Shown here piece by piece: positions 1 to 64,000 of a stretch of DNA of 64,000 nt. The notes beneath the pieces were generated by a model that worked only from the letters and a program-made list of their open reading frames with translations, made no database searches and had not been told where the DNA came from. Numbering within the stretch: position 1 is the first letter of the stretch; the number at the start of each line of letters is the position of its first letter. This DNA is from a bacterium. Lineage in GTDB: Bacteria > Pseudomonadota > Gammaproteobacteria > Burkholderiales > Thiobacillaceae. The stretch covers positions 1 to 64,000 of the forward strand of contig WOUQ01000002.1 in the NCBI GenBank assembly GCA_009772925.1, in the 5' to 3' direction. Both the position numbers and the translations under genes were made by a program.

Positions 1-1
1 G

Positions 2-232
2 CTGGTCGAGGAGGCGGCCGCCGCCGCCGAATCCCTGCAGGACCAGGCCGGCAGCCTGGCCGAGGCGGTGTCGGTGTTCAAGCTGGATGGCGGCGGTGGT
101 CGCCTGGCGCAGGCGCCGGCCCTGCCGGCCCGGCGCGAGCGCGCGCCTTCCCTGCCCGGACCCGAGCGCGCCATGCGCAGGCTGTCCCCCAGCGCCAACG
201 CGGGCGCGGAGGATGAGTGGGAGGAGTTTTGA
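2..232 (+). CDS. C-terminal end of a methyl-accepting chemotaxis protein (5' cut by window)
   Basis: Only the last 76 codons are present. They read out of an alanine/glutamate-rich helix (LVEEAAAAAESLQDQAGSLAEAV) into VFKL and then a flexible proline/arginine-rich linker ending in EWEEF. This is the usual layout of the C-terminus of a chemoreceptor: the end of the signalling coiled coil, a linker, and a terminal pentapeptide of the NWETF type that tethers the methyltransferase CheR and methylesterase CheB. The tether suggests a high-abundance type receptor that recruits its own adaptation enzymes. The ligand-binding part lies outside the window, so the stimulus is unknown. Confidence 0.75.
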   Translation: MVEEAAAAAESLQDQAGSLAEAVSVFKLDGGGGRLAQAPALPARRERAPSLPGPERAMRRLSPSANAGAEDEWEEF

Positions 233-271
233 AGGTTCGCCTTTAACCTCCCCGCCCCCTATACTGCCCCC

Positions 272-783
272 CGGAGTCGGCCAGACAGCCGCCGCGCGGT
301 TTACCGCGCGGAGGAAAGTCCGGGCTCCACAGGGCAGGATGCCAGGTAACGCCTGGGCGCTATAAGCCGGGGACGCGAGTCGCCGGCCCAAGGCGACGGA
401 AAGTGCAACAGAAACATACCGCCGATGGCCCGGACTTTGACGCGTAAGCGGCAAAGTCCATCCTTCCAGAGGGTGTGGCGAAAGCCGCACTCTCAGCGGG
501 GTGTGGCGAAAGCCGCATTCGCGGAGGGAGCGGATCACGCGCGCAAGCGCGTGGCCAATCCCCGCAAGGGGATGGGCACAGGCAAGGGTGAAATCGTGCG
601 GTAAGAGCGCACGGCCGCGCCGGCAACGGCCGCGGCGGGCAAACCCCATCCGGAGCAAGGCCAAATAGGCAGACGTTGAGGCGGCCCGCCGAGTCTGCGG
701 GTAGGCTGCTTGAGGCGACGGGCGACCGTCGTCCCAGATGAATGGCTGTCCACGACAGAACCCGGCTTATCGGCCGACTCCCC
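272..783 (+). ncRNA. rnpB: RNase P RNA, class A, with enlarged P12 region
   Basis: Catalytic RNA of ribonuclease P, which trims 5' leaders from pre-tRNAs. Conserved blocks are clear: GAGGAAAGTCCGGGCTCC and CAGGGCAGGATGCCAGGTAACGCCTGG near the 5' end, GGGTGAAATCGTGCGGTAAGAGCGCAC in the middle, GGAGCAAGGCCAAATAGG, and the 3' block ending in CCACGACAGAACCCGGCTTATCGG. The 5' GGAGTCGGCC pairs with GGCCGACTCC at the 3' end (helix P1), which fixes both ends. At about 510 nt it is well above the roughly 380 nt of the E. coli RNA. The extra length lies at about 431-578, where E. coli has a short P12 stem. Small open frames over this region are not genes. Confidence 0.95.
471..517 (+). repeat. Direct repeat inside the rnpB P12 expansion
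   Basis: The 19-base string GGGTGTGGCGAAAGCCGCA occurs at 471-489 and again at 499-517, a 28-base period. Each copy can fold by itself (GTGGCGAAAGCCGC: GGC, GAAA loop, GCC). The expansion therefore probably arose by duplication of a GNRA-capped hairpin. Confidence 0.8.
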
Positions 784-847
784 CTCCCTTCTGCTGTACC
801 CCCGGATCGCGGATCCTCTGTCAAAATCTATCCCACTTTGCCCCACT

Positions 848-868
848 ACTTAATGTTCTACATTAAGT
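848..868. other. Palindrome in the rnpB-mraZ intergenic region
   Basis: ACTTAATG (848-855) and CATTAAGT (861-868) form a perfect 8-bp inverted repeat around a 5-base centre. It lies in an AT-rich patch about 65 bases beyond rnpB, in the otherwise unassigned stretch 784-961. It could be an operator or a weak terminator stem. No T-tract follows directly. Confidence 0.4.
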
Positions 869-906
869 TAGTTGCTTATCCCACGAATAGAAAAGCATAT
901 TTAAAT

Positions 907-957
907 CTTTGGGCTTGCGCGGTAAGTCCTTGAACCCAAAGTATTTTTTTACTTTTT
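907..957 (+). terminator. Possible intrinsic terminator before mraZ
   Basis: CTTTGGG (907-913) pairs with CCCAAAG (935-941) around a 21-base loop and is followed by a T-rich run. The loop is long, so this is weak. It would end transcription coming from rnpB before the mraZ promoter. Confidence 0.3.
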
Positions 958-961
958 CAGC

Positions 962-991
962 TTGACGGTGGGGAATTGTGTTCTCTATAGT
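962..991 (+). promoter_or_regulatory. Sigma-70 type promoter of the dcw cluster
   Basis: TTGACG (962-967) and TATAGT (986-991) are separated by 18 bases. This is the only strong sigma-70 match seen upstream of mraZ. Its -10 box touches the MraZ repeats, consistent with autorepression. Confidence 0.6.
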
Positions 992-1025
992 GGGAAGAAG
1001 TGGGAGAACGTGTGGCCTGGTGGCC
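969..1025 (+). promoter_or_regulatory. MraZ operator (TGGGN repeats)
   Basis: TGGGG at 969-973, then TGGGA at 991-995 and 1001-1005, and degenerate copies TGTGG at 1011-1015 and TGGCC at 1021-1025. The last four keep an exact 10-base period. MraZ is known to bind TGGGN repeats spaced by 5 bases upstream of its own gene. The repeats overlap the promoter and early transcribed region, so the cluster is probably autoregulated. Confidence 0.75.
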
Positions 1026-1054
1026 ACAAGTGCACCATGGAGGAGTCAACGGGG

Positions 1055-1528
1055 ATGTTCAGGGGATCGACGCTGCTGGCGCTGGACGGGAAAGGACGCT
1101 TGTCCGTGCCCGCGAAGTACCGTGAGCGCCTGTCCGCCCAGTGCGGCGGCCGTCTCATGCTGACCGTGGATCCCAGCAACGGTTGCCTGCTGCTCTACCC
1201 GACTCCCGAATTCGAAACCCTCGAGCACCAGATCAACGCCCTGCCCGGCTTCAACCCCATGACCCAGCAGTTGAAACTGCTGTTCATCGGCTCGGCCGAG
1301 GAAGTGGAGCCGGACGGCGCCGGCCGCATCCTGATCTCGCCCTTCCTGCGCAAGTTCGCGAAGCTGGAAAAGGGCGTGGTGCTGGTCGGCCAGGGCAACA
1401 AGTTCGCGATCTGGAGCGAGGTCGCCTGGCAGGCCAGGCTGGATGCCGCCTCGCAGTTGCCGGACCAGCTGGCGGCCGCAGCCGAGAACGGCACCCTTCC
1501 CGAGGAGCTCAAGGGCTTCTCGCTGTGA
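1055..1528 (+). CDS. mraZ: Transcriptional regulator MraZ
   Basis: DNA-binding repressor of its own dcw operon. The protein starts [23 protein letters not shown], the first of two SpoVT/AbrB-type half-domains; the second is around [21 protein letters not shown]. Length 157 residues, slightly longer than the E. coli protein. The ATG at 1055 is chosen because family proteins begin MFRG; an upstream in-frame ATG at 1037 would add six residues. GGAGG at 1039-1043 serves as ribosome site. The stop overlaps the GTG start of rsmH. Confidence 0.95.
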
Positions 1529-2508
1529 CCCATGGCCATGTCTCCGTCCTCCTCGAAGGCGCGGTGGATGCCCTGGCACCCCGCCCCGACGGCATCTATG
1601 TCGACGCCACCTTCGGCCGGGGCGGCCACAGCCGGGCCATCCTGGCCCGCCTGGGGCCGGACGGGCGCCTGCTGGCGATGGACCGGGACCCGGCGGCCGT
1701 CGCGGCAGCCGGGACGTGGAACGATCCCCGCTTTGCCATCGCCCATGCCGCGTTTTCGCGGCTACAGCAGGTGCTGGCGGAGCACGGCATCGAGCGGGTG
1801 GACGGCGTGCTGTTCGATCTGGGCGTGTCCAGCCCGCAGCTGGACGAGGCCGAGCGGGGATTCAGCTTCCGCTTCGACGCGCCACTGGATATGCGCATGG
1901 ATACCAGCCGCGGCATGACGGCAGCGGAATGGCTGAACGAGGCGAAGGAGGAGGAGATTGCGAGCGTTGTCCGGGACTATGGCGAAGAGCGGTTTGCTCG
2001 GCAGGTTGCGCGCGCGCTTGTTAAGGCTCGAGCGCTCGCGCCGCTGCGCACCACGCGGCAGCTCGCCGGCGTCGTCGCCGGCGCCGTGCGTACCCGCGAA
2101 CGGGGGCAGGACCCGGCCACCCGTACCTTTCAGGCTGTGCGGATTTTCGTTAACCGCGAGCTTGAGGAAATCCAGGCGGCGCTGCCGCAAGCGGTCGATC
2201 TGCTGAAACCGGGCGGGCGGCTGGTGGTGATCAGTTTTCATTCCCTGGAAGATCGAATGGTGAAGCGCTTCATGCGGGACGAGTCTCAAGGGGAATCGGT
2301 GCCCCCCGAGATCCCCCTGCCCGCGCATGCCCTGCGTGGCGGCCGGCTGCGCCTGGTGGGCCGGGCGATGAAGCCGGATGCCGGCGAATGCGCCGCGAAC
2401 CCGCGCGCGCGCAGCGCGGTGCTGCGAGTCGCCGAGCGCACCAACGAGGTCGCCGGCCGGCGCGGGGCGCCCGGCGGCTTGGGTGGGAGGGCGGCATGGT
2501 CAAGCTGA
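1525..2508 (+). CDS. rsmH: 16S rRNA (cytosine1402-N4)-methyltransferase RsmH
   Basis: SAM-dependent enzyme that methylates C1402 of 16S rRNA (old name MraW). It starts at GTG 1525 inside the mraZ stop (GTGA overlap), giving [17 protein letters not shown]. The SAM-binding loop [14 protein letters not shown] follows, then [20 protein letters not shown], and late in the protein [17 protein letters not shown], all family hallmarks. 327 residues, close to the usual 310-320. Open frame upstream of 1525 in this phase only shadows mraZ and is not part of the protein. Confidence 0.96.
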
Positions 2509-2768
2509 ATCTGCTGCTCATCCTGGTGCTCGTCGCCTGCGCCCTCTCCGTCGTCTCCGCGCGCCACCAGGCGCGCAAATTGTTTGTGACCCTGCAGTCC
2601 GAGCAGGCCCATGGTCGCAGCCTGGACGTGGAGTGGGGACAATTGCAGCTGGAGATTTCCACCTGGCTGATGCACAACCGCGTGGAGGAGGTGGCACGCG
2701 GCCGGCTGCGCATGACCATACCGGAACCTTCCCGTATCTTCGTCCTGCGCGCCGAGGAGCAGCCCTGA
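2496..2768 (+). CDS. ftsL: Cell division protein FtsL
   Basis: Small bitopic inner-membrane protein of the FtsQLB septal complex. 90 residues: a short cytoplasmic start, one transmembrane helix ([17 protein letters not shown]), then a periplasmic coiled coil starting [16 protein letters not shown]. The ATG at 2496 follows a GGGAGG site and overlaps the rsmH end by 13 bases. Sequence is weakly conserved in this family; size, topology and position between rsmH and ftsI carry the call. Confidence 0.9.
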
Positions 2769-4513
2769 TGCGCGCGCGCCACGCCACCGCCGCCCATCCC
2801 CTGCTGCATCTGGACTTGCAGCGCTGGCGCATGCGCCTGACCCTGGCCCTGCTGTTCGCCGGCTTCGCGGCCCTGACCGCGCGCGCCGTGTACCTGCAGG
2901 TGTGGCAGAGCGACTTCCTGACCAATCAGGGGGAAAAGCGCGCCCATCGTGTCGAGTCGATCCCCGCCTACCGCGGGGTGATCACCGACCGGCGCGGCGA
3001 GCCCCTGGCCGTGAGCACGCCGGTGGAGACGCTCTGGGCGAATCCACGCGAGGCCTCGCCCGACGCCGGCCAGATCCAGGCCCTCGCCCACCTCCTGGAG
3101 AAGAACCCCGATCAATTGCGCAGGCTGTTCGCCGACAAATCCAAGGCTTTCGTCTATCTGGAGCGCCTGGTGGAACCGGCCCGCGCCGAGCGCGTGAAGG
3201 CGCTGGGCATCAGCGGCGTCTACGGCAAGCCGGAATTCCGTCGCTATTACCCGGCCGGCGAGGTGACGGCGCACGTGCTGGGCATCACCAACATCGAGGA
3301 TCAAGGCCAGGAAGGCCTGGAACTGTCCTACCAGGCCTGGCTGGCCGGCGAGCCGGGCGCGCAACGCGTGGTGAAGGATCGTCCGGGCAACGTCGTCGAG
3401 GTACTGGAGCGCTTGAAGGCCCCCAAGCCGGGGCGCGACCTGGTGCTTTCCCTCAACCAGCACATCCAGTACCTGGCCTATCGTGAACTCAACGACGCGA
3501 TGCAGCAGCACCAGGCGCGGGCCGGCTCGGTGGTGGTGCTGGATGCCAAGACCGGCGAGGTGCTGGCCCTGGCCAACAGCCCCAGCTTCAACCCCAATAG
3601 CCGTGCCACCTTCGAGACGGCGCGCCTGCGCAATCGCGCGGTCACCGACACCTTCGAGCCCGGCTCGACCATGAAGCCGCTGTTCGTCGCCGCCGCCCTG
3701 GACGCCGGCGTGGTGAATCCGGAAACCCGGATCGATACAGGACCGGGCTGGTTCATCGTGGGCGACCGACGCATCACCGATGTCCATCCCAAGGGGGTCA
3801 TGAGCATTTCCGATGCGATTCAGGTATCCAGCAACGTCGCCCTGGCCAAGGTGGCCCTGGACATGCGCGGCGAGGACTACTGGAAGGTGCTCTCGCGCGC
3901 CGGACTTGGCACCCCGCCCAAGTCGGGCATGCCCGGCGAGGTCGGCGGCCGCCTGCGGCCCTACACCAGCTGGCGCCCCATCGAGAAGGCCACCATGTCC
4001 TATGGCCACGGCCTCTCGCTCAGCCTCTTGCAACTGGCGCGGGCCTATACCGCCTTCGCCAACGACGGCGTCATGCCCGCTGTCACCACCCTGCGCCGCG
4101 AGGGCGTCGCCACGGGCACCCGCGTCATGAGCGCGGAGTCCGCCCGCCAGGTGCTGGCGATGTTGGAGCGCGTCACCGAGGATGGCGGCACCGCGCCAAA
4201 CGCGCGCGTCGCCGGCTACCGCATCGCCGGCAAGACCGGCACTGCCCACAAATTTGTCGATGGAGCCTACGCGAGAAACCGCTACATCAGCTCCTTCGTC
4301 GGCCTGGCCCCGGCCTCCAACCCCCGCCTGGTGGTGGCGGTGATGATCGACGAGCCGACCGGCCGGGTGTACTACGGCGGCCTGGTGGCCGCCCCGGTGT
4401 TCTCGCGCGTCATGGCCGGCGCCCTGCGCTTCATGGCGGTACCCCCTGACGCCCCCTTCAGCCAAGGCGACAGCCGGCCCGAAGCGCTATCCATGGTCCC
4501 GGAGTCGACATGA
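2768..4513 (+). CDS. ftsI: Peptidoglycan D,D-transpeptidase FtsI (PBP3)
   Basis: Septum-specific class B penicillin-binding protein that crosslinks peptidoglycan during division, working with FtsW. 581 residues: a transmembrane helix near residue 20-40 (LTLALLFAGFAALTARAVYL), a dimerisation domain, then the transpeptidase domain with SxxK at Ser300 (STMK), SSN at 354-356 and KTGT at 489. The ATG at 2768 overlaps the ftsL stop by one base. The end overlaps murE by 4 bases, so translational coupling is likely. Confidence 0.97.
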   Translation: MRARHATAAHPLLHLDLQRWRMRLTLALLFAGFAALTARAVYLQVWQSDFLTNQGEKRAHRVESIPAYRGVITDRRGEPLAVSTPVETLWANPREASPDAGQIQALAHLLEKNPDQLRRLFADKSKAFVYLERLVEPARAERVKALGISGVYGKPEFRRYYPAGEVTAHVLGITNIEDQGQEGLELSYQAWLAGEPGAQRVVKDRPGNVVEVLERLKAPKPGRDLVLSLNQHIQYLAYRELNDAMQQHQARAGSVVVLDAKTGEVLALANSPSFNPNSRATFETARLRNRAVTDTFEPGSTMKPLFVAAALDAGVVNPETRIDTGPGWFIVGDRRITDVHPKGVMSISDAIQVSSNVALAKVALDMRGEDYWKVLSRAGLGTPPKSGMPGEVGGRLRPYTSWRPIEKATMSYGHGLSLSLLQLARAYTAFANDGVMPAVTTLRREGVATGTRVMSAESARQVLAMLERVTEDGGTAPNARVAGYRIAGKTGTAHKFVDGAYARNRYISSFVGLAPASNPRLVVAVMIDEPTGRVYYGGLVAAPVFSRVMAGALRFMAVPPDAPFSQGDSRPEALSMVPEST

Positions 4514-6015
4514 GCATGCAGATCGACACGGCCACCCGCCACGCCATGGCCAACGCCTTGCGCACGCTGGCGCCGGAAGCGCGCGGCATGAGCGCGGACA
4601 GCCGGCGCCTGGCGGCCGGTGACATCTTCCTGGCGTATCCCGGCCGGACGCACGACGGCCGCGCCCACATCGCCCAGGCCATCCAGGCCGGCGCCGCGGC
4701 GGTGGTCTGGGAAGCTGAGGGCTGGGCCTGGGACCCCGCCTGGCGCGTGCCCAATCTGCCGCTCGCCGGGCTCGCCCGGCACGCCGCTTCCCTCGCGGCC
4801 ACCTGGCACCACGATCCCTCGCGCGCGTTGTGGATGACCGGCATCACCGGCACCAACGGCAAGACCTCGGTGGCCCACTGGCTGGCCGCGGCGCTGTCCC
4901 GCGCGGGCCGCCGCACCGCCACCCTGGGTACGCTCGGCAACGGTTTCGTCGATGTCGAGGGCAGGGTGGCCGGCAGCCACGCCAGCCACACCACGCCGGA
5001 TGCAGTCACCCTGCAGGGCCTGCTCGCAGGCTACCGCGACGCCGGCGCGCAGGGCGTCGCCATGGAAGTCTCCTCGCACGGCCTGGACCAGGGCCGGGTG
5101 GACGGCGTCGCCTTCGACGTGGCGGTGTTCACCAACCTGTCGCGCGACCATCTGGACTACCACGGCAGCATGGAAGCCTACGCCGCCGCCAAGTCGCGTC
5201 TGTTCCACTGGCCCGACCTGGGCTGGGCGGTGCTCAACACCGACGACGAACTCGGCGCCACCTTGGCCGGCCAGTTGCGCGGCGGGCGTTGCCGGGTACT
5301 GAGCTATGGCCTGCGCACCGGCGACCTGCGCGCCGAAGACTGCCGGGCCGATCGCCACGGCCTGCGCCTGCGTATCGCCTCGCCGTGGGGCGGTGGCGAA
5401 CTCGTCTCCGGCCTGCTCGGTGAATTCAACGCCTACAACCTGCTGGCCAGCCTGGGCGCCCTGCTGGCCGCCGACATTCCCCTCGAGCAGGCCCTCGCCG
5501 CCCTGGCCGAGGTCCGCCCGGTCAGTGGCCGCATGCAGCGCGTCCCCACGCAAGAGAGCGAGCCGACGGTGATCGTCGATTTCGCCCATACCCCCGACGC
5601 CCTGGACAAGGTGCTGCGTTCGCTCAAGCCGCTCAGCGGCGGCCGCCTGGTCTGCGTGTTCGGCTGCGGCGGTGGCCGCGATACCGGCAAGCGCCCGCTG
5701 ATGGGCGCGGCGGTGGCGGCGACGGCGGATCTGGCCATCGTCACCAGCGATAACCCGCGCAACGAGGACCCCGCCGGCATCATCGCCGACATCCTCGCCG
5801 GCATGCCGCCCGGCCAGGAAGCCATGGTCGATCGCCGCGCCGCCATCCGCGCCGCCATCCTCGCGGCGGACGCCGAGGACATCGTCGTCCTGGCCGGCAA
5901 GGGCCACGAGGATTACCAGGAAATCCAGGGCGTGCGGCAGCCCTTCTCGGATTTCGCCGAGGCCCGCGCCGCCCTGCGCGAACGCGCCGCGAGGAGCCAG
6001 CATGCGCCTGTCTGA
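4510..6015 (+). CDS. murE: UDP-MurNAc-L-Ala-D-Glu:meso-DAP ligase MurE
   Basis: Cytoplasmic ATP-dependent ligase that adds the third stem residue to the peptidoglycan precursor. 501 residues. The ATP loop GTNGKTS has its lysine at 118. The sequence DNPRNEDP at 414-421 matches the motif that selects meso-diaminopimelate over lysine, as expected for a Gram-negative. Start overlaps the ftsI stop (ATGA), end overlaps murF by 14 bases. Confidence 0.97.
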   Translation: MSMQIDTATRHAMANALRTLAPEARGMSADSRRLAAGDIFLAYPGRTHDGRAHIAQAIQAGAAAVVWEAEGWAWDPAWRVPNLPLAGLARHAASLAATWHHDPSRALWMTGITGTNGKTSVAHWLAAALSRAGRRTATLGTLGNGFVDVEGRVAGSHASHTTPDAVTLQGLLAGYRDAGAQGVAMEVSSHGLDQGRVDGVAFDVAVFTNLSRDHLDYHGSMEAYAAAKSRLFHWPDLGWAVLNTDDELGATLAGQLRGGRCRVLSYGLRTGDLRAEDCRADRHGLRLRIASPWGGGELVSGLLGEFNAYNLLASLGALLAADIPLEQALAALAEVRPVSGRMQRVPTQESEPTVIVDFAHTPDALDKVLRSLKPLSGGRLVCVFGCGGGRDTGKRPLMGAAVAATADLAIVTSDNPRNEDPAGIIADILAGMPPGQEAMVDRRAAIRAAILAADAEDIVVLAGKGHEDYQEIQGVRQPFSDFAEARAALRERAARSQHAPV

Positions 6016-7411
6016 TGCGGCCCGCGCCCTGGGCGTCACGCTGACAGGAGCCGACGTCGAGTTCACCGGCGTCAGCACCGACACCCGCCAGTTGCCGCCC
6101 GGCTGCCTGTTCGTCGCCCTGCGCGGCCCGCGCTTCGACGGCCACGCCTTCGTCGACAAAGCCATGCAACTGGGCGCCGCGGCGGTCATGGTAGAGGCCT
6201 CGCACGCCGCACACCTGACGTCGCACGCCTCGCTCCATGTGGCCGACACGCGCCTGGCCCTGGGCCGCCTGGCCGCCTGGCACCGCGCGCAAATGCCGGC
6301 GCGGCTGGCCGCCATCACCGGCAGCAACGGCAAGACCACGGTGAAGGAAATGCTGGCCGCCATCCTCGCCGAGGAGGTCGGCGCCGACGCGGTGCTGGCT
6401 ACCGCCGGCAACCTCAACAACGATATCGGCATGCCGCTGACCCTGTTGCGGCTGACGCCGGCCCACCGCTACGCGGTCATCGAGATGGGCATGAACCACG
6501 CCGGCGAGATCGACTCTCTGACGCATCTGGCCCGTCCCGACGTGGCCCTGGTCAACAACGCCCTGCGCGCCCACCTGGAGGGTCTGGGCAGTGTCGAGGC
6601 GATCGCTCGCGCCAAGGGCGAGATCTACGCCGGCCTCAAGGAGGGTGGCATCGCCATCGTCAACGCCGACGATCCCCACGCCGACTACTGGCTCGGCCTC
6701 AACGTCGGCCACCGGGTGCTGCGCTTCGGCCACGCCGCCGGGGCGGACGTGCGGATTTCCGACCATGGGGAGTCGGGAGGGGAGAGCGGAACAACCCATG
6801 CGAATGCGGCCCAACTTCCCGCTTCCCGCTTCCCGCTTGCCCTCGACACGCCTCAAGGTCGGGTCGAGACGGTCTTGCGGGTGTCCGGCGAACACAACCG
6901 GCGCAACGCCGCAGCCGCAGCCACGGCGGCCCTGGCGCTGGGCGCATCGACCGGCGCCGTGGCACGGGGGTTGGCCGCGTTTACCGGCACCAAGGGCCGC
7001 CTGCAGGTACACCCCTGCATCCTGGGCGCCACGCTCATCGACGACACCTACAACGCCAATCCCGACTCCATGCTGGCCGCCATCCAGGTGCTGGCGGCGC
7101 GGCCCGGCAGCCGCATCCTGGTGCTCGGCGACATGGGCGAACTGGGGCCGGATGCGGCGGCGCTGCATCGGGAAGTGGGGGAACAGGCCAAGGTCGCGGG
7201 CATCCAGCGCCTGCTCTGTCTGGGCGAGATGTCGGCCCACACGGCGCAAGGCTTCGGCGCCGGCGCCATGCACTTCGAGCGCATCGAGGAACTGCTCGCG
7301 GAAATCGAGTGCGCCCTGGGCCCGGAGGTCACGGTGCTGGTGAAGGGTTCCCGCTTCATGAAGATGGAACGCGTGGTCAACTCTTTCATGGAGAAGAACC
7401 AATGCTCCTGA
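6002..7411 (+). CDS. murF: UDP-MurNAc-tripeptide:D-Ala-D-Ala ligase MurF
   Basis: Last cytoplasmic Mur ligase; adds D-Ala-D-Ala to the tripeptide. 469 residues with ATP loop GSNGKTT (Lys111) and the C-terminal domain ending [15 protein letters not shown]. Around residues 255-280 a stretch reading [18 protein letters not shown] then PASRFPLAL is encoded by a repeat-rich hairpin (6767-6842) that resembles the elements at murG and murC. It keeps the frame and sits in a surface-loop position just before [10 protein letters not shown]. Overlaps mraY by 10 bases. Confidence 0.96.
6767..6842 (+). repeat. Heptamer-type hairpin element inside murF
   Basis: The right arm (6815-6842) carries near-perfect CTTCCCG heptamers in tandem. 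The left arm (6767-6789) is a degenerate GGGAG-rich mirror. A unique centre of about 25 bases separates them. The design (G-rich heptamers, centre, C-rich heptamers) matches the elements at 11059-11163 and 12249-12325, though the unit differs slightly (CTTCCCG rather than TTTCCCG). The element is translated as part of MurF. Confidence 0.6.
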
Positions 7412-8487
7412 TGCTCGCCAAGTGGATCGGCACCGACATCCGCCTGTTCAACGTCTTCCACTACATCACCCTGCGCGCGGTGCTGGCGGCGCTCACCGCC
7501 CTGGTCATCTCCTTCATCGTCGGTCCCTGGATGATCCGCAAGCTGGCCGCCCTCAAGGTCGGCCAGCCGGTGCGCGACGACGGGCCTCAGACCCACCTGG
7601 TCAAGGCCGGCACGCCCACCATGGGCGGCGCCCTGATCCTCGCTTCGATCATCGCCACCACCCTGCTTTGGGCCGACCTCACCAACCACTACGTGTGGAT
7701 CGCCCTGCTCACCCTGGTGGGCTTCGGCGCCATCGGCTGGGTGGACGACTGGCGCAAGGTGGTGGAGAAGAACCCCAAGGGCCTGGCCTCGCGCTGGAAG
7801 TACTTCTGGCAGTCGGTCATCGCCATCCTCATCGCCGCCTGGCTGGCCTGGTCCGCCCACCTGCCGGCGCAGACCGAACTCATCGTGCCCTTCTTCAAGC
7901 AGATCGTCATGCCGCTGGGGGCGATCGGTTTCGTGGTGCTGGCCTATTTCGTCATCGTCGGCACCAGCAACGCGGTGAACCTCACCGACGGCGCCGACGG
8001 CCTCGCCATCCTGCCCACGGTGATGGTGGCGGGCGCCCTGGCGGTGTTCGCCTACGTCGCCGGCCACGCGGTGTTCTCCAAGTACCTGGGCCTGCCGCAC
8101 ATCCCCGGCGCCGGCGAACTGGTGGTGTTCTGCGCCGGCATGGTGGGCGCCGGACTCGCCTTCCTGTGGTTCAACGCTTACCCCGCCGAGGTCTTCATGG
8201 GCGACGTCGGGGCACTGGCCCTGGGCGCGGCTCTGGGGGTGGTAGCGGTCATCGTCCGCCAGGAAATCGTGCTGTTCATCATGGGCGGCGTCTTCGTCGC
8301 CGAGGCCATCTCGGTCATGGTCCAGGTGGGTTCGTACAAGCTGCGCGGCAAGCGGGTCTTCCTCATGGCGCCCATCCACCACCACTTCGAGAAGAAGGGC
8401 TGGAAAGAGACGCAAGTGGTCGTCCGCTTCTGGATCATCAGCATGATGCTGGTGCTCATCGGTTTGGCATCACTGAAGCTGAGGTGA
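7402..8487 (+). CDS. mraY: Phospho-MurNAc-pentapeptide transferase MraY
   Basis: Integral membrane enzyme that moves phospho-MurNAc-pentapeptide from UDP to undecaprenyl phosphate, making lipid I. 361 residues, the normal size, with about ten transmembrane helices. Family motifs: [10 protein letters not shown] early, [20 protein letters not shown] in the catalytic region, and the histidine cluster [14 protein letters not shown] near the end. The start ATG 7402 gives [10 protein letters not shown], overlapping murF by 10 bases. Confidence 0.97.
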
Positions 8488-8491
8488 GCCG

Positions 8492-9907
8492 ATGACCAAG
8501 CGCAAGATCTCCAACTACAAGGGCTGCAAGGCCCTGGTCGTGGGCCTGGGCGACACCGGCGCCGCCTGCGTGCGCTGGCTCATCGAACATGACGCCCAGG
8601 TGCGCGCCACCGATACCCGGGAGGAACCGCCTCACGCCCAGCGCGTCCGCGAGGCCTTCCCGGAAGCCACGCTGCGCCTGGGCGGCTTCGACCGGGCCGA
8701 CTTCGCATGGGCCGACCTCGTCGTCGCCAGTCCAGGCGTCGCCCTGGCCACCCCCGAGCTGCAATGGGCGGTGAAGGCGGGCAAAGACGTGGTGGGCGAC
8801 GTGGAACTGTTCGCCCGTGCCATTCAAGGCACTTCCGCCTACGTCATCGCCATCACCGGCTCCAACGGCAAGAGCACGGTCACCAGCCTGGTGGGCCACC
8901 TGTGCGCCGCCGTGGGCCTGGACACCGTGGTCGCCGGCAACATCGGCCTGCCCGTCCTGGACGCCCTGGACAACCAGGATACCCTGGGCCGCTGCCCGGA
9001 CGTGTGGGTGCTGGAGCTGTCCAGTTTTCAGCTGGAAACCACCAGCAGCCTCAAGCCCGACGCGGCCACGGTGCTCAACATCTCCGAAGACCACATGGAC
9101 CGGTACGCCGGCCTTGATGACTACGCGGCGGCCAAGGCCCGCATCTTCACCGGCCTGGGCGTCCAGGTGCTGAATCGGGACGACCCGACGGTGATGGCCA
9201 TGGCCCTGCCGGACCGCATCCAATGGAGCTTCGGCCTGAACGTGGATGAGCCCCTTGCAGCCGGCCACTTCGGCCTCGCCACGCGCAAGGACCGCCTGTG
9301 GCTGTGCGAGGGCGAGGAAGCCTTGCTGCCGGTGGACAAGCTGCCCATCGCCGGCCTGCACAACGCCGCCAACGCGCTGGCGGCGCTGGCCCTGTGCCGC
9401 GCCATCGGCCTGCCCTACGAGGGGCTGCTGCCGGCGCTGAAAACCTTCGAGGGCCTGCCGCACCGGGTGCAGAAGGTGGCGGAGGTGGAGGGCCGCACCT
9501 TCTTCGACGATTCCAAAGGCACCAACGTCGGCGCCACCGCCGCGGCCCTGCTCGGCTTCACCGTGCCGGTGGTGCTCATCGCCGGCGGCGATGGCAAGGG
9601 CCAGGATTTCTCGCCCCTGCGGGAGGCCGTGAAGAATGCACGCGCCGTGGTGCGAATCGGCCGCGACGGTCCGCTCATCGAGGCGGCCATCGGCGGCGCC
9701 TGCCCGGTACATCGCGCGGAAAGCATGGAGGAGGCGGTGAATCTTGCCTTCCTCCTGTCGCAACCCGGCGATGCCGTGTTGCTGTCGCCGGCCTGCGCGA
9801 GCTGGGACATGTTCCGCAACTACGCCCACCGCGCCGAGGTATTCATCGCCGCGGTGCACAAACTGGCGGTGGGCGGCAAAGCGCCGGGAGCGGGTCATGT
9901 TCCATAA
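8492..9907 (+). CDS. murD: UDP-MurNAc-L-Ala:D-Glu ligase MurD
   Basis: Second Mur ligase; adds D-glutamate. 471 residues. The N-terminal Rossmann-like part begins [18 protein letters not shown], the ATP loop is GSNGKST with Lys127, and the C-terminal domain starts near [11 protein letters not shown] and ends with [12 protein letters not shown]. Starts 4 bases after mraY. The last 11 bases overlap ftsW. Confidence 0.97.
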
Positions 9908-11057
9908 CGCCGCCCTCAAGCGCACGGCCCTCACCCCTTACGACTGGGGGCTGGTGTTCGCCGCCCTGGCTCTGCTCATGCTGGGCCTGGTGATGGTGTA
10001 TTCGGCTTCCGTCGCCATCGCCGAGGCCAAGTCCGCCAGCAACCAGTCTTCCTTCTACCTGATCCGCCACGCCATGTACCTGGTGATCGCGCTGGGCGCC
10101 GGCTACGCCGCCCTGCAGATACCCACGCCAACCTGGCAGGCGCTCGCGCCCTATCTGTTCATGTGCTGTGCCGTGCTGCTGGTGGTGGTGCTGATCCCCT
10201 TCATCGGCAAGGAGGTGAACGGCAGCCGGCGCTGGATTCCGCTCGGCCCCCTGGGCAACCTGCAACCCTCCGAACTGATGAAGTTCGCCACCATCCTCTA
10301 CGCCGCCGACTACACGGTGCGCAAGGCGGCCTTCATGCAGAACCTGACGAAGGGCTTCCTGCCCATGTTCCTGGTGATGCTGGGCATCGGCGGTCTGTTG
10401 CTGATGGAGCCGGATTTCGGCGCCCTGGTGGTCATCGTCGCCATCGCCATGGCCATCCTGTTCCTCGGCGGCTTCAACGCCAAGCTGTTCTTCGGGCTGT
10501 CCATCCTGCTCGCCATCGGCTTCGTGCTGATGATCGTCACCTCCGACTACCGCTACGAACGGGTGCTGGGCTACCTGAATCCCTGGAAGGATCCCTACGG
10601 CGCCGGCTACCAGTTGTCGCACGCCCTCATCGCCCTGGGCAGCGGCGAGCTCACCGGCGTGGGCCTAGGCGACAGCGTCGAGAAGCTGTTCTACCTGCCC
10701 GAGGCCTACACCGATTTCCTGCTCGCCGTCATCGGCGAGGAACTGGGACTGATCGGTGTGCTTACCGTCATCGCCCTGTTCGCCTGGCTGACCTGGCGCG
10801 CCTTCTCCATCGGCTGGCAGGCCGGCCTCATGGGCCGCAACTTCGCCGCCCTGGTGGCGCAGGGCGTCGGCGTCTGGATGGGCGCCCAGGCCTTCATCAA
10901 CATGGGCGTGAATCTCGGTCTGCTGCCCACCAAGGGCCTCACCCTGCCGCTGATGAGCTATGGCGGCTCCGGCATCGTCGCCAACTGCCTGGCCCTGGCC
11001 GTATTGCTGCGCATCGACTTTGAAAACAGATGCCTGATGCGGGGGAAGAAAGCATGA
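9897..11057 (+). CDS. ftsW: Septal peptidoglycan polymerase FtsW
   Basis: SEDS-family glycosyltransferase that polymerises septal peptidoglycan from lipid II together with FtsI. 386 residues with about ten transmembrane helices. Conserved parts are [26 protein letters not shown] with [37 protein letters not shown], and [11 protein letters not shown] near the end. The ATG at 9897 gives [19 protein letters not shown]. The stop overlaps the murG start as ATGA. Confidence 0.97.
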
Positions 11058-12241
11058 ACTGGGGGAAAAGGGAAAAGGGAAAAGGGAAACGTGGCGAAGC
11101 GACGGGGGCTGACGTTTCCCGTTTCCCGTTTCCCGTTTCCCGTCTCCCGTTTCCCGTTTCCCGCACCGTCCTCATCATGGCCGGCGGCACCGGCGGCCAC
11201 GTCATGCCGGCGCTGGCGGTGGCCGAAAGCCTGCGCGACGACGGCTGGCGCGTGGTCTGGCTGGGCACGCGGGCCGGCATGGAGGCGAAGCTGGCGGTGG
11301 AAAAGGGCTTCGACATGGCCTGGGTGAAGATGGCCGGGGTGCGCGGCAAGGGTCTGCTCGCCAAGCTGTTGCTGCCCGCCAACCTGCTCGCTGCCTTCTG
11401 GCAGGCGGCCCGCGCCATCTTCCGCGAGCGCCCCGACGTTGCCCTGGGCCTGGGCGGCTACGTCGCCTTCCCCGGCGGCATGATGGCCAGCCTCTTGGGC
11501 AAGCCTCTGGCGATCCACGAGCAGAACGCCATCGCCGGCCTGACCAACAAGGTGCTTGCCCACGTCGCCGACCGCATCCTGCTCGGCCTGCCCCTGGCCA
11601 GCCCCGACTCGCCGCTGACGAAGAAAGGGGAGTGGGTGGGCAATCCGGTGCGTCCGGCCATCGCCGACCTGCCTGATCCCGCCGCGCGCATGGCCGGCCG
11701 CAGCGGCCCGCTGCATCTGCTGGTGGTGGGCGGCAGCCTGGGAGCGGCGGCATTGAACGAACTGGTGCCGCAGGCCATCGCCCGGCTGCCGGAAGCGGCG
11801 CGGCCGCTGGTGCGCCACCAGTCCGGCGCGAAGCATCTCGATGTGCTCCAGGCCAATTACGCGGCGGCGGGCGTACAAAGCGAGTGCCTGGCTTTCATCG
11901 AGGACATGGCGGCGGCCCTGGCCTGGGCCGACGTGGTCCTCTGCCGCGCCGGCGCGCTCTCCGTCGCGGAAATCGCCGCCAGCGGCTCGGCCGCCCTGTT
12001 GGTGCCCTTCCCCTACGCCGTCGACGACCACCAGACCGCCAACGCCCGCTTCCTGGCCGACCAGGGTGCGGCCTGGCTCATGCAGCAAAAGGAGCTGGAT
12101 ACCGCGAAATTGGCTGAATGGCTGGGCGGCTTGACGCGCGAGGCCCTGCTGGAACGTGCGCAGAAAGCCCGCGCCATGGCCAAGCCGGAGGCCACGGCCA
12201 GCGTGGCGCGGGTCGTCAAGGAGTTGGCGAAATGCGCGTAA
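11054..12241 (+). CDS. murG: UDP-GlcNAc:lipid I transferase MurG, with repeat-encoded N-terminal extension
   Basis: Peripheral inner-membrane glycosyltransferase (GT-B fold) that makes lipid II. 395 residues against about 355-360 in the family. The family N-terminus ([15 protein letters not shown]) is preceded by about 33 extra residues, including the periodic run [17 protein letters not shown], translated from a heptamer hairpin (11059-11163). The glycine-rich donor loop GGTGGH is at 44-49. Later motifs [32 protein letters not shown] and HQSGAKH are normal. No other usable ATG lies before the loop except the one at residue 42, which would remove the first beta strand, so the extended start is likely real. 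Confidence 0.95.
11059..11163 (+). repeat. Heptamer hairpin element at the start of murG
   Basis: Left arm: three to four AAAAGGG heptamers (about 11061-11090). Right arm: seven TTTCCCG heptamers in exact register from 11115 to 11163, the fifth reading TCTCCCG. Centre of about 25 bases. The two arms are complementary and can form a long stem. Because 7 is prime to 3, three heptamers give a 7-residue protein repeat (FPFPVSR). The element begins right after the murG start codon. Confidence 0.85.
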
Positions 12242-12248
12242 TTCAGGA

Positions 12249-12325
12249 AATGGGAAAAGGGAAAAGGGAAACGAGTAATGGGCACGCGGCTTTGCGTTTC
12301 CCGTTTCCCGTTTCCCGTTTCCCCG
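12249..12325 (+). repeat. Heptamer hairpin element between murG and murC
   Basis: Left arm of GGGAAAA heptamers (12249-12272). Right arm of four TTTCCCG-type heptamers (12297-12324, the last ending CCCC). Unique centre of about 24 bases. Same design as the murG element. It fills the 100-base gap between murG and murC in a cluster where neighbours otherwise overlap. Confidence 0.85.
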
Positions 12326-12341
12326 ATGCAAGGATCCTGCC

Positions 12342-13751
12342 TTGAAACACAAGGTCAACCGTATCCACTTCGTCGGCATCGGCGGCGCCGGCATGAGCGG
12401 CATCGCCGAGGTATTGCTCAACCAGGGCTACGCCATCTCCGGCAGCGACGGCGCCAGCAACGCGGTCACCCGACGCCTCGCCGACATGGGTGCGACGGTG
12501 TTCCAGGGCCACGCGGCCGAGCACGTAAGCGACGCCGACGTACTGGTGGTGTCCACCGCCATCCGCGACGACAACCCGGAGGTGATGGCCGCCCGCGAGA
12601 AACACATCCCGGTGGTGGCGCGCGCCATGATGCTGGCCGAGCTGATGCGCTTCAAGCAGGGCATCGCGGTGGCCGGCACGCACGGCAAGACCACCACCAC
12701 CAGCCTCATCGCCAGCATCCTCAACGAGGCCGGCATCGACCCCACCTTCGTCATCGGCGGCAAGCTGCTCGCCGCCGGCGCCAACGCCCGCCTGGGCCAG
12801 AGCGAGTGGCTGGTGGCGGAGGCCGACGAATCCGACGCCTCCTTCCTCTACCTGTCGCCGGTGGTATCGGTGGTCACCAACATCGACGCCGACCACATGG
12901 AGACCTACGGCCACGACTTCGAGCGGCTCAAGGGCGCCTTCGTCGAGTTCCTGCACCGCCTGCCGTTCTGGGGCATGGCCATCCTCTGCGCCGACGATCC
13001 CGTGGTGCGGAACCTGCTGCCGCGCATCACCAGGCCAGTGATGACCTACGGCACCACGGAGGACTGCGCCATCCAGGCGGTGGATATCGTGGCTTCCGAC
13101 GGCCGCATGCGCTTCACCGCCCTGCGCAACGGCACCCGCTCGCCCATCGAGGTGAGCCTCAACCTGCCCGGCCTGCACAACGTGCTCAACGCTCTGGCGG
13201 CCATCGCCGTGGCCTGGGAGTTGCAGGTGCCCGACGCGGCGGTGCAACGCGCCCTCGCCGGCTTCAGCGGCGTTGGCCGGCGCTTCCAGCGCTACGGCGA
13301 GATCCACCTGGCCGACGGCCGCCGCTTCACCCTGGTCGACGACTACGGCCACCACCCGGTGGAGATGCGCGCGACCCTGGCCGCCGCCCGCGGCGCCTTC
13401 GGCGGACGCCGGCTGGTGCTGGCCTTCCAGCCCCACCGCTACACGCGCACGCGGGATTTGTTCGAGGACTTCGTGCAGGTGCTGTCGCAAACCGATGCCC
13501 TGCTGCTCACCGAGGTCTACGCCGCCAGCGAACCGCCCATCGTCGCCGCCGACGGCCGCAGCCTGGCGCGGGCGGTGCGCGTCGCCGGCAAGGTGGAGCC
13601 GGTGTTCGTCGCGGACGTGAACGATCTGCCCGCCACGCTGGCGGATTTCATCCAGGACGGCGACGTGGTGCTCACCATGGGCGCCGGCTCCATCGGCCAG
13701 GTGCCGGCCCGGCTGGCCGCCCTGGGCAGCCAGGAAGACAGCAAACCATGA
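12342..13751 (+). CDS. murC: UDP-MurNAc:L-alanine ligase MurC
   Basis: First Mur ligase; adds L-alanine to UDP-MurNAc. 469 residues. The N-terminal motif [13 protein letters not shown] and ATP loop GTHGKTT (Lys116) are clear; the C-terminal part holds [15 protein letters not shown] and FQPHRYTRT. Translation most likely starts at TTG 12342, 7 bases after AAGGA (12330-12334). No in-frame ATG or GTG sits at the right place; the nearby ATG at 12326 is in another phase. The rare start follows directly after the heptamer element. ATGA overlap with murB. Confidence 0.95.
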
Positions 13752-14737
13752 TCCTCGCGGAAAGAATGATGGTCGACAGCCCCATGCCTCCCCCCCGGAT
13801 TCCTCCCGGCACCCCGGGTTCGCAGGGCACGCTGGAAAACGACGCGGACATGAGCCGCTACACCAGCTGGCGCGTGGGCGGCCGCGCCGACCGCCTGTAC
13901 ACCCCCGCCAGCCTGGACGACCTGGCCGCCTTCCTGGCCGCTCTGGAGCGGGACGAGCCGGTATGGTTCATCGGCCTGGGCAGCAACCTGCTGGTGCGCG
14001 ACGGCGGCCTGCGCGGCACGGTCATCCACCTGCACGGCGCCCTGCGCCACATCGCCATCGAGCAGCGCCGGCAGGATGGCTGGGCCGGCCAGGACAGCGG
14101 CAAGTTCGGCGTGGTGTATGCCGAGGCCGGCGTGGCCAGCCCCAAGGTGGCGCGCTTCGCCGCTACCCACGACCTGGTGGGCGCGGAATTCCTCGCCGGC
14201 ATTCCCGGCACGGTGGGCGGTGCGCTGGCCATGAACGCGGGCTGCTACGGCCACGACACCTGGGAATTCGTCACCCAGGTGCTAACCATCGACCGCCAGG
14301 GCCGCATCACCCGGCGTGCCCCCAAGGATTTCCAGGTGGCCTACCGCCACGTGGCAAGGCGCGAGCCGCGCGAGGAATGGTTCGTCGCCGCCTGGTTCAT
14401 GTTCCCCAAGGGCGATGGCACGCAGGCGCGGGAGGAAATCAAGCGCCTGCTGGAAAAGCGCATCGCCACCCAGCCGCTGGAACTGCCCAATGCCGGCTCC
14501 GTGTTCCGCAATCCACCCGGCGACTTCGCCGCCCGCCTCATCGAATCCTGCGGCCTCAAGGGCCACCGCATCGGCGGCGCGCAGATCTCGGAGAAGCACG
14601 CGAATTTCATCGTCAACACCGGCGGCGCCACGGCGGCCGACATCGAAGCCCTGATCGACGAGGCGCGCACGCGGGTGGCGCGGAAATCCGGGGTGGAATT
14701 GGTCACGGAAGTGAGGATCATCGGTGAACAGGCCTGA
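13748..14737 (+). CDS. murB: UDP-N-acetylenolpyruvoylglucosamine reductase MurB
   Basis: FAD enzyme that reduces the enolpyruvyl group to give UDP-MurNAc. 329 residues. The FAD-binding region [15 protein letters not shown] and [19 protein letters not shown] is followed by [21 protein letters not shown], and later by [11 protein letters not shown], whose serine is the catalytic acid position of type I MurB, and [11 protein letters not shown]. About 30 proline-rich residues precede the usual start of the fold. Overlaps murC by 4 bases and ddl by 14. Confidence 0.96.
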
Positions 14738-15668
14738 TCTAGACCCCCGCTCCTTCGGCAAAGTGGCGGTGCTGTTCGGCGGCACTTCGGCGGAGCGGGA
14801 GATATCCATGAAGAGCGGCCACGCGGTGCTGGCGGCCCTGCAGAGCCGGGGCGTGGACGCGCAGGCCTTCGACCCGGCCGAACGGCCCCTGGCCGATCTC
14901 AAGCGCGCCGGCTTCGAGCGCGTCTTCCTCATCCTGCACGGGCGCGGCGGCGAAGACGGTACCGCCCAGGGCGCGCTGGAACTCATGGGCATTCCCTACA
15001 CCGGCAGCGGTGTCATGGCTTCGGCGGTGGGCATGGACAAGTGGCGCAGCAAGCTGCTGTGGCGCGGCGCCGGCCTGCCGGTACCGGATTACGCCCTGCT
15101 CGACGCCGACAGCGACTTCGCCGCGGTGGAACGGCAACTGGGCCTGCCCCTGTTCGTGAAGCCCGCCAACGAGGGCTCCAGCGTCGGCATCAGCAAGGTG
15201 AAGGCGCCGGGCGAACTCGCCGCCGCCTACGCGGAAGCGGCGAAACACGACAGTCTGGTGCTGGCCGAGCGTTTCCTCGGCGGCGGCGAATACACCGTCG
15301 GCATGCTCGGGGAAGGCGCGAACCTGCGCGCCCTGCCGGTGGTGAAGATCGAGCCCGCCAACGAGTTCTACGACTACGAGGCCAAGTATTTCCGCGACGA
15401 CACCCGCTACCTCTGTCCCTGCGGCCTGCCCCCCGAGCGCGAGGCGGCCATGCAGGACCTGGCCAGGCGGGCCTTCACGGTGCTCGGCTGCCGCGGCTGG
15501 GGCCGCGTGGACGTGCTGCTGGACGGCGACGGCAAGCCCTACCTGCTGGAGATCAACACCGCGCCGGGCATGACCGATCACAGCCTGGTGCCGATGGCGG
15601 CAAGGACGGCGGGCATCGATTTCCCAGAGTTGTGCCTGCGCGTGCTGGAGCTGGCCCATGTGGGATAA
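14724..15668 (+). CDS. ddl: D-alanine--D-alanine ligase
   Basis: ATP-grasp ligase making the D-Ala-D-Ala used by MurF. 314 residues, the DdlB length. Starts at GTG 14724 inside murB. Motifs: [61 protein letters not shown] in the ATP-grasp fold, and the metal-binding [20 protein letters not shown] near the end. Overlaps ftsQ by 11 bases. Confidence 0.96.
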
Positions 15669-16386
15669 CCCGCGCGCCCTCAACCGCCTGACCCGCCTGA
15701 TCCTGGCGGCGACCCTGCTGTTCGCCCTGTGGACAGCAGGCCGCACGGCGCTGGACGCGTGGTTCCCGTTCCGCCAGATCACCATCACCGGCGCGGCCCA
15801 CGCGGAGACGCTGGAGGCCGCGCATGCCCTGGTGCCCAAGCTCAGGGGCGGCTTCTTCTCCATGGACCTGGCCAGCGTGCACGACGACTTCGGTCGCCTG
15901 CCCTGGGTACGCAACGCCGACGTGCGTCGGTTGTGGCCGGGCCGCCTGGTGGTGCACCTGGAGAACCATCGCGCCGCCGCGTCCTGGAACGACCGGGCGC
16001 TGCTCAACGTCTACGGCGAGGTGTTCGCGGGCACGCCCTGGCGCAGTCTGCCGCGTTTCTATGCGCCGGAAGGCATGCAGAAGGAGGTGGCCCGCCGTTA
16101 CGCCGAATTCGCCGGCATCGTCGCGCCGCTGGACTTGCGCGTCGAACAACTGGTGGTGAGCACCCGCCAATCCTGGCGCATCCGCCTGTCCGGCGGCGTC
16201 AGCGTGGAGCTGGGCCGCGAAAAGCTGCACGAGCGGCTACGCCGCTTCACCGATTTCTACCCCCGCGCCGTGGCTGCGGTGGGGCCCATCCCCAGGGTGG
16301 ACATGCGCTACCCCAACGGTTTCGCCGGCGAGGTCCAACCCAGGCCGGGCCCATCGCAGCAAGCAAGGCAGGCAGGACAGGCATGA
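15658..16386 (+). CDS. ftsQ: Cell division protein FtsQ
   Basis: Bitopic inner-membrane scaffold of the FtsQLB complex. 242 residues: a short cytoplasmic start, one helix ([18 protein letters not shown]), then a POTRA domain ([21 protein letters not shown]) and the FtsQ-type beta domain with [30 protein letters not shown]. The start at 15658 overlaps ddl. ATGA overlap with ftsA. Confidence 0.94.
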
Positions 16387-17621
16387 AAAAAATCACGGAA
16401 AGCAAGGATCTGATCGTCGGCCTCGACATCGGCACCTCCAAGATCGTCGCGCTGGTAGCCGAGCCGACGCCGGAAGGCAGCCTCAACATTCTCGGCATGG
16501 GCCAGTCGCCCTCGCGCGGCCTGAAGAAGGGCGTGGTGGTGAACATCGAGGCCACCGTCTCCGCCATCCAGCGCGCCCTGGAAGAGGCGGAGCTGATGGC
16601 CAACTGCAAGATCACCCACGTCTACACCGGCATCGCCGGCAGCCACATCAAGGCGCAGAACTCCAGCGGCATGCTGCCCATCCGCGACCGCGAGGTCTCG
16701 CAGGCGGACATGGACCGGGTCATCGAGATCGCGCGGGCGCTGAACATCCCCGCCGACCAGCAGGTGCTGCACGTGCTGCCGCAGGAATACATCATCGACG
16801 GCCAGGATGGCGTGCGCGAACCGCTGGGCATGTCCGGCGTGCGCCTGGAGGTGAAGGTGCACATCGTCACCGGCGCGGTCTCCGCCGCGCAGAACATCGT
16901 CAAGTGCGTGCGCCGCTGCGGCCTGGAGGTGAAGGACCTGGTGCTGCAACCGCTGGCCTCCAGCCACGCGGTGCTGAACGACGACGAGAAGGACCTGGGC
17001 GTGTGCATCGTCGACATCGGCGGCGGTACCACCGACATCGCCGTGTTCACGCGCGGCGCCATCCAGCACGTGGCCGTCATCCCCATCGCCGGCGATCAGG
17101 TCACCAACGACATCGCCATGACCCTGCGCACGCCGACGCGGGAGGCGGAGGACCTGAAGATCCAGCACGGCATCGCCCTGCGCCAACTGGCCGACCCCAA
17201 GGAAATGATCGAGGTGCCCGGCATCGGCGAACGCGGCCCGCGCATGCTCTCCAAGCAACTGCTGTCGGAGGTCATCGAGCCGCGCGTGGAGGAACTGTTC
17301 AGCCTGGTACAGGCGGAATTGCGCCGCTCCGGCTTCGAGGAGCAGATCTCCAGCGGCATCGTCCTCACCGGCGGCTCCAGCCTGATGCGGGGCATGGTGG
17401 AGCTGGCCGAGGAAGTCTTCCACATGCCGGTGCGCATCGGCGTGCCGGAATACATCGGCGGCTTTTCCGAGCGGGTGCGCAATCCGCGCTTCGCCACCGG
17501 CGTCGGCCTGCTGCTTACCGGCCTGGAACGCCACGAAATCGACGAGGCGGCCCGCATCCAGGGGGCCAGCTTCCGCCAGACCCTGGAAAGGATGAAGACA
17601 TGGTTCCAACAGAATTTCTGA
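16383..17621 (+). CDS. ftsA: Cell division protein FtsA
   Basis: Actin-like ATPase that tethers FtsZ to the membrane. 412 residues. Phosphate-1 loop LIVGLDIGTSKIVALV, phosphate-2 region CIVDIGGGTTDIAVF, adenosine region GIVLTGGSSLMRGM, and a C-terminal amphipathic helix (LERMKTWFQQNF) that docks to the membrane. The start at 16383 overlaps the ftsQ stop. Confidence 0.97.
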   Translation: MKKITESKDLIVGLDIGTSKIVALVAEPTPEGSLNILGMGQSPSRGLKKGVVVNIEATVSAIQRALEEAELMANCKITHVYTGIAGSHIKAQNSSGMLPIRDREVSQADMDRVIEIARALNIPADQQVLHVLPQEYIIDGQDGVREPLGMSGVRLEVKVHIVTGAVSAAQNIVKCVRRCGLEVKDLVLQPLASSHAVLNDDEKDLGVCIVDIGGGTTDIAVFTRGAIQHVAVIPIAGDQVTNDIAMTLRTPTREAEDLKIQHGIALRQLADPKEMIEVPGIGERGPRMLSKQLLSEVIEPRVEELFSLVQAELRRSGFEEQISSGIVLTGGSSLMRGMVELAEEVFHMPVRIGVPEYIGGFSERVRNPRFATGVGLLLTGLERHEIDEAARIQGASFRQTLERMKTWFQQNF

Positions 17622-17686
17622 ATCGCCGGAGCGATCCGGCGTGCTTTGTTTCAACCGCGCGCGCGTAACCGAAGGAGGGACGAAAG

Positions 17687-18892
17687 ATGTTGTTCGAACT
17701 GGAAGACATGCAAACTCAGGAAGCCGTGATCAAGGTCATCGGCGTAGGCGGCTGCGGCGGCAACGCCGTGGACCACATGATCGGCAAGGGCATGAACGGC
17801 GTTGAATTCATCGCCGTCAACACCGATGCCCAGGCGCTCAAGCGCAACAAGGCGCCGATCCAGTTGCAGATCGGCAACTCGGCCACCAAGGGCCTGGGCG
17901 CCGGCGGGCGCTGGGAAGTGGGCCGCGAGGCAGCGCTGGAGGACCGCGAGCGCATCGCCGAGATGATCGACGGCGCCGACATGCTGTTCATCGCCGCCGG
18001 CATGGGTGGCGGCACCGGTACCGGCGCCGCGCCGGTGGTGGCCGAAGTCGCCAAGGATCTCGGCATCCTGGCGGTGGCCGTGGTGACCAAGCCCTTCGTC
18101 TTCGAGCAGGCCAAGCGCTCGCGCTCGGCGGAAGCCGGGCTGAAGGCTTTGTCCGAGCACGTGGACAGCCTCATCGTCATCCCCAACGAAAAGCTGATCC
18201 AGGTGCTGGGACCCAAGACCAAGCTGACGGATGCCTTCATCGCCGCCAACGAGGTACTGCATTCCGCCGTCTCCGGCATCGCCGAGATCATCAGCAACCC
18301 GGGCATGATCAACGTCGACTTCGCCGACGTGAAGACGGTGATGAGCGAGGTGGGCATGGCCATGATGGGTTCCGCCTCCTCCGCCGGCGAGGAACGCGCG
18401 CGCGAGGCGGCCGAAGCGGCCGTCGCCAGCCCGCTGCTGGAGAACGTCGACCTGAAGGGCGCGCGTGGCGTGCTGGTGAACATTACCGCCGACGACTCCC
18501 TGACCATGGAGGAGTACTACGAGGTCATGAACACCATCCAGGGCTTCGCCGCCGAGGAAGCCACGGTGATCGTCGGCACCTCGATCGACGAGGCCATGGG
18601 CGGCAGCCTGCGCGTCACCATGGTCGCCACCGGTCTGGGCAACCCGGTCCGCAACCAGGCCAAACCGCCGGTGATCAAAATCGTCGAACCCATGGCGCCG
18701 CCGCTGAACGGCACCGACGGCATGCCGGTACTGGGTGGAGGTGGCTACGATCCGGGGCGCGACTACGACATGCCCACCACCTTCCGTCAGGCCGGCAGCC
18801 GGCGGGGCAACCAGGCGGCGGTGGAAATGGCGCAGGCGGCTGGGATCGACACCCTCGACATCCCGGCCTTCCTGCGCAAGCAGGCCGACTGA
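17687..18892 (+). CDS. ftsZ: Cell division GTPase FtsZ
   Basis: Tubulin-like GTPase that forms the Z ring. 401 residues. The GTP signature GGGTGTG is at 107-113, and [12 protein letters not shown] lies near the N-terminus. The C-terminal peptide [14 protein letters not shown] is the docking tail for FtsA and ZipA. A strong ribosome site GAAGGAGG lies 8 bases before the ATG, and a 65-base gap separates it from ftsA, in line with the high expression FtsZ needs. Confidence 0.98.
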
Positions 18893-19021
18893 ACCGGCGC
18901 GCCCAAAGGCACGCGGGACACGGCCGGCCACGCGCCGCCGGTCTGCCTCGTTTACGCCACATCCGTTGCGCGAGAGCGCTGGGAACGATTCCGGGCGGGG
19001 TGCCCTCCTCCCCGTCCGGGA

Positions 19022-19027
19022 TACAAT
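19022..19027 (+). promoter_or_regulatory. Candidate -10 box of lpxC
   Basis: TACAAT at 19022-19027 lies 28 bases before the lpxC ATG in the 163-base ftsZ-lpxC gap. No good -35 match lies 16-18 bases upstream, so the promoter is uncertain. Confidence 0.3.
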
Positions 19028-19055
19028 TCCCTCAATTATTCAAGGCGTTAGGCAC

Positions 19056-19970
19056 ATGATCCGACAACGCACCATCAAAGCTCTGGTCAGCACCACGGGC
19101 GTGGGCCTGCACACCGGCGCGCGCGTGCGGCTGACACTGCGTCCGGCGCCGGTGAACAGCGGCATCGTGTTCCGCCGCACGGATCTGCCGGAACCCCGTG
19201 AATTCGCGGTAGCGCCGGAACGGGTCTGCGATACCCGACTGTGTTCCGCCCTCGAAGGCAACGGCGTGCGCGTCGCCACCGTCGAACACCTCATGTCGGC
19301 GCTGGCCGGCCTCGGCATCGACAACCTGTTCATCGACCTGGACGGCCCCGAGGTCCCCATCCTCGACGGCTCCGCCGCGCCCTTCGTGTACTTGCTGCAA
19401 TCCACCGGCATCGACAGCCAGAACGCAGCCAAGCGCTTCATCCGCGTGAAAAGGACGGTGCGCGTGGAAGAGGGCGACAAGTGGGCGGAACTCAGCCCGC
19501 GCGAGGGCTACGCCCTCACCTTTCGCATCGATTTCGATCACCCCGTGTTCCGCCGCTCCGCCAAGGAGATGCGCATCGACCTGGCCCAGCAATCCTATGT
19601 CAGCGAAGTCAGCCGGGCGCGCACCTTCGGCTTCATGAATGAAGTGGAATACCTACGCAGCCATGGCCTCGCCCTGGGCGGCACGCTCGACAACGCCATT
19701 GTCATGGACGAGTTTCGCGTGCTCAACAGCGACGGGCTGCGCTATGCCGACGAGTTCGTCAAACACAAGGTGCTGGACGCCGTGGGCGACCTCTACCTGG
19801 TCGGCCACCCGCTGCTCGCCGAATTCACCGCCTACAAGTCCGGCCACGGCCTCAACAACAAGCTGCTGCGCGCCCTCATGGCCGACGCCTCGGCCTGGGA
19901 ATGGGCGACGTTCGAAAGCGAGGCGGAGACCCCCGCCAGCCTGCTCCGCCTGTACCCGCAGACCGCCTGA
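19056..19970 (+). CDS. lpxC: UDP-3-O-acyl-GlcNAc deacetylase LpxC
   Basis: Zinc amidase for the committed step of lipid A synthesis. 304 residues, the normal size. Zinc ligands are predicted at His78 ([14 protein letters not shown]), His237 and Asp241 ([10 protein letters not shown]), one position off the E. coli numbering; the catalytic histidine lies in [14 protein letters not shown]. The ATG at 19056 gives [21 protein letters not shown]. Its place just after ftsZ is the common proteobacterial arrangement. Confidence 0.97.
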
Positions 19971-20155
19971 TGCTGGCCCTGCGCCTGTTCCTGGCCCTGA
20001 TCGGCATCCTGCTGGTCATCAGTCTGCTCGGCTACACCATCAACCGCGACCCGCGCTGGCTGCGCCTGGCGGGTCTCGGTTTCAAGGGTGGCGTCGCCCT
20101 GGTGGTGCTGCTGATGCTGATCTATGTCACGGAGAGGCTGATCCTGGTGCTGTGA
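19970..20155 (+). CDS. Small two-helix membrane protein after lpxC
   Basis: 61 residues ([19 protein letters not shown] at the start). Two predicted transmembrane helices flank a short loop YTINRDPRWLRLAGLGFKGG; the second helix is VALVVLLMLIYVTERLILVL. The ATG overlaps the lpxC stop by one base, which argues for coupled translation and a real gene. I do not recognise the family. Position suggests a link to the envelope, nothing more. Confidence 0.65.
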   Translation: MLALRLFLALIGILLVISLLGYTINRDPRWLRLAGLGFKGGVALVVLLMLIYVTERLILVL

Positions 20156-20167
20156 TCACCCGCTGAA

Positions 20168-20205
20168 AATGGAAAAGGGCGCCGGACATGGCGCCCTTTT
20201 CCATT
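20168..20205. terminator. Bidirectional terminator between the lpxC operon and pilQ
   Basis: Perfect 16-bp stem, 20168-20183 with 20190-20205, loop GGACAT. The A/T ends of the stem give a T-run on each strand. It closes the dcw-lpxC transcript and the convergent pil operon. Confidence 0.85.
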
Positions 20206-20222
20206 CAGTTCAAGGCCCCGGC

Positions 20223-22397
20223 TCAGCGAACCGCGGCCAGGTTTTCGTCGATGATGCGGGGCGTCAGGAAGATCAGCATTTCCCGCTTTTCGTCCTTCTC
20301 GGTCCTGCTCTTGAACAGGTAACCCAGGATAGGCAGGTCACCCAGGAAGGGCACCTTCTCTTCGCCCTGCTCGGTTTCCTGCTCGAAGATCCCGCCCAGG
20401 ATCGCGGTGTCGCCGTTGTTGACCCGCACCTGGGTCTTGACCCGACGCACGTTGATGGCCGGCGGGCTGAAGGTGCGGTCGGGCACGTCCTTGGTCACTT
20501 CGACGTTGAGGATGATGGAATCGTTGTTGAGGATCTGCGGCGCTACCAGCAGGCACAGCAGCGCATCCTTGAACTCGGTTTCCGTGCCCGTGTTGGCGCT
20601 GGAACTGAGGTAGGGAATCTGCGTGCCCTGCAGGATCACGGCAGGCTTGAGATTGGTGGTGACCACACGCGGGTTGGACATCACCTTGCCCTTGCGGTTG
20701 ATTTCCAGTGCCTTAATTTCCAGATCCAGCAGGAAGTTCGAGGCCGCATTCACCAGGCTGACTCCAAACGTGGGAGCTCCGACAATGCCCGCCCTGGGCA
20801 AGTCCACGTCGGTGCCGACACTACCCGTCGTGTTGCCGGAATTGTCGAACTTCCTAAAGCCCAGCTTCACCCCCAGATCCTGGTTGAAGTTGTCCCCGGC
20901 AATCACCACGCGTGCCTCGATCATGACCTGGCGAGTGGGCACGTCGACGCTCTTCAGCACGTCCTCGACGGCGGCATGGCGACTCGGGGTGTCGGTGACA
21001 ATGAGGGTGTTGGTGGTAAGGTCGAAGGTGGCACCACCGCGTTCGGACAACACCCGGTTGACGTTGTCCTTCGTGGCGCGGCCGCCGCTCCCGGAAGTGG
21101 AGGTGCCACCCATGGTGCTGCCGCCGGTGACCATATCCGCCTTGATGCCGGTAGAACTGGGCGAACAGGTCGCATCATCCTGGGTGCTGGACATGTTGCG
21201 CGAATCCCCGGTCACTACCGCGACGGCATCATTGGCGCGCAGGTAGTTGAGGGGGTAGCTGCGCGTCACCAGCGGTTCCAGCTCCGCTACCGACTTCCTG
21301 GCTTCCAGTTCCAGCTTTTCCTTGGCCATCAGCTCATCGCGCGGCGCCACCCAGATGACATTGCCGCTGACCCGCTTGTCCAGGCCCTTCGCGCGCATGA
21401 TGATGTCCAGGGCCTGGTCCCAGGGCACGTCCTTCAGCCGCAGGGTGACGTTTCCGGCCACCGTGTCGCTGGCGATGATGTTGAGGCCGGTGAAGTCGGC
21501 GATGACCTGCAACACCGCGCGGACTTCCACGTTCTGGAAATTGAGGGTCAGCTTCTCGCCGGTATAGACGGGCTTGTCCGCTTTCGCCGCGCGCGGATCC
21601 TCCAACGAGCGCAGTTCCATGATGAACTGGCTGCCGGCCTGGTGCGCGGATTAGTCCCATTTCCCACGCGGGGTGACCAGCATGCGGGTGTTCTTGCCCT
21701 GTTCGAAGGTCTCCACCAGTTGCGCGGGGGTGGCGAAATCGGCCACATCGAGGCGCCGCTGCAGCGGCTTGGGCAGCGAGGTATTGAGGAAGTCCACCTG
21801 CACCGCCTTGCCCTTCTGCTGGATGTCGATGCCCACGCCCGGATCCGAGAGGCTCACGACGATGCGGGCTTCGCCGTTTTCGCCGCGGCGGAATTCCACA
21901 TCGCGGACTCCGTGGGCACGCGCCGTGCCGGTCTCGGGGAAAACGGTGGGGATAACGGCGGCCGTCTGTGCGCCAGCCGGTTTCTCGGCAACGCGCAACA
22001 CCGCGAGCAGCGTGTTGCCTTCGCGGCGCAGTTCATGACTGGTGGGACCGTTTAGATTGAAGACGACACGGGTGCGTTCCCCCGCCTGCACCACCTGGTA
22101 GTTGCGGATCACGCCCAGGTTCAGGTTGACCGGAGCGCGGCCCACGCCACTGCCGGTGCTGGGGAAATCCAGCACCAGACGATGCGGGTTGCTGGTGGAA
22201 AAAGCGATGGGCTCCTCGCTCAGCGCCTCCTTGAAGGCGATCTTGACCACTTGGGTGTCATTCTGGCCGACCGACACGGACACGGCGTTGAGGGCATTCT
22301 GCGCCGCCAGGGCGGGCAGGCCGAGAAGACAGGCCAGACCGGCCAACCAGGCCCGCCAACCGGGCATGCGTTGCATGGACATACGCGTCGTTTTCAT
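20223..22397 (-). pseudogene. pilQ: Type IV pilus secretin PilQ, split by an in-frame TAA
   Basis: PilQ is the outer-membrane pore for type IV pili. The N-terminal piece (22397-21651) has a signal peptide (AWLAGLACLLGLPALAAQ) and AMIN domains and ends TPRGKWD then TAA at 21651-21653. The same frame continues as SAHQAGSQFIMELRSLEDPRAAK, then the secretin N-domains (LNFQNVEVRAVLQVIADFTG) and the secretin core (VMSNPRVVTTNLKPAVILQG, VPFLGDLPILGYLF). Total 725 codons, the family size, so one codon alone is wrong; a one-base change from a tyrosine codon would explain it. An ATG at 21620 could start a separate C-terminal piece, but it would lack a signal peptide. It may be a true nonsense mutation or a sequence error. 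Confidence 0.88.
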
Positions 22398-22402
22398 CGC
22401 CT

Positions 22403-22954
22403 TTACTCCTGAAGGGCCAGCGTGGCCTTGGTTTCGGTCCAGTCGCCGGCGCCATCCTGGACGGTTTCCCTGAGCTCGATGCCCGTATCGTTGATGGCAA
22501 CGACGAGCCCGAAATTCTGTCCCATGTATTCCCCCTTGCGGATCCGGTACAGCGTGTTTTCCGGGGTACGGATCAGGGCGTAGGTCTGTCCGCCCTTGTT
22601 GAGGGTACCCACCATGCGCAGGCCATCGAGCGGGAATTGCTCGAGGGGCTGCCGGGGGCGGCTGAGATCCGGCTGGAATGCCCCGCCTGACTTGGAGGCC
22701 TTGAGGGTACGCGGCCGGAACGGGTCAGGCTGTTCGGCCGCATCGTAGCTGAAGATTTCCTGCACCTGCACCGGCGGCAGAGGTTCCAGGGCCTGTTGTC
22801 CACCGGCGCCGGCCTGGGCCATGAAGGCGCGCAGGTCTGCATGCTCGTCCTGGGCGCAACCGGCCAGCAGGATCACGGAAATGCCTGTCAGAGCATAAAT
22901 ACCCTTGCGGGCATGAATACCTTTCAGGGCATAAAGGAGCCATGCCTGTTTCAT
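22403..22954 (-). CDS. pilP: Type IV pilus assembly lipoprotein PilP
   Basis: Inner-membrane-anchored periplasmic lipoprotein linking the PilNO complex to PilQ. 183 residues. The lipobox LLAGC places the lipidated cysteine at 33. The following disordered part is proline-rich; the globular beta domain holds FPLDGLRMVGTLNKGGQTYALI. The n-region is unusually long and contains an 18-base tandem duplication (22893-22928) giving LKGIHARKGIYAL. ATGA overlap with pilO; 5 bases before pilQ. Confidence 0.93.
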   Translation of the reverse strand: MKQAWLLYALKGIHARKGIYALTGISVILLAGCAQDEHADLRAFMAQAGAGGQQALEPLPPVQVQEIFSYDAAEQPDPFRPRTLKASKSGGAFQPDLSRPRQPLEQFPLDGLRMVGTLNKGGQTYALIRTPENTLYRIRKGEYMGQNFGLVVAINDTGIELRETVQDGAGDWTETKATLALQE

Positions 22955-23574
22955 GGTTTCGCCGCTCCCATTTTCTGTTTCTTGACCTCGGCGAGTTCCT
23001 TCTCGTCCAGATAACGATAGGTCTGAATGCGCGCCTCCATGCTCAGGTTGGCATCCTTGCCCGGGGTCAGCACCACGTCGTGCAGGGTGACGATGCGCGG
23101 CAGTTTGGCGAGGTCGTTGGTGAACCAGCCGATGTCGTGGTAGCCGCCGGACACCTTGATGGCTACCGGCAAGGTGGCATAGAAATCAGCGAGGGTCTCG
23201 GCGCCGGGACGGAACAACTCGAACTCCAGGCCGCGCCCGACGCCCACCTGGTTGATGTCGGTGAGCAAGGCGTCCATCTGCGAGCGGTCGGGCAACTGGC
23301 GGAGCAGGGCGGCAAGCGACTGCTCGATCTCGCCGAGCCGCCGCTTGTAGGCCTCGTAATGCACGGCCTGGCCCTTCTTCACGGTGTAGGTATCGCGCAG
23401 CGACTGTTCCTCGCGTTGCGCGCTCTCCAAGTTGTTGAGGGCATCGGACCACACCAGGAACCAGCCTCCCGCAAGCACCGCCGCGAACAGCAGGACCAGG
23501 ATGAGGACGCGCACCGGCGCCGGCGAAGCGGCGATGTCCTTCATATCCAGGTTGTTGAGATCGGACAGGTTCAT
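22951..23574 (-). CDS. pilO: Type IV pilus inner-membrane protein PilO
   Basis: Bitopic protein that pairs with PilN in the alignment subcomplex. 207 residues: one transmembrane helix (VRVLILVLLFAAVLAGGWFLVW), a coiled coil (LESAQREEQSLRDTYTVKKG), then a ferredoxin-like periplasmic domain with FYATLPVAIKVSGGYHDIGWF. Overlaps pilN and pilP by 4 bases each. Confidence 0.94.
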   Translation of the reverse strand: MNLSDLNNLDMKDIAASPAPVRVLILVLLFAAVLAGGWFLVWSDALNNLESAQREEQSLRDTYTVKKGQAVHYEAYKRRLGEIEQSLAALLRQLPDRSQMDALLTDINQVGVGRGLEFELFRPGAETLADFYATLPVAIKVSGGYHDIGWFTNDLAKLPRIVTLHDVVLTPGKDANLSMEARIQTYRYLDEKELAEVKKQKMGAAKP

Positions 23575-24170
23575 GGCTTGGCACCTTTATGCCCTGGAGG
23601 GGTGTTCGCCTCGGTGGCCGCTGCCTGCTTGCTGATTTTCACGTTCATCGCGAACTCGTTGACGCGCAGGGTGCCGACCATGGCGGCCTTCACCTCCACC
23701 AGCGTCGGCTCATCGAACAGCTCCGTCTGCGCCAATGCCCGCATGAAGCTGGACACCCGCGCACTGGACTGGGCGAAACCGGAAAGCGCCACCATGTCGC
23801 CGCTCTGTTTGACGCTCTTCAGGTACATGCCCTCGGGTAGCTGCCTGGCCAGCACATCGAACAGGCGCACCGCCTCGTCACGGTTGGATTGCAGGGACTC
23901 CACCGCCTGCTTGCGGGCAAGCAGATCGTTGGTCTTTTCCTTCAGTTGGGCGATCTCGGCGATCTGCTGATCGAGCTTGGCGATTTCCTCGCGCAGGAAG
24001 GTGTTGCGTCGCTCCTGGGCGGCCTTGGCCTCCACCAGGTAGGCCTGGCCGAGTGCGACCAGCGCCAATCCGGCGCCCAGGGCCGCGACGGCGAGGATGG
24101 CGAACAGGCGCTGCTTTCTCGCCTTCCTGATCTGGCGATGGGGTAACAGGTTGATGCGGATCGGGTTCAT
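23571..24170 (-). CDS. pilN: Type IV pilus inner-membrane protein PilN
   Basis: Bitopic partner of PilO whose cytoplasmic tail binds PilM. 199 residues. The tail MNPIRINLLPHRQIRKARK carries the conserved INLLP motif that docks in the PilM groove, followed by one helix (FAILAVAALGAGLALVALG) and a coiled-coil periplasmic part. Overlaps pilM and pilO by 4 bases each. Confidence 0.95.
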   Translation of the reverse strand: MNPIRINLLPHRQIRKARKQRLFAILAVAALGAGLALVALGQAYLVEAKAAQERRNTFLREEIAKLDQQIAEIAQLKEKTNDLLARKQAVESLQSNRDEAVRLFDVLARQLPEGMYLKSVKQSGDMVALSGFAQSSARVSSFMRALAQTELFDEPTLVEVKAAMVGTLRVNEFAMNVKISKQAAATEANTPPGHKGAKP

Positions 24171-25270
24171 GTCGGATCGAACCTCCGCAGGGCCAGGCCG
24201 CAGGCGACAAACAGGCCGGGCGCTTCCGCGGCCAGTTGGCGGGCCTTCACGTTGCTGGAAACCGCCATTTTCGAGAAGGGATTGGCGATCATCGTGCTGG
24301 TCTGCACCTTGCCATGCACCACGTCATCCAGACCGGGAATGGAAGCGCAACCACCAGCAAGAAGGATATGGTCGACGCGCTGGTACGACGTCGCCGAGAA
24401 GAACAGTTGCAGCGCGCGGCCGATTTCCTGGGCGATGGAATCCAGGAAGGGCTGCAGCACCTCGGCCTCGTAGCTGTCCGGCAGCAGGCCCTTGCGCTTG
24501 GCATCCTCGGCCTCCTCCAGGGGCAGGTCGAAGCGCCGGCTGATCTCGTTGGTCAGGGTGTTGCCGCCGAGGGCATGTTCGCGCTGATACACCATCTGAT
24601 TGTCCAGCAACACGTTGACGTGGGTGGAACTGGCGCCGATATCGATGATCGCCACCACCTGCCCCGCGCCCTGGTCGGGCAGTTGGAATGACATCTGCTC
24701 GTAGGCGGTCAGGGTGGCGAAGGCGTCCACATCCATGATGGCGGTGTGCAGGCCGGCGGCTTCCGCCACGGCGACACGCTCTTCCACGCGTTCACGCCGG
24801 GCCAGCACCAGCAGGGCATCGTTCTCGGTGGGATTCTTCGCGTTCGGCCCCAGGATCTGGTAATCGAGGCTGACGTCGCCGAGCGGGAAGGAGGCGACCT
24901 GATTCGCCTCGGCGTTGATCTGTGTCTCGATTTCGGCCTCGGTGGCGGCGCCCGGCAGCATCAGCTTCTTGGTGATGACCGACGATGCCGGCAAGGCCAG
25001 GACGATGTCCCTGGTTCTGGAATTCAGGTTCTTCCAGGCCTCGCGCAGCGCGGCCTCGACCGCCTCGGGCTTGGAGATGGCGCCTTCCTGCACGGATTCC
25101 TTCGGCAACGGCACCACGGCATAGCGCTCGACGCGGCGCATGCCACCGCCGCTATCCGCCAGCTCAAGCATTTTCACGGCCGATGAGCTAACATCGACCC
25201 CGATGAGTGGCCTCGAACCTCGGCCAAAGAGCTCGAATCTCAAACCACTTCCCCTTCCGTGCCGGCCCAT
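24167..25270 (-). CDS. pilM: Type IV pilus cytoplasmic ATPase-fold protein PilM
   Basis: Actin-like (FtsA-fold) cytoplasmic protein that binds nucleotide and the PilN tail. 367 residues. Motifs: PLIGVDVSSSAVKMLEL, VVAIIDIGASSTHVNVL, ILLAGGCASIPGLDD. The ATG at 25270 adds about ten residues before the usual start; a TTG at about 25240 is a possible alternative. First gene of the pil operon, divergent from the PBP1A gene. Confidence 0.93.
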   Translation of the reverse strand: MGRHGRGSGLRFELFGRGSRPLIGVDVSSSAVKMLELADSGGGMRRVERYAVVPLPKESVQEGAISKPEAVEAALREAWKNLNSRTRDIVLALPASSVITKKLMLPGAATEAEIETQINAEANQVASFPLGDVSLDYQILGPNAKNPTENDALLVLARRERVEERVAVAEAAGLHTAIMDVDAFATLTAYEQMSFQLPDQGAGQVVAIIDIGASSTHVNVLLDNQMVYQREHALGGNTLTNEISRRFDLPLEEAEDAKRKGLLPDSYEAEVLQPFLDSIAQEIGRALQLFFSATSYQRVDHILLAGGCASIPGLDDVVHGKVQTSTMIANPFSKMAVSSNVKARQLAAEAPGLFVACGLALRRFDPT

Positions 25271-25292
25271 CCGGGCGTTTATTTAATAATCT

Positions 25293-25348
25293 GGATTAAA
25301 TGCTAGCAACAACTTATTAATATCTACAACATTTTTTCCATTTAATCC
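25293..25348. promoter_or_regulatory. Inverted repeat in the divergent pilM / PBP1A promoter region
   Basis: GGATTAAATG (25293-25302) and CATTTAATCC (25339-25348) are exact inverted copies 36 bases apart, in a 97-base AT-rich gap between divergent genes. The AT-rich bases between them are where both promoters must lie. They may be two half-operators for one regulator, or the arms of a loop. No regulator is identified. Confidence 0.5.
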
Positions 25349-25367
25349 AATCATCGCATTCTCCTAA

Positions 25368-27647
25368 ATGCCCCGCTGGTCGCTCACCCTGATGGCCATC
25401 CTGGCCAGTCTGGTCATTTCCATCACCGCCGTGGTGGCTTTGGCGGCGGCGATGATCTATCCCAGACTCCCCAGCCTGGAGGCACTGAAGGACTATCGGC
25501 CCAAGCAACCCCTGCGCATCCTGACCGAGGATGGTGCACTTATCGGCGAATTTGGCGAAGAGCGTAGGGCAGTGGTGAAAATAAATGAAGCCCCCGTGTT
25601 CCTGCGCCAGGCCATCCTCGCCGCCGAGGACGAGCGTTTCTACCAGCACGGCGGCGTCGATACCCTGGGCATCCTGCGCGCGGCCATGGCCAACGTGGTA
25701 TCCGGCCGGGTCAAGGAGGGGGCGTCCACCATCACCATGCAGGTGGCGCGCAATTTCTATCTGAGCGCCGAGAAAACCGCTACCCGCAAGCTCAACGAGG
25801 CCCTGCTGGCCATCAAGATCGAGCACACGCTGAGCAAGGACGAGATTTTCGAGCTCTATCTCAACCATATCTACCTGGGGCAGCGCGCCTATGGTTTCGC
25901 CGCCGCCGCCCAGATCTATTTCGGCAAGCCGCTGGCCAAGATCAACCTGGCGGAGGCGGCCATGCTGGCTGGCCTGCCCAAGGCGCCCTCAGCCTACAAC
26001 CCGGTGGTCAATCCCTCCCGCGCGAAAACCCGCCAACTGTATGTGCTGGGGCGCATGCGCAGTCTGGGCCACATCGGCGAGGCCGAATACCGGCAGGCCA
26101 GTGAGCAGCGTCTGCCGCTGAAGTACTCGCCCCTCAGCTACGAGGTACAGGCCCCGCATCTGGCCGAACTCGTGCGCCAGCGCATGTTCGAGAAGTATGG
26201 CGAAAGCATCTATTCCAGCGGCATGAAGGTCTACACCACCCTGCGCCGGGTGGATCAGCAGGCGGCGGTGAGTGGCGCGCGCCTGGGTATCCTGGAGTTC
26301 CATCGCCGCCGCGGTTATGTCGGGCCGGAGGGACAGATCAAGTTGCCCGACAATGCCGAACTGGCCGACAAGGCCATCGAGAACGCCCTGCTCGACCGCG
26401 AGGAAGTCAACGGCCTGCTGCCGGGAGTGGTGCTTTCCCTCGACAAGCAACGTATGCGCGTGCGCCTGCGCAGCGGCGAGGACATCGACCTGGGCGCCAG
26501 CGAACTGAAGTTCGCGGAGCGTTTCATTTCGCCGAAACAGGCCAAGGACAAGCGCCTGGGTCGCGGCAGCATCGTGCGCGTGGCGCGCGCCGAGCCGGAC
26601 GCGCCCTGGCAGCTGAGCTACGTGCCACAGGTGGAAGTCGCCCTGATCGCCCTGGACCCGGCGAATGGCGCGATCCGCGCCATGGTCGGCGGCTTCGACT
26701 TCAAGCGCAGCCAGTTCAACCATGTCACCCAGGCCTGGCGGCAGGCGGGTTCCAGCTTCAAGCCCTTCATCTATTCCGCCGCCCTGGAGCGGGGCATCAC
26801 GCCAGCCACCGTGTTCGACGACGCGCCCATCACCGTGGACCCCGCCGAAACTGGTGGCGTGCATTGGGAACCGAAGAATTACGACGGCACCATGGAAGGC
26901 CCGATGACCCTGCGCTCCGCCCTGGCGAAATCGAAGAATCTGGTTTCCATCCGCGTGCTGCAGGCCGCCGGCGTCCAACACGCGCACGAGCACGTGGCCA
27001 AGTTCGGCTTCGACATGCCGCGCATTCCGCCCTACATGACCATGGCCCTGGGTGCCGGTGAGGTCACCCCGCTCACCCTGGCCGCCGCCTATGCGGTGTT
27101 CGCCAATGGCGGCCAGCGGGTCACGCCCTGGCATCTGCTGAAGGTCACAGACAAGGACGGCCGCGTACTGGAGAGCTTCACGCCGCCGCCCACCAGCCCG
27201 GCCATCGACCCGCGCAATGCCTATCTCACCACCAGCCTGATGCAGGACGTGATCCGCCGCGGCACAGCCACAGGCGCCCTGAAGCTGGGGCGTGGCGACC
27301 TTGCCGGCAAGACCGGCACCACCAACGAGCACCGCGACGCCTGGTTCGCCGGCTTCCAGGCCACCCGCGTCGCCGTGGCCTGGATGGGCTACGCGCAGCC
27401 GCGCTCGCTGGGTGGCGGTGAGACCGGTGGCGGCACCGCGCTGCCGATCTGGGTGCGCTACATGGGCGAGGTCCTGAAAAACACCCCGGAGATGCCCCAG
27501 GCCATGCCGGCCGGACTGGTGCAGCAGAACGTGGAGGCGCAATCCGGAGCCTCGACGCCGGAGCAGGGCGGTGTGCCGGAGATCTTCTTCGAGGAATACG
27601 CGCCGGGCGCCCGACCACCCGCCAACCCGTTGGACGCATTGCCCTAA
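25368..27647 (+). CDS. mrcA: Class A penicillin-binding protein 1A
   Basis: Bifunctional peptidoglycan polymerase and crosslinker of the lateral wall. 759 residues: an N-terminal transmembrane helix (ILASLVISITAVVALAAAMIY), a GT51 domain with catalytic glutamate in AAEDERFYQHGG (Glu87), an OB-like linker (about 300-420), and a transpeptidase domain with Ser462 in SSFK and KTGTT at 648. Placement divergent from pilMNOPQ is common in proteobacteria. Confidence 0.96.
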   Translation: MPRWSLTLMAILASLVISITAVVALAAAMIYPRLPSLEALKDYRPKQPLRILTEDGALIGEFGEERRAVVKINEAPVFLRQAILAAEDERFYQHGGVDTLGILRAAMANVVSGRVKEGASTITMQVARNFYLSAEKTATRKLNEALLAIKIEHTLSKDEIFELYLNHIYLGQRAYGFAAAAQIYFGKPLAKINLAEAAMLAGLPKAPSAYNPVVNPSRAKTRQLYVLGRMRSLGHIGEAEYRQASEQRLPLKYSPLSYEVQAPHLAELVRQRMFEKYGESIYSSGMKVYTTLRRVDQQAAVSGARLGILEFHRRRGYVGPEGQIKLPDNAELADKAIENALLDREEVNGLLPGVVLSLDKQRMRVRLRSGEDIDLGASELKFAERFISPKQAKDKRLGRGSIVRVARAEPDAPWQLSYVPQVEVALIALDPANGAIRAMVGGFDFKRSQFNHVTQAWRQAGSSFKPFIYSAALERGITPATVFDDAPITVDPAETGGVHWEPKNYDGTMEGPMTLRSALAKSKNLVSIRVLQAAGVQHAHEHVAKFGFDMPRIPPYMTMALGAGEVTPLTLAAAYAVFANGGQRVTPWHLLKVTDKDGRVLESFTPPPTSPAIDPRNAYLTTSLMQDVIRRGTATGALKLGRGDLAGKTGTTNEHRDAWFAGFQATRVAVAWMGYAQPRSLGGGETGGGTALPIWVRYMGEVLKNTPEMPQAMPAGLVQQNVEAQSGASTPEQGGVPEIFFEEYAPGARPPANPLDALP

Positions 27648-27832
27648 CGGGCATGACTTTGAGAAGACGTCCCGGAATATGAAAGCCATGCCCGTTCCCC
27701 CTCACTTGCAGTGCGCGCCCCGGACTGCATTCCGGGGCCGTTCGGCGAGCGCGGAGCATGCTCCGCGAAACCCCCGCCTCACCCCCCAACCCCTTTTACC
27801 CCCGAATGGGGGCTCCCGCCCGCGGGAGAGGG
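27646..27832. repeat. Cluster of intergenic palindromes after the PBP1A gene
   Basis: Three or four separate dyads lie in the 222-base gap: AACGGGCATG (27646-27655) with CATGCCCGTT (27687-27696); GCCCCGGA (27717-27724) with TCCGGGGC (27731-27738); an 18-bp perfect palindrome at 27750-27767 centred on GCATGC; and CTCCCG/CGGGAG near 27811-27826. The first could act as a terminator stem, though no T-tract follows. The rest look like REP-type intergenic repeats. Confidence 0.55.
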
Positions 27833-27869
27833 GAGCGTCAAGAGTCGCCGTGCGACTTTCACGTTAAGC

Positions 27870-28442
27870 ATGCCGGTCCGCGATGGCCGATCCAGGCGCG
27901 ATCGCGCACATATCGCCGAACTGGCGGCGCGCTTTCTGGCGGAACACGGTATCCGCGACTACGGCCTGGCGAAACGCAAGGCCGCTCGACAACTCGGCCT
28001 GCCCGATGGCCACGGCATGCCCAGCAACGAGGAAGTGGACGCGGCCCTCATGCTGCGCCGCGATCTCTATGCCCCGGAAGAGTTGACCGGCACGCTGGCC
28101 TCGCTGCGCGCACAGGCCCTTGCGGTGATGCGGGTGTTCCAGCGCTTCGACCCCGTGCTGAGCGGCGCGGTTGCCAGCGGCGCCGTCTCCGAACACAGCC
28201 TCATCGAACTGGATATCGCCGCCGATAACAGCAAGGACTTCGAACAATTCCTGCTCAACCAGGGCATCGAATTCAAGGTGCGCGACCAGGCCGGACGTCA
28301 GGCCTATCTGGTTTACGCGGAGCCCGCCGATGTATGGGTGCGTCTGCTGCCCGCGGAAAACCACTCGACGCCCGGTGGCGCGCGGGCGCGCATCACGCTG
28401 GCCCGCCTGGAGAAGCTGGTGGAGGGGGAAACGTCGCCGTAG
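27870..28442 (+). CDS. Conserved hypothetical protein downstream of PBP1A
   Basis: 190 residues, no signal peptide. The N-terminal 50 residues are helical and basic (RRDRAHIAELAARFLAEHG). The centre reads FDPVLSGAVASGAVSEHSLI then ELDIAADNSKDFEQFLL, which has the look of a nucleotidyltransferase-like fold (GAV..G....S.I.L), but I see no full catalytic signature. Similar proteins next to PBP1A genes are sometimes named as a UDP-N-acetylmuramate-alanine ligase, which this clearly is not (no ATP loop). The start at 27870 follows a repeat-rich gap and lacks a strong ribosome site. Confidence 0.7.
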   Translation: MPVRDGRSRRDRAHIAELAARFLAEHGIRDYGLAKRKAARQLGLPDGHGMPSNEEVDAALMLRRDLYAPEELTGTLASLRAQALAVMRVFQRFDPVLSGAVASGAVSEHSLIELDIAADNSKDFEQFLLNQGIEFKVRDQAGRQAYLVYAEPADVWVRLLPAENHSTPGGARARITLARLEKLVEGETSP

Positions 28443-28492
28443 GGATGCGCGCCCTCGCCGAGTCTCTTTCCACCGGTACAGGGGCATCGCCG

Positions 28493-28596
28493 CCATCGCG
28501 AGCGCAGCGTGGCCGTCATCGCGAGCGCAGCGTGGCGATCTATACAACGCGTCTTGGGCTCCCAGATTGCCGCGTCGCTGCGCTCCTCGCAATGAC
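28493..28596. repeat. CATTGCGAGCGNAGCG-type palindromic repeat
   Basis: A left arm CGTCATCGCGAGCGCAGCG (28514-28532) and a right arm CGCTGCGCTCCTCGCAATGAC (28576-28596) form a long imperfect hairpin. An extra partial copy of the left arm sits at 28493-28510. This widely scattered intergenic repeat is seen in many bacterial genomes. It fills most of the 237-base gap before epsB. Confidence 0.75.
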
Positions 28597-28679
28597 ACCC
28601 AAGGCAGGGTTTCATTAAGTTAAAGTCGGCGCGCCCCGCGCCGATATGTGTTTCTGCCGCACGCCCCACCCAGCCCAAG

Positions 28680-30062
28680 ATGATCCGTTTCTTCCGCCAC
28701 TACATCCCCGTCAGCATGCTCGTGCTCACCCTGGCGGAGTTCGTGCTTTTTCTGGCGATCGGTTTCTTCGTTTCCGAACATTACACACGCTCAACCCACG
28801 CTGTTGCGGCCCACGCCACGGTTTACAAACCCTGGCTGTTCGCCCTCGTCCTCACGCTGATCCATTCCGCCGCCGGGCTGTATGACTGGGAATGGACCAA
28901 AGGCCTGAACAGCCTGCTGCTGCGCATCGCCGGCGGCATGCTGGTGGCGGCCGCCGTGCTGATGCCGGGCAGTCATGCCTTCCCCGGCTGGTTTCCGGAA
29001 AACCTGGAATTGCTCGCCGGACTCGCCATGGCCGGATTCAGCGCCCTGCTGATCCGCCTGTTGTTCATGGAATGAGACAAGACCGGCTTGTTCAAGAAGC
29101 GCATCCTGGTCCTCGGGGCCGGTAGCCGGGCGGCGAAAATCGAGGAAATGATCCACCAGGGCGAGGCCCAGGGCATCGACGTCGTCGGTTACGTGCCTTT
29201 GGGCGCGCTGCACCGCTATGTGCCGCACGATCGCCTCATCGCGGACGAGGACTCCATCTTCGAACTGGCCCAGCGCCACAAGGTGGGGGAAATTGTGGTG
29301 GCGGTGCGCGAACGCCGGGGCGGCGGCCTGCCCATGGCGGAATTGCTGGAATGCAAGCTGCGTGGTTTGACCGTCCTCGACCTGCCCGCCTTCTTCGAGC
29401 GGCAGACCGGCATCCTGCCCCTGGAGGCCATCAACGCCAGCTGGATGATCTTCGCCGAGGGCTTCGCCAACGGCTCCCTGCGCGACCTGGTCAAGCGCCT
29501 GTTCGATATGCTGGTGAGCGGGTTCTTCCTTGTCCTTTTCATGCCCTTCATGCTGCTTACCGCCCTGCTCATCCGCCTGGAAAGCAGGGGACCGGTGTTC
29601 TACACGCAGGTGAGGGTCGGGCAGTTCGGCAGGCCTTTCACCATCTACAAGTTCCGCAGCATGCGCACCGACGCGGAGAAGGACGGCGTGGTCTGGGCGC
29701 GTCAGAACGACGACCGCACCACCCGCGTGGGCCGCTTCATCCGGCGCACGCGCATCGACGAACTGCCGCAGATCATCAACGTGTTTCTGGGCCACATGAG
29801 TTTCGTCGGCCCGCGCCCGGAGCGCCCCTTCTTCGTCGAGCAACTGGCCGCGCAACTGCCCTATTACCAGGCCCGTCACAGCGTCAAGCCCGGCATCACC
29901 GGCTGGGCCCAGGTCAGGTTCTCCTACGGCGCCAGTATCGAGGACGCCATGCACAAACTGCAGTTCGACCTCTACTACGTGAAGAACCACAGCCTGTTCC
30001 TCGATTTCATGATCCTGCTGCAAACCGTGCAGGTGGTCCTGCTGGGCAAGGGGGTGCGTTAG
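28680..30062 (+). pseudogene. epsB: EpsB-type exopolysaccharide sugar transferase, split by an in-frame TGA
   Basis: Membrane phosphoglycosyl transferase that starts exopolysaccharide repeat synthesis in PEP-CTERM/EPS loci. The first part (28680-29072) begins MIRFFRHYIPVSMLVLTLAE, with four hydrophobic helices, and ends LIRLLFME before TGA at 29073-29075. The same frame continues DKTGLFKKRILVLGAGSRAA, a nucleotide-binding domain, then the bacterial sugar transferase domain ([49 protein letters not shown]). Joined, about 460 codons give a normal family protein. A TTG at 29088 could start the second part on its own. One-base nonsense change (for example TGG or CGA to TGA), sequence error, or a natural split are all possible. 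Confidence 0.87.
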
Positions 30063-30063
30063 G

Positions 30064-32127
30064 GTGCCGGCCACCGCCGTCAGCTACGCGCTGGGCGCAC
30101 TGGCCTTCGCCCTGCTGGCGGTGGCATGGTTGGTCAGCCACCGGCGCGCGACCACGCGCGCCTACCGCCTGGAGATTCCCGCCGCCGTCACCGCCCTGTG
30201 GGCGGCCCTGGAGGTGGCGCGCGCACTCTTGCAGACCGGGCGCGAGCTGGTGGCCCTGGCGGAACTGGCGCGCAACCTGGCCTGGCTGTGGTTTCTCTGG
30301 CACAACATCCGCGAACTGCGCGGCCAGAGCGTGGGGGGCTTCGGGCCCGCCGGCCTGGGCCGCGCCCTCGTCCTGCTGGGCGCGGCGGCCCTGGCCGCGC
30401 AAGCAGCGGCCCTGGCGCATCCGCACGGCACACCGCCCTATCTGGCCTATGCCTTGTTCCCCACCCTGCTCGCCATCGCCGGCCTGGTGCTGGTCGAACA
30501 GCTCTACCGCAACGCCCTGCCGCAGGATCGCTGGCGCCTGAAGTTCCTCTGCCTGGCCCTGGGCGGACTGTTCGCCTTCGATTTCTATCTCTATTCCGAG
30601 GCCATGCTGTTCTCGGCCTATTCCCCCGACACTTGGGCGGCGCGCGGCGCCGTGAACGCCATGCTGGCGCCGCTGTTGTGGGTCTCCGCCCGGCGGCGGC
30701 CGCGTGACAACTGGCCGGTGGTGATCTCCCACCGCATGGCCTTCCACACCATCGTCCTGCTCGGCGCGGGCATCTACCTGATGCTGATGGCGGCGGCCGG
30801 CTATTACATCCGCATCGTCGGCGGCGACTGGGGCAATGTCCTGCAGTCGGTGTTCCTGTTCGGCGCCGGCGTGCTCCTGCTGGTGGTGTTCTTCTCCGGC
30901 GCCGCGCGCGCCCGCGTGCGGGTGTTCCTGTCCAAGCACTTCTTCCGCTACCGCTACGACTATCGCGAGGAATGGCTGCGTTTCACCTCGCTGCTCAGCG
31001 AGGGCGAACCCGGTTCCCAGGTCAACGAGCGCAGCCTGCAGGCCGTGGCGCGCCTGGTCGACAGTCCCAAGGCCGCGCTCTGGGCGCGCCAGGATGACGG
31101 CGGCCCGTTGCGGCGCGTCGCGCACTGGAACTGGTCCGACCTGGACGGCCAGATTGCCGCCGAGCATCCCCTGCTGGCCTTCATGGAACGCCGCCAGTGG
31201 GTGCTGGACCTGAACGACTACCGCCTGCGCGACGATGCCTTCGAGGACGCCGCGCCACCCGACTGGCTGGCCGAACGCGAAGAAGCCTGGCTCATCATTC
31301 CGCTGTTCTGGCATGAACGCCTGATGGGCTTCGTGGTCCTCGCCCAGTCGCTGGGCAAGGCCAGCTTCAACTGGGAGATGAGCGACCTGCTGAAGACCGC
31401 CGCGCGCCAGGCCACCGCCCACCTGGCGCAGGCCCGCGCCGCCGAGGCGCTGACCGTGGCGCGCCAGTTCGAGTCATTCAACCGCGCCTCCGCCTTCGTC
31501 GTGCACGACATCAAGAACCTGGTGGCGCAACTCTCCCTGCTGCTGGCCAATGCCGCGAAACACAAGCACAAGCCGGAATTCCAGGAGGACATGCTGGCCA
31601 CCATCGAAAGCTCGGTGGCGCGCATGAACCGCATGCTCGCCAAGCTGAGCGAGGCCCCGGACGCCGGCGCGACGGACCGCGTGGAACTGGATGACCTGCT
31701 CGACGAGGTGATCCGCTCCAAGCACGGTTTCAGCCTCAAGCCCGCCCTCGACAAGCAGGCGGCGGGCCTCGGCGTGCATGGCGACCGCGAGCGCCTGGTG
31801 CGGGTGATCGGTCACATCGTGCAGAACGCCATCGAGGCCACCCCTTACACCGGCCGGGTGGATGTTAAACTCGATCGCCAGGACGACTGGGCGATCATCA
31901 CCGTTCGCGACACCGGCACCGGCATGGATGAAACCTTCATCCGCGAGCGTCTGTTCCGCCCGTTCGCATCGACCAAGGGGACGGGCATGGGCATCGGCGC
32001 CTACGAAAGCAGAGCGTACATCGAGGAACTGGGAGGGGACATCCAGGTGACCAGCCAGCCCGGCCAGGGCACCTGCTTCAGCATCCGGCTGCCCCTTCTG
32101 CCCGACGAGGAGAGCGCGACCCCATGA
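30064..32127 (+). CDS. prsK: PEP-CTERM system histidine kinase PrsK
   Basis: Membrane sensor kinase partnered with PrsR in PEP-CTERM/exosortase (XrtA) systems. 687 residues: eight or so transmembrane helices over residues 1-290, a GAF-like domain about 320-450, then the kinase. The phosphorylated histidine is His481 in FVVHDIKNLVAQLSLLL, an unusual H-box (HDIKN) typical of this family. The ATPase part holds HIVQNAIEATPYTG and DTGTGMDETFI. Starts at GTG 30064, one base after the epsB stop. ATGA overlap with prsR. Confidence 0.92.
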   Translation: MPATAVSYALGALAFALLAVAWLVSHRRATTRAYRLEIPAAVTALWAALEVARALLQTGRELVALAELARNLAWLWFLWHNIRELRGQSVGGFGPAGLGRALVLLGAAALAAQAAALAHPHGTPPYLAYALFPTLLAIAGLVLVEQLYRNALPQDRWRLKFLCLALGGLFAFDFYLYSEAMLFSAYSPDTWAARGAVNAMLAPLLWVSARRRPRDNWPVVISHRMAFHTIVLLGAGIYLMLMAAAGYYIRIVGGDWGNVLQSVFLFGAGVLLLVVFFSGAARARVRVFLSKHFFRYRYDYREEWLRFTSLLSEGEPGSQVNERSLQAVARLVDSPKAALWARQDDGGPLRRVAHWNWSDLDGQIAAEHPLLAFMERRQWVLDLNDYRLRDDAFEDAAPPDWLAEREEAWLIIPLFWHERLMGFVVLAQSLGKASFNWEMSDLLKTAARQATAHLAQARAAEALTVARQFESFNRASAFVVHDIKNLVAQLSLLLANAAKHKHKPEFQEDMLATIESSVARMNRMLAKLSEAPDAGATDRVELDDLLDEVIRSKHGFSLKPALDKQAAGLGVHGDRERLVRVIGHIVQNAIEATPYTGRVDVKLDRQDDWAIITVRDTGTGMDETFIRERLFRPFASTKGTGMGIGAYESRAYIEELGGDIQVTSQPGQGTCFSIRLPLLPDEESATP

Positions 32128-33479
32128 GCGACAAGGCCCCCAAGATTCTTCTGGTGGAGGATGACGTCGGGCTCCAGAAACAGATCAAGTGGAGCCTGGA
32201 CGATTACGAGGTGCTGATCACCGGCGACCGCGAATCCGCCCTGGCCCAGTTGCGCCGCTTCGAACCCGCCGTGGTGTTGCTCGACCTGGGTCTCCCCCCC
32301 GACCCGGACGGCGCCACCGAAGGGCTCGCCACCCTGCAGCAGATCCTGCAACTGTGCCCGGCCACGAAGATCATCGTGGTCACCGGCAACCAGGATCGCG
32401 CCAATGCCGTGCGCGCCATTGGCCTGGGCGCCTTCGACTTCTACCACAAGCCCTTCGAGGAACAGATCCTCAAGCTGGTCATCGACCGCGCTTTCCGGGT
32501 ATACGGCCTCGAACAGGAGAACCGCGCGCTGTCCGCGCGCAAGCGCTCCGAGCCGCTACAGGGCCTGATCACCAACGACCCGGAGATGCTCAAGGTCTGC
32601 CGCACCATCGAGAAGGTCGCCCCCAGCGACGCCTCGGTGCTGCTGCTGGGCGAATCCGGCACCGGCAAGGAGGTGCTGGCGCGCGGCCTGCACGAGTTGT
32701 CCAACCGGACCAAGGAGAAGTTCGTCGCCATCAACTGCGCGGCGATTCCCGACAATCTGCTGGAATCGGAACTGTTCGGCTACGAGAAGGGCGCCTTCAC
32801 CGGCGCCGCCAAGCAGACCATCGGCAAGATCGAATACGCCAACAAGGGCACCCTGTTCCTCGATGAAATCGGCGACCTGCCCATGCCGCTGCAGGCCAAG
32901 CTGCTACGCTTCCTGCAGGAACGGGTGATCGAGCGCCTGGGCGGCCGCGGCGAGATTCCAGTGGACGTGCGCGTGGTCGCCGCCACCCACCAGAAACTGG
33001 CCGATTTGATCAAGGCGGGGCAATTCCGCGAAGACCTCTATTACCGCCTGTCCGAGATCAGCGTGCGCATCCCGCCCCTGCGCGAGCGCCAGGGCGACCG
33101 CTCGCTGCTGGCACACGCCTTCCTGGAGCGCTTCGCCCAGTCCCAGGGCCGCGCCCTGCGCGGCTTCGCGACGGAAGCCATCGAGGCCATCGAGGCGCAT
33201 CCCTGGCCCGGCAACGTGCGCGAGATGGAAAACACCATCAAGCGCGCGGTGATCATGTCCGACGGCCCGCAGATCAGCCAGGACGACCTCGGCATGGCGC
33301 CGCCCACCGATGCCGGCGACGAGCCCCTGAACCTGCGCAGCGTGCGCGACGAAGCCGAGCGCCGCGCGGTGGTCAAGGCGCTCGCCCGCTGCAACCACAA
33401 CGTCGCCCACGCCGCCGAGATGCTGGGCGTTTCCCGGCCCACGCTGTACGACCTGATGGGGCGGTTCGGCCTCAAGTAG
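32124..33479 (+). CDS. prsR: PEP-CTERM-box sigma-54 response regulator PrsR
   Basis: NtrC/AtoC-type activator of sigma-54 promoters. 451 residues: receiver domain with phospho-acceptor Asp54 (LLDLGLPPD), AAA+ domain with Walker A Lys182 (GESGTGKE) and the sigma-54 contact loop GAFTGA at 223-228, and a Fis-type helix-turn-helix at the end (NVAHAAEMLGVSRPTLYDLM). Likely target in this window: the PEP-CTERM gene at 46362, whose upstream region has a sigma-54 promoter and two dyads. Confidence 0.95.
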   Translation: MSDKAPKILLVEDDVGLQKQIKWSLDDYEVLITGDRESALAQLRRFEPAVVLLDLGLPPDPDGATEGLATLQQILQLCPATKIIVVTGNQDRANAVRAIGLGAFDFYHKPFEEQILKLVIDRAFRVYGLEQENRALSARKRSEPLQGLITNDPEMLKVCRTIEKVAPSDASVLLLGESGTGKEVLARGLHELSNRTKEKFVAINCAAIPDNLLESELFGYEKGAFTGAAKQTIGKIEYANKGTLFLDEIGDLPMPLQAKLLRFLQERVIERLGGRGEIPVDVRVVAATHQKLADLIKAGQFREDLYYRLSEISVRIPPLRERQGDRSLLAHAFLERFAQSQGRALRGFATEAIEAIEAHPWPGNVREMENTIKRAVIMSDGPQISQDDLGMAPPTDAGDEPLNLRSVRDEAERRAVVKALARCNHNVAHAAEMLGVSRPTLYDLMGRFGLK

Positions 33480-33562
33480 CCGCCATGGAACCACGCAACC
33501 CGCATCGGCGACCTGTATGCCCGCGCGCCCACCCTTCTGCCACGAATTGATCGAGTACACCC

Positions 33563-36379
33563 ATGCCACGTAGACACAGCCGGAATCCCCTGCAAAAACT
33601 GCAACCCCATCTCCCCAAACTGCTGGCGGCGCTGGCGGGCTCGGCGGTCCTCGCCGGAGGCGCCTACATCGCCTTGAGGCAATCGCCGGATGACCATTTC
33701 CAGGCTGGCAGCGCTCTGTTCCAGCAAGGCGACATCCAGGGCGCGGCCATCGAACTGAAAAACAGCCTGCAAGCCGATCCGAACAACGCCGCCGCCCGTT
33801 TCCTGCTTGGGCGGGTGCATTTCGTCAATGGGGATTTCGCGGCCGCTGAGAAGGAACTCCGCACGGCCCGCGACCTTGGCTCGAAGGAGGCGGATCTTGA
33901 ACCGCTGCTGGCCCGCACCTTGCTGCAGATCAACCAGCCACAGCGCATCCTGGATGAAATCCGTGCCCGGGAGGAGTACCCCGCCGAGGTGAACGCGGCC
34001 ATCCTCGCCCTGCGGGCACGCGCGCACCTGCTGCTGAAAGAATCCGTGGCGGCCGACACGGAGTTGGGCAAGGCCAGGGACATCTCTCCGGATCACCCGG
34101 AGGTGCTCGTTTCCCTCGCCTACGCCGCCCTCTCCGACCAGAATCTGCAATCGGCGCTGGACCTGGTGGATCAGGCGGTGGCGAAAGCGGACTCGCGCGC
34201 CGACCTGTGGATCATGAAAGGCGATCTGCTGCGCGCGGCAACTCGCAACCCGGAGGCCGCGCAAGCCTACGCCAAGGCGCTCACCCTGGATCCCGCGAAT
34301 GGCCCCGCGCGCCTGGCAAGCGCCCAACTGCACCTGGAAAACAACGACCTGGACAAGGCCGAGGCGGATCTCAAACAACTCCTCAAACACGCGCCCAACA
34401 GCTTGTTCGGACGCCATCTGGATGCCTTCATCGACTTCCGCCGCGGGCGCCATGCCGAAGCCAACGCCAAGCTGCAGGACATCCTCCGCGCCGCGCCGAC
34501 CTTCCTGCCCGCCCAGTTGCTCGCGGGCGCCACCAGCCTGGCCCTGGGCAACCGCGAGGCCGCCAAGTCGCACCTCAACAAGGTGCTGGAAGCAGCCCCG
34601 GATCATGCCCTGGCGCGCAAACTGATGGCGGCGACCCTGACCGAGCTGGGCGAGGTGGATCAGGCCAAGCACCTTCTGAGCGGCTTCGAGGCAGCCGGCA
34701 ACGATCCTCTGCTCAACACCCTGCGCGGCGAACTCGCCTTGCGCCAGGGCGATTACGCCCAAGCCCGCAAACAGTTGGAGGCGATGGGCGAGGCGGCGCC
34801 GCAGACCGCGAAATATTTCACCGATCTGGCGGCCAGCCGCATGGGCAGCGGCGACGAAGCGGGCGCCATCGCCGCGTTGACGAAGGCCGCCGAGCTGGAC
34901 ACGACATCGGCCCGGCCGGATGCCCTGCTGGTCATGACCCACGTGCGCGAGAAGCGCTTCGCCGAAGCCGACAAGGTTGTGGACAAGCTCGAGAAAGAGC
35001 GAGCCGACGATCCGCTCGTGCACAACCTGCGCGGCACCATCCACATCGCGCGGGACGACAAGGCGCGGGCGCGGGCGAGCCTGGCCAAGGCCTTGCAGAT
35101 CAAGCCCGACTACTTCCCCGCCGCCTCCAATCTCGCCCTGCTGGACATGATGGACAAGGACCACAAGGCGGCGCGCTCGCGCTTCGAGCAACTGCTCAAG
35201 CACGCCCCCGCCGAGAGCCGCGCCTGGCTCGCCCTGGCGGCCCTCGACGCGCGCGAGAACAACGAGGCGGGCTATCTGAAGAACCTCGAACAGGCCAAGA
35301 AGGCGAACAGCAAGAATCCCCAGGCGCATGCCCTGCTCACCCGCTACTGGCTGGGCAAGCAGGACGGCGGCAAGGCCCTGGCCGCGGCGCGCGATGGCCT
35401 GACCGCGACCGGCTTGCCGGAATTCCACGAGCTCGTCGGCCTGGCGCAAATCCAGCAGAAGGATCCGCTCAGCGCCCAATCCACCTTCTCGCGCTGGGCG
35501 GAACTCTCCCCGGCCAACCCACTCGCCCACTTCCGCCTGGCCCAGGCGCAAATCACCAACAAGGAGCGGGAGGCCGCCCTCAAGTCGCTGGACAAGGCCC
35601 TGTCCCTGCGCGCCGATTTCACCGAGGCGGTGATGAGCAAGGCCCTGCTCCTGGTGGAAGCGGGACGCTCGGCGGAAGCCCTCAAGCTGGCGCGCGGCTT
35701 GCAGGCCGGCGCGCCGAAGAACGCGGCGGGCTACCTGGTGGAGGCGGAAGTGCATCTCGCCGACAAGAAATTCGCCGAAGCCGCAAAACTGTTCGCGAAA
35801 TCCGCCGAACTCAGCGGCCAGGGGCAGGTGCTGGGTCGCGCCTATCAAGCCTACGCCCGCGCGAATCAGGCGGCGGAGGGGGAACGGTTGCTGACGCAAT
35901 GGTTGAACAACAAGCCCAAGGACGCCATGGTCCGGCACATCCTGGCGTCCGCCCAGCTATCCGGCAAGCAACTGAAGGAAGCCGCGCAGAACTATCGCCT
36001 GCTGGTCGGCGCCAACCCCAAGGATGTGATCGCCCTCAACAACCTGGCCTGGATACTGGGGGAACTGAAGGATCCTCAGGCCCTGACCTTCGCGGAACAG
36101 GCCCTCAAGCTGGCCCCCAAGGATGGCGGCGTGCTGGACACCTACGGCTGGCAACTGGTCCTCGCCGGCCAGGCGAAGAAGGCGTTGCCCTACCTGCGCG
36201 ACGCCGTAAAGGCGCAGCCCAACAATCCCGAAATCCGCTGGCATCTCGCCGCCGCGCTGGAAAGCAGCGGCGACAAGGCCGCCGCCCTGGAGGAACTCGA
36301 TCGCCTGCTGACCAGCCGCATGGAGTTCTCCCAGAAGACCCAGGCCCAGGCCCTATACGACCGGTTGAAGGGCAGGTAA
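33563..36379 (+). CDS. prsT: PEP-CTERM system TPR-repeat protein PrsT (copy 1)
   Basis: Large envelope TPR protein found with PrsK/PrsR in EPS/PEP-CTERM loci; exact role unknown. 938 residues. An N-terminal membrane helix (LLAALAGSAVLAGGAYIAL, about 20-40) replaces the lipobox seen in copy 2. After this come about twenty TPR units (e.g. FQAGSALFQQGDIQGAAIEL, AAKSHLNKVLEAAPDHALAR) with the mature part outside the inner membrane. An 83-base gap follows prsR. Downstream nitroreductase begins 9 bases later, so they are probably one transcript. Confidence 0.9.
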   Translation: MPRRHSRNPLQKLQPHLPKLLAALAGSAVLAGGAYIALRQSPDDHFQAGSALFQQGDIQGAAIELKNSLQADPNNAAARFLLGRVHFVNGDFAAAEKELRTARDLGSKEADLEPLLARTLLQINQPQRILDEIRAREEYPAEVNAAILALRARAHLLLKESVAADTELGKARDISPDHPEVLVSLAYAALSDQNLQSALDLVDQAVAKADSRADLWIMKGDLLRAATRNPEAAQAYAKALTLDPANGPARLASAQLHLENNDLDKAEADLKQLLKHAPNSLFGRHLDAFIDFRRGRHAEANAKLQDILRAAPTFLPAQLLAGATSLALGNREAAKSHLNKVLEAAPDHALARKLMAATLTELGEVDQAKHLLSGFEAAGNDPLLNTLRGELALRQGDYAQARKQLEAMGEAAPQTAKYFTDLAASRMGSGDEAGAIAALTKAAELDTTSARPDALLVMTHVREKRFAEADKVVDKLEKERADDPLVHNLRGTIHIARDDKARARASLAKALQIKPDYFPAASNLALLDMMDKDHKAARSRFEQLLKHAPAESRAWLALAALDARENNEAGYLKNLEQAKKANSKNPQAHALLTRYWLGKQDGGKALAAARDGLTATGLPEFHELVGLAQIQQKDPLSAQSTFSRWAELSPANPLAHFRLAQAQITNKEREAALKSLDKALSLRADFTEAVMSKALLLVEAGRSAEALKLARGLQAGAPKNAAGYLVEAEVHLADKKFAEAAKLFAKSAELSGQGQVLGRAYQAYARANQAAEGERLLTQWLNNKPKDAMVRHILASAQLSGKQLKEAAQNYRLLVGANPKDVIALNNLAWILGELKDPQALTFAEQALKLAPKDGGVLDTYGWQLVLAGQAKKALPYLRDAVKAQPNNPEIRWHLAAALESSGDKAAALEELDRLLTSRMEFSQKTQAQALYDRLKGR

Positions 36380-36388
36380 GACCACCCC

Positions 36389-37459
36389 ATGGACAGCAGG
36401 CTGGAGCACATCCTCGACGCCGCACGCTGGGCGCCCAGCGGCGACAACACACAGCCCTGGCGTTTCGAGATCGTCGACGCCGGTCACCTGATCGTGCATG
36501 GCTTCGACACTCGCGAGCACTGTGTCTACGACCTCGACGGACACGCCAGCCAGCTCGCCATCGGTTGTCTGCTGGAAACCCTGGCGATCGCCGCGAGCGA
36601 GCATGGGCTGCGCGCCGAGTTCGCCCGCCGCCCGCACGCGCCGGAGCACCAGCCAACCCTGGAGGTCACCCTCACCCCCGACGTGGGCATCGTCGCGGAC
36701 CCGCTGATCCCGTGCATCCGCGAACGGCGCGTGCAGCGCCGGGCGATGTCCACGCAACCGATCGGAGCCGTGGCCAAGGAAACCCTGGCGCGCTCCCTTT
36801 CGCCGGACTTCCAGGTCGTGTGGAAGGAAACCACGCGGGAGAGATGGGCGCTGGCCCGGCTGATGTTCGCCAACGCCTACGTCCGCCTGACCACGCCGGA
36901 AGCCTATCGGGTGCATCGCGACGTCATCGAATGGAACAGCCGCTTCAGCGAAACGCGCATTCCCGACCAGGCGGTCGGCGCGGACCGTCTCACCCTCAAG
37001 CTCATGCGCTGGGCCATGCACAGTTGGGAACGGGTGGATTTCCTCAACCGCTATTTAATGGGGACACTCATGCCCAGGTTGCAGATGGACCTGCTGCCCG
37101 GCCTGGCCTGCGGCGCCCATTTCGCCATCGTCGCGGCCAAACCGCCGGCGAACGTCGACGACTACCTGGCCGCCGGCCGCCAGGTCCAGCGCTTCTGGCT
37201 CACCGCGACCCGCCTGGACCTGGAAGTGCAGCCGGAAATGACGCCGCTCATCTTCTCCAGGTACGTGCGTGAAGGGCGGGGATTCAGCCGCTTGAGTCGA
37301 CCGGGGGAAATCGCGGCAAGCCTCGCCGACCGCCTGGCCGGAGAGTTCGCGCCAATCGACCCGGCGCGCCTGGTGTTTCTAGGCCGCATCGGTGCGGGGC
37401 CGCAAGCCACGGCCCGCTCGACCCGCCTGCCGGTGGAGCGCCTGCTGCGCTCCGATTGA
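36389..37459 (+). CDS. Nitroreductase-family protein
   Basis: 356 residues, cytoplasmic. The N-terminus ILDAARWAPSGDNTQPWRFEI is the FMN-binding signature of the nitroreductase family (A..APS..N.QPW). Later FAIVAAKPPANVDDYLAAGR then QVQRFWLTATRLDLEVQPEM match the distal half of long members. Substrate unknown. Such proteins occur in PEP-CTERM/EPS regions and next to ThiF-like proteins; a ThiF homologue is at 56659. Begins 9 bases after prsT. Confidence 0.85.
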   Translation: MDSRLEHILDAARWAPSGDNTQPWRFEIVDAGHLIVHGFDTREHCVYDLDGHASQLAIGCLLETLAIAASEHGLRAEFARRPHAPEHQPTLEVTLTPDVGIVADPLIPCIRERRVQRRAMSTQPIGAVAKETLARSLSPDFQVVWKETTRERWALARLMFANAYVRLTTPEAYRVHRDVIEWNSRFSETRIPDQAVGADRLTLKLMRWAMHSWERVDFLNRYLMGTLMPRLQMDLLPGLACGAHFAIVAAKPPANVDDYLAAGRQVQRFWLTATRLDLEVQPEMTPLIFSRYVREGRGFSRLSRPGEIAASLADRLAGEFAPIDPARLVFLGRIGAGPQATARSTRLPVERLLRSD

Positions 37460-37470
37460 GGCGTAGCAGG

Positions 37471-39057
37471 TCAGAAGGTGTAGCGCACCTCCGTATACAC
37501 CCGATCCCTGTCGCCATACTGACCGAACAGGAAATCACCGGAGAACACGTCGACGCCGAACGAGGCGCGCCAGTTGCCGTCCATCCTCCAGTTCATCTTG
37601 AACTGGGCCAGCCAGTCGCGGTGATCGAGACTGCTGAACAGGCGCACGTCGGTTTCCAGTCGGGGGTGCAGGGCCTTGCTGACATGGTTGAAGGACAGGC
37701 CGCTTTCGACCTTGTCTACCAACAAGTCGGATTTTCGGCCGGGGATGCGCTGCTGATAGAACTGCACGTTGAAGCGTGTCTCCTGCGGGAAGCTCCACTC
37801 CAAACCAACGATGTAGTTGAGTGCGTTCTGTGCCACCAGGCCGTCGGCGTCGGCGGGATCCGAGGTGTACATCTGTTTGCCCGAGGTATAGACCGCCTCG
37901 GTCTTCAGCACCATGCTGCCCAGGTCCTTGCTGGTGGTGAGACCCCATTGCTGAATGCGTTTGTGGATCGGTCGGAACGTGACCACGGATCCCGCCACCG
38001 CCACCCGCTCGAATGCCGGCGAGGAATCGTTCGAACTGTAAAAAAACAGGGCCATGTCCCACCCATCCTTCAGATAGGACAGACGGGTGCCATAGGCGGA
38101 ATCGTCCAGGCCTTTGGGCTGATCTTCGGAAAGGATGTTGGCGGTGATGCCGGGCGGCGGCATGAAAGGATAGAACTCCGATCCGGGCTTGCCGATATCG
38201 TTGTAAGTCATGTGGGGGATCCACACCAGTTCGCCGTGGAAGTCCCCCATGAAGTACTCCGCCCTGGCCGCCCATTGGGGGAGGCGCGTCATGTCGAATT
38301 CGCGCAGTCCCGCCTCGCGCAGATCCTTGGCGGAGACGACATCGGCGAAGAACAGTCCGACCATTTCCCCCCAGATGATGTGCTGACGTCCCAGGCGGAA
38401 TTCCCAGTCATCCAGGTTGAAATCCATATAGGCTTCGCGGATGTCGGCCTGCAGACGCTGGTCGTCGCGCACACGGGAAGGGTAGAAGTCCGTCAGGTCG
38501 TAGATCGGGTCGTAATTGAGCTGGCCGCCCAGTTTCCAGGCCACTCCTCCGCTGCGCCCGGTGGCCGAGACATCCAGGGTGTTCTCGAACTTGGACCAAT
38601 GCCGTGGCTTGGCGTAGGTATAGGCGAGGCGGTTCTGATAGAACCCGGTGATCTTGGTCTGCCCTCCATCCTGTTTTGCCACCGCCGACCGGATCCCCGC
38701 AGCCGCCTCGGTCGGGGCCGCCGGCTGCGTGGTCCCCGGCGCGGGCTGGGCCACGTCCTTGTCGAGAAACAAATCGTCCAGGGAGGCCGGTTCCTTTCCG
38801 GGCTCGGGCTCCGGCGGCACGGTCTTGACGAACAGGTCATCCAGCGAAGCGGGATCCTTCTCCGCCGCGGGCTTGGCATCCAGGAACAGATCGTCCAGGG
38901 ACTGCGGCTCCCCCGCCGGCTTCGCGGCGATGCCTGGCGATGTCACGGCGGCCATGGCAAAAGCAAGCAGGAAGAATCCTCCCGCTCGGCTCAGGTCGGT
39001 GTGCCTGCTGGATATTGCTCGACATGTGAACGACACGGATTGCTCCCTATTCAACAA
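37471..39057 (-). CDS. Outer-membrane beta-barrel protein (DUF1302-like) with SLDDLF repeats
   Basis: 528 residues. After a signal-peptide-like stretch (AGGFFLLAFAMAAVTSPGIAA) come three copies of SLDDLF(L/V) about 20-25 residues apart in a proline/acid-rich linker, then a beta-strand-rich body: TKITGFYQNRLAYTYAKP, QADIREAYMDFNLDDWEFRLGRQHIIWGE, ending in aromatic YTEVRYTF as outer-membrane proteins do. The RLGRQ.I.WGE pattern resembles DUF1302-type porin-like proteins. The start overlaps the end of the FHA-ABC gene by 11 bases, so the two are coupled. Substrate unknown. Confidence 0.75.
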   Translation of the reverse strand: MLNREQSVSFTCRAISSRHTDLSRAGGFFLLAFAMAAVTSPGIAAKPAGEPQSLDDLFLDAKPAAEKDPASLDDLFVKTVPPEPEPGKEPASLDDLFLDKDVAQPAPGTTQPAAPTEAAAGIRSAVAKQDGGQTKITGFYQNRLAYTYAKPRHWSKFENTLDVSATGRSGGVAWKLGGQLNYDPIYDLTDFYPSRVRDDQRLQADIREAYMDFNLDDWEFRLGRQHIIWGEMVGLFFADVVSAKDLREAGLREFDMTRLPQWAARAEYFMGDFHGELVWIPHMTYNDIGKPGSEFYPFMPPPGITANILSEDQPKGLDDSAYGTRLSYLKDGWDMALFFYSSNDSSPAFERVAVAGSVVTFRPIHKRIQQWGLTTSKDLGSMVLKTEAVYTSGKQMYTSDPADADGLVAQNALNYIVGLEWSFPQETRFNVQFYQQRIPGRKSDLLVDKVESGLSFNHVSKALHPRLETDVRLFSSLDHRDWLAQFKMNWRMDGNWRASFGVDVFSGDFLFGQYGDRDRVYTEVRYTF

Positions 39058-40030
39058 TTTGTCCGTCGGAGAGTTCGACGACCCGATCCGCCATTTCCAT
39101 CACCCGCGGGTCGTGGGTGGAAAAAATGAAGGTCGTGCCTTCCTGTTGATTCAGTTGACGCATCAATTTGAGGATGTCCTCTCCGGTCTTGCGATCCAGA
39201 TTGGCCGTCGGTTCGTCGGCCAGAATGATCCTCGGCCGCGTGGCCAGGGCGCGGGCAATCGCCACGCGCTGCCGCTGGCCGCCGCTGAGCTCGTTGGGTC
39301 GGTGCCCCGCGAAACGCTCCAATCCGACAGCCTGGAGGGCGTGTTCCACCCGCTCCCGCCGTACCTCCTTGGTCAAATCTTTCTTCTGCAGCAGGGGATA
39401 TTCCACGTTCTCCCGCGCAGACAGAACCGGCAGCAGATTGAAGGTCTGGAATACGAAGCCGAGCGTGTTCAGCCTAAGATCGGCCAATTCGTCGGCGCTC
39501 CTGCTGCCCACATCCTGGCCATGGATGCGCACGCTGCCCGAGGAAGGCGAATCGATGCAGCCGATCATGTTGAGCAGGGTGGATTTGCCGCTGCCCGAGG
39601 GGCCGGCCAGGGCCAGGAATTCCCCCTGAAACACGGTCAGGGATACCTTGCTCAGGGCAATCACAGTCTGTTTGCCCAGGGCATACTCCCGGCTGACTTC
39701 CTGAATCTCCACCACCCGCTCGGCGGAGCGGGCCTCCGCCTCCACGTCTATCATGAATTGCAGGTGGAAAGGGGGGATGTGGATGCGGTCCCCATCGCGC
39801 AACTGCTCGTGCTGGATTTTTTCCCGGTTGACGTACACCCCGGCGCGGCTTTCCAGATCCTCCAGGAAATACAGGCCGTCATTGCAGGTCAGCCTGGCGT
39901 GGCGGCGGCTGACGGCAACGTCCGTCAATTGGATGTCGCACTCGTGCGAGCGGCCGATCAGCAGCGTCGGCTTGTACAAGGGGATGCTGCGCGCGACCTG
40001 CTGGTCCTGCCAGATCAGGATTCTTGCCAT
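39047..40030 (-). CDS. LolD/MacB-type ABC ATPase with N-terminal FHA domain
   Basis: 327 residues. Residues 1-95 form an FHA domain (TLLIGRSHECDIQLTDVAVS followed by RRHARL, with the GR and SRRH phosphothreonine-binding residues). Residues 105-327 form an ABC ATPase: Walker A GPSGSGKST, signature LSGGQRQRVAIARAL, Walker B IILADEPTANLD. The ATPase is of the LolD/MacB type that drives FtsX-like permeases. The fusion suggests that transport is gated by a phosphoprotein. Likely partners: the two permeases at 41020 and 42248. Confidence 0.9.
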   Translation of the reverse strand: MARILIWQDQQVARSIPLYKPTLLIGRSHECDIQLTDVAVSRRHARLTCNDGLYFLEDLESRAGVYVNREKIQHEQLRDGDRIHIPPFHLQFMIDVEAEARSAERVVEIQEVSREYALGKQTVIALSKVSLTVFQGEFLALAGPSGSGKSTLLNMIGCIDSPSSGSVRIHGQDVGSRSADELADLRLNTLGFVFQTFNLLPVLSARENVEYPLLQKKDLTKEVRRERVEHALQAVGLERFAGHRPNELSGGQRQRVAIARALATRPRIILADEPTANLDRKTGEDILKLMRQLNQQEGTTFIFSTHDPRVMEMADRVVELSDGQIVE

Positions 40031-40122
40031 GATGGATCCGTTATGCCCTTATGCGATATCGGCATCCGGTCGAACAACTGAAATGCGACGCGTCCCGCGG
40101 ATGCGCGCCCGAACGCCGGCAA

Positions 40123-40128
40123 TATAAT
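40123..40128 (+). promoter_or_regulatory. -10 box of the LolA-like gene
   Basis: A consensus TATAAT at 40123-40128 sits in the 173-base gap between the divergent FHA-ABC and LolA-like genes. No clear -35 is seen; an activator may be needed. Confidence 0.4.
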
Positions 40129-40203
40129 ACAGACGAACCAGCCCATTCAGCGATCGCCCGGGGTATCTTCCCCACTGAAACAGGCAAGAGGACGGGAATC
40201 GAC

Positions 40204-40992
40204 ATGAAATCGCATCGCATGATCGTAGGCGGCCTGCTGCTTTGCATGGCCGCCCTGCTTCCGGCATCGCCGATCACCGGCGCGCTGGCCTCCGCCGAGG
40301 AGGACGAGGGCGGAGACCGTCTTGCGCGCGAGGTGCTGGCCCGCGCCGACCGCATCCGCTTCCCCGAAGAGGGTTTCCAGGTCGACATCACCATCACCAC
40401 CACCACGCCGGACAATGACCCGGAGGTGCGCGCCTACCGCATCCTGTCCAGGGGCAACAACCAGACCCTGGTGCAGACCACGGCTCCGGCGGTGGACCGG
40501 GACCAGATCCTGCTCATGCGCGACCGCGATCTCTGGGCCTTCCTGCCCAACCTTTCCCAGCCCATCCGGCTCCCCCTCTCCCAGCGCCTCACCGGACAGG
40601 TGGCCAACGGCGACCTGGCTCGCGCCAATTTCGTCGGCGATTACACCCCACGCATCCTGCGTTCCGAACGCATCGGCGGCGATGCCTTCCACGTGCTCGA
40701 ACTGACCGCCGTGGACCGGTGGGTGACCTACCACCGTGTCCTCTACTGGGTCAACGAACGCAACGGCCGGCCTCACAAGGCCGAGTTCTACACCCTGTCC
40801 GGGCGGCTGCTGAAGACCTGCCAGTACCAGAACTTCAGGCAACTGGGTGGCGCGGTGCGTCCCACCGTGCTGGTGATCGACGACGCCCTGCGCGCGGGCA
40901 ACCGCTCCGTCCTGGAGTATGCCAACATGACCTTGCGGGATTTGCCGGAACGAGTCTTCAACAAGGATTACCTGAAGAAGCTGAGCCGCTGA
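40204..40992 (+). CDS. Periplasmic LolA-like outer membrane lipoprotein-sorting protein
   Basis: 262 residues. Signal peptide MKSHRMIVGGLLLCMAALLP with cleavage near ALASA. The mature part (ARADRIRFPEEGFQVDITIT, DQILLMRDRDLWAFLPNLSQ, GGDAFHVLELTA) has the LolA/COG2834-type half-barrel pattern that carries lipids or lipoproteins across the periplasm. Transcribed opposite to both its ABC and permease neighbours, yet set between them. Likely the periplasmic carrier for the FHA-ABC set. Confidence 0.8.
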   Translation: MKSHRMIVGGLLLCMAALLPASPITGALASAEEDEGGDRLAREVLARADRIRFPEEGFQVDITITTTTPDNDPEVRAYRILSRGNNQTLVQTTAPAVDRDQILLMRDRDLWAFLPNLSQPIRLPLSQRLTGQVANGDLARANFVGDYTPRILRSERIGGDAFHVLELTAVDRWVTYHRVLYWVNERNGRPHKAEFYTLSGRLLKTCQYQNFRQLGGAVRPTVLVIDDALRAGNRSVLEYANMTLRDLPERVFNKDYLKKLSR

Positions 40993-41019
40993 GGGCCGTT
41001 CCGGCGTGGAACGTCTTGC

Positions 41020-42231
41020 TCACACGTTTTGGCGCAAGGCGTCCACCACCGGCAGCCGCGCGGCCCGCCGCCCCGGCAGCACCGCGGCCAACACCGAGGC
41101 CACCGCGCCCACCACCAGAGCGGTCAGCAACACCCAGGGCACCACGCGCACGCTGGCCACGTAATCGGCGTTGGAACCCGGCGGCGGCGGCATGGCAATT
41201 CCCACGCTGGAAATACCCAGCGCCAGGGCGACGCCGAGCACCACCCCGGCCAGGCCGCCGATCAGACCCAGCAGGCCATACTCCAGCATGACCAGCCGGA
41301 ATACGTTGCCGCGCCTCTGGCCGAGCGCGAGCATGGTGCCGAATTCGCCGGTGCGTTCGTAGACCGCCATGTTCACCGTGCTGGCCACGCTCAGCACCAG
41401 CATCACCAGGATGATGAACTGCAACGCGCCGAACTGGCGGCGATAGAGCGCCACCGTCTTCTCGTAGAAATCCGCCAACTCGTACCAGGGCTTGACCTCG
41501 AACCCCAGTGGTTCCAGTTTCGCCTTCGCCAGGGCCAACGCCGCGTCCGTGGCCTCCGTCTCGCGCAGGGAAACGACCAGATTGTCCACCGCCGCGGTGT
41601 ACATCAGCTCCTGCGCCGCCGCCTGGGGAATGCGCACCGCGCGGTCGTCGTATTCCTTGAAGAACGTGCGAAACACGCCGACAACCTCGAACTCCAGGGT
41701 ATTGAGCGCGCCGTCGTGGGTGTTGACCACCAGCGTGATGTATTTGCCTGGACTCAGTTGCAGCGAGGCGGCCACGCCCTCGCCGACGAGGATGCCGTAG
41801 GCATCGGCGTCCCGCAGTTGCCGCCCGGCGACGATGACCGTGGCGCCGCCGAACTCGGCTTCCAGGTCGGGCTCCACGCCCTCGCCGAGGATGGGCTGGT
41901 CGGCTCGGCCGTTGTTGGCCAGGCCGGAGAAATTCAGGCGGGTCATCACCCCCGCCACCTGCGGGATTTCGCGCAAGGCCGCCACGGCCGGCTTGGGGTC
42001 CTCGATCAGGTAGCGGGCGGGTTCCCGCTTGGCGAATTCCAGATATCCCTGGCGGTAGACCTGCATGTGGCCGATGCGGGAGTGGATGGTGGCCTCGCGC
42101 AACTGGATGAAGACGTCCTCCACGAAGCCGCCGCTGACGATGATGGCCACCACGCCCGAGACGATGGCCGCCAGGGTGAGCGAGGTGCGCAGCCGGTTGC
42201 GGAAGATGTTGCGAAACGCAAGCTTGAGCAT
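41020..42231 (-). CDS. FtsX-like ABC permease (copy A)
   Basis: 403 residues. N-terminal helix (LTLAAIVSGVVAIIVSGGFVE), a periplasmic MacB-type domain of about 230 residues, then three C-terminal helices (FIILVMLVLSVASTVNMAVYE, GLLGLIGGLAGVVLGVALAL, WVLLTALVVGAVASVLAAVLP). The cytoplasmic ERTGEFGTMLALGQRRG is the coupling helix region for a LolD/MacB-type ATPase. Homologous to the next gene, both with an MPPPPG loop. 16 bases separate them, so they are probably a heterodimer. Confidence 0.88.
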   Translation of the reverse strand: MLKLAFRNIFRNRLRTSLTLAAIVSGVVAIIVSGGFVEDVFIQLREATIHSRIGHMQVYRQGYLEFAKREPARYLIEDPKPAVAALREIPQVAGVMTRLNFSGLANNGRADQPILGEGVEPDLEAEFGGATVIVAGRQLRDADAYGILVGEGVAASLQLSPGKYITLVVNTHDGALNTLEFEVVGVFRTFFKEYDDRAVRIPQAAAQELMYTAAVDNLVVSLRETEATDAALALAKAKLEPLGFEVKPWYELADFYEKTVALYRRQFGALQFIILVMLVLSVASTVNMAVYERTGEFGTMLALGQRRGNVFRLVMLEYGLLGLIGGLAGVVLGVALALGISSVGIAMPPPPGSNADYVASVRVVPWVLLTALVVGAVASVLAAVLPGRRAARLPVVDALRQNV

Positions 42232-42247
42232 GGCCCGGGCCCCTGAG

Positions 42248-43489
42248 TCAGATGTTGTGCCGCAAGGCGTTGACGATTTCCATGCGGGAAGCCTTCCAGG
42301 CGGGATAGAGGCCAGCGAGCAGGGTGGTGAGGAAGGCCATGGCGAACGCGGAGAGCAGCAGGTCCCAGGTGACCATCACCTCCCCCCGGTATCCTTCCTC
42401 CATGCCGGGCGGGGGCGGCATGGGGATGCCAACGTAGGAGATCAGCTCGGCCAGGCCGAAGCCCAGTGTCACGCCCAGCAGGCCGCCCGCCAGACCCAGC
42501 ATCAGCCCCTCGGCCGCGAACAACTGCAGGATGCGGCGGCGCCTGAAGCCGATGGCGAGCAGGGTGCCGATCTCGCCGGTGCGCTCCAGCACGTTCATGA
42601 CCAGCATATTGGAAATGCTCAGCACGATGATGCAGGCGATGATGAAGCGCAGCACCAGCATCTGTTTGGAGAACAGGCTGACGGTCTTGTTGTAGAAATC
42701 GGCACGTTCATACCAGGGTACGAATTCCAGGCCGCCGGCCTCGCCGCCGTAGCGCGTCCTGAACTCCGCCAGGCGCGCGTCGGTATGCTCGGTCTCGTCC
42801 AGCAGCACCAGCCAGGCATGGGCGCCCTCCGCCCGCAGCAGGCGTTGCCCCAGGCCGATGGGCAGGCGCAGGGCGGAATCGTCGTAGGCCTGGCTGCCGG
42901 TGATGAAGATCCCCGCCACGGTCGCCTCCACCGCATTCACCCCGCCGGTGGAAGGGCTGGCCAGCAGGGCCACGGTGGCGCCCGGCTTGACATCCAGGCT
43001 GCGCGCCAGGCCGCGCCCCAGGATGACCTCGGGCGCGTCGGCAGCGGACAGGTCGCGGCCCTCGACGATGCGGAACGCCTTGCTGAGTTCCGCCTCCTTG
43101 GCGGGATCCACGCCATCCGCGAGGAAAGACACGGTGTTCTCGCCATGACTGATCAATCCGGCCAGGCTCAGACGGGGCGCCACCAGCTTCACACCGGCAT
43201 GGTTCTCGATGGCCTGGCGTTGCTCCACTTCGCCGGGCAACAGATAAGCGAAGGGATCGGCGGCGCCGGCCTTGAAATAGCCCGGTCGGACCACCTGGAC
43301 GTGGCCCAACTGGGACTGGATGGTGCCTTCCCGCATCGCCCAGAAGATCCACTGCACGAAACCTTCCGCCAGGACCATGGCGATCACCCCCACCGCCACG
43401 ATGAGAAGGGCGATGGAGGCGCGGCGCCGGTTGCGCGCCAGGTTGCGCGCGGCGAAGCCGAGTCCGGACAGCAAATCCCGCGCCTTCAT
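42248..43489 (-). CDS. FtsX-like ABC permease (copy B)
   Basis: 413 residues, same topology as copy [21 protein letters not shown] helix, large periplasmic domain, then three helices. It has ERTGEIGTLLAIGFRRRRIL as ATPase-coupling segment and IPMPPPPGMEEGY as the matching proline loop. First gene of the minus-strand pair. No ATPase lies beside it; the FHA-ABC gene 2.2 kb away is the obvious candidate. Confidence 0.88.
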   Translation of the reverse strand: MKARDLLSGLGFAARNLARNRRRASIALLIVAVGVIAMVLAEGFVQWIFWAMREGTIQSQLGHVQVVRPGYFKAGAADPFAYLLPGEVEQRQAIENHAGVKLVAPRLSLAGLISHGENTVSFLADGVDPAKEAELSKAFRIVEGRDLSAADAPEVILGRGLARSLDVKPGATVALLASPSTGGVNAVEATVAGIFITGSQAYDDSALRLPIGLGQRLLRAEGAHAWLVLLDETEHTDARLAEFRTRYGGEAGGLEFVPWYERADFYNKTVSLFSKQMLVLRFIIACIIVLSISNMLVMNVLERTGEIGTLLAIGFRRRRILQLFAAEGLMLGLAGGLLGVTLGFGLAELISYVGIPMPPPPGMEEGYRGEVMVTWDLLLSAFAMAFLTTLLAGLYPAWKASRMEIVNALRHNI

Positions 43490-43593
43490 CAGCGGCCTCG
43501 CCGCCCGCCGCGGGCGGGCGATGAGTTAGCATGGCGATGCCGCGCCGGCGCCGGCGCGGCCTGGAACTCCCGCATGCCCATGGTTGGAGAAAT

Positions 43594-44844
43594 ATGCCGA
43601 ATCATGTTTCCTCGCTGCCGCCCGAGTCGGCGCGGTCCGCCGGGCAAGGCCCCGTCATTCTACTCGTGGCGGAAGCGGTCACACTCGCCCATTTCGCCCG
43701 CATCGCCACGCTCGCAGAAGCGCTCCACCCGGGGCCCTGGCGCGTGCAGGTCGCCGCGGATCCGCGCTACGCCGCGCTGGCGCCAGCACTCGCCGACCGG
43801 TTGCTGCCACTGCGTTCCATCTCCGGCGCCGCCTTTACCGACGCACTGACGCGCGGCCGGCCCCTCTATGACGAGGCGACCCTGGCCGCCTACGTGGAAG
43901 ACGACCTGGAACTGCTGGACCGGGTCCGGCCCGATCTGGTGGTGGGGGATTTCCGCCTGTCCCTGGCAGTCAGCGCCCCCCTGCGCGGCATCCCCTATGC
44001 CGCCCTGGTCAACGCCTACTGGAGCCCCTACGCCGAACTGCGCTACCCGGTGCCCGATCTGCCCGTCACCCGCCTGCTCGGCGCCGGCATCGGCCAGGTC
44101 CTGTTCGATCTCGCCCGGCCGCTGGCCTTCGCCCTGCATGCCCGCCCCCTCAACCGGCTGCGCCGGCGTTTCGGCCTGCCCGCCCTGGGCGCGGACCTGC
44201 GCCACGTCTACACATGGGGCGACCAAACCTGGTACGCCGACCTGCCGGAACTGATCCCCACCCGGCCGCTCCCCCCCCATCACCGCCATATCGGCCCGGT
44301 GCTCTGGTCGGCGCGCGCGCCCCTGCCGCCCTGGTGGCGCGAACTGCCGGAAGATCGACCGATCGTTTGCGTCACCCTGGGCAGCTCCGGTCGCGCCGAC
44401 ATGCTGCCGGCGATCCTCGACACCCTGGCCCGCCTGCCGGTCACGGTGGTGGCGGCCACCCTGGGCCAGCAGGTCGCGACCCCTCTCCCGGACAACGTCT
44501 TCCTGGCCGATTACCTGCCGCTGGCGGAAACCCTGGCCCGTTCCCGGCTGCTGGTTTGCAACGGCGGCAGCCTGTCCACCTACCAGGCCATGGCCGCCGG
44601 CATAGCGTGCATCGGCCTGGGCTCGAACCTGGACCAGATGCTGAACATGGCCGCCGTGCGGCGCCTGGGCTGCGGCCTCGGCCTGCGCGCGGCGAACCTT
44701 TCCGCCGCCGCCCTGCGCGCCGCCGTGCTGTCCGTGCTCGACGACCCCGCGCCGGCCGAGGCGGCCCGGCGCATGGGCCGGATCCTGCAAGGCTATGATT
44801 CCCCCGGGCGCTTCCGCGCGGCAGTGGCGGACATGCTGCGCTGA
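43594..44844 (+). CDS. UGT/MGT-type glycosyltransferase (copy 1)
   Basis: 416 residues, GT-B fold of the UDP-glycosyltransferase/macrolide glycosyltransferase type. Acceptor half: VILLVAEAVTLAHFARIATL, DLVVGDFRLSLAVSAPLRGI. Donor half: IVCVTLGSSGRADMLPAILD, LVCNGGSLSTYQAMAAGIACIGLG, which is where HGG.GT normally lies; here the histidine is replaced (CNGGSLST). The start 43594 follows GGAGA; the open frame extends further up without a better signal. Sugar and acceptor unknown. Confidence 0.82.
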   Translation: MPNHVSSLPPESARSAGQGPVILLVAEAVTLAHFARIATLAEALHPGPWRVQVAADPRYAALAPALADRLLPLRSISGAAFTDALTRGRPLYDEATLAAYVEDDLELLDRVRPDLVVGDFRLSLAVSAPLRGIPYAALVNAYWSPYAELRYPVPDLPVTRLLGAGIGQVLFDLARPLAFALHARPLNRLRRRFGLPALGADLRHVYTWGDQTWYADLPELIPTRPLPPHHRHIGPVLWSARAPLPPWWRELPEDRPIVCVTLGSSGRADMLPAILDTLARLPVTVVAATLGQQVATPLPDNVFLADYLPLAETLARSRLLVCNGGSLSTYQAMAAGIACIGLGSNLDQMLNMAAVRRLGCGLGLRAANLSAAALRAAVLSVLDDPAPAEAARRMGRILQGYDSPGRFRAAVADMLR

Positions 44845-44884
44845 ACCACCCCCACGCCCAACCCGCAACCGTCCGAGGAGTCCC

Positions 44885-45541
44885 ATGCGCGCCATCGATG
44901 CCAAGCAGATCAGCCTTTTTTTCCTACTGTTGGGCGTGATCATCGCCCTCGCCGTAGCCACCACCTGGTTCGCGCTGGGCGGTCTCCCCCTCGGTGATTT
45001 CCGCGGCGTCGTCCTGACGGCCGCCGGCATCCTGCTGTTCTATCTGTATGCCTTCGCCGTCTATCGCCTGTTTCTGTGGTTCATGCCCCTGCGCGAAGGC
45101 GAGCTGGCGGAAGGCTCGCGTGAGGAATTCGCCGCCCAGGTCAACATTCTTTTCTATCTCATGCTGTTCAACAGCCTCATCCGCACCCACTTTCTGCCCG
45201 TGCCCCTGATGCGCCTGGTCTACCAGGCCCTGGGCACGCGTATGGGCGCCAACACCTACAGCGCCGGCGTGATCCTCGACCCGCCGCTCACCGAACTGGG
45301 CGCCAACTGCATCATCGGCCACGACGCCGTGCTGTTCAGCCACGCCATCGAAGGCCGCCACTTCGCCCTCGCCCGCATCCGTGTCGGCGACAACGTCACC
45401 ATCGGCGCCACCGCCGTGATCATGTCCGGGGTGAGCATCGGCGACGGCGCCATCGTCTCCGCCGGCTCCGTGGTGCTGAAGGACACGCAGATCGGCCCCG
45501 GCGAGATCTGGGGCGGGGTGCCGGCCAAGCGGATCAAGTGA
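44885..45541 (+). CDS. Hexapeptide-repeat acyltransferase with membrane anchor
   Basis: 218 residues. Two N-terminal transmembrane helices (FFLLLGVIIALAVATTWFAL, VVLTAAGILLFYLYAFAVYRL), then a left-handed beta-helix domain: GANTYSAGVILDPPLTELGA, IGHDAVLF, VGDNVTIGATAVIMSGVSIGDG, ending GGVPAKRIK as in NeuD/CysE-type acetyltransferases. Good ribosome site GAGGAG. Likely modifies a surface glycan or lipid in step with the preceding glycosyltransferase. Confidence 0.85.
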   Translation: MRAIDAKQISLFFLLLGVIIALAVATTWFALGGLPLGDFRGVVLTAAGILLFYLYAFAVYRLFLWFMPLREGELAEGSREEFAAQVNILFYLMLFNSLIRTHFLPVPLMRLVYQALGTRMGANTYSAGVILDPPLTELGANCIIGHDAVLFSHAIEGRHFALARIRVGDNVTIGATAVIMSGVSIGDGAIVSAGSVVLKDTQIGPGEIWGGVPAKRIK

Positions 45542-45558
45542 ACAGGCCAGCCGCTGCC

Positions 45559-45822
45559 ATGCTGGCGTTCTTTCCCGGGCAGGGCTTGGCCCCGATCTAC
45601 GACATGCTGCCGATGGGCTACGCCCCGCAACCTGGGGGCGAAGTACCGCCCCACGAATACCGCCCCCCTTTACCCTTGCCCGTGGATGCAACGGCATGGC
45701 GCAAAGCGGGTGAAGCCGCCCTGGCCTACTGGCGGAGATGCGCGGAAGACCCACTCATCAGCGAGGAATTCCGGGCCATTTGCGCGGCAAACCACGGCAC
45801 GCTGCGGAGGGTGCTGGACTGA
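45559..45822 (+). pseudogene. C-terminal fragment of a HipA/YjjJ-type kinase
   Basis: About 85 codons (FFPGQGLAPIYDMLPMGYAP to CAANHGTLRRVLD) are nearly identical in protein sequence to the last 85 residues of the YjjJ-like gene at 48254-49618, but on the opposite strand. Everything before the activation-loop region LAP.YDMLPMGY is missing, including the ATP loop and catalytic loop, so it cannot be a kinase. A relic of a duplicated or recombined toxin gene. Confidence 0.8.
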
Positions 45823-45882
45823 CGCGCCGCCACCGTCCCCTAACCCGGACTTTGCATGCAATGCATTGGCGCGACCTCTCCC

Positions 45883-45956
45883 GTAGGAGCGGCTTCAGCC
45901 GCGAAGCTCGCGTTCATGACCGCACACACCGAATTCGCGGCTGAAGCCGCTCCTAC
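45883..45956. repeat. REP hairpin (GTAGGAGCGGCTTCAGCC type)
   Basis: Arms at 45883-45905 and 45934-45956 are exact 23-base inverted copies beginning GTAGGAGCGGCTTCAGCC, around a 28-base loop. This REP sequence is common in gamma- and betaproteobacteria. The region 45823-46022 otherwise shows no gene. Confidence 0.9.
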
Positions 45957-46022
45957 CAGGGCTTTGGGGGTTTCGCGAAAGATCCGGCCTCAGAGCCACA
46001 CCTTGTTCGACAGGCCAGCCGC

Positions 46023-46045
46023 TGTCGGGGATTTTTACACTTGCC
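46023..46045 (+). promoter_or_regulatory. PEP-CTERM box, distal copy (candidate PrsR site)
   Basis: TGTCGGGGATTTTTACAC then TTGCC. It shares TGTCGGGGRTTTTTACACT with the copy at 46163. The TGT...ACA halves are a dyad, as a Fis-type dimer would need. Centre about 245 bases before the predicted start of transcription. Confidence 0.6.
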
Positions 46046-46162
46046 TTGGCCCGACCATCCTTTACTTTTCAATGACTTGTGCTCACCTGCTAACAAGTAT
46101 CTGGAAAACGCGCGGCCGCGCGGGCAGCGTGGCCGCGGGGCGGCCCCCGGCGCCCGCGGGAG

Positions 46163-46185
46163 TGTCGGGGGTTTTTACACTGGCG
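46163..46185 (+). promoter_or_regulatory. PEP-CTERM box, proximal copy (candidate PrsR site)
   Basis: TGTCGGGGGTTTTTACAC then TGGCG. Here the dyad extends to AGTGT (46161-46165) and ACACT (46177-46181). Centre about 105 bases before the predicted start, a normal place for a sigma-54 enhancer site. Confidence 0.65.
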
Positions 46186-46251
46186 CGGCCGTTCTCCTGC
46201 AAACGCCCGGAAAGTTCTCGTAGGTGATTGATTTATATAGGACATTAAAAG

Positions 46252-46269
46252 TTGGCACGTTCCCTGCTT
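46252..46269 (+). promoter_or_regulatory. Sigma-54 promoter of the PEP-CTERM protein gene
   Basis: TTGGCACGTTCCCTGCTT: GG at 46254-46255 and GC at 46266-46267 with exactly 10 bases between, and TTGGCACG matching the -24 consensus in full. Transcription would start near 46279, leaving a leader of about 83 bases. Confidence 0.85.
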
Positions 46270-46361
46270 TATATTCGTTGCGTAGCTGATTCAAGCATCG
46301 CGAGTGAGGTCAGGTAGGTCGCCTCAGTCCGTGTAAATGCAAACTTGATTGGAGAAACATC

Positions 46362-47411
46362 ATGAAAACGCTGAAACAAACCACTCTGGCGGCCGCCGTT
46401 ACTGCCGCGCTCGCGTTGGGCGCTTCTGGACAGGCTGCCGCCTATGTTTATGCGCATTCTTCACTTAACATTCAGAATCTTCAGATCGGCATTACTGGTC
46501 AAAACCTTACTGGGGTTAACATTGGCCGTTTCGATTTCAATCTGACCAATACGGCTAACCTGAACGGCAGTGCTGGCATAGCATTCGCGACATGCGGCGG
46601 AACGCCCGGACTGCCTGGTTCTGGCGCTAACAATTGCCAAGCCAACCCCGCACTGGACGCTGCCGCTGTTAACTTGGGTGGCGCTATCAGGACAAATAAT
46701 GCCGTTATCAATAATTCCTTCACCGTTTACGGGCCTGTTGGACTGAACGTCCCCGGCGATTGGTCGAATTCCGACAGCGTTATCACTTCCGCTGAACTGG
46801 TTAACCTTGGTTCGCCGACCAACACGAACCAAATTGCTGAATCACTGTTGAATTCCGGTACTTCCGCTGGTGCATCTGCCCAAATTCAATCCATTACTGG
46901 ATTCACGATGACCTTTGCCATCGCTGCTGGCACCGCTGATTTCTCGCTTAGCTTCTTGGCCGACCCGGATATGTATGCTCAAATCCTTGGCGAAGCCCCG
47001 ACGGGTAACAGTGCCCAAGCCAACATGAATGCATCCATTACCCTTCAGAGAGATGGTGGTGGTGGGTTCGTGCAATGGAACCCGGAAGGTAATGGGATCA
47101 GTGCGGGTGACTGCCTTGCTGCTGGCCCAGGCGTTACCTGTGTTGAGACCGCCGATGCGGAAGATCTGAACATCAACGTTGGTGTGACCACTAATAACTT
47201 CGCCTCACATAGCTATGGTCCTAACGTTCCTGGGCTGGTCAACTTTGGCATCCTGGCAAGCGGTCTTGGTGCAGGCACTTGGACGCTTACGTTGAACGCT
47301 GTGACCTCTACTCAACTTAACCGCACCGCCGTCCCCGAGCCCGGCATGCTGGCCCTCCTGGGCATCGGTCTGGCCGGCCTGGGCTTCGCCACCCGCCGCC
47401 GCGTCAAGTAA
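46362..47411 (+). CDS. PEP-CTERM surface protein
   Basis: Secreted protein sorted by an exosortase. 349 residues: signal peptide MKTLKQTTLAAAVTAALALG ending near GQAAA, a body rich in Asn, Ser, Thr and Gly with few charges, and a C-terminal sorting tag from 324: VPEP, hydrophobic helix GMLALLGIGLAGLGFAT, basic end RRRVK. Two body cysteine pairs may be disulfides. The body uses many A/T-ending codons while the tag switches to G/C-ending codons, unlike neighbours. GGAGA precedes the ATG. Controlled probably by PrsK/PrsR and sigma-54. Similar proteins in floc formers are needed for cell aggregation; that role here is inference. Confidence 0.93.
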   Translation: MKTLKQTTLAAAVTAALALGASGQAAAYVYAHSSLNIQNLQIGITGQNLTGVNIGRFDFNLTNTANLNGSAGIAFATCGGTPGLPGSGANNCQANPALDAAAVNLGGAIRTNNAVINNSFTVYGPVGLNVPGDWSNSDSVITSAELVNLGSPTNTNQIAESLLNSGTSAGASAQIQSITGFTMTFAIAAGTADFSLSFLADPDMYAQILGEAPTGNSAQANMNASITLQRDGGGGFVQWNPEGNGISAGDCLAAGPGVTCVETADAEDLNINVGVTTNNFASHSYGPNVPGLVNFGILASGLGAGTWTLTLNAVTSTQLNRTAVPEPGMLALLGIGLAGLGFATRRRVK

Positions 47412-47428
47412 TCCGACAGCAACAGTTC

Positions 47429-47455
47429 AAGGGCGCGGCTTGCCGCGCCCTTTTT
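47429..47455 (+). terminator. Intrinsic terminator of the PEP-CTERM gene
   Basis: GGGCGCGGC (47431-47439) and GCCGCGCCC (47442-47450) with a TT loop, followed by TTTTT. Flanking AA pairs with the first T bases. A strong, single-gene terminator. Confidence 0.92.
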
Positions 47456-47508
47456 CATTGCCGCTGCCGGGGCGGCGTCCGCTTGCCAACGCGGCTCACG
47501 CCGGGGGA

Positions 47509-47643
47509 AATCGGGGACAGACCACGACTCTTTCCCCGCATGCGCTTCAGAACAGGAAATCGTGGTCTGTCTGCCCCTGTTTATGCCGGTTTACCGCTCT
47601 ATCAAAGAATGGGGGTAATCGGGGACAGACCACGTTTTTGTCC
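47509..47643. repeat. Dispersed repeat AATCGGGGACAGACCACG, copies 1-3
   Basis: Direct copy at 47509-47527, an inverted copy at 47559-47582 (together a hairpin), and another direct copy at 47618-47643 running into TTTTTGTCCC. Further copies are at 48184, 49759 and 50810. This sequence is typical of non-autonomous REP-like elements mobilised by IS200-type (RAYT) transposases; no such transposase is in the window. Confidence 0.75.
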
Positions 47644-47685
47644 CGCATCGTTGCGGTGTATGTACGTGATACGTACAATCGCGGC

Positions 47686-47968
47686 ATGTCAAGCATCCGG
47701 TTCGAGTGGGATCCCAAGAAGTGAGCTGAACCTACGGAAACACAGCGTCTCGTTTGAAGACGCGCAGTCTGTGTTTTCTGACGAGCAGGCCCTGTTGATT
47801 GACGATCCCGACCACTCCGACCACGAAGATCGGTTCATCCTGCTGGGCTTGAGCCAGAGTCTTCGCCTCCTCGTCGTCGTTCACAGCCACAGAGCCGAAG
47901 GCAAGGTCATTCGCATCATCTCGGCTCGCAAAGCAGACGCCAAAGAACGCTCCAGCTACCAAAGGTGA
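47686..47968 (+). pseudogene. brnT: BrnT toxin gene, frameshifted (module 1)
   Basis: BrnT is a small ribonuclease toxin. The first frame gives MSSIRFEWDPKK then TGA at about 47722. The next phase continues SELNLRKHSVSFEDAQSVFS to IISARKADAKERSSYQR and the stop at 47966. Family spacing between WDPKK and NLRKH fits if two bases (AG) were lost in an AAGAAG tract near 47716-47722. The toxin as read is dead; the antitoxin 4 bases downstream is intact. Confidence 0.82.
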
Positions 47969-47972
47969 GCTT

Positions 47973-48188
47973 ATGCGCAAGCACTACGACTTCAGCAACG
48001 CCAGGAAGAACCCCTACGCCTCACAGCTCAAGAAGCCTGTGACGATCCGCCTCGACGAAGGGTCGATTGCCTACTTCAAGAACATGGCCGAGGAGACAGG
48101 AATTCCGTACCAGAGCCTCATTAATCTGTATCTCAAGGACTGTGCGGCAACGCAAAAGAAGCTCAGTCTGGCCTGGAAGTCTGAGTAA
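47973..48188 (+). CDS. brnA: BrnA-type antitoxin (module 1)
   Basis: 71 residues, ribbon-helix-helix antitoxin of the BrnTA type: MRKHYDFSNARKNPYASQLK, then KKPVTIRLDEGSIAYFKNMA and ETGIPYQSLINLYLKD. The DFS.ARKNPY segment is characteristic of this antitoxin group. It would bind its own promoter and BrnT. Begins 4 bases after the broken toxin gene. Confidence 0.87.
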   Translation: MRKHYDFSNARKNPYASQLKKPVTIRLDEGSIAYFKNMAEETGIPYQSLINLYLKDCAATQKKLSLAWKSE

Positions 48189-48236
48189 TCGGCAGTAATC
48201 GGGGAAGTAATCGAAGTAATCGGGGACAGACTTGGG
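48184..48236. repeat. Dispersed repeat copy 4 with short AGTAATCG iterations
   Basis: AGTAATCGG-type octamers occur four times (from about 48184, 48194, 48206, 48215) before GGGGACAGACTTGGGG. It ends the brnTA module and precedes the convergent YjjJ-like gene. Confidence 0.6.
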
Positions 48237-48253
48237 GAAAGCCGGCGGCACGT

Positions 48254-49618
48254 TTAGTCCAGCACCCTCTGCAGCAAACCATGGTTTGCCGCGCAAATGG
48301 CCCGGAATTCCTTGCTGATGCGGGAGTCTTCCGCGCATCTTCGCCAGTAGGTCAAGGCGGCTTCGCCCGCTTTGCGCCATGCGGGTTCATCAAGGGGCAA
48401 CGGTAAAGGCGGCCGGTATTCGTAGGGCGGCACTTCGCCCCCGCGCTGTGGGGCGTAGCCCATTGGCAACATGTCGTAGACCGGGGCCAGCCTCAGCCCG
48501 GGTAAGAACGTGAGATTGCCCAGGTGCATATCCGTGTTGGCGATGAGGCGGCCAAACCACCAGATGTTGGACACCGTGGCAGCCTCGGACTGAGGCAGCC
48601 ATCCGTGTCGGACCAGCTCTGACGCAAGGGCCGGCCAGGGCGCTCCTGCCCGGCCAATGAGGTCGTTGTCCAGGCTGGTTAGGCTGCAGACCGGTCGCCG
48701 ACCAAGAGCGCCATGCCGGTCGAAGCGGACGACCTCCAGAAACGTGCGACCGGCATGGCGCCGGATGGCGCTTCTGGCTGCCGGGATGCCCAGGGCCACA
48801 GGCAGTGTTTCCAGGGCCAGGTGTTCGCAGACGAGAAGGTCCGACCAGCGCTGCACGGCCGCAGAGTTTTCCGAACCGGAGAACTTGACGATCACGGCGG
48901 TCGGCTCGCCATCGAGCATCCGCAGCGCGGTGAACTTGGGGAATTCGCCGCCAGCAGAAGAACCTGCCACACCTTGGGCCAGGGCCTGCGCCGCCAGTGT
49001 CGGGTACGCCTCCGGGACCCCAGACTCCGCCACCAGCGCCTGTTCCCAGTGGCGTCGGGCCTCGAGGTGGCGTTCATAAGCGCGGTCGCCGAGAATCAGG
49101 TCACCACTTTGGTCATGGCCCTGAACGGCCAGGACATGGAGCACATCATCGTCCGTCCAGTTGTTCAGGTTTTCCGGAACGCCAAGATCTCGCCAATACT
49201 GGTGGGCAAAGTTCCGACCCAGGAATCCCGAAGGCCGCATGTCTTGCAGTGGATAGGGAATGCCTTCGAACCAGCCCTCCAGCATGCGGCCCGGGGCCAG
49301 CGGCCAAGGGAAGGACTCGCTGAACTCCAGTGCGCTGCCCTCCGGATAGAGGGGCGCCAATGCGCCCACGACATGGCCAGCCCCCACTGCGTCAATGCGA
49401 TACAGCGGCAGACTACCCTGATGCCCGCGCAACGGGCGACGCAGCGCATATCGGGACCGGCGCGCTGCACCTCGGCGTATCACCGCGTCCCCCAACTGAG
49501 CAACCAGGCGCATCAGGGTAGACCGGTTGATATCCTTCAGGGCGTGGCACGCCTCCGCGCTGCTGGCGCAGGGGTGGCGGGACAAGTACAGACGGAGATC
49601 ATCGGGGCGAACTTTCAT
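48254..49618 (-). CDS. HipA-family kinase toxin with fused helix-turn-helix (YjjJ-like)
   Basis: 454 residues. The N-terminal 60 residues form a winged-helix-like part (HALKDINRSTLMRLVAQLGD), as in YjjJ, which has no separate HipB antitoxin. The kinase part shows SSAGGEFPKFTAL (glycine loop), TAVIVKFSGS, catalytic region NTDMHLGNLTF and activation loop LAPVYDMLPMGYAP. Start chosen at ATG 49618 (MKVRPDDLRLYLSRHP); a TTG at 49666 would add 16 residues. TGCAAC iterons lie just upstream. Target unknown; HipA phosphorylates glutamyl-tRNA synthetase. Confidence 0.87.
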   Translation of the reverse strand: MKVRPDDLRLYLSRHPCASSAEACHALKDINRSTLMRLVAQLGDAVIRRGAARRSRYALRRPLRGHQGSLPLYRIDAVGAGHVVGALAPLYPEGSALEFSESFPWPLAPGRMLEGWFEGIPYPLQDMRPSGFLGRNFAHQYWRDLGVPENLNNWTDDDVLHVLAVQGHDQSGDLILGDRAYERHLEARRHWEQALVAESGVPEAYPTLAAQALAQGVAGSSAGGEFPKFTALRMLDGEPTAVIVKFSGSENSAAVQRWSDLLVCEHLALETLPVALGIPAARSAIRRHAGRTFLEVVRFDRHGALGRRPVCSLTSLDNDLIGRAGAPWPALASELVRHGWLPQSEAATVSNIWWFGRLIANTDMHLGNLTFLPGLRLAPVYDMLPMGYAPQRGGEVPPYEYRPPLPLPLDEPAWRKAGEAALTYWRRCAEDSRISKEFRAICAANHGLLQRVLD

Positions 49619-49637
49619 GGCGCGCAATATGGCGTAT

Positions 49638-49736
49638 TGCAACAATAAATGCAACGATATATGCAACAGATATCTAACTATTATGCATGTACATCAATAC
49701 GTTACAACTTATTGCAGAATTACCCTGCAACGATAT
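49638..49736. promoter_or_regulatory. TGCAAC iterons upstream of the YjjJ-like gene
   Basis: TGCAAC at 49638-49643, 49650-49655 and 49662-49667, an exact 12-base period, then TGCAACGATAT again at 49726-49736 (identical to 49650-49660). They cover the expected promoter of the minus-strand kinase gene and are AT-rich. A plausible operator for the kinase's own helix-turn-helix. Confidence 0.5.
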
Positions 49737-49740
49737 GGTG

Positions 49741-49783
49741 CGAAATCGGAGACTGCGAAATCGGGGACAGACCACAATTCCCC
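49741..49783. repeat. Dispersed repeat copy 5
   Basis: GCGAAATCGG appears twice (about 49740 and 49755), then AATCGGGGACAGACCACAAT to 49778 and TCCCCG. Lies between the YjjJ-like gene and fitB. Confidence 0.65.
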
Positions 49784-49793
49784 GTTTACGCCA

Positions 49794-50216
49794 TCATCCG
49801 GCCTGCCAAGGGTCAAGCAGCACCAGACCCGGAATGTCGGCGAAGTCGATGGTGTTGCGTGTGGCAAGCGACAGCGTGTTCGCTAGCGCAATGGCCGCGA
49901 TTTGCGCGTCCTGTGTGGTGATGGGGCGGCCGATGCGGCGCCTTTGCGCAACGATCTGCGCAAACAACCCGGCTGCGGCCGCATCAAAGGGCAGGCAGCG
50001 CGCCGCAAAATCCTCTTCGAACATTTGCCGGGCGGCCGTTGCCAGCAAATCGCGTCGTTTTCCTTCCGGCAGCAGCGCAATGCCCAAATTGATTTCCGCC
50101 AGCGTGATGGCGCTGACGTGTATGCCGCCGGACTGCGCATCCACCCAAGCCACCACCCCGGCATGGGGGTGTGGGCGCATCAACTCGGACAGCACGTTGG
50201 TGTCGAGCAAAATCAT
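49794..50216 (-). CDS. fitB: PIN-domain toxin FitB/VapC
   Basis: 140-residue PIN ribonuclease. Mg-binding acids appear in MILLDTNVLSELMRP (Asp5), the central LAEINLGIALLPEGKR (Glu) and PITTQDAQIAAIALANT plus ATRNTIDF (Asp). The FitB-like pattern ends DIPGLVLLDPW. Overlaps the antitoxin gene by 4 bases, the usual toxin-second order. Confidence 0.9.
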   Translation of the reverse strand: MILLDTNVLSELMRPHPHAGVVAWVDAQSGGIHVSAITLAEINLGIALLPEGKRRDLLATAARQMFEEDFAARCLPFDAAAAGLFAQIVAQRRRIGRPITTQDAQIAAIALANTLSLATRNTIDFADIPGLVLLDPWQAG

Positions 50217-50467
50217 TGCCCGTCAGCCTCGATCAGGTTTGGCAGCGGCCGGTCGGGTAGTCGATGGCGGGGGAGTTCCACGCCGCCCAGCGCGGCAAAC
50301 CGGCGCTGCAGGCGTGTACCCAGGCCTTCGCTCGGCGTCGCCGGATTGACCGCCTTGCGTAGCAAGCGCCGCGCTTCTTCTTCCATTGATAGCCCGTGGC
50401 GCGCCGCTTGTAGCCGGAGGTTGGTTTTTGTGGTTTCGTCCAGATTACGAATCATGATGGTCGCCAT
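50213..50467 (-). CDS. fitA: Antitoxin FitA
   Basis: 84 residues. The N-terminal ribbon-helix-helix MATIMIRNLDETTKTNLRLQ then AARHGLSMEEEARRLLRKAV, and a C-terminal tail that would wrap the toxin. The start at 50467 is preferred to the one six codons upstream because the family begins MA.I.IRNLD; a GGAGA site precedes it. Confidence 0.88.
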   Translation of the reverse strand: MATIMIRNLDETTKTNLRLQAARHGLSMEEEARRLLRKAVNPATPSEGLGTRLQRRFAALGGVELPRHRLPDRPLPNLIEADGQ

Positions 50468-50574
50468 GGAAATCTCCTTCTGCATGCAGCGCTAGCATTG
50501 TATGCATGGATTTGAGCAGATTCAACAACGAATCGAAAGAATGTGATCGAGGTAATCGGGCAGTCGGTTTACGC

Positions 50575-50730
50575 TCATACCGGCTGCGCCTCCGCGAGCA
50601 CCCTGTCCCGAAACTTCGGCGGCAGGTCGCCGGGTGTCCGCAAATCGACGTTCACGACGAGCAGCGACTTCAGTTCTTCTTCCAAGTCGCCCAAGTCCAA
50701 CTGGTCGGCTGCCAACAATCCAGGCGCTGC
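50575..50730 (-). pseudogene. Remnant of an MNT-type nucleotidyltransferase (C-terminal end)
   Basis: Reading the minus strand down to a stop at 50575 gives LGDLEEELKSLLVVNVDLRT then PGDLPPKFRDRVLAEAQPV, the typical tail of minimal nucleotidyltransferases (antitoxins of HEPN/MNT pairs). The catalytic GS.....D.D half is missing. Just upstream in the same frame is an unrelated tail, LERHGKTHIVTARILADDLE, ending in TAA at 50731. Both look like leftovers. Confidence 0.55.
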
Positions 50731-50809
50731 TTATGACTTCTCCAGATCGTCAGCCAGAATTCTCGCGGTCACGATGTGTGTTTTACCGTGGCGTTCCAGC
50801 TTGAGCAAA

Positions 50810-50836
50810 CAAACGTGGTCTGTCCCACTTTTTGCC
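50810..50836. repeat. Dispersed repeat copy 6 (inverted)
   Basis: AAACGTGGTCTGTCCCACTT (50810-50829) then TTTGCCC is the reverse complement of the GGGACAGACCACGTTT core. It lies directly before the second brnTA module. Confidence 0.7.
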
Positions 50837-50888
50837 CTTTTGCCTTTTTCTATTGAACGTACATATGTATGTGCATACAATTTAAACC

Positions 50889-51163
50889 ATGGAAATCGAG
50901 TTCGACCCCGACAAGGCTGCCGCCAATCCACTGAAGCATGATGGTGTCACCTTCGACGAGGCCAAGACCGTGCTGCTCGACCCCTATGCACTCACCAAGG
51001 AAGACTCCGACGTGACGGGGGAACAGCGGTTCGTGACCTTGGGCATGGGCGGCAAGGGTCGGGTTCTGATTGTGGTGTGGACGCGCGGGGTGAAACCGTG
51101 CGTCTGATTTCGGCCTGGAAGGCCAACCAAGCCCAACGGAGACGTTATGAACAACAGTTCTGA
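50889..51163 (+). pseudogene. brnT: BrnT toxin gene, frameshifted (module 2)
   Basis: Reads MEIEFDPDKAAANPLKHDGV, TFDEAKTVLLDPYALT and GRVLIVVWTRG in one phase, then stops at 51105-51107. The next phase supplies ETVRLISAWKANQAQRRRYE to a stop at 51161-51163, exactly the family C-terminus. One extra G in the GGGG run at 51087-51090 explains it. The repaired gene would overlap brnA by 17 bases. Either a real knockout or a homopolymer error. Confidence 0.85.
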
Positions 51164-51440
51164 CCCCATGTTCGACCGCTATGCCAACACGGACTTCACC
51201 GACGCCAAGCCGGTGGCCAAAGTGCCGGCGTTGGCCAAGCTGCAAGCCGAACACGGCGGCAAGTCGCGCATCACCATGCGCGTGGACAACACCACTTTGG
51301 CGGTGTTCAAGGCCCGCGCGGAGATGACCGGCGGCAACTACCAGACCATGATGAACGAGGCCCTGCGCCAGTATGCCGAAGGCCTGACCTTGGCCGATGT
51401 GGTGCGGGAGACGATCCGGCAGGAGCTGCATCACGCCTGA
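51147..51440 (+). CDS. brnA: BrnA-type antitoxin (module 2)
   Basis: 97 residues. A linker MNNSSDPMFDRYANTDFTDA then a ribbon-helix-helix part RITMRVDNTTLAVFKARAEM then TGGNYQTMMNEALRQYAEG, ending DVVRETIRQELHHA. Longer than module 1 and only distantly similar, so the two modules came in separately rather than by recent duplication. No gene is seen in the 200 bases after it. Confidence 0.87.
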   Translation: MNNSSDPMFDRYANTDFTDAKPVAKVPALAKLQAEHGGKSRITMRVDNTTLAVFKARAEMTGGNYQTMMNEALRQYAEGLTLADVVRETIRQELHHA

Positions 51441-51641
51441 GTCTTGGCGCTGGACTGAAACCCACTTAGGGCGACGGTCCTATTGAAGCATGACATGAAC
51501 CGCCGGGTGGGGAGGCTGGAATCAGCGCGAGCCCTTGGGCGTTTCGTGAGCAAGTGCCCGTTCCGAGAGGCATAGCCCGCGCGAAGGGCACCGGGCATAT
51601 TCGCCCTTACACGGCAATCACCCGACGCGCGCCTCTGACGT

Positions 51642-52853
51642 TCAGGCCGTCGTCTTCCCCTCCAGCTTGTCCGCCGCCAGCCGCGCCCCGTCCCAGGTCC
51701 GCAGGCCGGGCGCGAAGGCTTGCGCGGCCTGGCGATAGTCCGGCGTCGCCAGCACCTCGGCCACCGCCTGCACGAGCGCGCCCATACCTTGTCGACGCAG
51801 CCATTTGAGGGTCATGGCGCGACCCAGCCCCAATTGGCGGATGCGCTTGCCGCCGTAATGCTGTTCCGCGTGGGTGGCCACCACCACGCAGGGCAGACCA
51901 TGCGCCAGGGCCTGGTAGAGGGTGCCGTTGCCGCCGTGGCAGCAGACCAGGTCGCAGCGCGGCAGCAGCAGGTCGGTGTTGACGTATTGCTCGAGGAAAA
52001 CACCCGGTGGCGTGCGGATTGCCGAAAGATCGGCGGCGCCGGCGGCCACCACCACCTGCACATCACGTGCGGTCAAGGGTTCGAGCTGGGCCACCAGTTC
52101 CTCCAGGCCCTCGCTGCCCAGGGTGAAATAGGCGGTGGGCCGGCCGGCATCCAGGCGGTCCAGACAGGCCGGCGGCGGCAGGGTATTGCGCCAGGTCATG
52201 GGGCCGATGAAGCGGGCGTGGTCGGGCAGGTGGCTGACGGGATTGAACTCGGGTACGTCGGCGAGGAAGCTGAGGTCTCCCTCCTCGTGCTCGTAGGCAT
52301 AGAGGCGGGGCAAGCCCATGCGTCGGCGCACCCGGTTCAGCCCGCCCATCACCAGGCGGTCGTAGACCTGGCGCTCGATGGCGTTCTCCAGCCGGTCGGC
52401 CAGGGCGAGGCCGGGGATCGGCCGGCCGCCAGCGAGCTGCACGTAACTGAAGAAGGGAATGGCGCGGTAGTTGCTCATGTGCACGTTGAGCACCGCGGCA
52501 CTGGGAATGCCGGCCCGCTGCGCGGAGGTGCGCGCGGTGGGCCGGTTGTCGATCAACACCCGGTCGGGGCGGAACTCGTTATAGAGGGCCAGTTCCGCGG
52601 CGATGAAGGTTTCCAGTTCCTCAGCCCGGTAGAGCTCCCACAGCTTTTGCGTACGTACCGCGTGCACCACGCGCTCCACCGTGATGTAGGGCAGCTCGCG
52701 GGTGGCGAAGCCGTCCCAGCCCGCTACCTGGAGATACTTGCCATACCCGGCGAACAACACTTCGTGCCCGCGCTCGCGCAAGACCTTGGCGATCTCCAGC
52801 AGGCGGGAGACGTGCGCCAGGGCATGCGCGTTAGGCAGGGCGACGAAGCGCAT
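51642..52853 (-). CDS. UGT/MGT-type glycosyltransferase (copy 2)
   Basis: 403 residues, GT-B fold. Acceptor half FVALPNAHALAHVSRLLEIA and LRERGHEVLFAGYGKYL; donor half TAYFTLGSEGLEELVAQLEP, CDLVCCHGGNGTLYQALAHG, HAEQHYGGKRIRQLGLG. The HGGNGT donor motif is intact, unlike copy 1. Follows the second prsT with a 10-base gap, so probably works with the same envelope system. Sugar and acceptor unknown. Confidence 0.85.
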   Translation of the reverse strand: MRFVALPNAHALAHVSRLLEIAKVLRERGHEVLFAGYGKYLQVAGWDGFATRELPYITVERVVHAVRTQKLWELYRAEELETFIAAELALYNEFRPDRVLIDNRPTARTSAQRAGIPSAAVLNVHMSNYRAIPFFSYVQLAGGRPIPGLALADRLENAIERQVYDRLVMGGLNRVRRRMGLPRLYAYEHEEGDLSFLADVPEFNPVSHLPDHARFIGPMTWRNTLPPPACLDRLDAGRPTAYFTLGSEGLEELVAQLEPLTARDVQVVVAAGAADLSAIRTPPGVFLEQYVNTDLLLPRCDLVCCHGGNGTLYQALAHGLPCVVVATHAEQHYGGKRIRQLGLGRAMTLKWLRRQGMGALVQAVAEVLATPDYRQAAQAFAPGLRTWDGARLAADKLEGKTTA

Positions 52854-52863
52854 GGCGCGCGGC

Positions 52864-55638
52864 CTAGGGCTTCGCTCCCAGGCTCGCGAGCAGGGTCTTC
52901 GCTTCCTTCGCCTGCTCGCTGTTGGGCGCCTTTTTCACCAAGGCCTGCAACACCTTGATGGCCTCGCCGCGACGGTCCTGCTTGGCGAGCAACTGGCCCA
53001 GGTGCAACTGGATCTGCGGGTCCCCCGGCGCCAGTTCGGCGGCCTCGCGCAGCAGGGCGAGGGCACCCCGATCATCACCCCGCTTGAGCAACAACATGCC
53101 CAGGGTGTCCTTGACGTAGGGATCGCGCGGCGCGAGGGTCTGGGCGTGCTGGGCGTGCTTGATGGCCTGGTTCAGGTCCTTGTCCTGGCCCAGCCAGGCC
53201 AGGTTGTTGAGTGCCGGCACATGGTTGGGATAGCGCTCGACGATGCGGGCGTAGACGGCGCGCGCCTCCTCGTTGCGCTTCAGGCCCAGGTAGGCGCCGG
53301 CCTGGTGCATGAGCATGGCGAGGTCGTCGGGGTGGCTCTTGAGCCAGTCGCGCATGCCGGCCAGGGCCGCGTCATGTTTCTTCTGCGCCCATTGCGCGCG
53401 CACCCGCAGGATGGCCAGTTCGCTGCCGGGGTTCTTCTTGAGCGCGGCGGCCAGGCTCTTTTCCGCGCCGGCGTAGTCGCCGGTGCCGAGGGCGAACCAG
53501 CCTTCCAGGCCGAGCACCTCGGCATGCTCGCCGAAATCCTGGCGCAGCTTGGCCAGCGCCTTGCGCGCGGCGTCGAGCTTTTTCTCCTGCACCAGCATCT
53601 TGACCTCGCCCACCCGCGCCGGGAGATAGCGCGGCGCCAGCTTGATGGACTGTTCGAGGGCCTTGCGCGCGGCGGCGACGTTGCCGGTACGGGCCAGGGC
53701 ATCACCATGATAGAAGTGGGCCGGCCCCGACTTGGGCGCCAGCTTCGCCCACTGTTCGAAGATCTTGCGCGCGGAAATCACATCGCCCTGGCGCATCAGG
53801 GCCTTGCCGCGCAGTTCCATCAGCATGGGTTGCCGCGCCAGTTGCGCCTCGGACAGGTTCTGGGTGAGCTCCAGCACCTGCGGCAGCCGGCCGGCGCGCA
53901 GATGCTCCAGGGCCAGACGGGCGCGGATGCCCAGGGCCTCCGGGTTGGCGCGCATGGCCTGGTCCAGCAGGGGCTGCACGGCGCCGGCGTTGCCCAGCCG
54001 TGTTTCCAGTTCCGCCAGCAGCAGCACCGCCTCCTCGTCGCCGGGGTTGGCCTTGACGAAGGGCGAGAGCAGCTCGCGGGCGCGTTTGGTGTCGCCCTTG
54101 AGGGCTTCCAGCTTGGCCAGGGTGCGCGTGGCGCTGGGTTCGCCGGGCTTCAGGCGCAGCGCCTTCTCCAGTTCAGCCTTAGCCTGAGCCCCTTGACCCG
54201 ACATCAAATAGCCTGCTGCCATCAGGCTGAGGGGGTCCACCTTGTCGGGATGGGCGGCATGCAGCTTTTTCGCCAATTCCACGGCCTTGAGCGGCTGCTT
54301 GTTGCGCAGGGCGTCCACCGCCAGGAGGAATTCGGTGGTGTAGGCGTCGCCGGCCGCCCCCCCGGTCGGGGACTGGCCGGCGAGCAGCTTGGCCAGCATG
54401 AGCTGGTTCTTCGCCTCGGCGGAATCCGGCTTCAGGCTCACCAGCCGGGTGGCATATTCCAGGGCGCGCGTGCGGTCGCCTTCCATGAGGGCGACACTGG
54501 TGAGCATGCTGAGCAGGTTGGCATCCTTGGGCGAGGCCGCGAGGGCGCTGTTGAGGGTTTCCCGCGCCGCGTCGAACTCGGAGCGGGTCATCTGGATGCC
54601 GGCCAGCAGGCGCTTGGCCATGAGCGAACCGGGCGCGTCGGCGCTCAGACCCTTGGCCAGGGAGAGGGCCTTCTCGTTTTGCCCCAGATGGTGGTAGGAA
54701 GCCGCCAGGTAGAGCCGGTTCATGCCATTGTTGGGGTCTGCCTGCCTGCTGACCTCGAAGGCTTCGGCGGCCTGGGTGTATTGCTGGCGCGCATAGTGGA
54801 TACGGCCCTGCACGTAGCTGACATAGGGATGCTTGGCGAAGCCCTGCTTGTTCAGGGCGTCGATGTCCTTCGCGGCGTCATCCAGCTTGTTCATCTGGAC
54901 CAGCAGCAGGGCGCGCTTGGCGTTGTCCAGCGTGGCGATGGGCCGGTTCTTGACGGCGTGGCCGTAGGCTTCCACCGCCTTGGCCAGTTGGCCCTGGGCC
55001 TGCTCGATGTCGCCCAGGGCGCTCCAGGCCTCGGGCATCTTCGGGTCCGCCTTGAGGGCTTTGTCCACCCATTGCCGCGCCTCGTCGAACTCGCGCTTGA
55101 CGCCGTGCAGGGCCGCCATGCCATGCAGCGCGGTGGTGGAGGCAGGGTCCACTTCCAGCGCCTGCGTCAGGTTGGTTTTCGCCAGGTCGAGCTGGTTCTT
55201 CAGGATGAAGGCCTGGCCACGCAGGGCGATGAGGGTCGCCTTGTTCTTCGCGGTGGGCAGATCGAGGATTTTTTCGGTTTCCTTCAGCACCTTGTCGACC
55301 TCGCCCTGGGCGAGCAGGGCCTTGGCCAGCAAGGGTTGGGCCTCGGAACGGGAGAAGCCGAGCTCCACGGCTTTTCGCGCTTCTTTTTCGGCCGTGGCGC
55401 CATCCCCCAGATCGAGGGCCACCTGCGCGCGCAACCAGCGGCCCTGGGCAAAACCGGGGTTTTTTTCGACGGCGTTGGCGATCTCGATGGACGCGGCGCG
55501 CAGGTCGCCCTGGCCGATCAACTCCTGCGCCTTGGCGATGTGTTCCTCGGGTGTGAGGTTGCGCCCGCAGCCCAGCATTCCGCTCAGCAGGATCGCCGTC
55601 AACAGGCTGGAAAACGCGATGCCTCGGATGGGGGACAT
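52864..55638 (-). CDS. prsT: PEP-CTERM system TPR-repeat lipoprotein PrsT (copy 2)
   Basis: 924 residues. Starts MSPIRGIAFSSLLTAILLSG with a lipobox ending at Cys24 (MLGC), so a lipoprotein, then about twenty TPR units (HIAKAQELIGQGDLRAASIE onward). GGAAT precedes the ATG at 55638; the open frame runs 31 codons further up without a signal peptide. Paralogue of copy 1 (33563) with the same length and repeat layout but a different anchor. Unlike copy 1 it is not beside prsR but beside the acyltransferase group. Confidence 0.9.
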   Translation of the reverse strand: MSPIRGIAFSSLLTAILLSGMLGCGRNLTPEEHIAKAQELIGQGDLRAASIEIANAVEKNPGFAQGRWLRAQVALDLGDGATAEKEARKAVELGFSRSEAQPLLAKALLAQGEVDKVLKETEKILDLPTAKNKATLIALRGQAFILKNQLDLAKTNLTQALEVDPASTTALHGMAALHGVKREFDEARQWVDKALKADPKMPEAWSALGDIEQAQGQLAKAVEAYGHAVKNRPIATLDNAKRALLLVQMNKLDDAAKDIDALNKQGFAKHPYVSYVQGRIHYARQQYTQAAEAFEVSRQADPNNGMNRLYLAASYHHLGQNEKALSLAKGLSADAPGSLMAKRLLAGIQMTRSEFDAARETLNSALAASPKDANLLSMLTSVALMEGDRTRALEYATRLVSLKPDSAEAKNQLMLAKLLAGQSPTGGAAGDAYTTEFLLAVDALRNKQPLKAVELAKKLHAAHPDKVDPLSLMAAGYLMSGQGAQAKAELEKALRLKPGEPSATRTLAKLEALKGDTKRARELLSPFVKANPGDEEAVLLLAELETRLGNAGAVQPLLDQAMRANPEALGIRARLALEHLRAGRLPQVLELTQNLSEAQLARQPMLMELRGKALMRQGDVISARKIFEQWAKLAPKSGPAHFYHGDALARTGNVAAARKALEQSIKLAPRYLPARVGEVKMLVQEKKLDAARKALAKLRQDFGEHAEVLGLEGWFALGTGDYAGAEKSLAAALKKNPGSELAILRVRAQWAQKKHDAALAGMRDWLKSHPDDLAMLMHQAGAYLGLKRNEEARAVYARIVERYPNHVPALNNLAWLGQDKDLNQAIKHAQHAQTLAPRDPYVKDTLGMLLLKRGDDRGALALLREAAELAPGDPQIQLHLGQLLAKQDRRGEAIKVLQALVKKAPNSEQAKEAKTLLASLGAKP

Positions 55639-55845
55639 GAATGGATTCCTCGTGGAGTAAGGTTCGATGTTCTCGCCGTGGCCTGGATCGCGCCGATACG
55701 GCGCGCGGATGAGCCACGGTTCAGTTGGCAATAACGGCGTCGGATTGGAAAAACACAGGGGACCCCATGATCCGACGATCCGCGCCGTCTTCTCCCATAT
55801 CGTTGTGCCGCGTCAGAACGGGCATTGTAGAGAGCCCGGCAGGGC

Positions 55846-56625
55846 TTATCCAGCCCGCGCGGACAGACGCCCCTGCCATTCCCCCGCATTGGTGATCAAC
55901 TCCCATACCGGGGGGGCGACCAGATGAATATTGTCGGTGGCGTCCGCCAGGGGGATCAGGCAGGGCACGCGCAGGCCGTGGTAGTTCACGTCCGGACCGA
56001 TGCGCTCGTAGAGGACGCCAAACCGGGAAAGCAGGCGCAGCAGGGCGGGCTCCATGACGGCATAGCAGTGGCTGACGCCGTGTGCGTGCGCCATGCCCAG
56101 GATGGCCGCCATCAGCCCCAGGGAGATGTGGTTGAGGACACGCCGCTCGTCCTCCTCGAAATAAATCTCCACGTCGTCGGCGACACCCGCCAGGGTGCCG
56201 GCTTCGCCGATCCGTCGCTTGAACACCTTGGATACCGCGAAGCGCGAGATCTCCCCCAGGCGGAGGCGCAGATCGGTGTCGGTCACCGGCTTGTCCAGAC
56301 TGCAATGGCTCTCGATGGGGTAGATCGCTTGCGGCGACAGCCGATCCGGCAGGATCAGCCGGGTGGTGGCGGCGAACACGCCGGTGCGGCGGTGACGCAC
56401 CAGATAGTGGTCGGAACGCGCGTCGAACTCGTCCTTTTCCATGCAAATGCGGCCATTGCCCGGGAAGTCCTGGCAGATGCAGCGGTCAGGGGGCTCGAAG
56501 CCGGTCTCCAGGACGTACACCTGATAGCGCAATTGATAGACCTGATGGCGCAACTCCTCGGTGTCGGCGTGGATCAGCTCGAAAAATTCGTTGAAGGCCT
56601 CCCTCAGTCCCAGCGTCATGCGCAA
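55846..56625 (-). CDS. PEP-CTERM/exosortase system-associated acyltransferase
   Basis: 259 residues, GNAT-like fold related to acyl-homoserine-lactone synthases. Matches: FFELIHADTEELRHQVYQLR then YQVYVLETGFE, DEFDARSDHYLVRHRRTG, RLRLGEISRFAVSK (the E.SR.AV core), GLMAAILGMAHAHGVSHCYA. Family members occur only in genomes with PEP-CTERM/exosortase systems. Presumably moves an acyl chain from a carrier to an amine; the product is unknown. Start could be two codons later. The 207 bases between this gene and prsT copy 2 hold no gene. Confidence 0.88.
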   Translation of the reverse strand: MRMTLGLREAFNEFFELIHADTEELRHQVYQLRYQVYVLETGFEPPDRCICQDFPGNGRICMEKDEFDARSDHYLVRHRRTGVFAATTRLILPDRLSPQAIYPIESHCSLDKPVTDTDLRLRLGEISRFAVSKVFKRRIGEAGTLAGVADDVEIYFEEDERRVLNHISLGLMAAILGMAHAHGVSHCYAVMEPALLRLLSRFGVLYERIGPDVNYHGLRVPCLIPLADATDNIHLVAPPVWELITNAGEWQGRLSARAG

Positions 56626-56658
56626 TCCCTTCGTATAGGCGGGGTCGGGCGGATTACA

Positions 56659-57537
56659 TCATGGACGGACGGCGTTGTCCGCCATTCCCAGCATCTTGCC
56701 GGCCACGGCGATGGCCAGGCGGTTGAGCGGGTGCCGGTTACCGCCCGGTCGCCAGGTGTGGCCAAGCTTGTTGCGGTAGGCATCGAACTGCACCGCGTGC
56801 GGCGCGGCGAGCACGCGACCGCGGCCGAGCAGGATCTTCAGCGCTTCGCAGCCGGCGACCCCGGCGCACAGGGAACAGGCCATGACCGTCGAGGGACCGC
56901 GCCGCTCGGCCAGATTCACGCGCGAGCGGTCCGCCAGATAATGGCGATGCAGGGCGTTGGGCGCCAGGCCGACGAGGAAACGAACGGCCTTTTCCAGTTC
57001 CGGCCGGTCGCCCCACTGGAAATAGTCGGCGAAACTCATGCCGCCGGGCAGAAAATTCACCAGCGCGGCGCTCATGCCGAGGGGCGCGACGGTGATGGCG
57101 GGTATGCCGCGCGCGTGGCAATGCGCGAAGACCATTTCCCGTGCCGGAAAAGCGAAGAAATCGAGGCCGTCGACGTAGAGATCGACGTCGCGGAAGAAAT
57201 CTTCCAGGTTGTCGGCGCGCACACCTTGCGGGAACACGCGGAGGTCGAGTTCGGGGTTGATCTGGCGGGCCTGCTCGGCCAGCACCTCGACCTTGGCCCG
57301 GTCGATGGAAGCCATGCCGGCACCGGCCTGGCGGTTGAAGTTGGCCAGTTCGAAAGTGTCCAGATCGGCGATGTTGAATTTCCCTACGCCCAAGCGGGCG
57401 AGCGTGAGCAGGTGAAAACCGCCCACTCCGCCCATGCCGGCGATCGCCACCCGCTTGCCACGCAGGCTCGCCTGCTCGGCTTCGCTCACCCAGCCGATGT
57501 TCCGGGAAAAGGCAAGTGCGTAGTCAAACGCGGACAA
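56659..57537 (-). CDS. ThiF/MoeB/HesA-family adenylyltransferase
   Basis: 292 residues, E1-like fold. The ATP loop VAIAGMGGVGGFHLLTLARL, then NIADLDTFELANFNRQAGAG with the conserved Asp and the Arg of N.NRQ, and the late CSLCAGVAGCEALKILLGRG. Only one CxxC is present (CSLC) and no second zinc pair is obvious, so the zinc site may be incomplete. These enzymes adenylate a C-terminal carboxylate. Sits 33 bases before one acyltransferase gene and 30 after another, so it is surely one operon with them. Confidence 0.87.
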   Translation of the reverse strand: MSAFDYALAFSRNIGWVSEAEQASLRGKRVAIAGMGGVGGFHLLTLARLGVGKFNIADLDTFELANFNRQAGAGMASIDRAKVEVLAEQARQINPELDLRVFPQGVRADNLEDFFRDVDLYVDGLDFFAFPAREMVFAHCHARGIPAITVAPLGMSAALVNFLPGGMSFADYFQWGDRPELEKAVRFLVGLAPNALHRHYLADRSRVNLAERRGPSTVMACSLCAGVAGCEALKILLGRGRVLAAPHAVQFDAYRNKLGHTWRPGGNRHPLNRLAIAVAGKMLGMADNAVRP

Positions 57538-57567
57538 GACAGGTCCTCCGGCACTGGGGGAGCGAAC

Positions 57568-58353
57568 TCACGGATGCGATAAGCGCTTGATGATGGTGTC
57601 CTCTTCCTCGGGCGCGAGGAAGTAGGGATACAGGGTTTTTTCCTGGCGAAATTGGCTGGCGCGCCCGCCAAACTCGCGGATCATGCGCTCGGCCAGCAAG
57701 GCATCGAGTCGCAACAGCACGGCCGGCGCGCCGACCCGCGTGCACAGGCGCTCGGGGCCGCACACCTCGAAACCTAACATGCGCTCGTAGAAACTGATGT
57801 GGCTGGGATTCACCTCGATGAGGATGTCGGTGTAGCCCCAGATGCGATGGGCATAGAGGTAGGCGATATGAAACAGCCCGGCCATCATGCGCTTGGAGGC
57901 GCGCCTGGAATCGATGGCCAGCTTGGTGAACTCGCAGACCAGACTGCCTGGTCTGTTCCGATATGCGTCGACTTCCGCCTTGTACAACTCGTCCGCGAAC
58001 AGGCCGGACCCCGTGTCGAAGCCCACGGACAGGGTACCCACCACTTCCTCGTCCTTGTAAGTGGCCAGGGTGATGCGTTCCGGGCTTGCGGGATGCCCAT
58101 TGGTTCCGGCGGTGGCATACCCCTTTTCGCCATAGCGCTTTTCCACCAGGAAGCGCGCATCCCGCGCCCTCTCCTCGTCATGCGCCAGACGAATCTTGAA
58201 GGCGTCCCGACGGATGTGTTCGCTGTCGGCGTCGGTCACGAAACTGCTTTGCGGACCGACGACGCCCGCATTCTTCAAGCGCGCCTGTTGCACTTCGACT
58301 ATGGTCTTGGCCCATTGCCGGCTGCCCATGCGCAATTTCTCGAATAATCCCAC
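57568..58353 (-). CDS. FeeM-like N-acyltransferase
   Basis: 261 residues, GNAT fold of the N-acyl amino acid synthase (FeeM) type: FKIRLAHDEERARDARFLVE then KRYGEKGY, ITLATYKDEEVVGTLSVGFD, VCEFTKLAID (the E..KLAV-like core), LFHIAYLYAHRIWGYTDILI, EVNPSHISFYERMLGFEVCG. FeeM joins fatty acyl groups from acyl carrier protein to amino acids. First gene of the minus-strand operon, divergent from the PilZ gene. No carrier protein gene is seen nearby. Confidence 0.85.
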   Translation of the reverse strand: MGLFEKLRMGSRQWAKTIVEVQQARLKNAGVVGPQSSFVTDADSEHIRRDAFKIRLAHDEERARDARFLVEKRYGEKGYATAGTNGHPASPERITLATYKDEEVVGTLSVGFDTGSGLFADELYKAEVDAYRNRPGSLVCEFTKLAIDSRRASKRMMAGLFHIAYLYAHRIWGYTDILIEVNPSHISFYERMLGFEVCGPERLCTRVGAPAVLLRLDALLAERMIREFGGRASQFRQEKTLYPYFLAPEEEDTIIKRLSHP

Positions 58354-58541
58354 TCAACCCCCTTTACACCCGACCACCACAGTCATGCGCTGGCCCCTTT
58401 GCCTACAAAACATGGCCGAAAAACCACCTAGCATCTCTATCGGCCTGTGCGCGCACCATCTTGAATAGGCGTCGAAAATGAACCCCTATCTTGTGCTCTC
58501 TATAACTAAAGTCTAGCCCACCCTCCATTACAATTCCGCGC

Positions 58542-59276
58542 ATGAAGATCGAACTTGTCTCCACGGAGGATCGCGGTCGCTATCTGGTCAGTCATCTGCG
58601 CGATATCCAGCGTTATCTGGCCGAGGTGATGAACGGCAAGACCCTGGTCGCCCTGTACGCCGAGAACGGCAAGGACTTCGTGCTTTCCACCGTGCTGGGC
58701 ATGGACGAGCGGCAGGGCTGCGTGTTTCTCGAGCAGGGGGTCGATGCCCGCATGAACGCCAAACTGCTGGCCGGCAAACAGTATACGGTGGCCACCACGC
58801 ACGACCAGGTGCACATCCAGTTCTCCGGCGAGCGCCTGGAAGAAACACTGGTGGACGGCAAGCCGGCCTTCAAGGTTCCCATGCCGCGCGAAATACTGCG
58901 CCTGCAGCGCCGCGAGTATTTCCGTTTGGGCACTTCCATACTCAATCCGGTGAAATGCCTGATCAACACCGAGGCCGGCCTGCTGGAAACCGTGGTGGTG
59001 GACATCAGCATCGGCGGCGTCGGCATCCTCGCCTACCAGCAGGAGGGCCGCCTGAACGCCGGCGAGGTCTACCACGGCTGCCGCATCGCCCTGCCGGGCA
59101 CCGGGGAGTTCGCCCTGAGCCTGGCGGTGCGCACCACCTTCGACGTCACCCTGAAGAACGGCCGCCTGACCCACCGCGCCGGCTGCGAATTCATCGACCT
59201 GCCGCCGAGCATCGAAACCGCGATCCAGCGCTACATCATCCAGGTGGAACGCGAGCGACGGAACCGCTACCTGTAA
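58542..59276 (+). CDS. YcgR-like PilZ c-di-GMP effector
   Basis: 244 residues. Residues 1-115 form a YcgR N-terminal beta domain; residues 118-235 form a PilZ domain with RREYFR at 123-128 and DISIGG at 154-159, the two motifs that bind cyclic di-GMP. YcgR slows the flagellar motor when c-di-GMP is high; with chemotaxis and pilus genes in the window, a motile-to-sessile switch is plausible. The 188-base gap before it, shared with the divergent FeeM-like gene, holds both promoters; I see no clear boxes. Confidence 0.92.
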   Translation: MKIELVSTEDRGRYLVSHLRDIQRYLAEVMNGKTLVALYAENGKDFVLSTVLGMDERQGCVFLEQGVDARMNAKLLAGKQYTVATTHDQVHIQFSGERLEETLVDGKPAFKVPMPREILRLQRREYFRLGTSILNPVKCLINTEAGLLETVVVDISIGGVGILAYQQEGRLNAGEVYHGCRIALPGTGEFALSLAVRTTFDVTLKNGRLTHRAGCEFIDLPPSIETAIQRYIIQVERERRNRYL

Positions 59277-59336
59277 GCAGGCGGGCTACAAGCGAGGGCG
59301 GATCAGCCGCAGGCACAATCCGCCGGATGCGGACTC

Positions 59337-60452
<1,116 letters not shown>

Positions 60453-60555
60453 TTAAAGGAAGCTGCGCGGCCGGCTGAATCCGATGTGGCGCCCTTATCC
60501 GAGTTTTTTGCTCAAGCTTGGGAACCAATGCCCGGCACCACGGCTCAGTGCATAC

Positions 60556-60659
60556 AGACGAGTCGCTTCGTCTCCCGCTTCTCCTCCCTGAGCGGGTGCC
60601 TTAATGCAACATTAAGGCGATATTTGCCCGGCTCCCTCCCCTTGAGCCGGGTTTTTTTT
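60556..60659 (+). ncRNA. Candidate small RNA with four stem-loops and C-rich loops
   Basis: Four back-to-back perfect hairpins on the plus strand: AGACGA/TCGTCT (60556-60573); CCCGCT/AGCGGG with loop TCTCCTCCCTG (60574-60596); GCCTTAATG/CATTAAGGC with loop CAA (60598-60618); and CCCGGCTC/GAGCCGGG with loop CCTCCCCTT (60627-60651) followed by eight Ts, a strong terminator. No plus-strand protein gene ends here, since hemB and engB are both on the minus strand. Two loops carry CCTCC, the complement of ribosome sites, as in known anti-Shine-Dalgarno small RNAs. The promoter is not clear. The 3' half is antisense to the last codons of engB. Confidence 0.55.
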
Positions 60660-61244
60660 GGGCACGCCCAGCCAGTCGCGCAAGATCGCCTCCGCCTCCT
60701 CGGCGCCGTCGCGCTTGAGGCTGGAGAACAACTGTACCGTGGCGTTGAGGCCCATGTCCGCGAGATCCGCGCGCACCCGCCGCAGGGCCTGCTGCCCGGC
60801 GCCGCGCGCCAGCTTGTCGGACTTGGAAAGCAGCACGTGCACCGGCTTGCCGGCGGGCCGGAACCACTCCAGCAGGGAACGATCCAGTTCGGTCAGCGGG
60901 TGGCGGCAATCCATGATGAGAACGAGGCCGGCCAGTTGCGGCCGGTCCGCCAGGTAGCCGCCGATGAGGGCCTGCCAGACGTGCTTCTGGTCCTTCGGCG
61001 CGCGGGCGAAGCCGTAGCCGGGCAAATCCACCAGGAACCGGCCGGTCTCCACGCGGAAGAAGTTCAGATGCTGGGTGCGGCCGGGCATCTTGCTGACGAA
61101 GGCCAGGCGCTTGTGGTTGCACAGGGTGTTGATGGCGCTGGACTTGCCGGCGTTGGAACGTCCGGCGAAAGCGACCTCGGCCAGGCTGTCGGCGGGCAGG
61201 TCGCGCACGCTGGCGACGGTGATGTGAAAACTGGCGTTGAGCAT
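60612..61244 (-). CDS. engB: Ribosome biogenesis GTPase EngB (YsxC/YihA)
   Basis: GTPase for large ribosomal subunit assembly. 210 residues. G1 GRSNAGKSS, G2/G3 MPGRTQHLNFF and VDLPGYGFA, G4 LSKSDKL. The C-terminal tail PKKNPAQGEGAGQISP is low-complexity and is encoded over the plus-strand terminator hairpin, so the tail may be a by-product of that RNA structure. Divergent from the cytochrome c4 gene. Confidence 0.95.
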   Translation of the reverse strand: MLNASFHITVASVRDLPADSLAEVAFAGRSNAGKSSAINTLCNHKRLAFVSKMPGRTQHLNFFRVETGRFLVDLPGYGFARAPKDQKHVWQALIGGYLADRPQLAGLVLIMDCRHPLTELDRSLLEWFRPAGKPVHVLLSKSDKLARGAGQQALRRVRADLADMGLNATVQLFSSLKRDGAEEAEAILRDWLGVPKKNPAQGEGAGQISP

Positions 61245-61358
61245 GGCGGTGAAGTCCGACGGTGGGGGAGCCTGCTCAAAAGGCTGGCACTATAGCAAAC
61301 GGGTCGTTAAAATGCCGCGATTTTCCCTTGCTGTCATCCTGGATTTAAGGAGTCTTGC

Positions 61359-61982
61359 ATGAAATCCTCCGCGCTGTTGACCGGCCTGCTGTTCGCCGCG
61401 ACTTCCTGGGCCATCCCCGCGCAGGCCGCTACCGCCAAGGGCGACCCGGCCAAGGCGCAAAAACTGGTAAACGATGTTTGCGGTGCCTGCCACGGCGCCG
61501 ACGGCAACAGCACCTCGCCCGCCTACCCCAACCTGTCCGGCCAGAGCCCCGAGTACCTGTTCAAGCAGCTCGTCGAGTTCAAGTCGGGCGCGCGCAAGAA
61601 CGCCATCATGGCGCCCAACGTGACCAAGCTGTCCGAGGACGACATGCACAACCTGGCCGCCTACTACGCCGCCCAGCAGCCGAAGCCGCGTCTGGCCAAG
61701 GATGCGGCGCTGGTCGCGGAAGGCCAGAAGATCTACAAGGGCGGCAACGCCGGCAGCGGCGTGCCCGCCTGCGCCTCCTGCCACGGCCCCGCCGGCGCCG
61801 GCATCCCCTCCATGTTCCCGCGTCTGGCCGGCCAGCACAGCAAGTACGTGCTGTCCCAGTTGAAGAACTTCCGCAGCGGCGACCGCGCCAACGACGGCGG
61901 CAAGATGATGCAGGTCATTGCCCGCAAGATGACGGACCAGGAAATGAAGGCCGTTGCCGAGTACATCTCCGGCCTGCGCTGA
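61359..61982 (+). CDS. Cytochrome c4 (dihaem)
   Basis: Periplasmic electron carrier to terminal oxidases. 207 residues: signal peptide MKSSALLTGLLFAATSWAIP ending near AQAA, then two class I cytochrome c domains with CGACH at 41-45 and CASCH at 138-142, and axial methionines in APNVTKLSEDDM and GGKMMQVIARKM contexts. The doubled fold and spacing fit c4. Ribosome site AAGGAG. Followed by a strong terminator, so single-gene. Confidence 0.93.
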   Translation: MKSSALLTGLLFAATSWAIPAQAATAKGDPAKAQKLVNDVCGACHGADGNSTSPAYPNLSGQSPEYLFKQLVEFKSGARKNAIMAPNVTKLSEDDMHNLAAYYAAQQPKPRLAKDAALVAEGQKIYKGGNAGSGVPACASCHGPAGAGIPSMFPRLAGQHSKYVLSQLKNFRSGDRANDGGKMMQVIARKMTDQEMKAVAEYISGLR

Positions 61983-61997
61983 TTCGGTTTCCAACAC

Positions 61998-62023
61998 AAA
62001 CGGCCCGCGTTGCGGGCCGTTTT
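61998..62023 (+). terminator. Intrinsic terminator after cytochrome c4
   Basis: AAACGGCCCGC and GCGGGCCGTTT form an 11-bp stem with GTT loop, followed by TCTTTT. Ends 11 bases before the helicase start. Confidence 0.9.
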
Positions 62024-62034
62024 CTTTTCCGGAC

Positions 62035-64000
62035 ATGCTCGCCGACCTCAACCCCCAGCAGCGCGAAGCCGTGCAGTACCTGGACGGTCCCCTGCTGGTG
62101 CTGGCCGGGGCGGGCTCGGGCAAGACCCGGGTGATCACGCGCAAGATCGCCTGGCTGGTGAACCAGTGCGGCATCGAAGCCCGGCATGTCGCCGCCATCA
62201 CCTTCACCAACAAGGCGGCGCGGGAGATGCGCGAGCGCGTCGGCGAGCTGCTGCCGGGCAAGCGGGGGCACGGTCTGACCGTCTCCACCTTCCACTCCCT
62301 GGGCCTTTCCATCCTCCGCGCCGAGGCGGGAAGGCTGGGCTACAAGCCGCGTTTCTCGGTGCTGGACGCCACCGATGCCCAGCAGATCCTGTCCGACATC
62401 CTGAACAACCCGGACAAGGCCGGCCTGCGCCAGGCCGCCGCCCTCATCTCGCACTGGAAGAACGCCCTGCTCGACCCCGCGGCCGCGCGGCAAGCCGCCG
62501 GCGACGAGGGCGAGCGCCAGGCGGCGGCGGCCTACCAGGCTTACCAGGACACCCTGCGCGCCTACCAGGCCATGGATTTCGACGATCTCATCCGCCTGCC
62601 GGTCGGCCTCTTCCGCGAACACCCGGAGGTGCTGGCCACCTGGCAGGGCCGGCTGCGCTACCTGCTCGTCGACGAGTATCAGGACACCAATGGCGCCCAG
62701 TACGAGTTCCTCAAACTGCTGGCCGGACCCATGGGCCGCTTCACCGCCGTGGGCGACGACGACCAGGCCATCTACGCCTGGCGCGGCGCCGACGTGGAGA
62801 ACCTGCGCCGTCTGCAAGAGGACTGGCCGCGCCTGAAGATCATCCCGCTGACGCAGAACTACCGCTCCAGCCAGCGCATCCTGCGCGCCGCCAACAGCGT
62901 CATCCGCAACAATCCTCGGCTCTCCGACAAGAACCTGTGGAGCGAGCTGGGCCTGGGCGACCACGTCGAACTGGTGGAATGCCGCGACGACCGCCACGAA
63001 GCGGAATGCGTGGTGATGCGCATTTCCGCGCACAAGTTCGAGCACCGCACCCGCTTCGCCGACTACGCGATTCTCTATCGCGGCAACCATCAGGCGCGGT
63101 TGTTCGAAGAGGCCCTGCGCGAGGCGAAGATGCCCTACCAGATCTCCGGCGGCCAATCCTTCTTCGACCGCACCGAGATCAAGGACCTCACCGCCTACCT
63201 GCGCCTGATCGCCAACCAGGACGACGATCCCGCCTTCATCCGCGCCGCCACCACGCCGCGCCGCGGCATCGGGCCGGGCACCCTGGAAAAGCTCGGCGAA
63301 CAGGCCGGAAAACGCCATGTCAGCCTGTTCGCCGCCGCTTTCGAGGCCGGCTTGCAGTCCCTGCTGCCGGCGCGGCAACTGGAGCCGCTGCTGGAGTTCT
63401 GCGCCTTCATCCAGCGCATCGCCGATCGCGCCGAGAAGGAACCCGCCGGCCGTCTGCTCGAGGAGCTGCTGGCCGCGATCCGCTACGAGGAATGGCTGTA
63501 CGACAGCGAGGACGACCGCGCCGCTCGTACAAAATGGGAGAACGTGCGCGACTTCGTGGACTGGCTGGCGAAGAAGGGCGAGGACGAGGAGCGCAGCCTG
63601 ATCGAGCTCACCCAGACCGTCAGCCTGATGAACCTGCTGGAGGGTCGCGAGGAAGCCGAGCCGGACGCGGTGCGCCTGTCCACCCTGCACGCCGCCAAGG
63701 GCCTGGAGTACCCCCACGTCTTCCTGGTGGGCGTCGAGGAGGACATCCTGCCGCACCGGGAATGCCTGGAAGGCGCGCGGCTGGAAGAGGAACGCCGGCT
63801 CATGTATGTGGGCATCACCCGCGCCCGCCGCGGGCTCACCATCACCTGGTGCGGCAAGCGCAAGCGCGGCGGCGATCTCGTCGTCTGCGAGCCCTCCCGC
63901 TTCCTGATGGAACTGGACCCGGCCGAGGTGAAACGGGCCGGCGCCCAGAGCGAAAGCCAGGCCAGCCGGGAAGACGGCCGCAAGAAGCTGTCGGCCCTGA
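62035..64000 (+). CDS. rep: ATP-dependent DNA helicase Rep (3' cut by window)
   Basis: Superfamily 1A 3'-5' helicase that assists replication forks. 655 codons are present and the frame is still open at the edge; Rep is usually about 670 residues, so little is missing. Motifs: QQREAV (Q motif), Walker A AGAGSGKTR with Lys30, ITFTNKAAREMRERV, DEYQDTN (Walker B), GDDDQAIYAWRGA, TQNYRSSQRIL, VRLSTLHAAKGLEYPHVFLV, LMYVGITRARRGL. The Rep name over UvrD rests on length and the DFDDLIRLPVGLF region, and is likely, not certain. Confidence 0.9.
   Translation, partial: MLADLNPQQREAVQYLDGPLLVLAGAGSGKTRVITRKIAWLVNQCGIEARHVAAITFTNKAAREMRERVGELLPGKRGHGLTVSTFHSLGLSILRAEAGRLGYKPRFSVLDATDAQQILSDILNNPDKAGLRQAAALISHWKNALLDPAAARQAAGDEGERQAAAAYQAYQDTLRAYQAMDFDDLIRLPVGLFREHPEVLATWQGRLRYLLVDEYQDTNGAQYEFLKLLAGPMGRFTAVGDDDQAIYAWRGADVENLRRLQEDWPRLKIIPLTQNYRSSQRILRAANSVIRNNPRLSDKNLWSELGLGDHVELVECRDDRHEAECVVMRISAHKFEHRTRFADYAILYRGNHQARLFEEALREAKMPYQISGGQSFFDRTEIKDLTAYLRLIANQDDDPAFIRAATTPRRGIGPGTLEKLGEQAGKRHVSLFAAAFEAGLQSLLPARQLEPLLEFCAFIQRIADRAEKEPAGRLLEELLAAIRYEEWLYDSEDDRAARTKWENVRDFVDWLAKKGEDEERSLIELTQTVSLMNLLEGREEAEPDAVRLSTLHAAKGLEYPHVFLVGVEEDILPHRECLEGARLEEERRLMYVGITRARRGLTITWCGKRKRGGDLVVCEPSRFLMELDPAEVKRAGAQSESQASREDGRKKLSAL

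Follow-up and report, generated by a model that had tools for sequence, protein, structure and literature searches.

Five genes in the window, the 64,000-nucleotide stretch of DNA analysed here, form a conserved set encoding a DUF1302-family outer-membrane beta-barrel protein, an FHA-ABC ATPase fusion, a LolA-like periplasmic carrier and two FtsX-type permeases. The set is genetically tied to FeeM/TIGR03694-type acyltransferases, ThiF and nitroreductase-type enzymes, and these linked genes suggest a likely identity for its cargo. With a probability of about 0.6, we infer both a cargo and a mechanism, in which the set would serve as a dedicated inner-to-outer-membrane export route for an N-acyl-amino-acid-based lipid. 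An earlier sequence-only reading of this DNA had proposed one machine, probably with a lipid cargo, and that part of it is supported; its choice of the FHA domain as the defining feature is not, and the synthase, ThiF and nitroreductase genes had been missed.

Gene content and layout of the set

All five genes were confirmed at the places first assigned to them, both by profile matches and by coding frames (Table 1). Third-position G+C was 80-90% in all five frames, as is typical of coding frames in this G+C-rich window. The LolA-like gene lies on the strand opposite to the other four, and by its layout the set appears to comprise three transcription units rather than one operon, namely the FtsX pair, the LolA-like gene, and the FHA-ABC gene with the barrel gene, the last two overlapping by 11 bases provided that the TTG start holds. 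As the set recurs in other genomes, it is not a product of chance.

Table 1. Positions of the set, its sub-features and the linked biosynthetic genes in the window
Feature	Position	Strand	Evidence or remark
Nitroreductase-superfamily oxidase (TyzC/OxzB-desaturase type)	36389..37459	+	PF00881 E 7.8e-10
DUF1302-family outer-membrane beta-barrel protein	37471..39057	-	PF06980 E 6.3e-17; AlphaFold barrel, porin and AlgE-type matches
Predicted disordered periplasmic tail of barrel, after signal peptide	38655..38925	-	Model residues 1-86, pLDDT <50
SLDDLF tail motif, copy 3	38767..38784	-	
SLDDLF tail motif, copy 2	38830..38847	-	
SLDDLF tail motif, copy 1	38884..38901	-	
FHA-ABC ATPase fusion, LolD/MacB-type	39047..40030	-	PF00498 E 2.5e-20, PF00005 E 4.8e-35
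FHA domain of fusion	39776..39961	-	Accessory; one clade only among loci seen
LolA-like periplasmic carrier	40204..40992 (about)	+	PF17131 LolA_like E 3e-45
FtsX-type permease 2	41020..42231	-	FtsX and MacB_PCD matches
FtsX-type permease 1	42248..43489	-	FtsX/MacB_PCD
EryCIII-like glycosyltransferase, candidate cargo tailoring	43594..44844	+	PF06722 E 2.3e-17
Hexapeptide-repeat acyltransferase, candidate cargo tailoring	44795..45541	+	PF00132 E 2.2e-11
PEP-CTERM/exosortase-associated acyltransferase TIGR03694	55846..56625	-	229.1 bits vs cut-off 111.95
ThiF/E1-like enzyme (TyzB-type cyclase)	56659..57537	-	PF00899 E 3.1e-43
N-acyl amino acid synthase, FeeM family	57568..58353	-	PF21926 E 1.2e-47

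Matches to PF02687, PF12704 and PF00005 over their cut-offs identified FtsX transmembrane domains, MacB_PCD periplasmic domains and a MacB/LolD-type ATPase, the composition of a type VII ABC system (MacB superfamily). The permeases scored 95.5 and 110.7 bits against TIGR02212 (LolC/E), under the curated cut-off of 362.45, which one other protein of the genome passes (524.5 bits); their predicted fold is of the LolC/LolE type, with LolC/LolE ranked above MacB and FtsX. The ATPase reached 221.5 bits with TIGR02211 (LolD; curated cut-off 307.75) and 224.9 and 223.2 bits with the MacB and DevA models, likewise below their cut-offs. For the carrier, PF17131 LolA_like was the only family listed at E <=0.1, without a match to PF03548 LolA, which is encoded elsewhere in the same genome; its nearest solved structure was 3BUU (NE2245). 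The idea that the set is the host's only Lol pathway was rejected, as the genome holds separate LolC/E and LolA proteins.

The barrel protein matched PF06980 at 62.2 bits (gathering score 23.2), and its AlphaFold model is a beta-barrel with a mean pLDDT of 69.5. The Foldseek matches listed first were ordinary porins and AlgE (TM <=0.61), which do not indicate a function, and a PDB sequence search gave no meaningful match. The periplasmic tail, whose boundaries are approximate with the signal peptide judged by eye, is probably disordered according to the model. An SxDxLF motif is often repeated in barrel tails and is missing from 10 of 35 barrels; the pattern also hits the barrel body once in 9/35, so that single matches are weak evidence. 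The motif is perhaps a docking site, and gives a specific starting point for asking how a soluble carrier might locate the outer-membrane protein that receives its load.

Co-occurrence across genomes

The barrel and the FtsX pair were found in exactly the same 26 of the 250 genomes of the order and therefore behave as one machine. This was the co-occurrence test proposed with the sequence-only reading; the set passed it, and the claim of one LolCDE-like machine with an outer-membrane barrel was thereby borne out. One genome (G157) matched the barrel only weakly (E 1.7e-35, 28% identity); it was counted as set-negative and is not among the FtsX-positive genomes. In a sample of the class, the barrel model gave 39 matches in 27 of 203 genomes, and the 20 stretches fetched comprised five sets (L161-L165, with L161 taken to be the L040 genome again), one 4-kb fragment and 14 stretches with an MMPL gene.

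Linkage to N-acyl amino acid enzymes

A synthase, ThiF-like cyclase or nitroreductase-type oxidase gene was located within 15 kb of the set in 25 of the 26 set genomes (stretch L048 standing for G074 in this distance count), and within 60 bases in 16 of them. For the six set genomes that lack FeeM, the match to the TIGR03694 protein of the window was used for scoring, two of these (G161 and G080) being checked with the TIGR03694 model as well, and the nitroreductase was found in only 10/26 with the window protein as query. No biosynthetic gene was found beside the set in G279, nor a linked one in L163 of the class sample. A general linkage of such enzymes to ABC-FtsX-LolA loci was rejected as an explanation, as 14 barrel-less, single-permease control loci (L105-L116, L119 and L120; two come from genomes that also have the set, and some stretches are under 20 kb) had none of the three enzyme types linked to them at >=60 bits. 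In G165 and G122 the second FtsX gene lies apart; these genes are L117 and L118, which hence did not serve as controls.

The N-acyltransferase, ThiF and nitroreductase genes are all present in the window, the nitroreductase gene lying apart by about 19 kb; in six other loci (L037-L039, L041, L042 and L045) the three are adjacent or nearly so. The nitroreductase gene, whose product scored 109 bits against NF047509 (cut-off 199), lies 11 bases from the barrel gene and is the only synthesis gene touching the set in the window, the FeeM gene being 14 kb away. The TIGR03694 acyltransferase is a candidate second N-acyl amino acid synthase; it has a weak FeeM match (E 1e-6), and enzymes of its family presumably make N-acyl amino acids. 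The window also holds genes for PrsT, PrsK and PrsR (731, 795 and 742 bits, all over cut-off) and for an EDSAP-1 PEP-CTERM protein, the exosortase of the host genome being on contig C1.

Because all 26 set genomes are exosortase-positive (67/224 of the others), the PEP-CTERM/polysaccharide system may be what the set is tied to. Among the 70 genomes whose exosortase frame spans at least about 490 residues, the association was weaker yet present, with FeeM/TIGR03694 in 26/26 set and 25/44 non-set genomes (p 2.2e-5).

FeeM/TIGR03694-type enzymes were found without the set in 33 genomes. Three synthase loci without the set, including L135, carry an RND(MMPL)-LolA-DUF1302 version (two genera of one family), and two carry MacAB-like versions (one genus); the LolCDE-like ABC set and the RND/MMPL version both occur in one genus. 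With models for MMPL, LolA-like, barrel and FtsX/MacAB-type genes, none of these was found in 15 of the 20 fetched FeeM loci without the set, several of which are on short contigs.

The FHA domain and a possible phosphorylation gating

The FHA domain of the fusion scored 73.1 bits (cut-off 20.7), and the fusion was the sole FHA match in the genome at E <=0.001. Among the 24 set genomes of the order sample in which the ATPase was seen, only four carry the domain, all in one clade, and in 3 of the 14 members of that clade it is absent or present only in split or decayed form. Of 11 fused FHA domains, 10 retain the G-R and S-R-x-H positions, whereas of the residues corresponding to Asn-Gly-Thr in OdhI the Asn persists in 2/11 and the Thr in none; we take the GR, SxxH and NGT positions to be canonical phosphothreonine contacts, part of which the domain thus appears to have lost. 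Furthermore, in all 55 pairs compared it diverges faster than the ABC domain (mean identities 57% and 80%, respectively). The FHA tree is a quick tree with weak inner branches. L046-L048, which are taken, from identical scores, to duplicate L034, L035 and L039, were left out of the barrel-tail, FHA tree, FHA residue and FHA/ABC identity comparisons.

That the FHA domain makes the exporter phosphorylation-gated, with the genome's only Hanks kinase phosphorylating a partner on threonine and the FHA domain then binding that partner, so as to switch the ATPase, was judged quite unlikely. The fusion being the genome's only FHA match alongside a single kinase over the Pfam cut-off, the retained G-R and S-R-x-H positions, and the precedent of M. 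tuberculosis Rv1747, an FHA-ABC transporter with a cognate kinase in the parts of the reports covered (PMC5549992, PMC3908365), speak for gating; its scarcity among sets, its losses within its own clade, the replacement of the OdhI-type Thr in all fusions and its fast divergence speak against. That kinase match is on a different contig from the window, as is a second one under the Pfam cut-off, which fits the initial remark that the window holds no Ser/Thr kinase gene. FHA gating was rejected as the core idea and defining feature of the set, given the domain's distribution and partly lost contacts. The FHA domain may be a late add-on that tunes the ATPase in one clade.

Proposed route and alternative explanations

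In the proposed route, a FeeM or TIGR03694 enzyme would join a fatty acid to an amino acid, aromatic by precedent, and the ThiF and nitroreductase enzymes would cyclise and desaturate the product to give an oxazolone or dehydro-amino-acid lipid, which in the host's clade may be decorated by the EryCIII-like glycosyltransferase and the hexapeptide acyltransferase. Together with the ABC ATPase, the permease pair would then extract the lipid from the inner membrane in the manner of LolCDE, and the LolA-like protein would carry it across the periplasm to the DUF1302 barrel, for placement into or through the outer membrane, the flexible SxDxLF tail of the barrel possibly holding carrier or permease during the hand-over. 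Enzymes of the FeeM, ThiF and nitroreductase types make N-acyl (dehydro)tyrosines and acyl-oxazolones in the tyz, trz and oxz clusters, as far as the passages covered describe them (PMC10404671, PMC12856293, PMC12479983), and the modified lipid or glycolipid cargo first suggested for the set is supported as probable. Synthase genes together with PEP-CTERM genes, as in the window, are reported for a 2011 study (PMC3187218) by papers that cite it.

A different function would be that of a second Lol pathway, sorting special lipoproteins (e.g. TPR lipoproteins of the PrsT type) or XrtA-processed PEP-CTERM proteins, with the synthases as mere neighbours. This appears unlikely, despite the exosortase in every set genome, the Prs and EDSAP-1 genes of the window and the LolC/LolE-like permease fold. 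Of the 70 large-exosortase genomes, 44 are without the set, so that PEP-CTERM sorting does not generally depend on it; FeeM/TIGR03694 is tied to the set even among exosortase-positive genomes, the enzyme genes are often immediately beside it, and the same enzymes also occur with an RND/MMPL-LolA-DUF1302 version. Sorting of lipoproteins is not a known function of RND pumps. Transport of some other exopolysaccharide-system lipid or glycolipid, one that the linked glycosyltransferase and acyltransferase would make and that has nothing to do with the synthases, is decidedly unlikely. The genes of these two transferases do adjoin the set in its clade, but of the 22 other stretches with the set in the order sample only one (L101) gave strong matches to both, whereas 21 have a synthase, ThiF or nitroreductase gene, and seven set-less loci (L121, L124-L127, L129 and L134) have a glycosyltransferase of the same family next to FeeM and nitroreductase genes.

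The exact co-occurrence of barrel and FtsX pair, the recurrence of LolA-like and barrel genes together beside a second engine type (MMPL) and the fold ranking make it highly improbable that the permease pair is an FtsEX- or MacB-like signal relay or efflux pump, with the LolA-like and barrel genes acting separately, even though type VII ABC systems, in the passage covered, comprise FtsEX and MacAB-TolC besides LolCDE (PMC12646458) and the MacB and DevA models match the ATPase as well as the LolD model does.

If the N-acyl-amino-acid export reading is right, one biosynthesis is served by different inner-membrane engines (LolCDE-like ABC, RND/MMPL and MacAB-like), the LolA-like carrier and barrel being retained with the first two, and a testable cargo is provided for DUF1302 barrels and for PF17131 LolA-like proteins, including 3BUU, deposited as uncharacterised. 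The enzymes for N-acyl amino acids and acyl-oxazolones are known, and no transport route is established in the literature passages covered; the physiological role of oxazolones is called a major unresolved question in one of them (PMC12856293). Among the matches listed from open-licence papers, no description of the set with such a cargo was recognised. A very improbable extension is that the cargo serves as the membrane lipid that exosortase A attaches to PEP-CTERM proteins, or that the route carries lipid-joined proteins to the surface; synthase, LolCDE-like set and exosortase would then be one surface-anchoring pathway, answering what exosortases attach their substrates to.

Comparison with known systems

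Rv1747 and the fusion both have FHA and ABC domains in one protein; Rv1747 has a membrane part, whereas the fusion is without a fused membrane domain and would work with another permease type. Two FHA domains are described for Rv1747 in the parts covered (PMC5549992, PMC3908365), compared with one in the fusion. The tyz, trz and oxz clusters share the N-acyltransferase, ThiF cyclase and nitroreductase-superfamily desaturase, but a LolCDE-like export set is not described in the passages covered (PMC10404671, PMC12856293, PMC12479983), the transporter suggested there for tyz being mmpL9, beside tyz. The aryl polyene locus similarly has its own Lol-like transport genes for an outer-membrane-bound lipid, with glycosyltransferase and acyltransferase genes, but uses an RND engine (ApeM) with the LolA-like ApeL and, in place of a barrel, the LolB-like acceptor ApeN (PMC8253772), for a different lipid class. 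Systems such as P. putida PP_0765/PP_0766/PP_2019 (PMC10866462) share a periplasmic LolA-like or DUF1329 protein and a DUF1302 outer-membrane barrel, with an engine that is RND/MMPL or a 'multidrug efflux transporter' (PMC10866462) rather than an ABC ATPase with two FtsX permeases. LolCDE-LolA sorting shares the two FtsX-type permeases of LolC/LolE-like predicted fold, a LolD-like ATPase and a LolA-fold carrier; the set differs in its added barrel, in a carrier of PF17131 rather than PF03548, and in permeases and an ATPase that score far under the curated LolC/E and LolD cut-offs.

Gene content and layout of the export set

All five genes of the set (a DUF1302 barrel, an FHA-ABC ATPase fusion, a LolA-like carrier and two FtsX permeases) were present in the window where the sequence-only reading had placed them. 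The FHA-ABC gene shares 11 bases with the barrel gene, and the end of a nitroreductase-superfamily gene on the left side lies 11 bases from the barrel gene. The LolA-like gene is transcribed from the + strand, away from the FHA-ABC gene and towards the FtsX pair, so that the layout corresponds to three transcription units. The XrtA/PEP-CTERM genes PrsK, PrsR and PrsT are located to the left of the set, and an EryCIII-like glycosyltransferase, a hexapeptide acyltransferase and an EDSAP-1 PEP-CTERM protein to the right. The HipA-domain protein of the window may be the toxin part of a toxin-antitoxin system.

Features of the window, with positions and model support
Feature	Position	Family or domain	Support
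FtsI/PBP2-like gene, murE, murD, murG, murB, ftsZ, then PBP1A-family gene	2378-27647 (left part)	division/cell wall
Large TPR protein, flanking the region	33563-36379	PrsT kind
Barrel		DUF1302	Pfam, E 6.3e-17
FHA-ABC fusion		FHA; ABC_tran	Pfam, E 2.5e-20; E 4.8e-35
Carrier		LolA_like PF17131	Pfam, E 3e-45
Both permeases		FtsX with MacB_PCD	Pfam
Glycosyltransferase, flanking the region	43594-44844	EryCIII-like
HipA-domain protein	48254-49666	HipA C-terminal domain
Glycosyltransferase, flanking the region	51642-52853	EryCIII-like
Large TPR protein, flanking the region	52864-55731	PrsT kind
hemB, near the FeeM gene	59337-60374	ALAD

Conservation of the set as one unit

Use of the carrier as a query gave twelve named loci, all of which contained barrel, ABC and carrier genes, with two FtsX genes in nine. 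Elsewhere, the contig edge was reached after one FtsX gene (L042), a single FtsX gene was present (L044, from an Omnitrophota MAG), or zero FtsX genes were found within 14 kb (L043). In a 250-genome sample of the order, strong barrel matches (n = 26, leaving out genome G157) and strong FtsX matches (n = 26, leaving out a weaker, single-permease kind) fell in the same 26 genomes, spread over 14 genera, which bears out the earlier claim that these genes form one machine. At least two FtsX matches were seen in each of the 26. Of the 26 stretches fetched, 24 showed the ABC and carrier genes; the two exceptions were G169, with its barrel on another contig, and G184, with a contig of 5.7 kb.

The FHA domain, proposed earlier as the gate that defines the set, proved to be a minority trait, being found in 4 of the 24 sets of this sample with the ATPase seen (G000, G074, G088 and G297). 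Eleven distinct FHA-ABC fusions are known here. A quick ABC tree placed them in a single 14-member group (support 85), together with L036, without FHA, L041, with an FHA remnant, and L040, where FHA is a separate overlapping frame that could be an assembly error. The tree required four label changes for FHA, and a simple reading of the domain's history would be one gain and three losses. Ten of the 11 fusions retain GR, and the same ten retain SRxH, both motifs having changed in L038; at the positions of the OdhI NGT stretch, Asn is conserved in 2/11 and Thr in 0/11. FHA was less conserved than ABC in all 55 pairs (mean identity 57% vs 80%). One kinase above the Pfam cut-off was detected in the genome, near an RNase PH gene; control by phosphorylation, though possible within the FHA clade, does not define the set.

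Association with N-acyl amino acid synthases

The genomic and model evidence points, with a probability of roughly 0.6, to export by the set of a lipid built on an N-acyl amino acid. An all-against-all comparison of neighbouring genes revealed conserved neighbours that the sequence-only reading had left unnamed. Genes of the FeeM family (PF21926) were found in 20 of the 26 set genomes vs 27 of the 224 others (Fisher 6.4e-12; 250 genomes), and the window's TIGR03694 acyltransferase, one of a family of probable N-acyl amino acid synthases, was matched in all six FeeM-less set genomes. One or both enzymes were present in 26/26 set genomes vs 33/224 others (2.8e-19). Related genomes are not independent, and a count by genus, in which one positive member makes a genus positive, corrects for this in part (14/14 vs 18/106; 7e-10).

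Physical linkage was also observed, with distances measured on stop-to-stop frames: in the fetched stretches, 21 of the 26 genomes had a FeeM or TIGR03694 gene no more than 15 kb from a gene of the set, and a synthase, ThiF or nitroreductase gene lay within 15 kb in 25 and within 60 bases in 16. In the G279 stretch, synthase, ThiF and nitroreductase genes were all absent within 15 kb of the set. As a control, 14 loci with an ABC gene, one FtsX gene and a LolA-like gene but lacking the barrel had none of these three gene types linked (0/14); these loci (L105-L116, L119 and L120) represent a second, single-permease kind of set in the order.

The association may instead reflect a common tie of set and synthases to the PEP-CTERM complement, a synthase link with PEP-CTERM genes being already known (Craig et al. 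2011, as cited in the available text of PMC4897644 and PMC7293339). Consistent with this, an exosortase was found in 26/26 set genomes vs 67/224 others. When the comparison was confined to the 70 genomes whose exosortase frame reached at least about 490 residues, the association was weaker but persisted, FeeM or TIGR03694 being present in 26/26 set genomes vs 25/44 of the rest (p 2.2e-5).

The proposed synthesis of such a lipid has precedents. According to the available text of PMC10404671, TyzA of M. tuberculosis N-acylates tyrosine, TyzB (ThiF) cyclises the product and TyzC (nitroreductase superfamily) desaturates it, giving acyl-oxazolones; neighbouring mmpL9 is named there as a possible transporter, with the lipid's fate left by the authors for later work. 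TrzAS is described as the tryptophan counterpart (excerpts of PMC12856293), and N-acyltransferase, ThiF and nitroreductase genes as common to N-acyl dehydrotyrosine producers (excerpts of PMC12479983). Glycosylation of the product is plausible, given the EryCIII-like glycosyltransferases beside FeeM or nitroreductase genes, an arrangement also seen in seven set-less loci (L121, L124-L127, L129 and L134).

Several further features of these loci were observed. A gene that looks like hemB recurs near synthase or set genes in L035, L037, L042, L049, L050, L085, L086 and L091, accompanied in all but one of these eight by an EngB-like gene, and a candidate PilZ/YcgR-type c-di-GMP protein adjoins FeeM in L035, L050, L085, L086 and L091; the hemB region is a conserved chromosomal site, gene names beyond the window's hemB being assigned by eye. 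In L117 (G165), the second FtsX gene is apart from the rest of the set, near ThiF and nitroreductase genes, with a FeeM match about 10 kb off. In the Omnitrophota locus L044, FeeM, barrel, ABC, LolA-like, nitroreductase and ThiF genes and the single FtsX gene occur side by side in one locus, a finding that hints at either gene transfer between phyla or a binning error.

Other transport genes at synthase loci

Of the twenty set-less FeeM loci that were fetched, 19 came from set-less genomes; the other was an additional locus of G261, a genome that does bear the set. L122 contains, by Pfam, a consecutive run of FeeM, LolA_like, DUF1302, MMPL and a ThiF-nitroreductase fusion. By similarity to L122, L128 of the same genus matches this layout, and L135 (G192) combines homologues of all three transporter components with FeeM, ThiF and nitroreductase genes, slightly favouring the N-acyl-amino-acid export reading. 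L125 carries FeeM, nitroreductase, glycosyltransferase, FtsX, ABC and HlyD genes, and L127, of the same genus, was alike when searched with models. The models used detected none of these transport genes in the remaining 15 of the 20 loci, and the MMPL model gave no match in set loci. Of 20 barrel stretches fetched from a sample of 203 genomes across the class, 14 contained MMPL and 5 were sets like the one described here; in four of these 5, synthase-type, ThiF or nitroreductase genes were linked to the set. Within a single genus, the ABC-FtsX set occurs in L085 and L086 (G261 and G290) and the MMPL-LolA-DUF1302 version in L135, with FeeM genes beside each, an apparent swap of engine.

Comparison with known systems

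No description of the export set was found in the open-licence papers searched. Putative transporters are mentioned for the stieleriacine cluster in the available text of PMC7293339, and excerpts of PMC10866462 report a predicted mutual contact for a DUF1302/DUF1329 pair of P. putida and suggest that the pair belongs to a transport system. Judged by its proteins, the set would resemble LolCDE-LolA in its working, yet it is not a member by curated tests: the permeases scored 95.5 and 110.7 bits against a LolC/E cut-off of 362.45, and the ATPase 221.5 bits against a LolD cut-off of 307.75. Housekeeping LolC/E and LolA are located elsewhere in the genome. Among solved structures, the carrier is closest to NE2245 (3BUU; E 7.8e-86), deposited as an uncharacterised LolA-superfamily protein, and the carrier belongs to PF17131, whereas the LolA of LolCDE-LolA belongs to PF03548. 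Aryl polyene clusters, as described in the available text of PMC8253772, have LolA-like and RND genes of their own.
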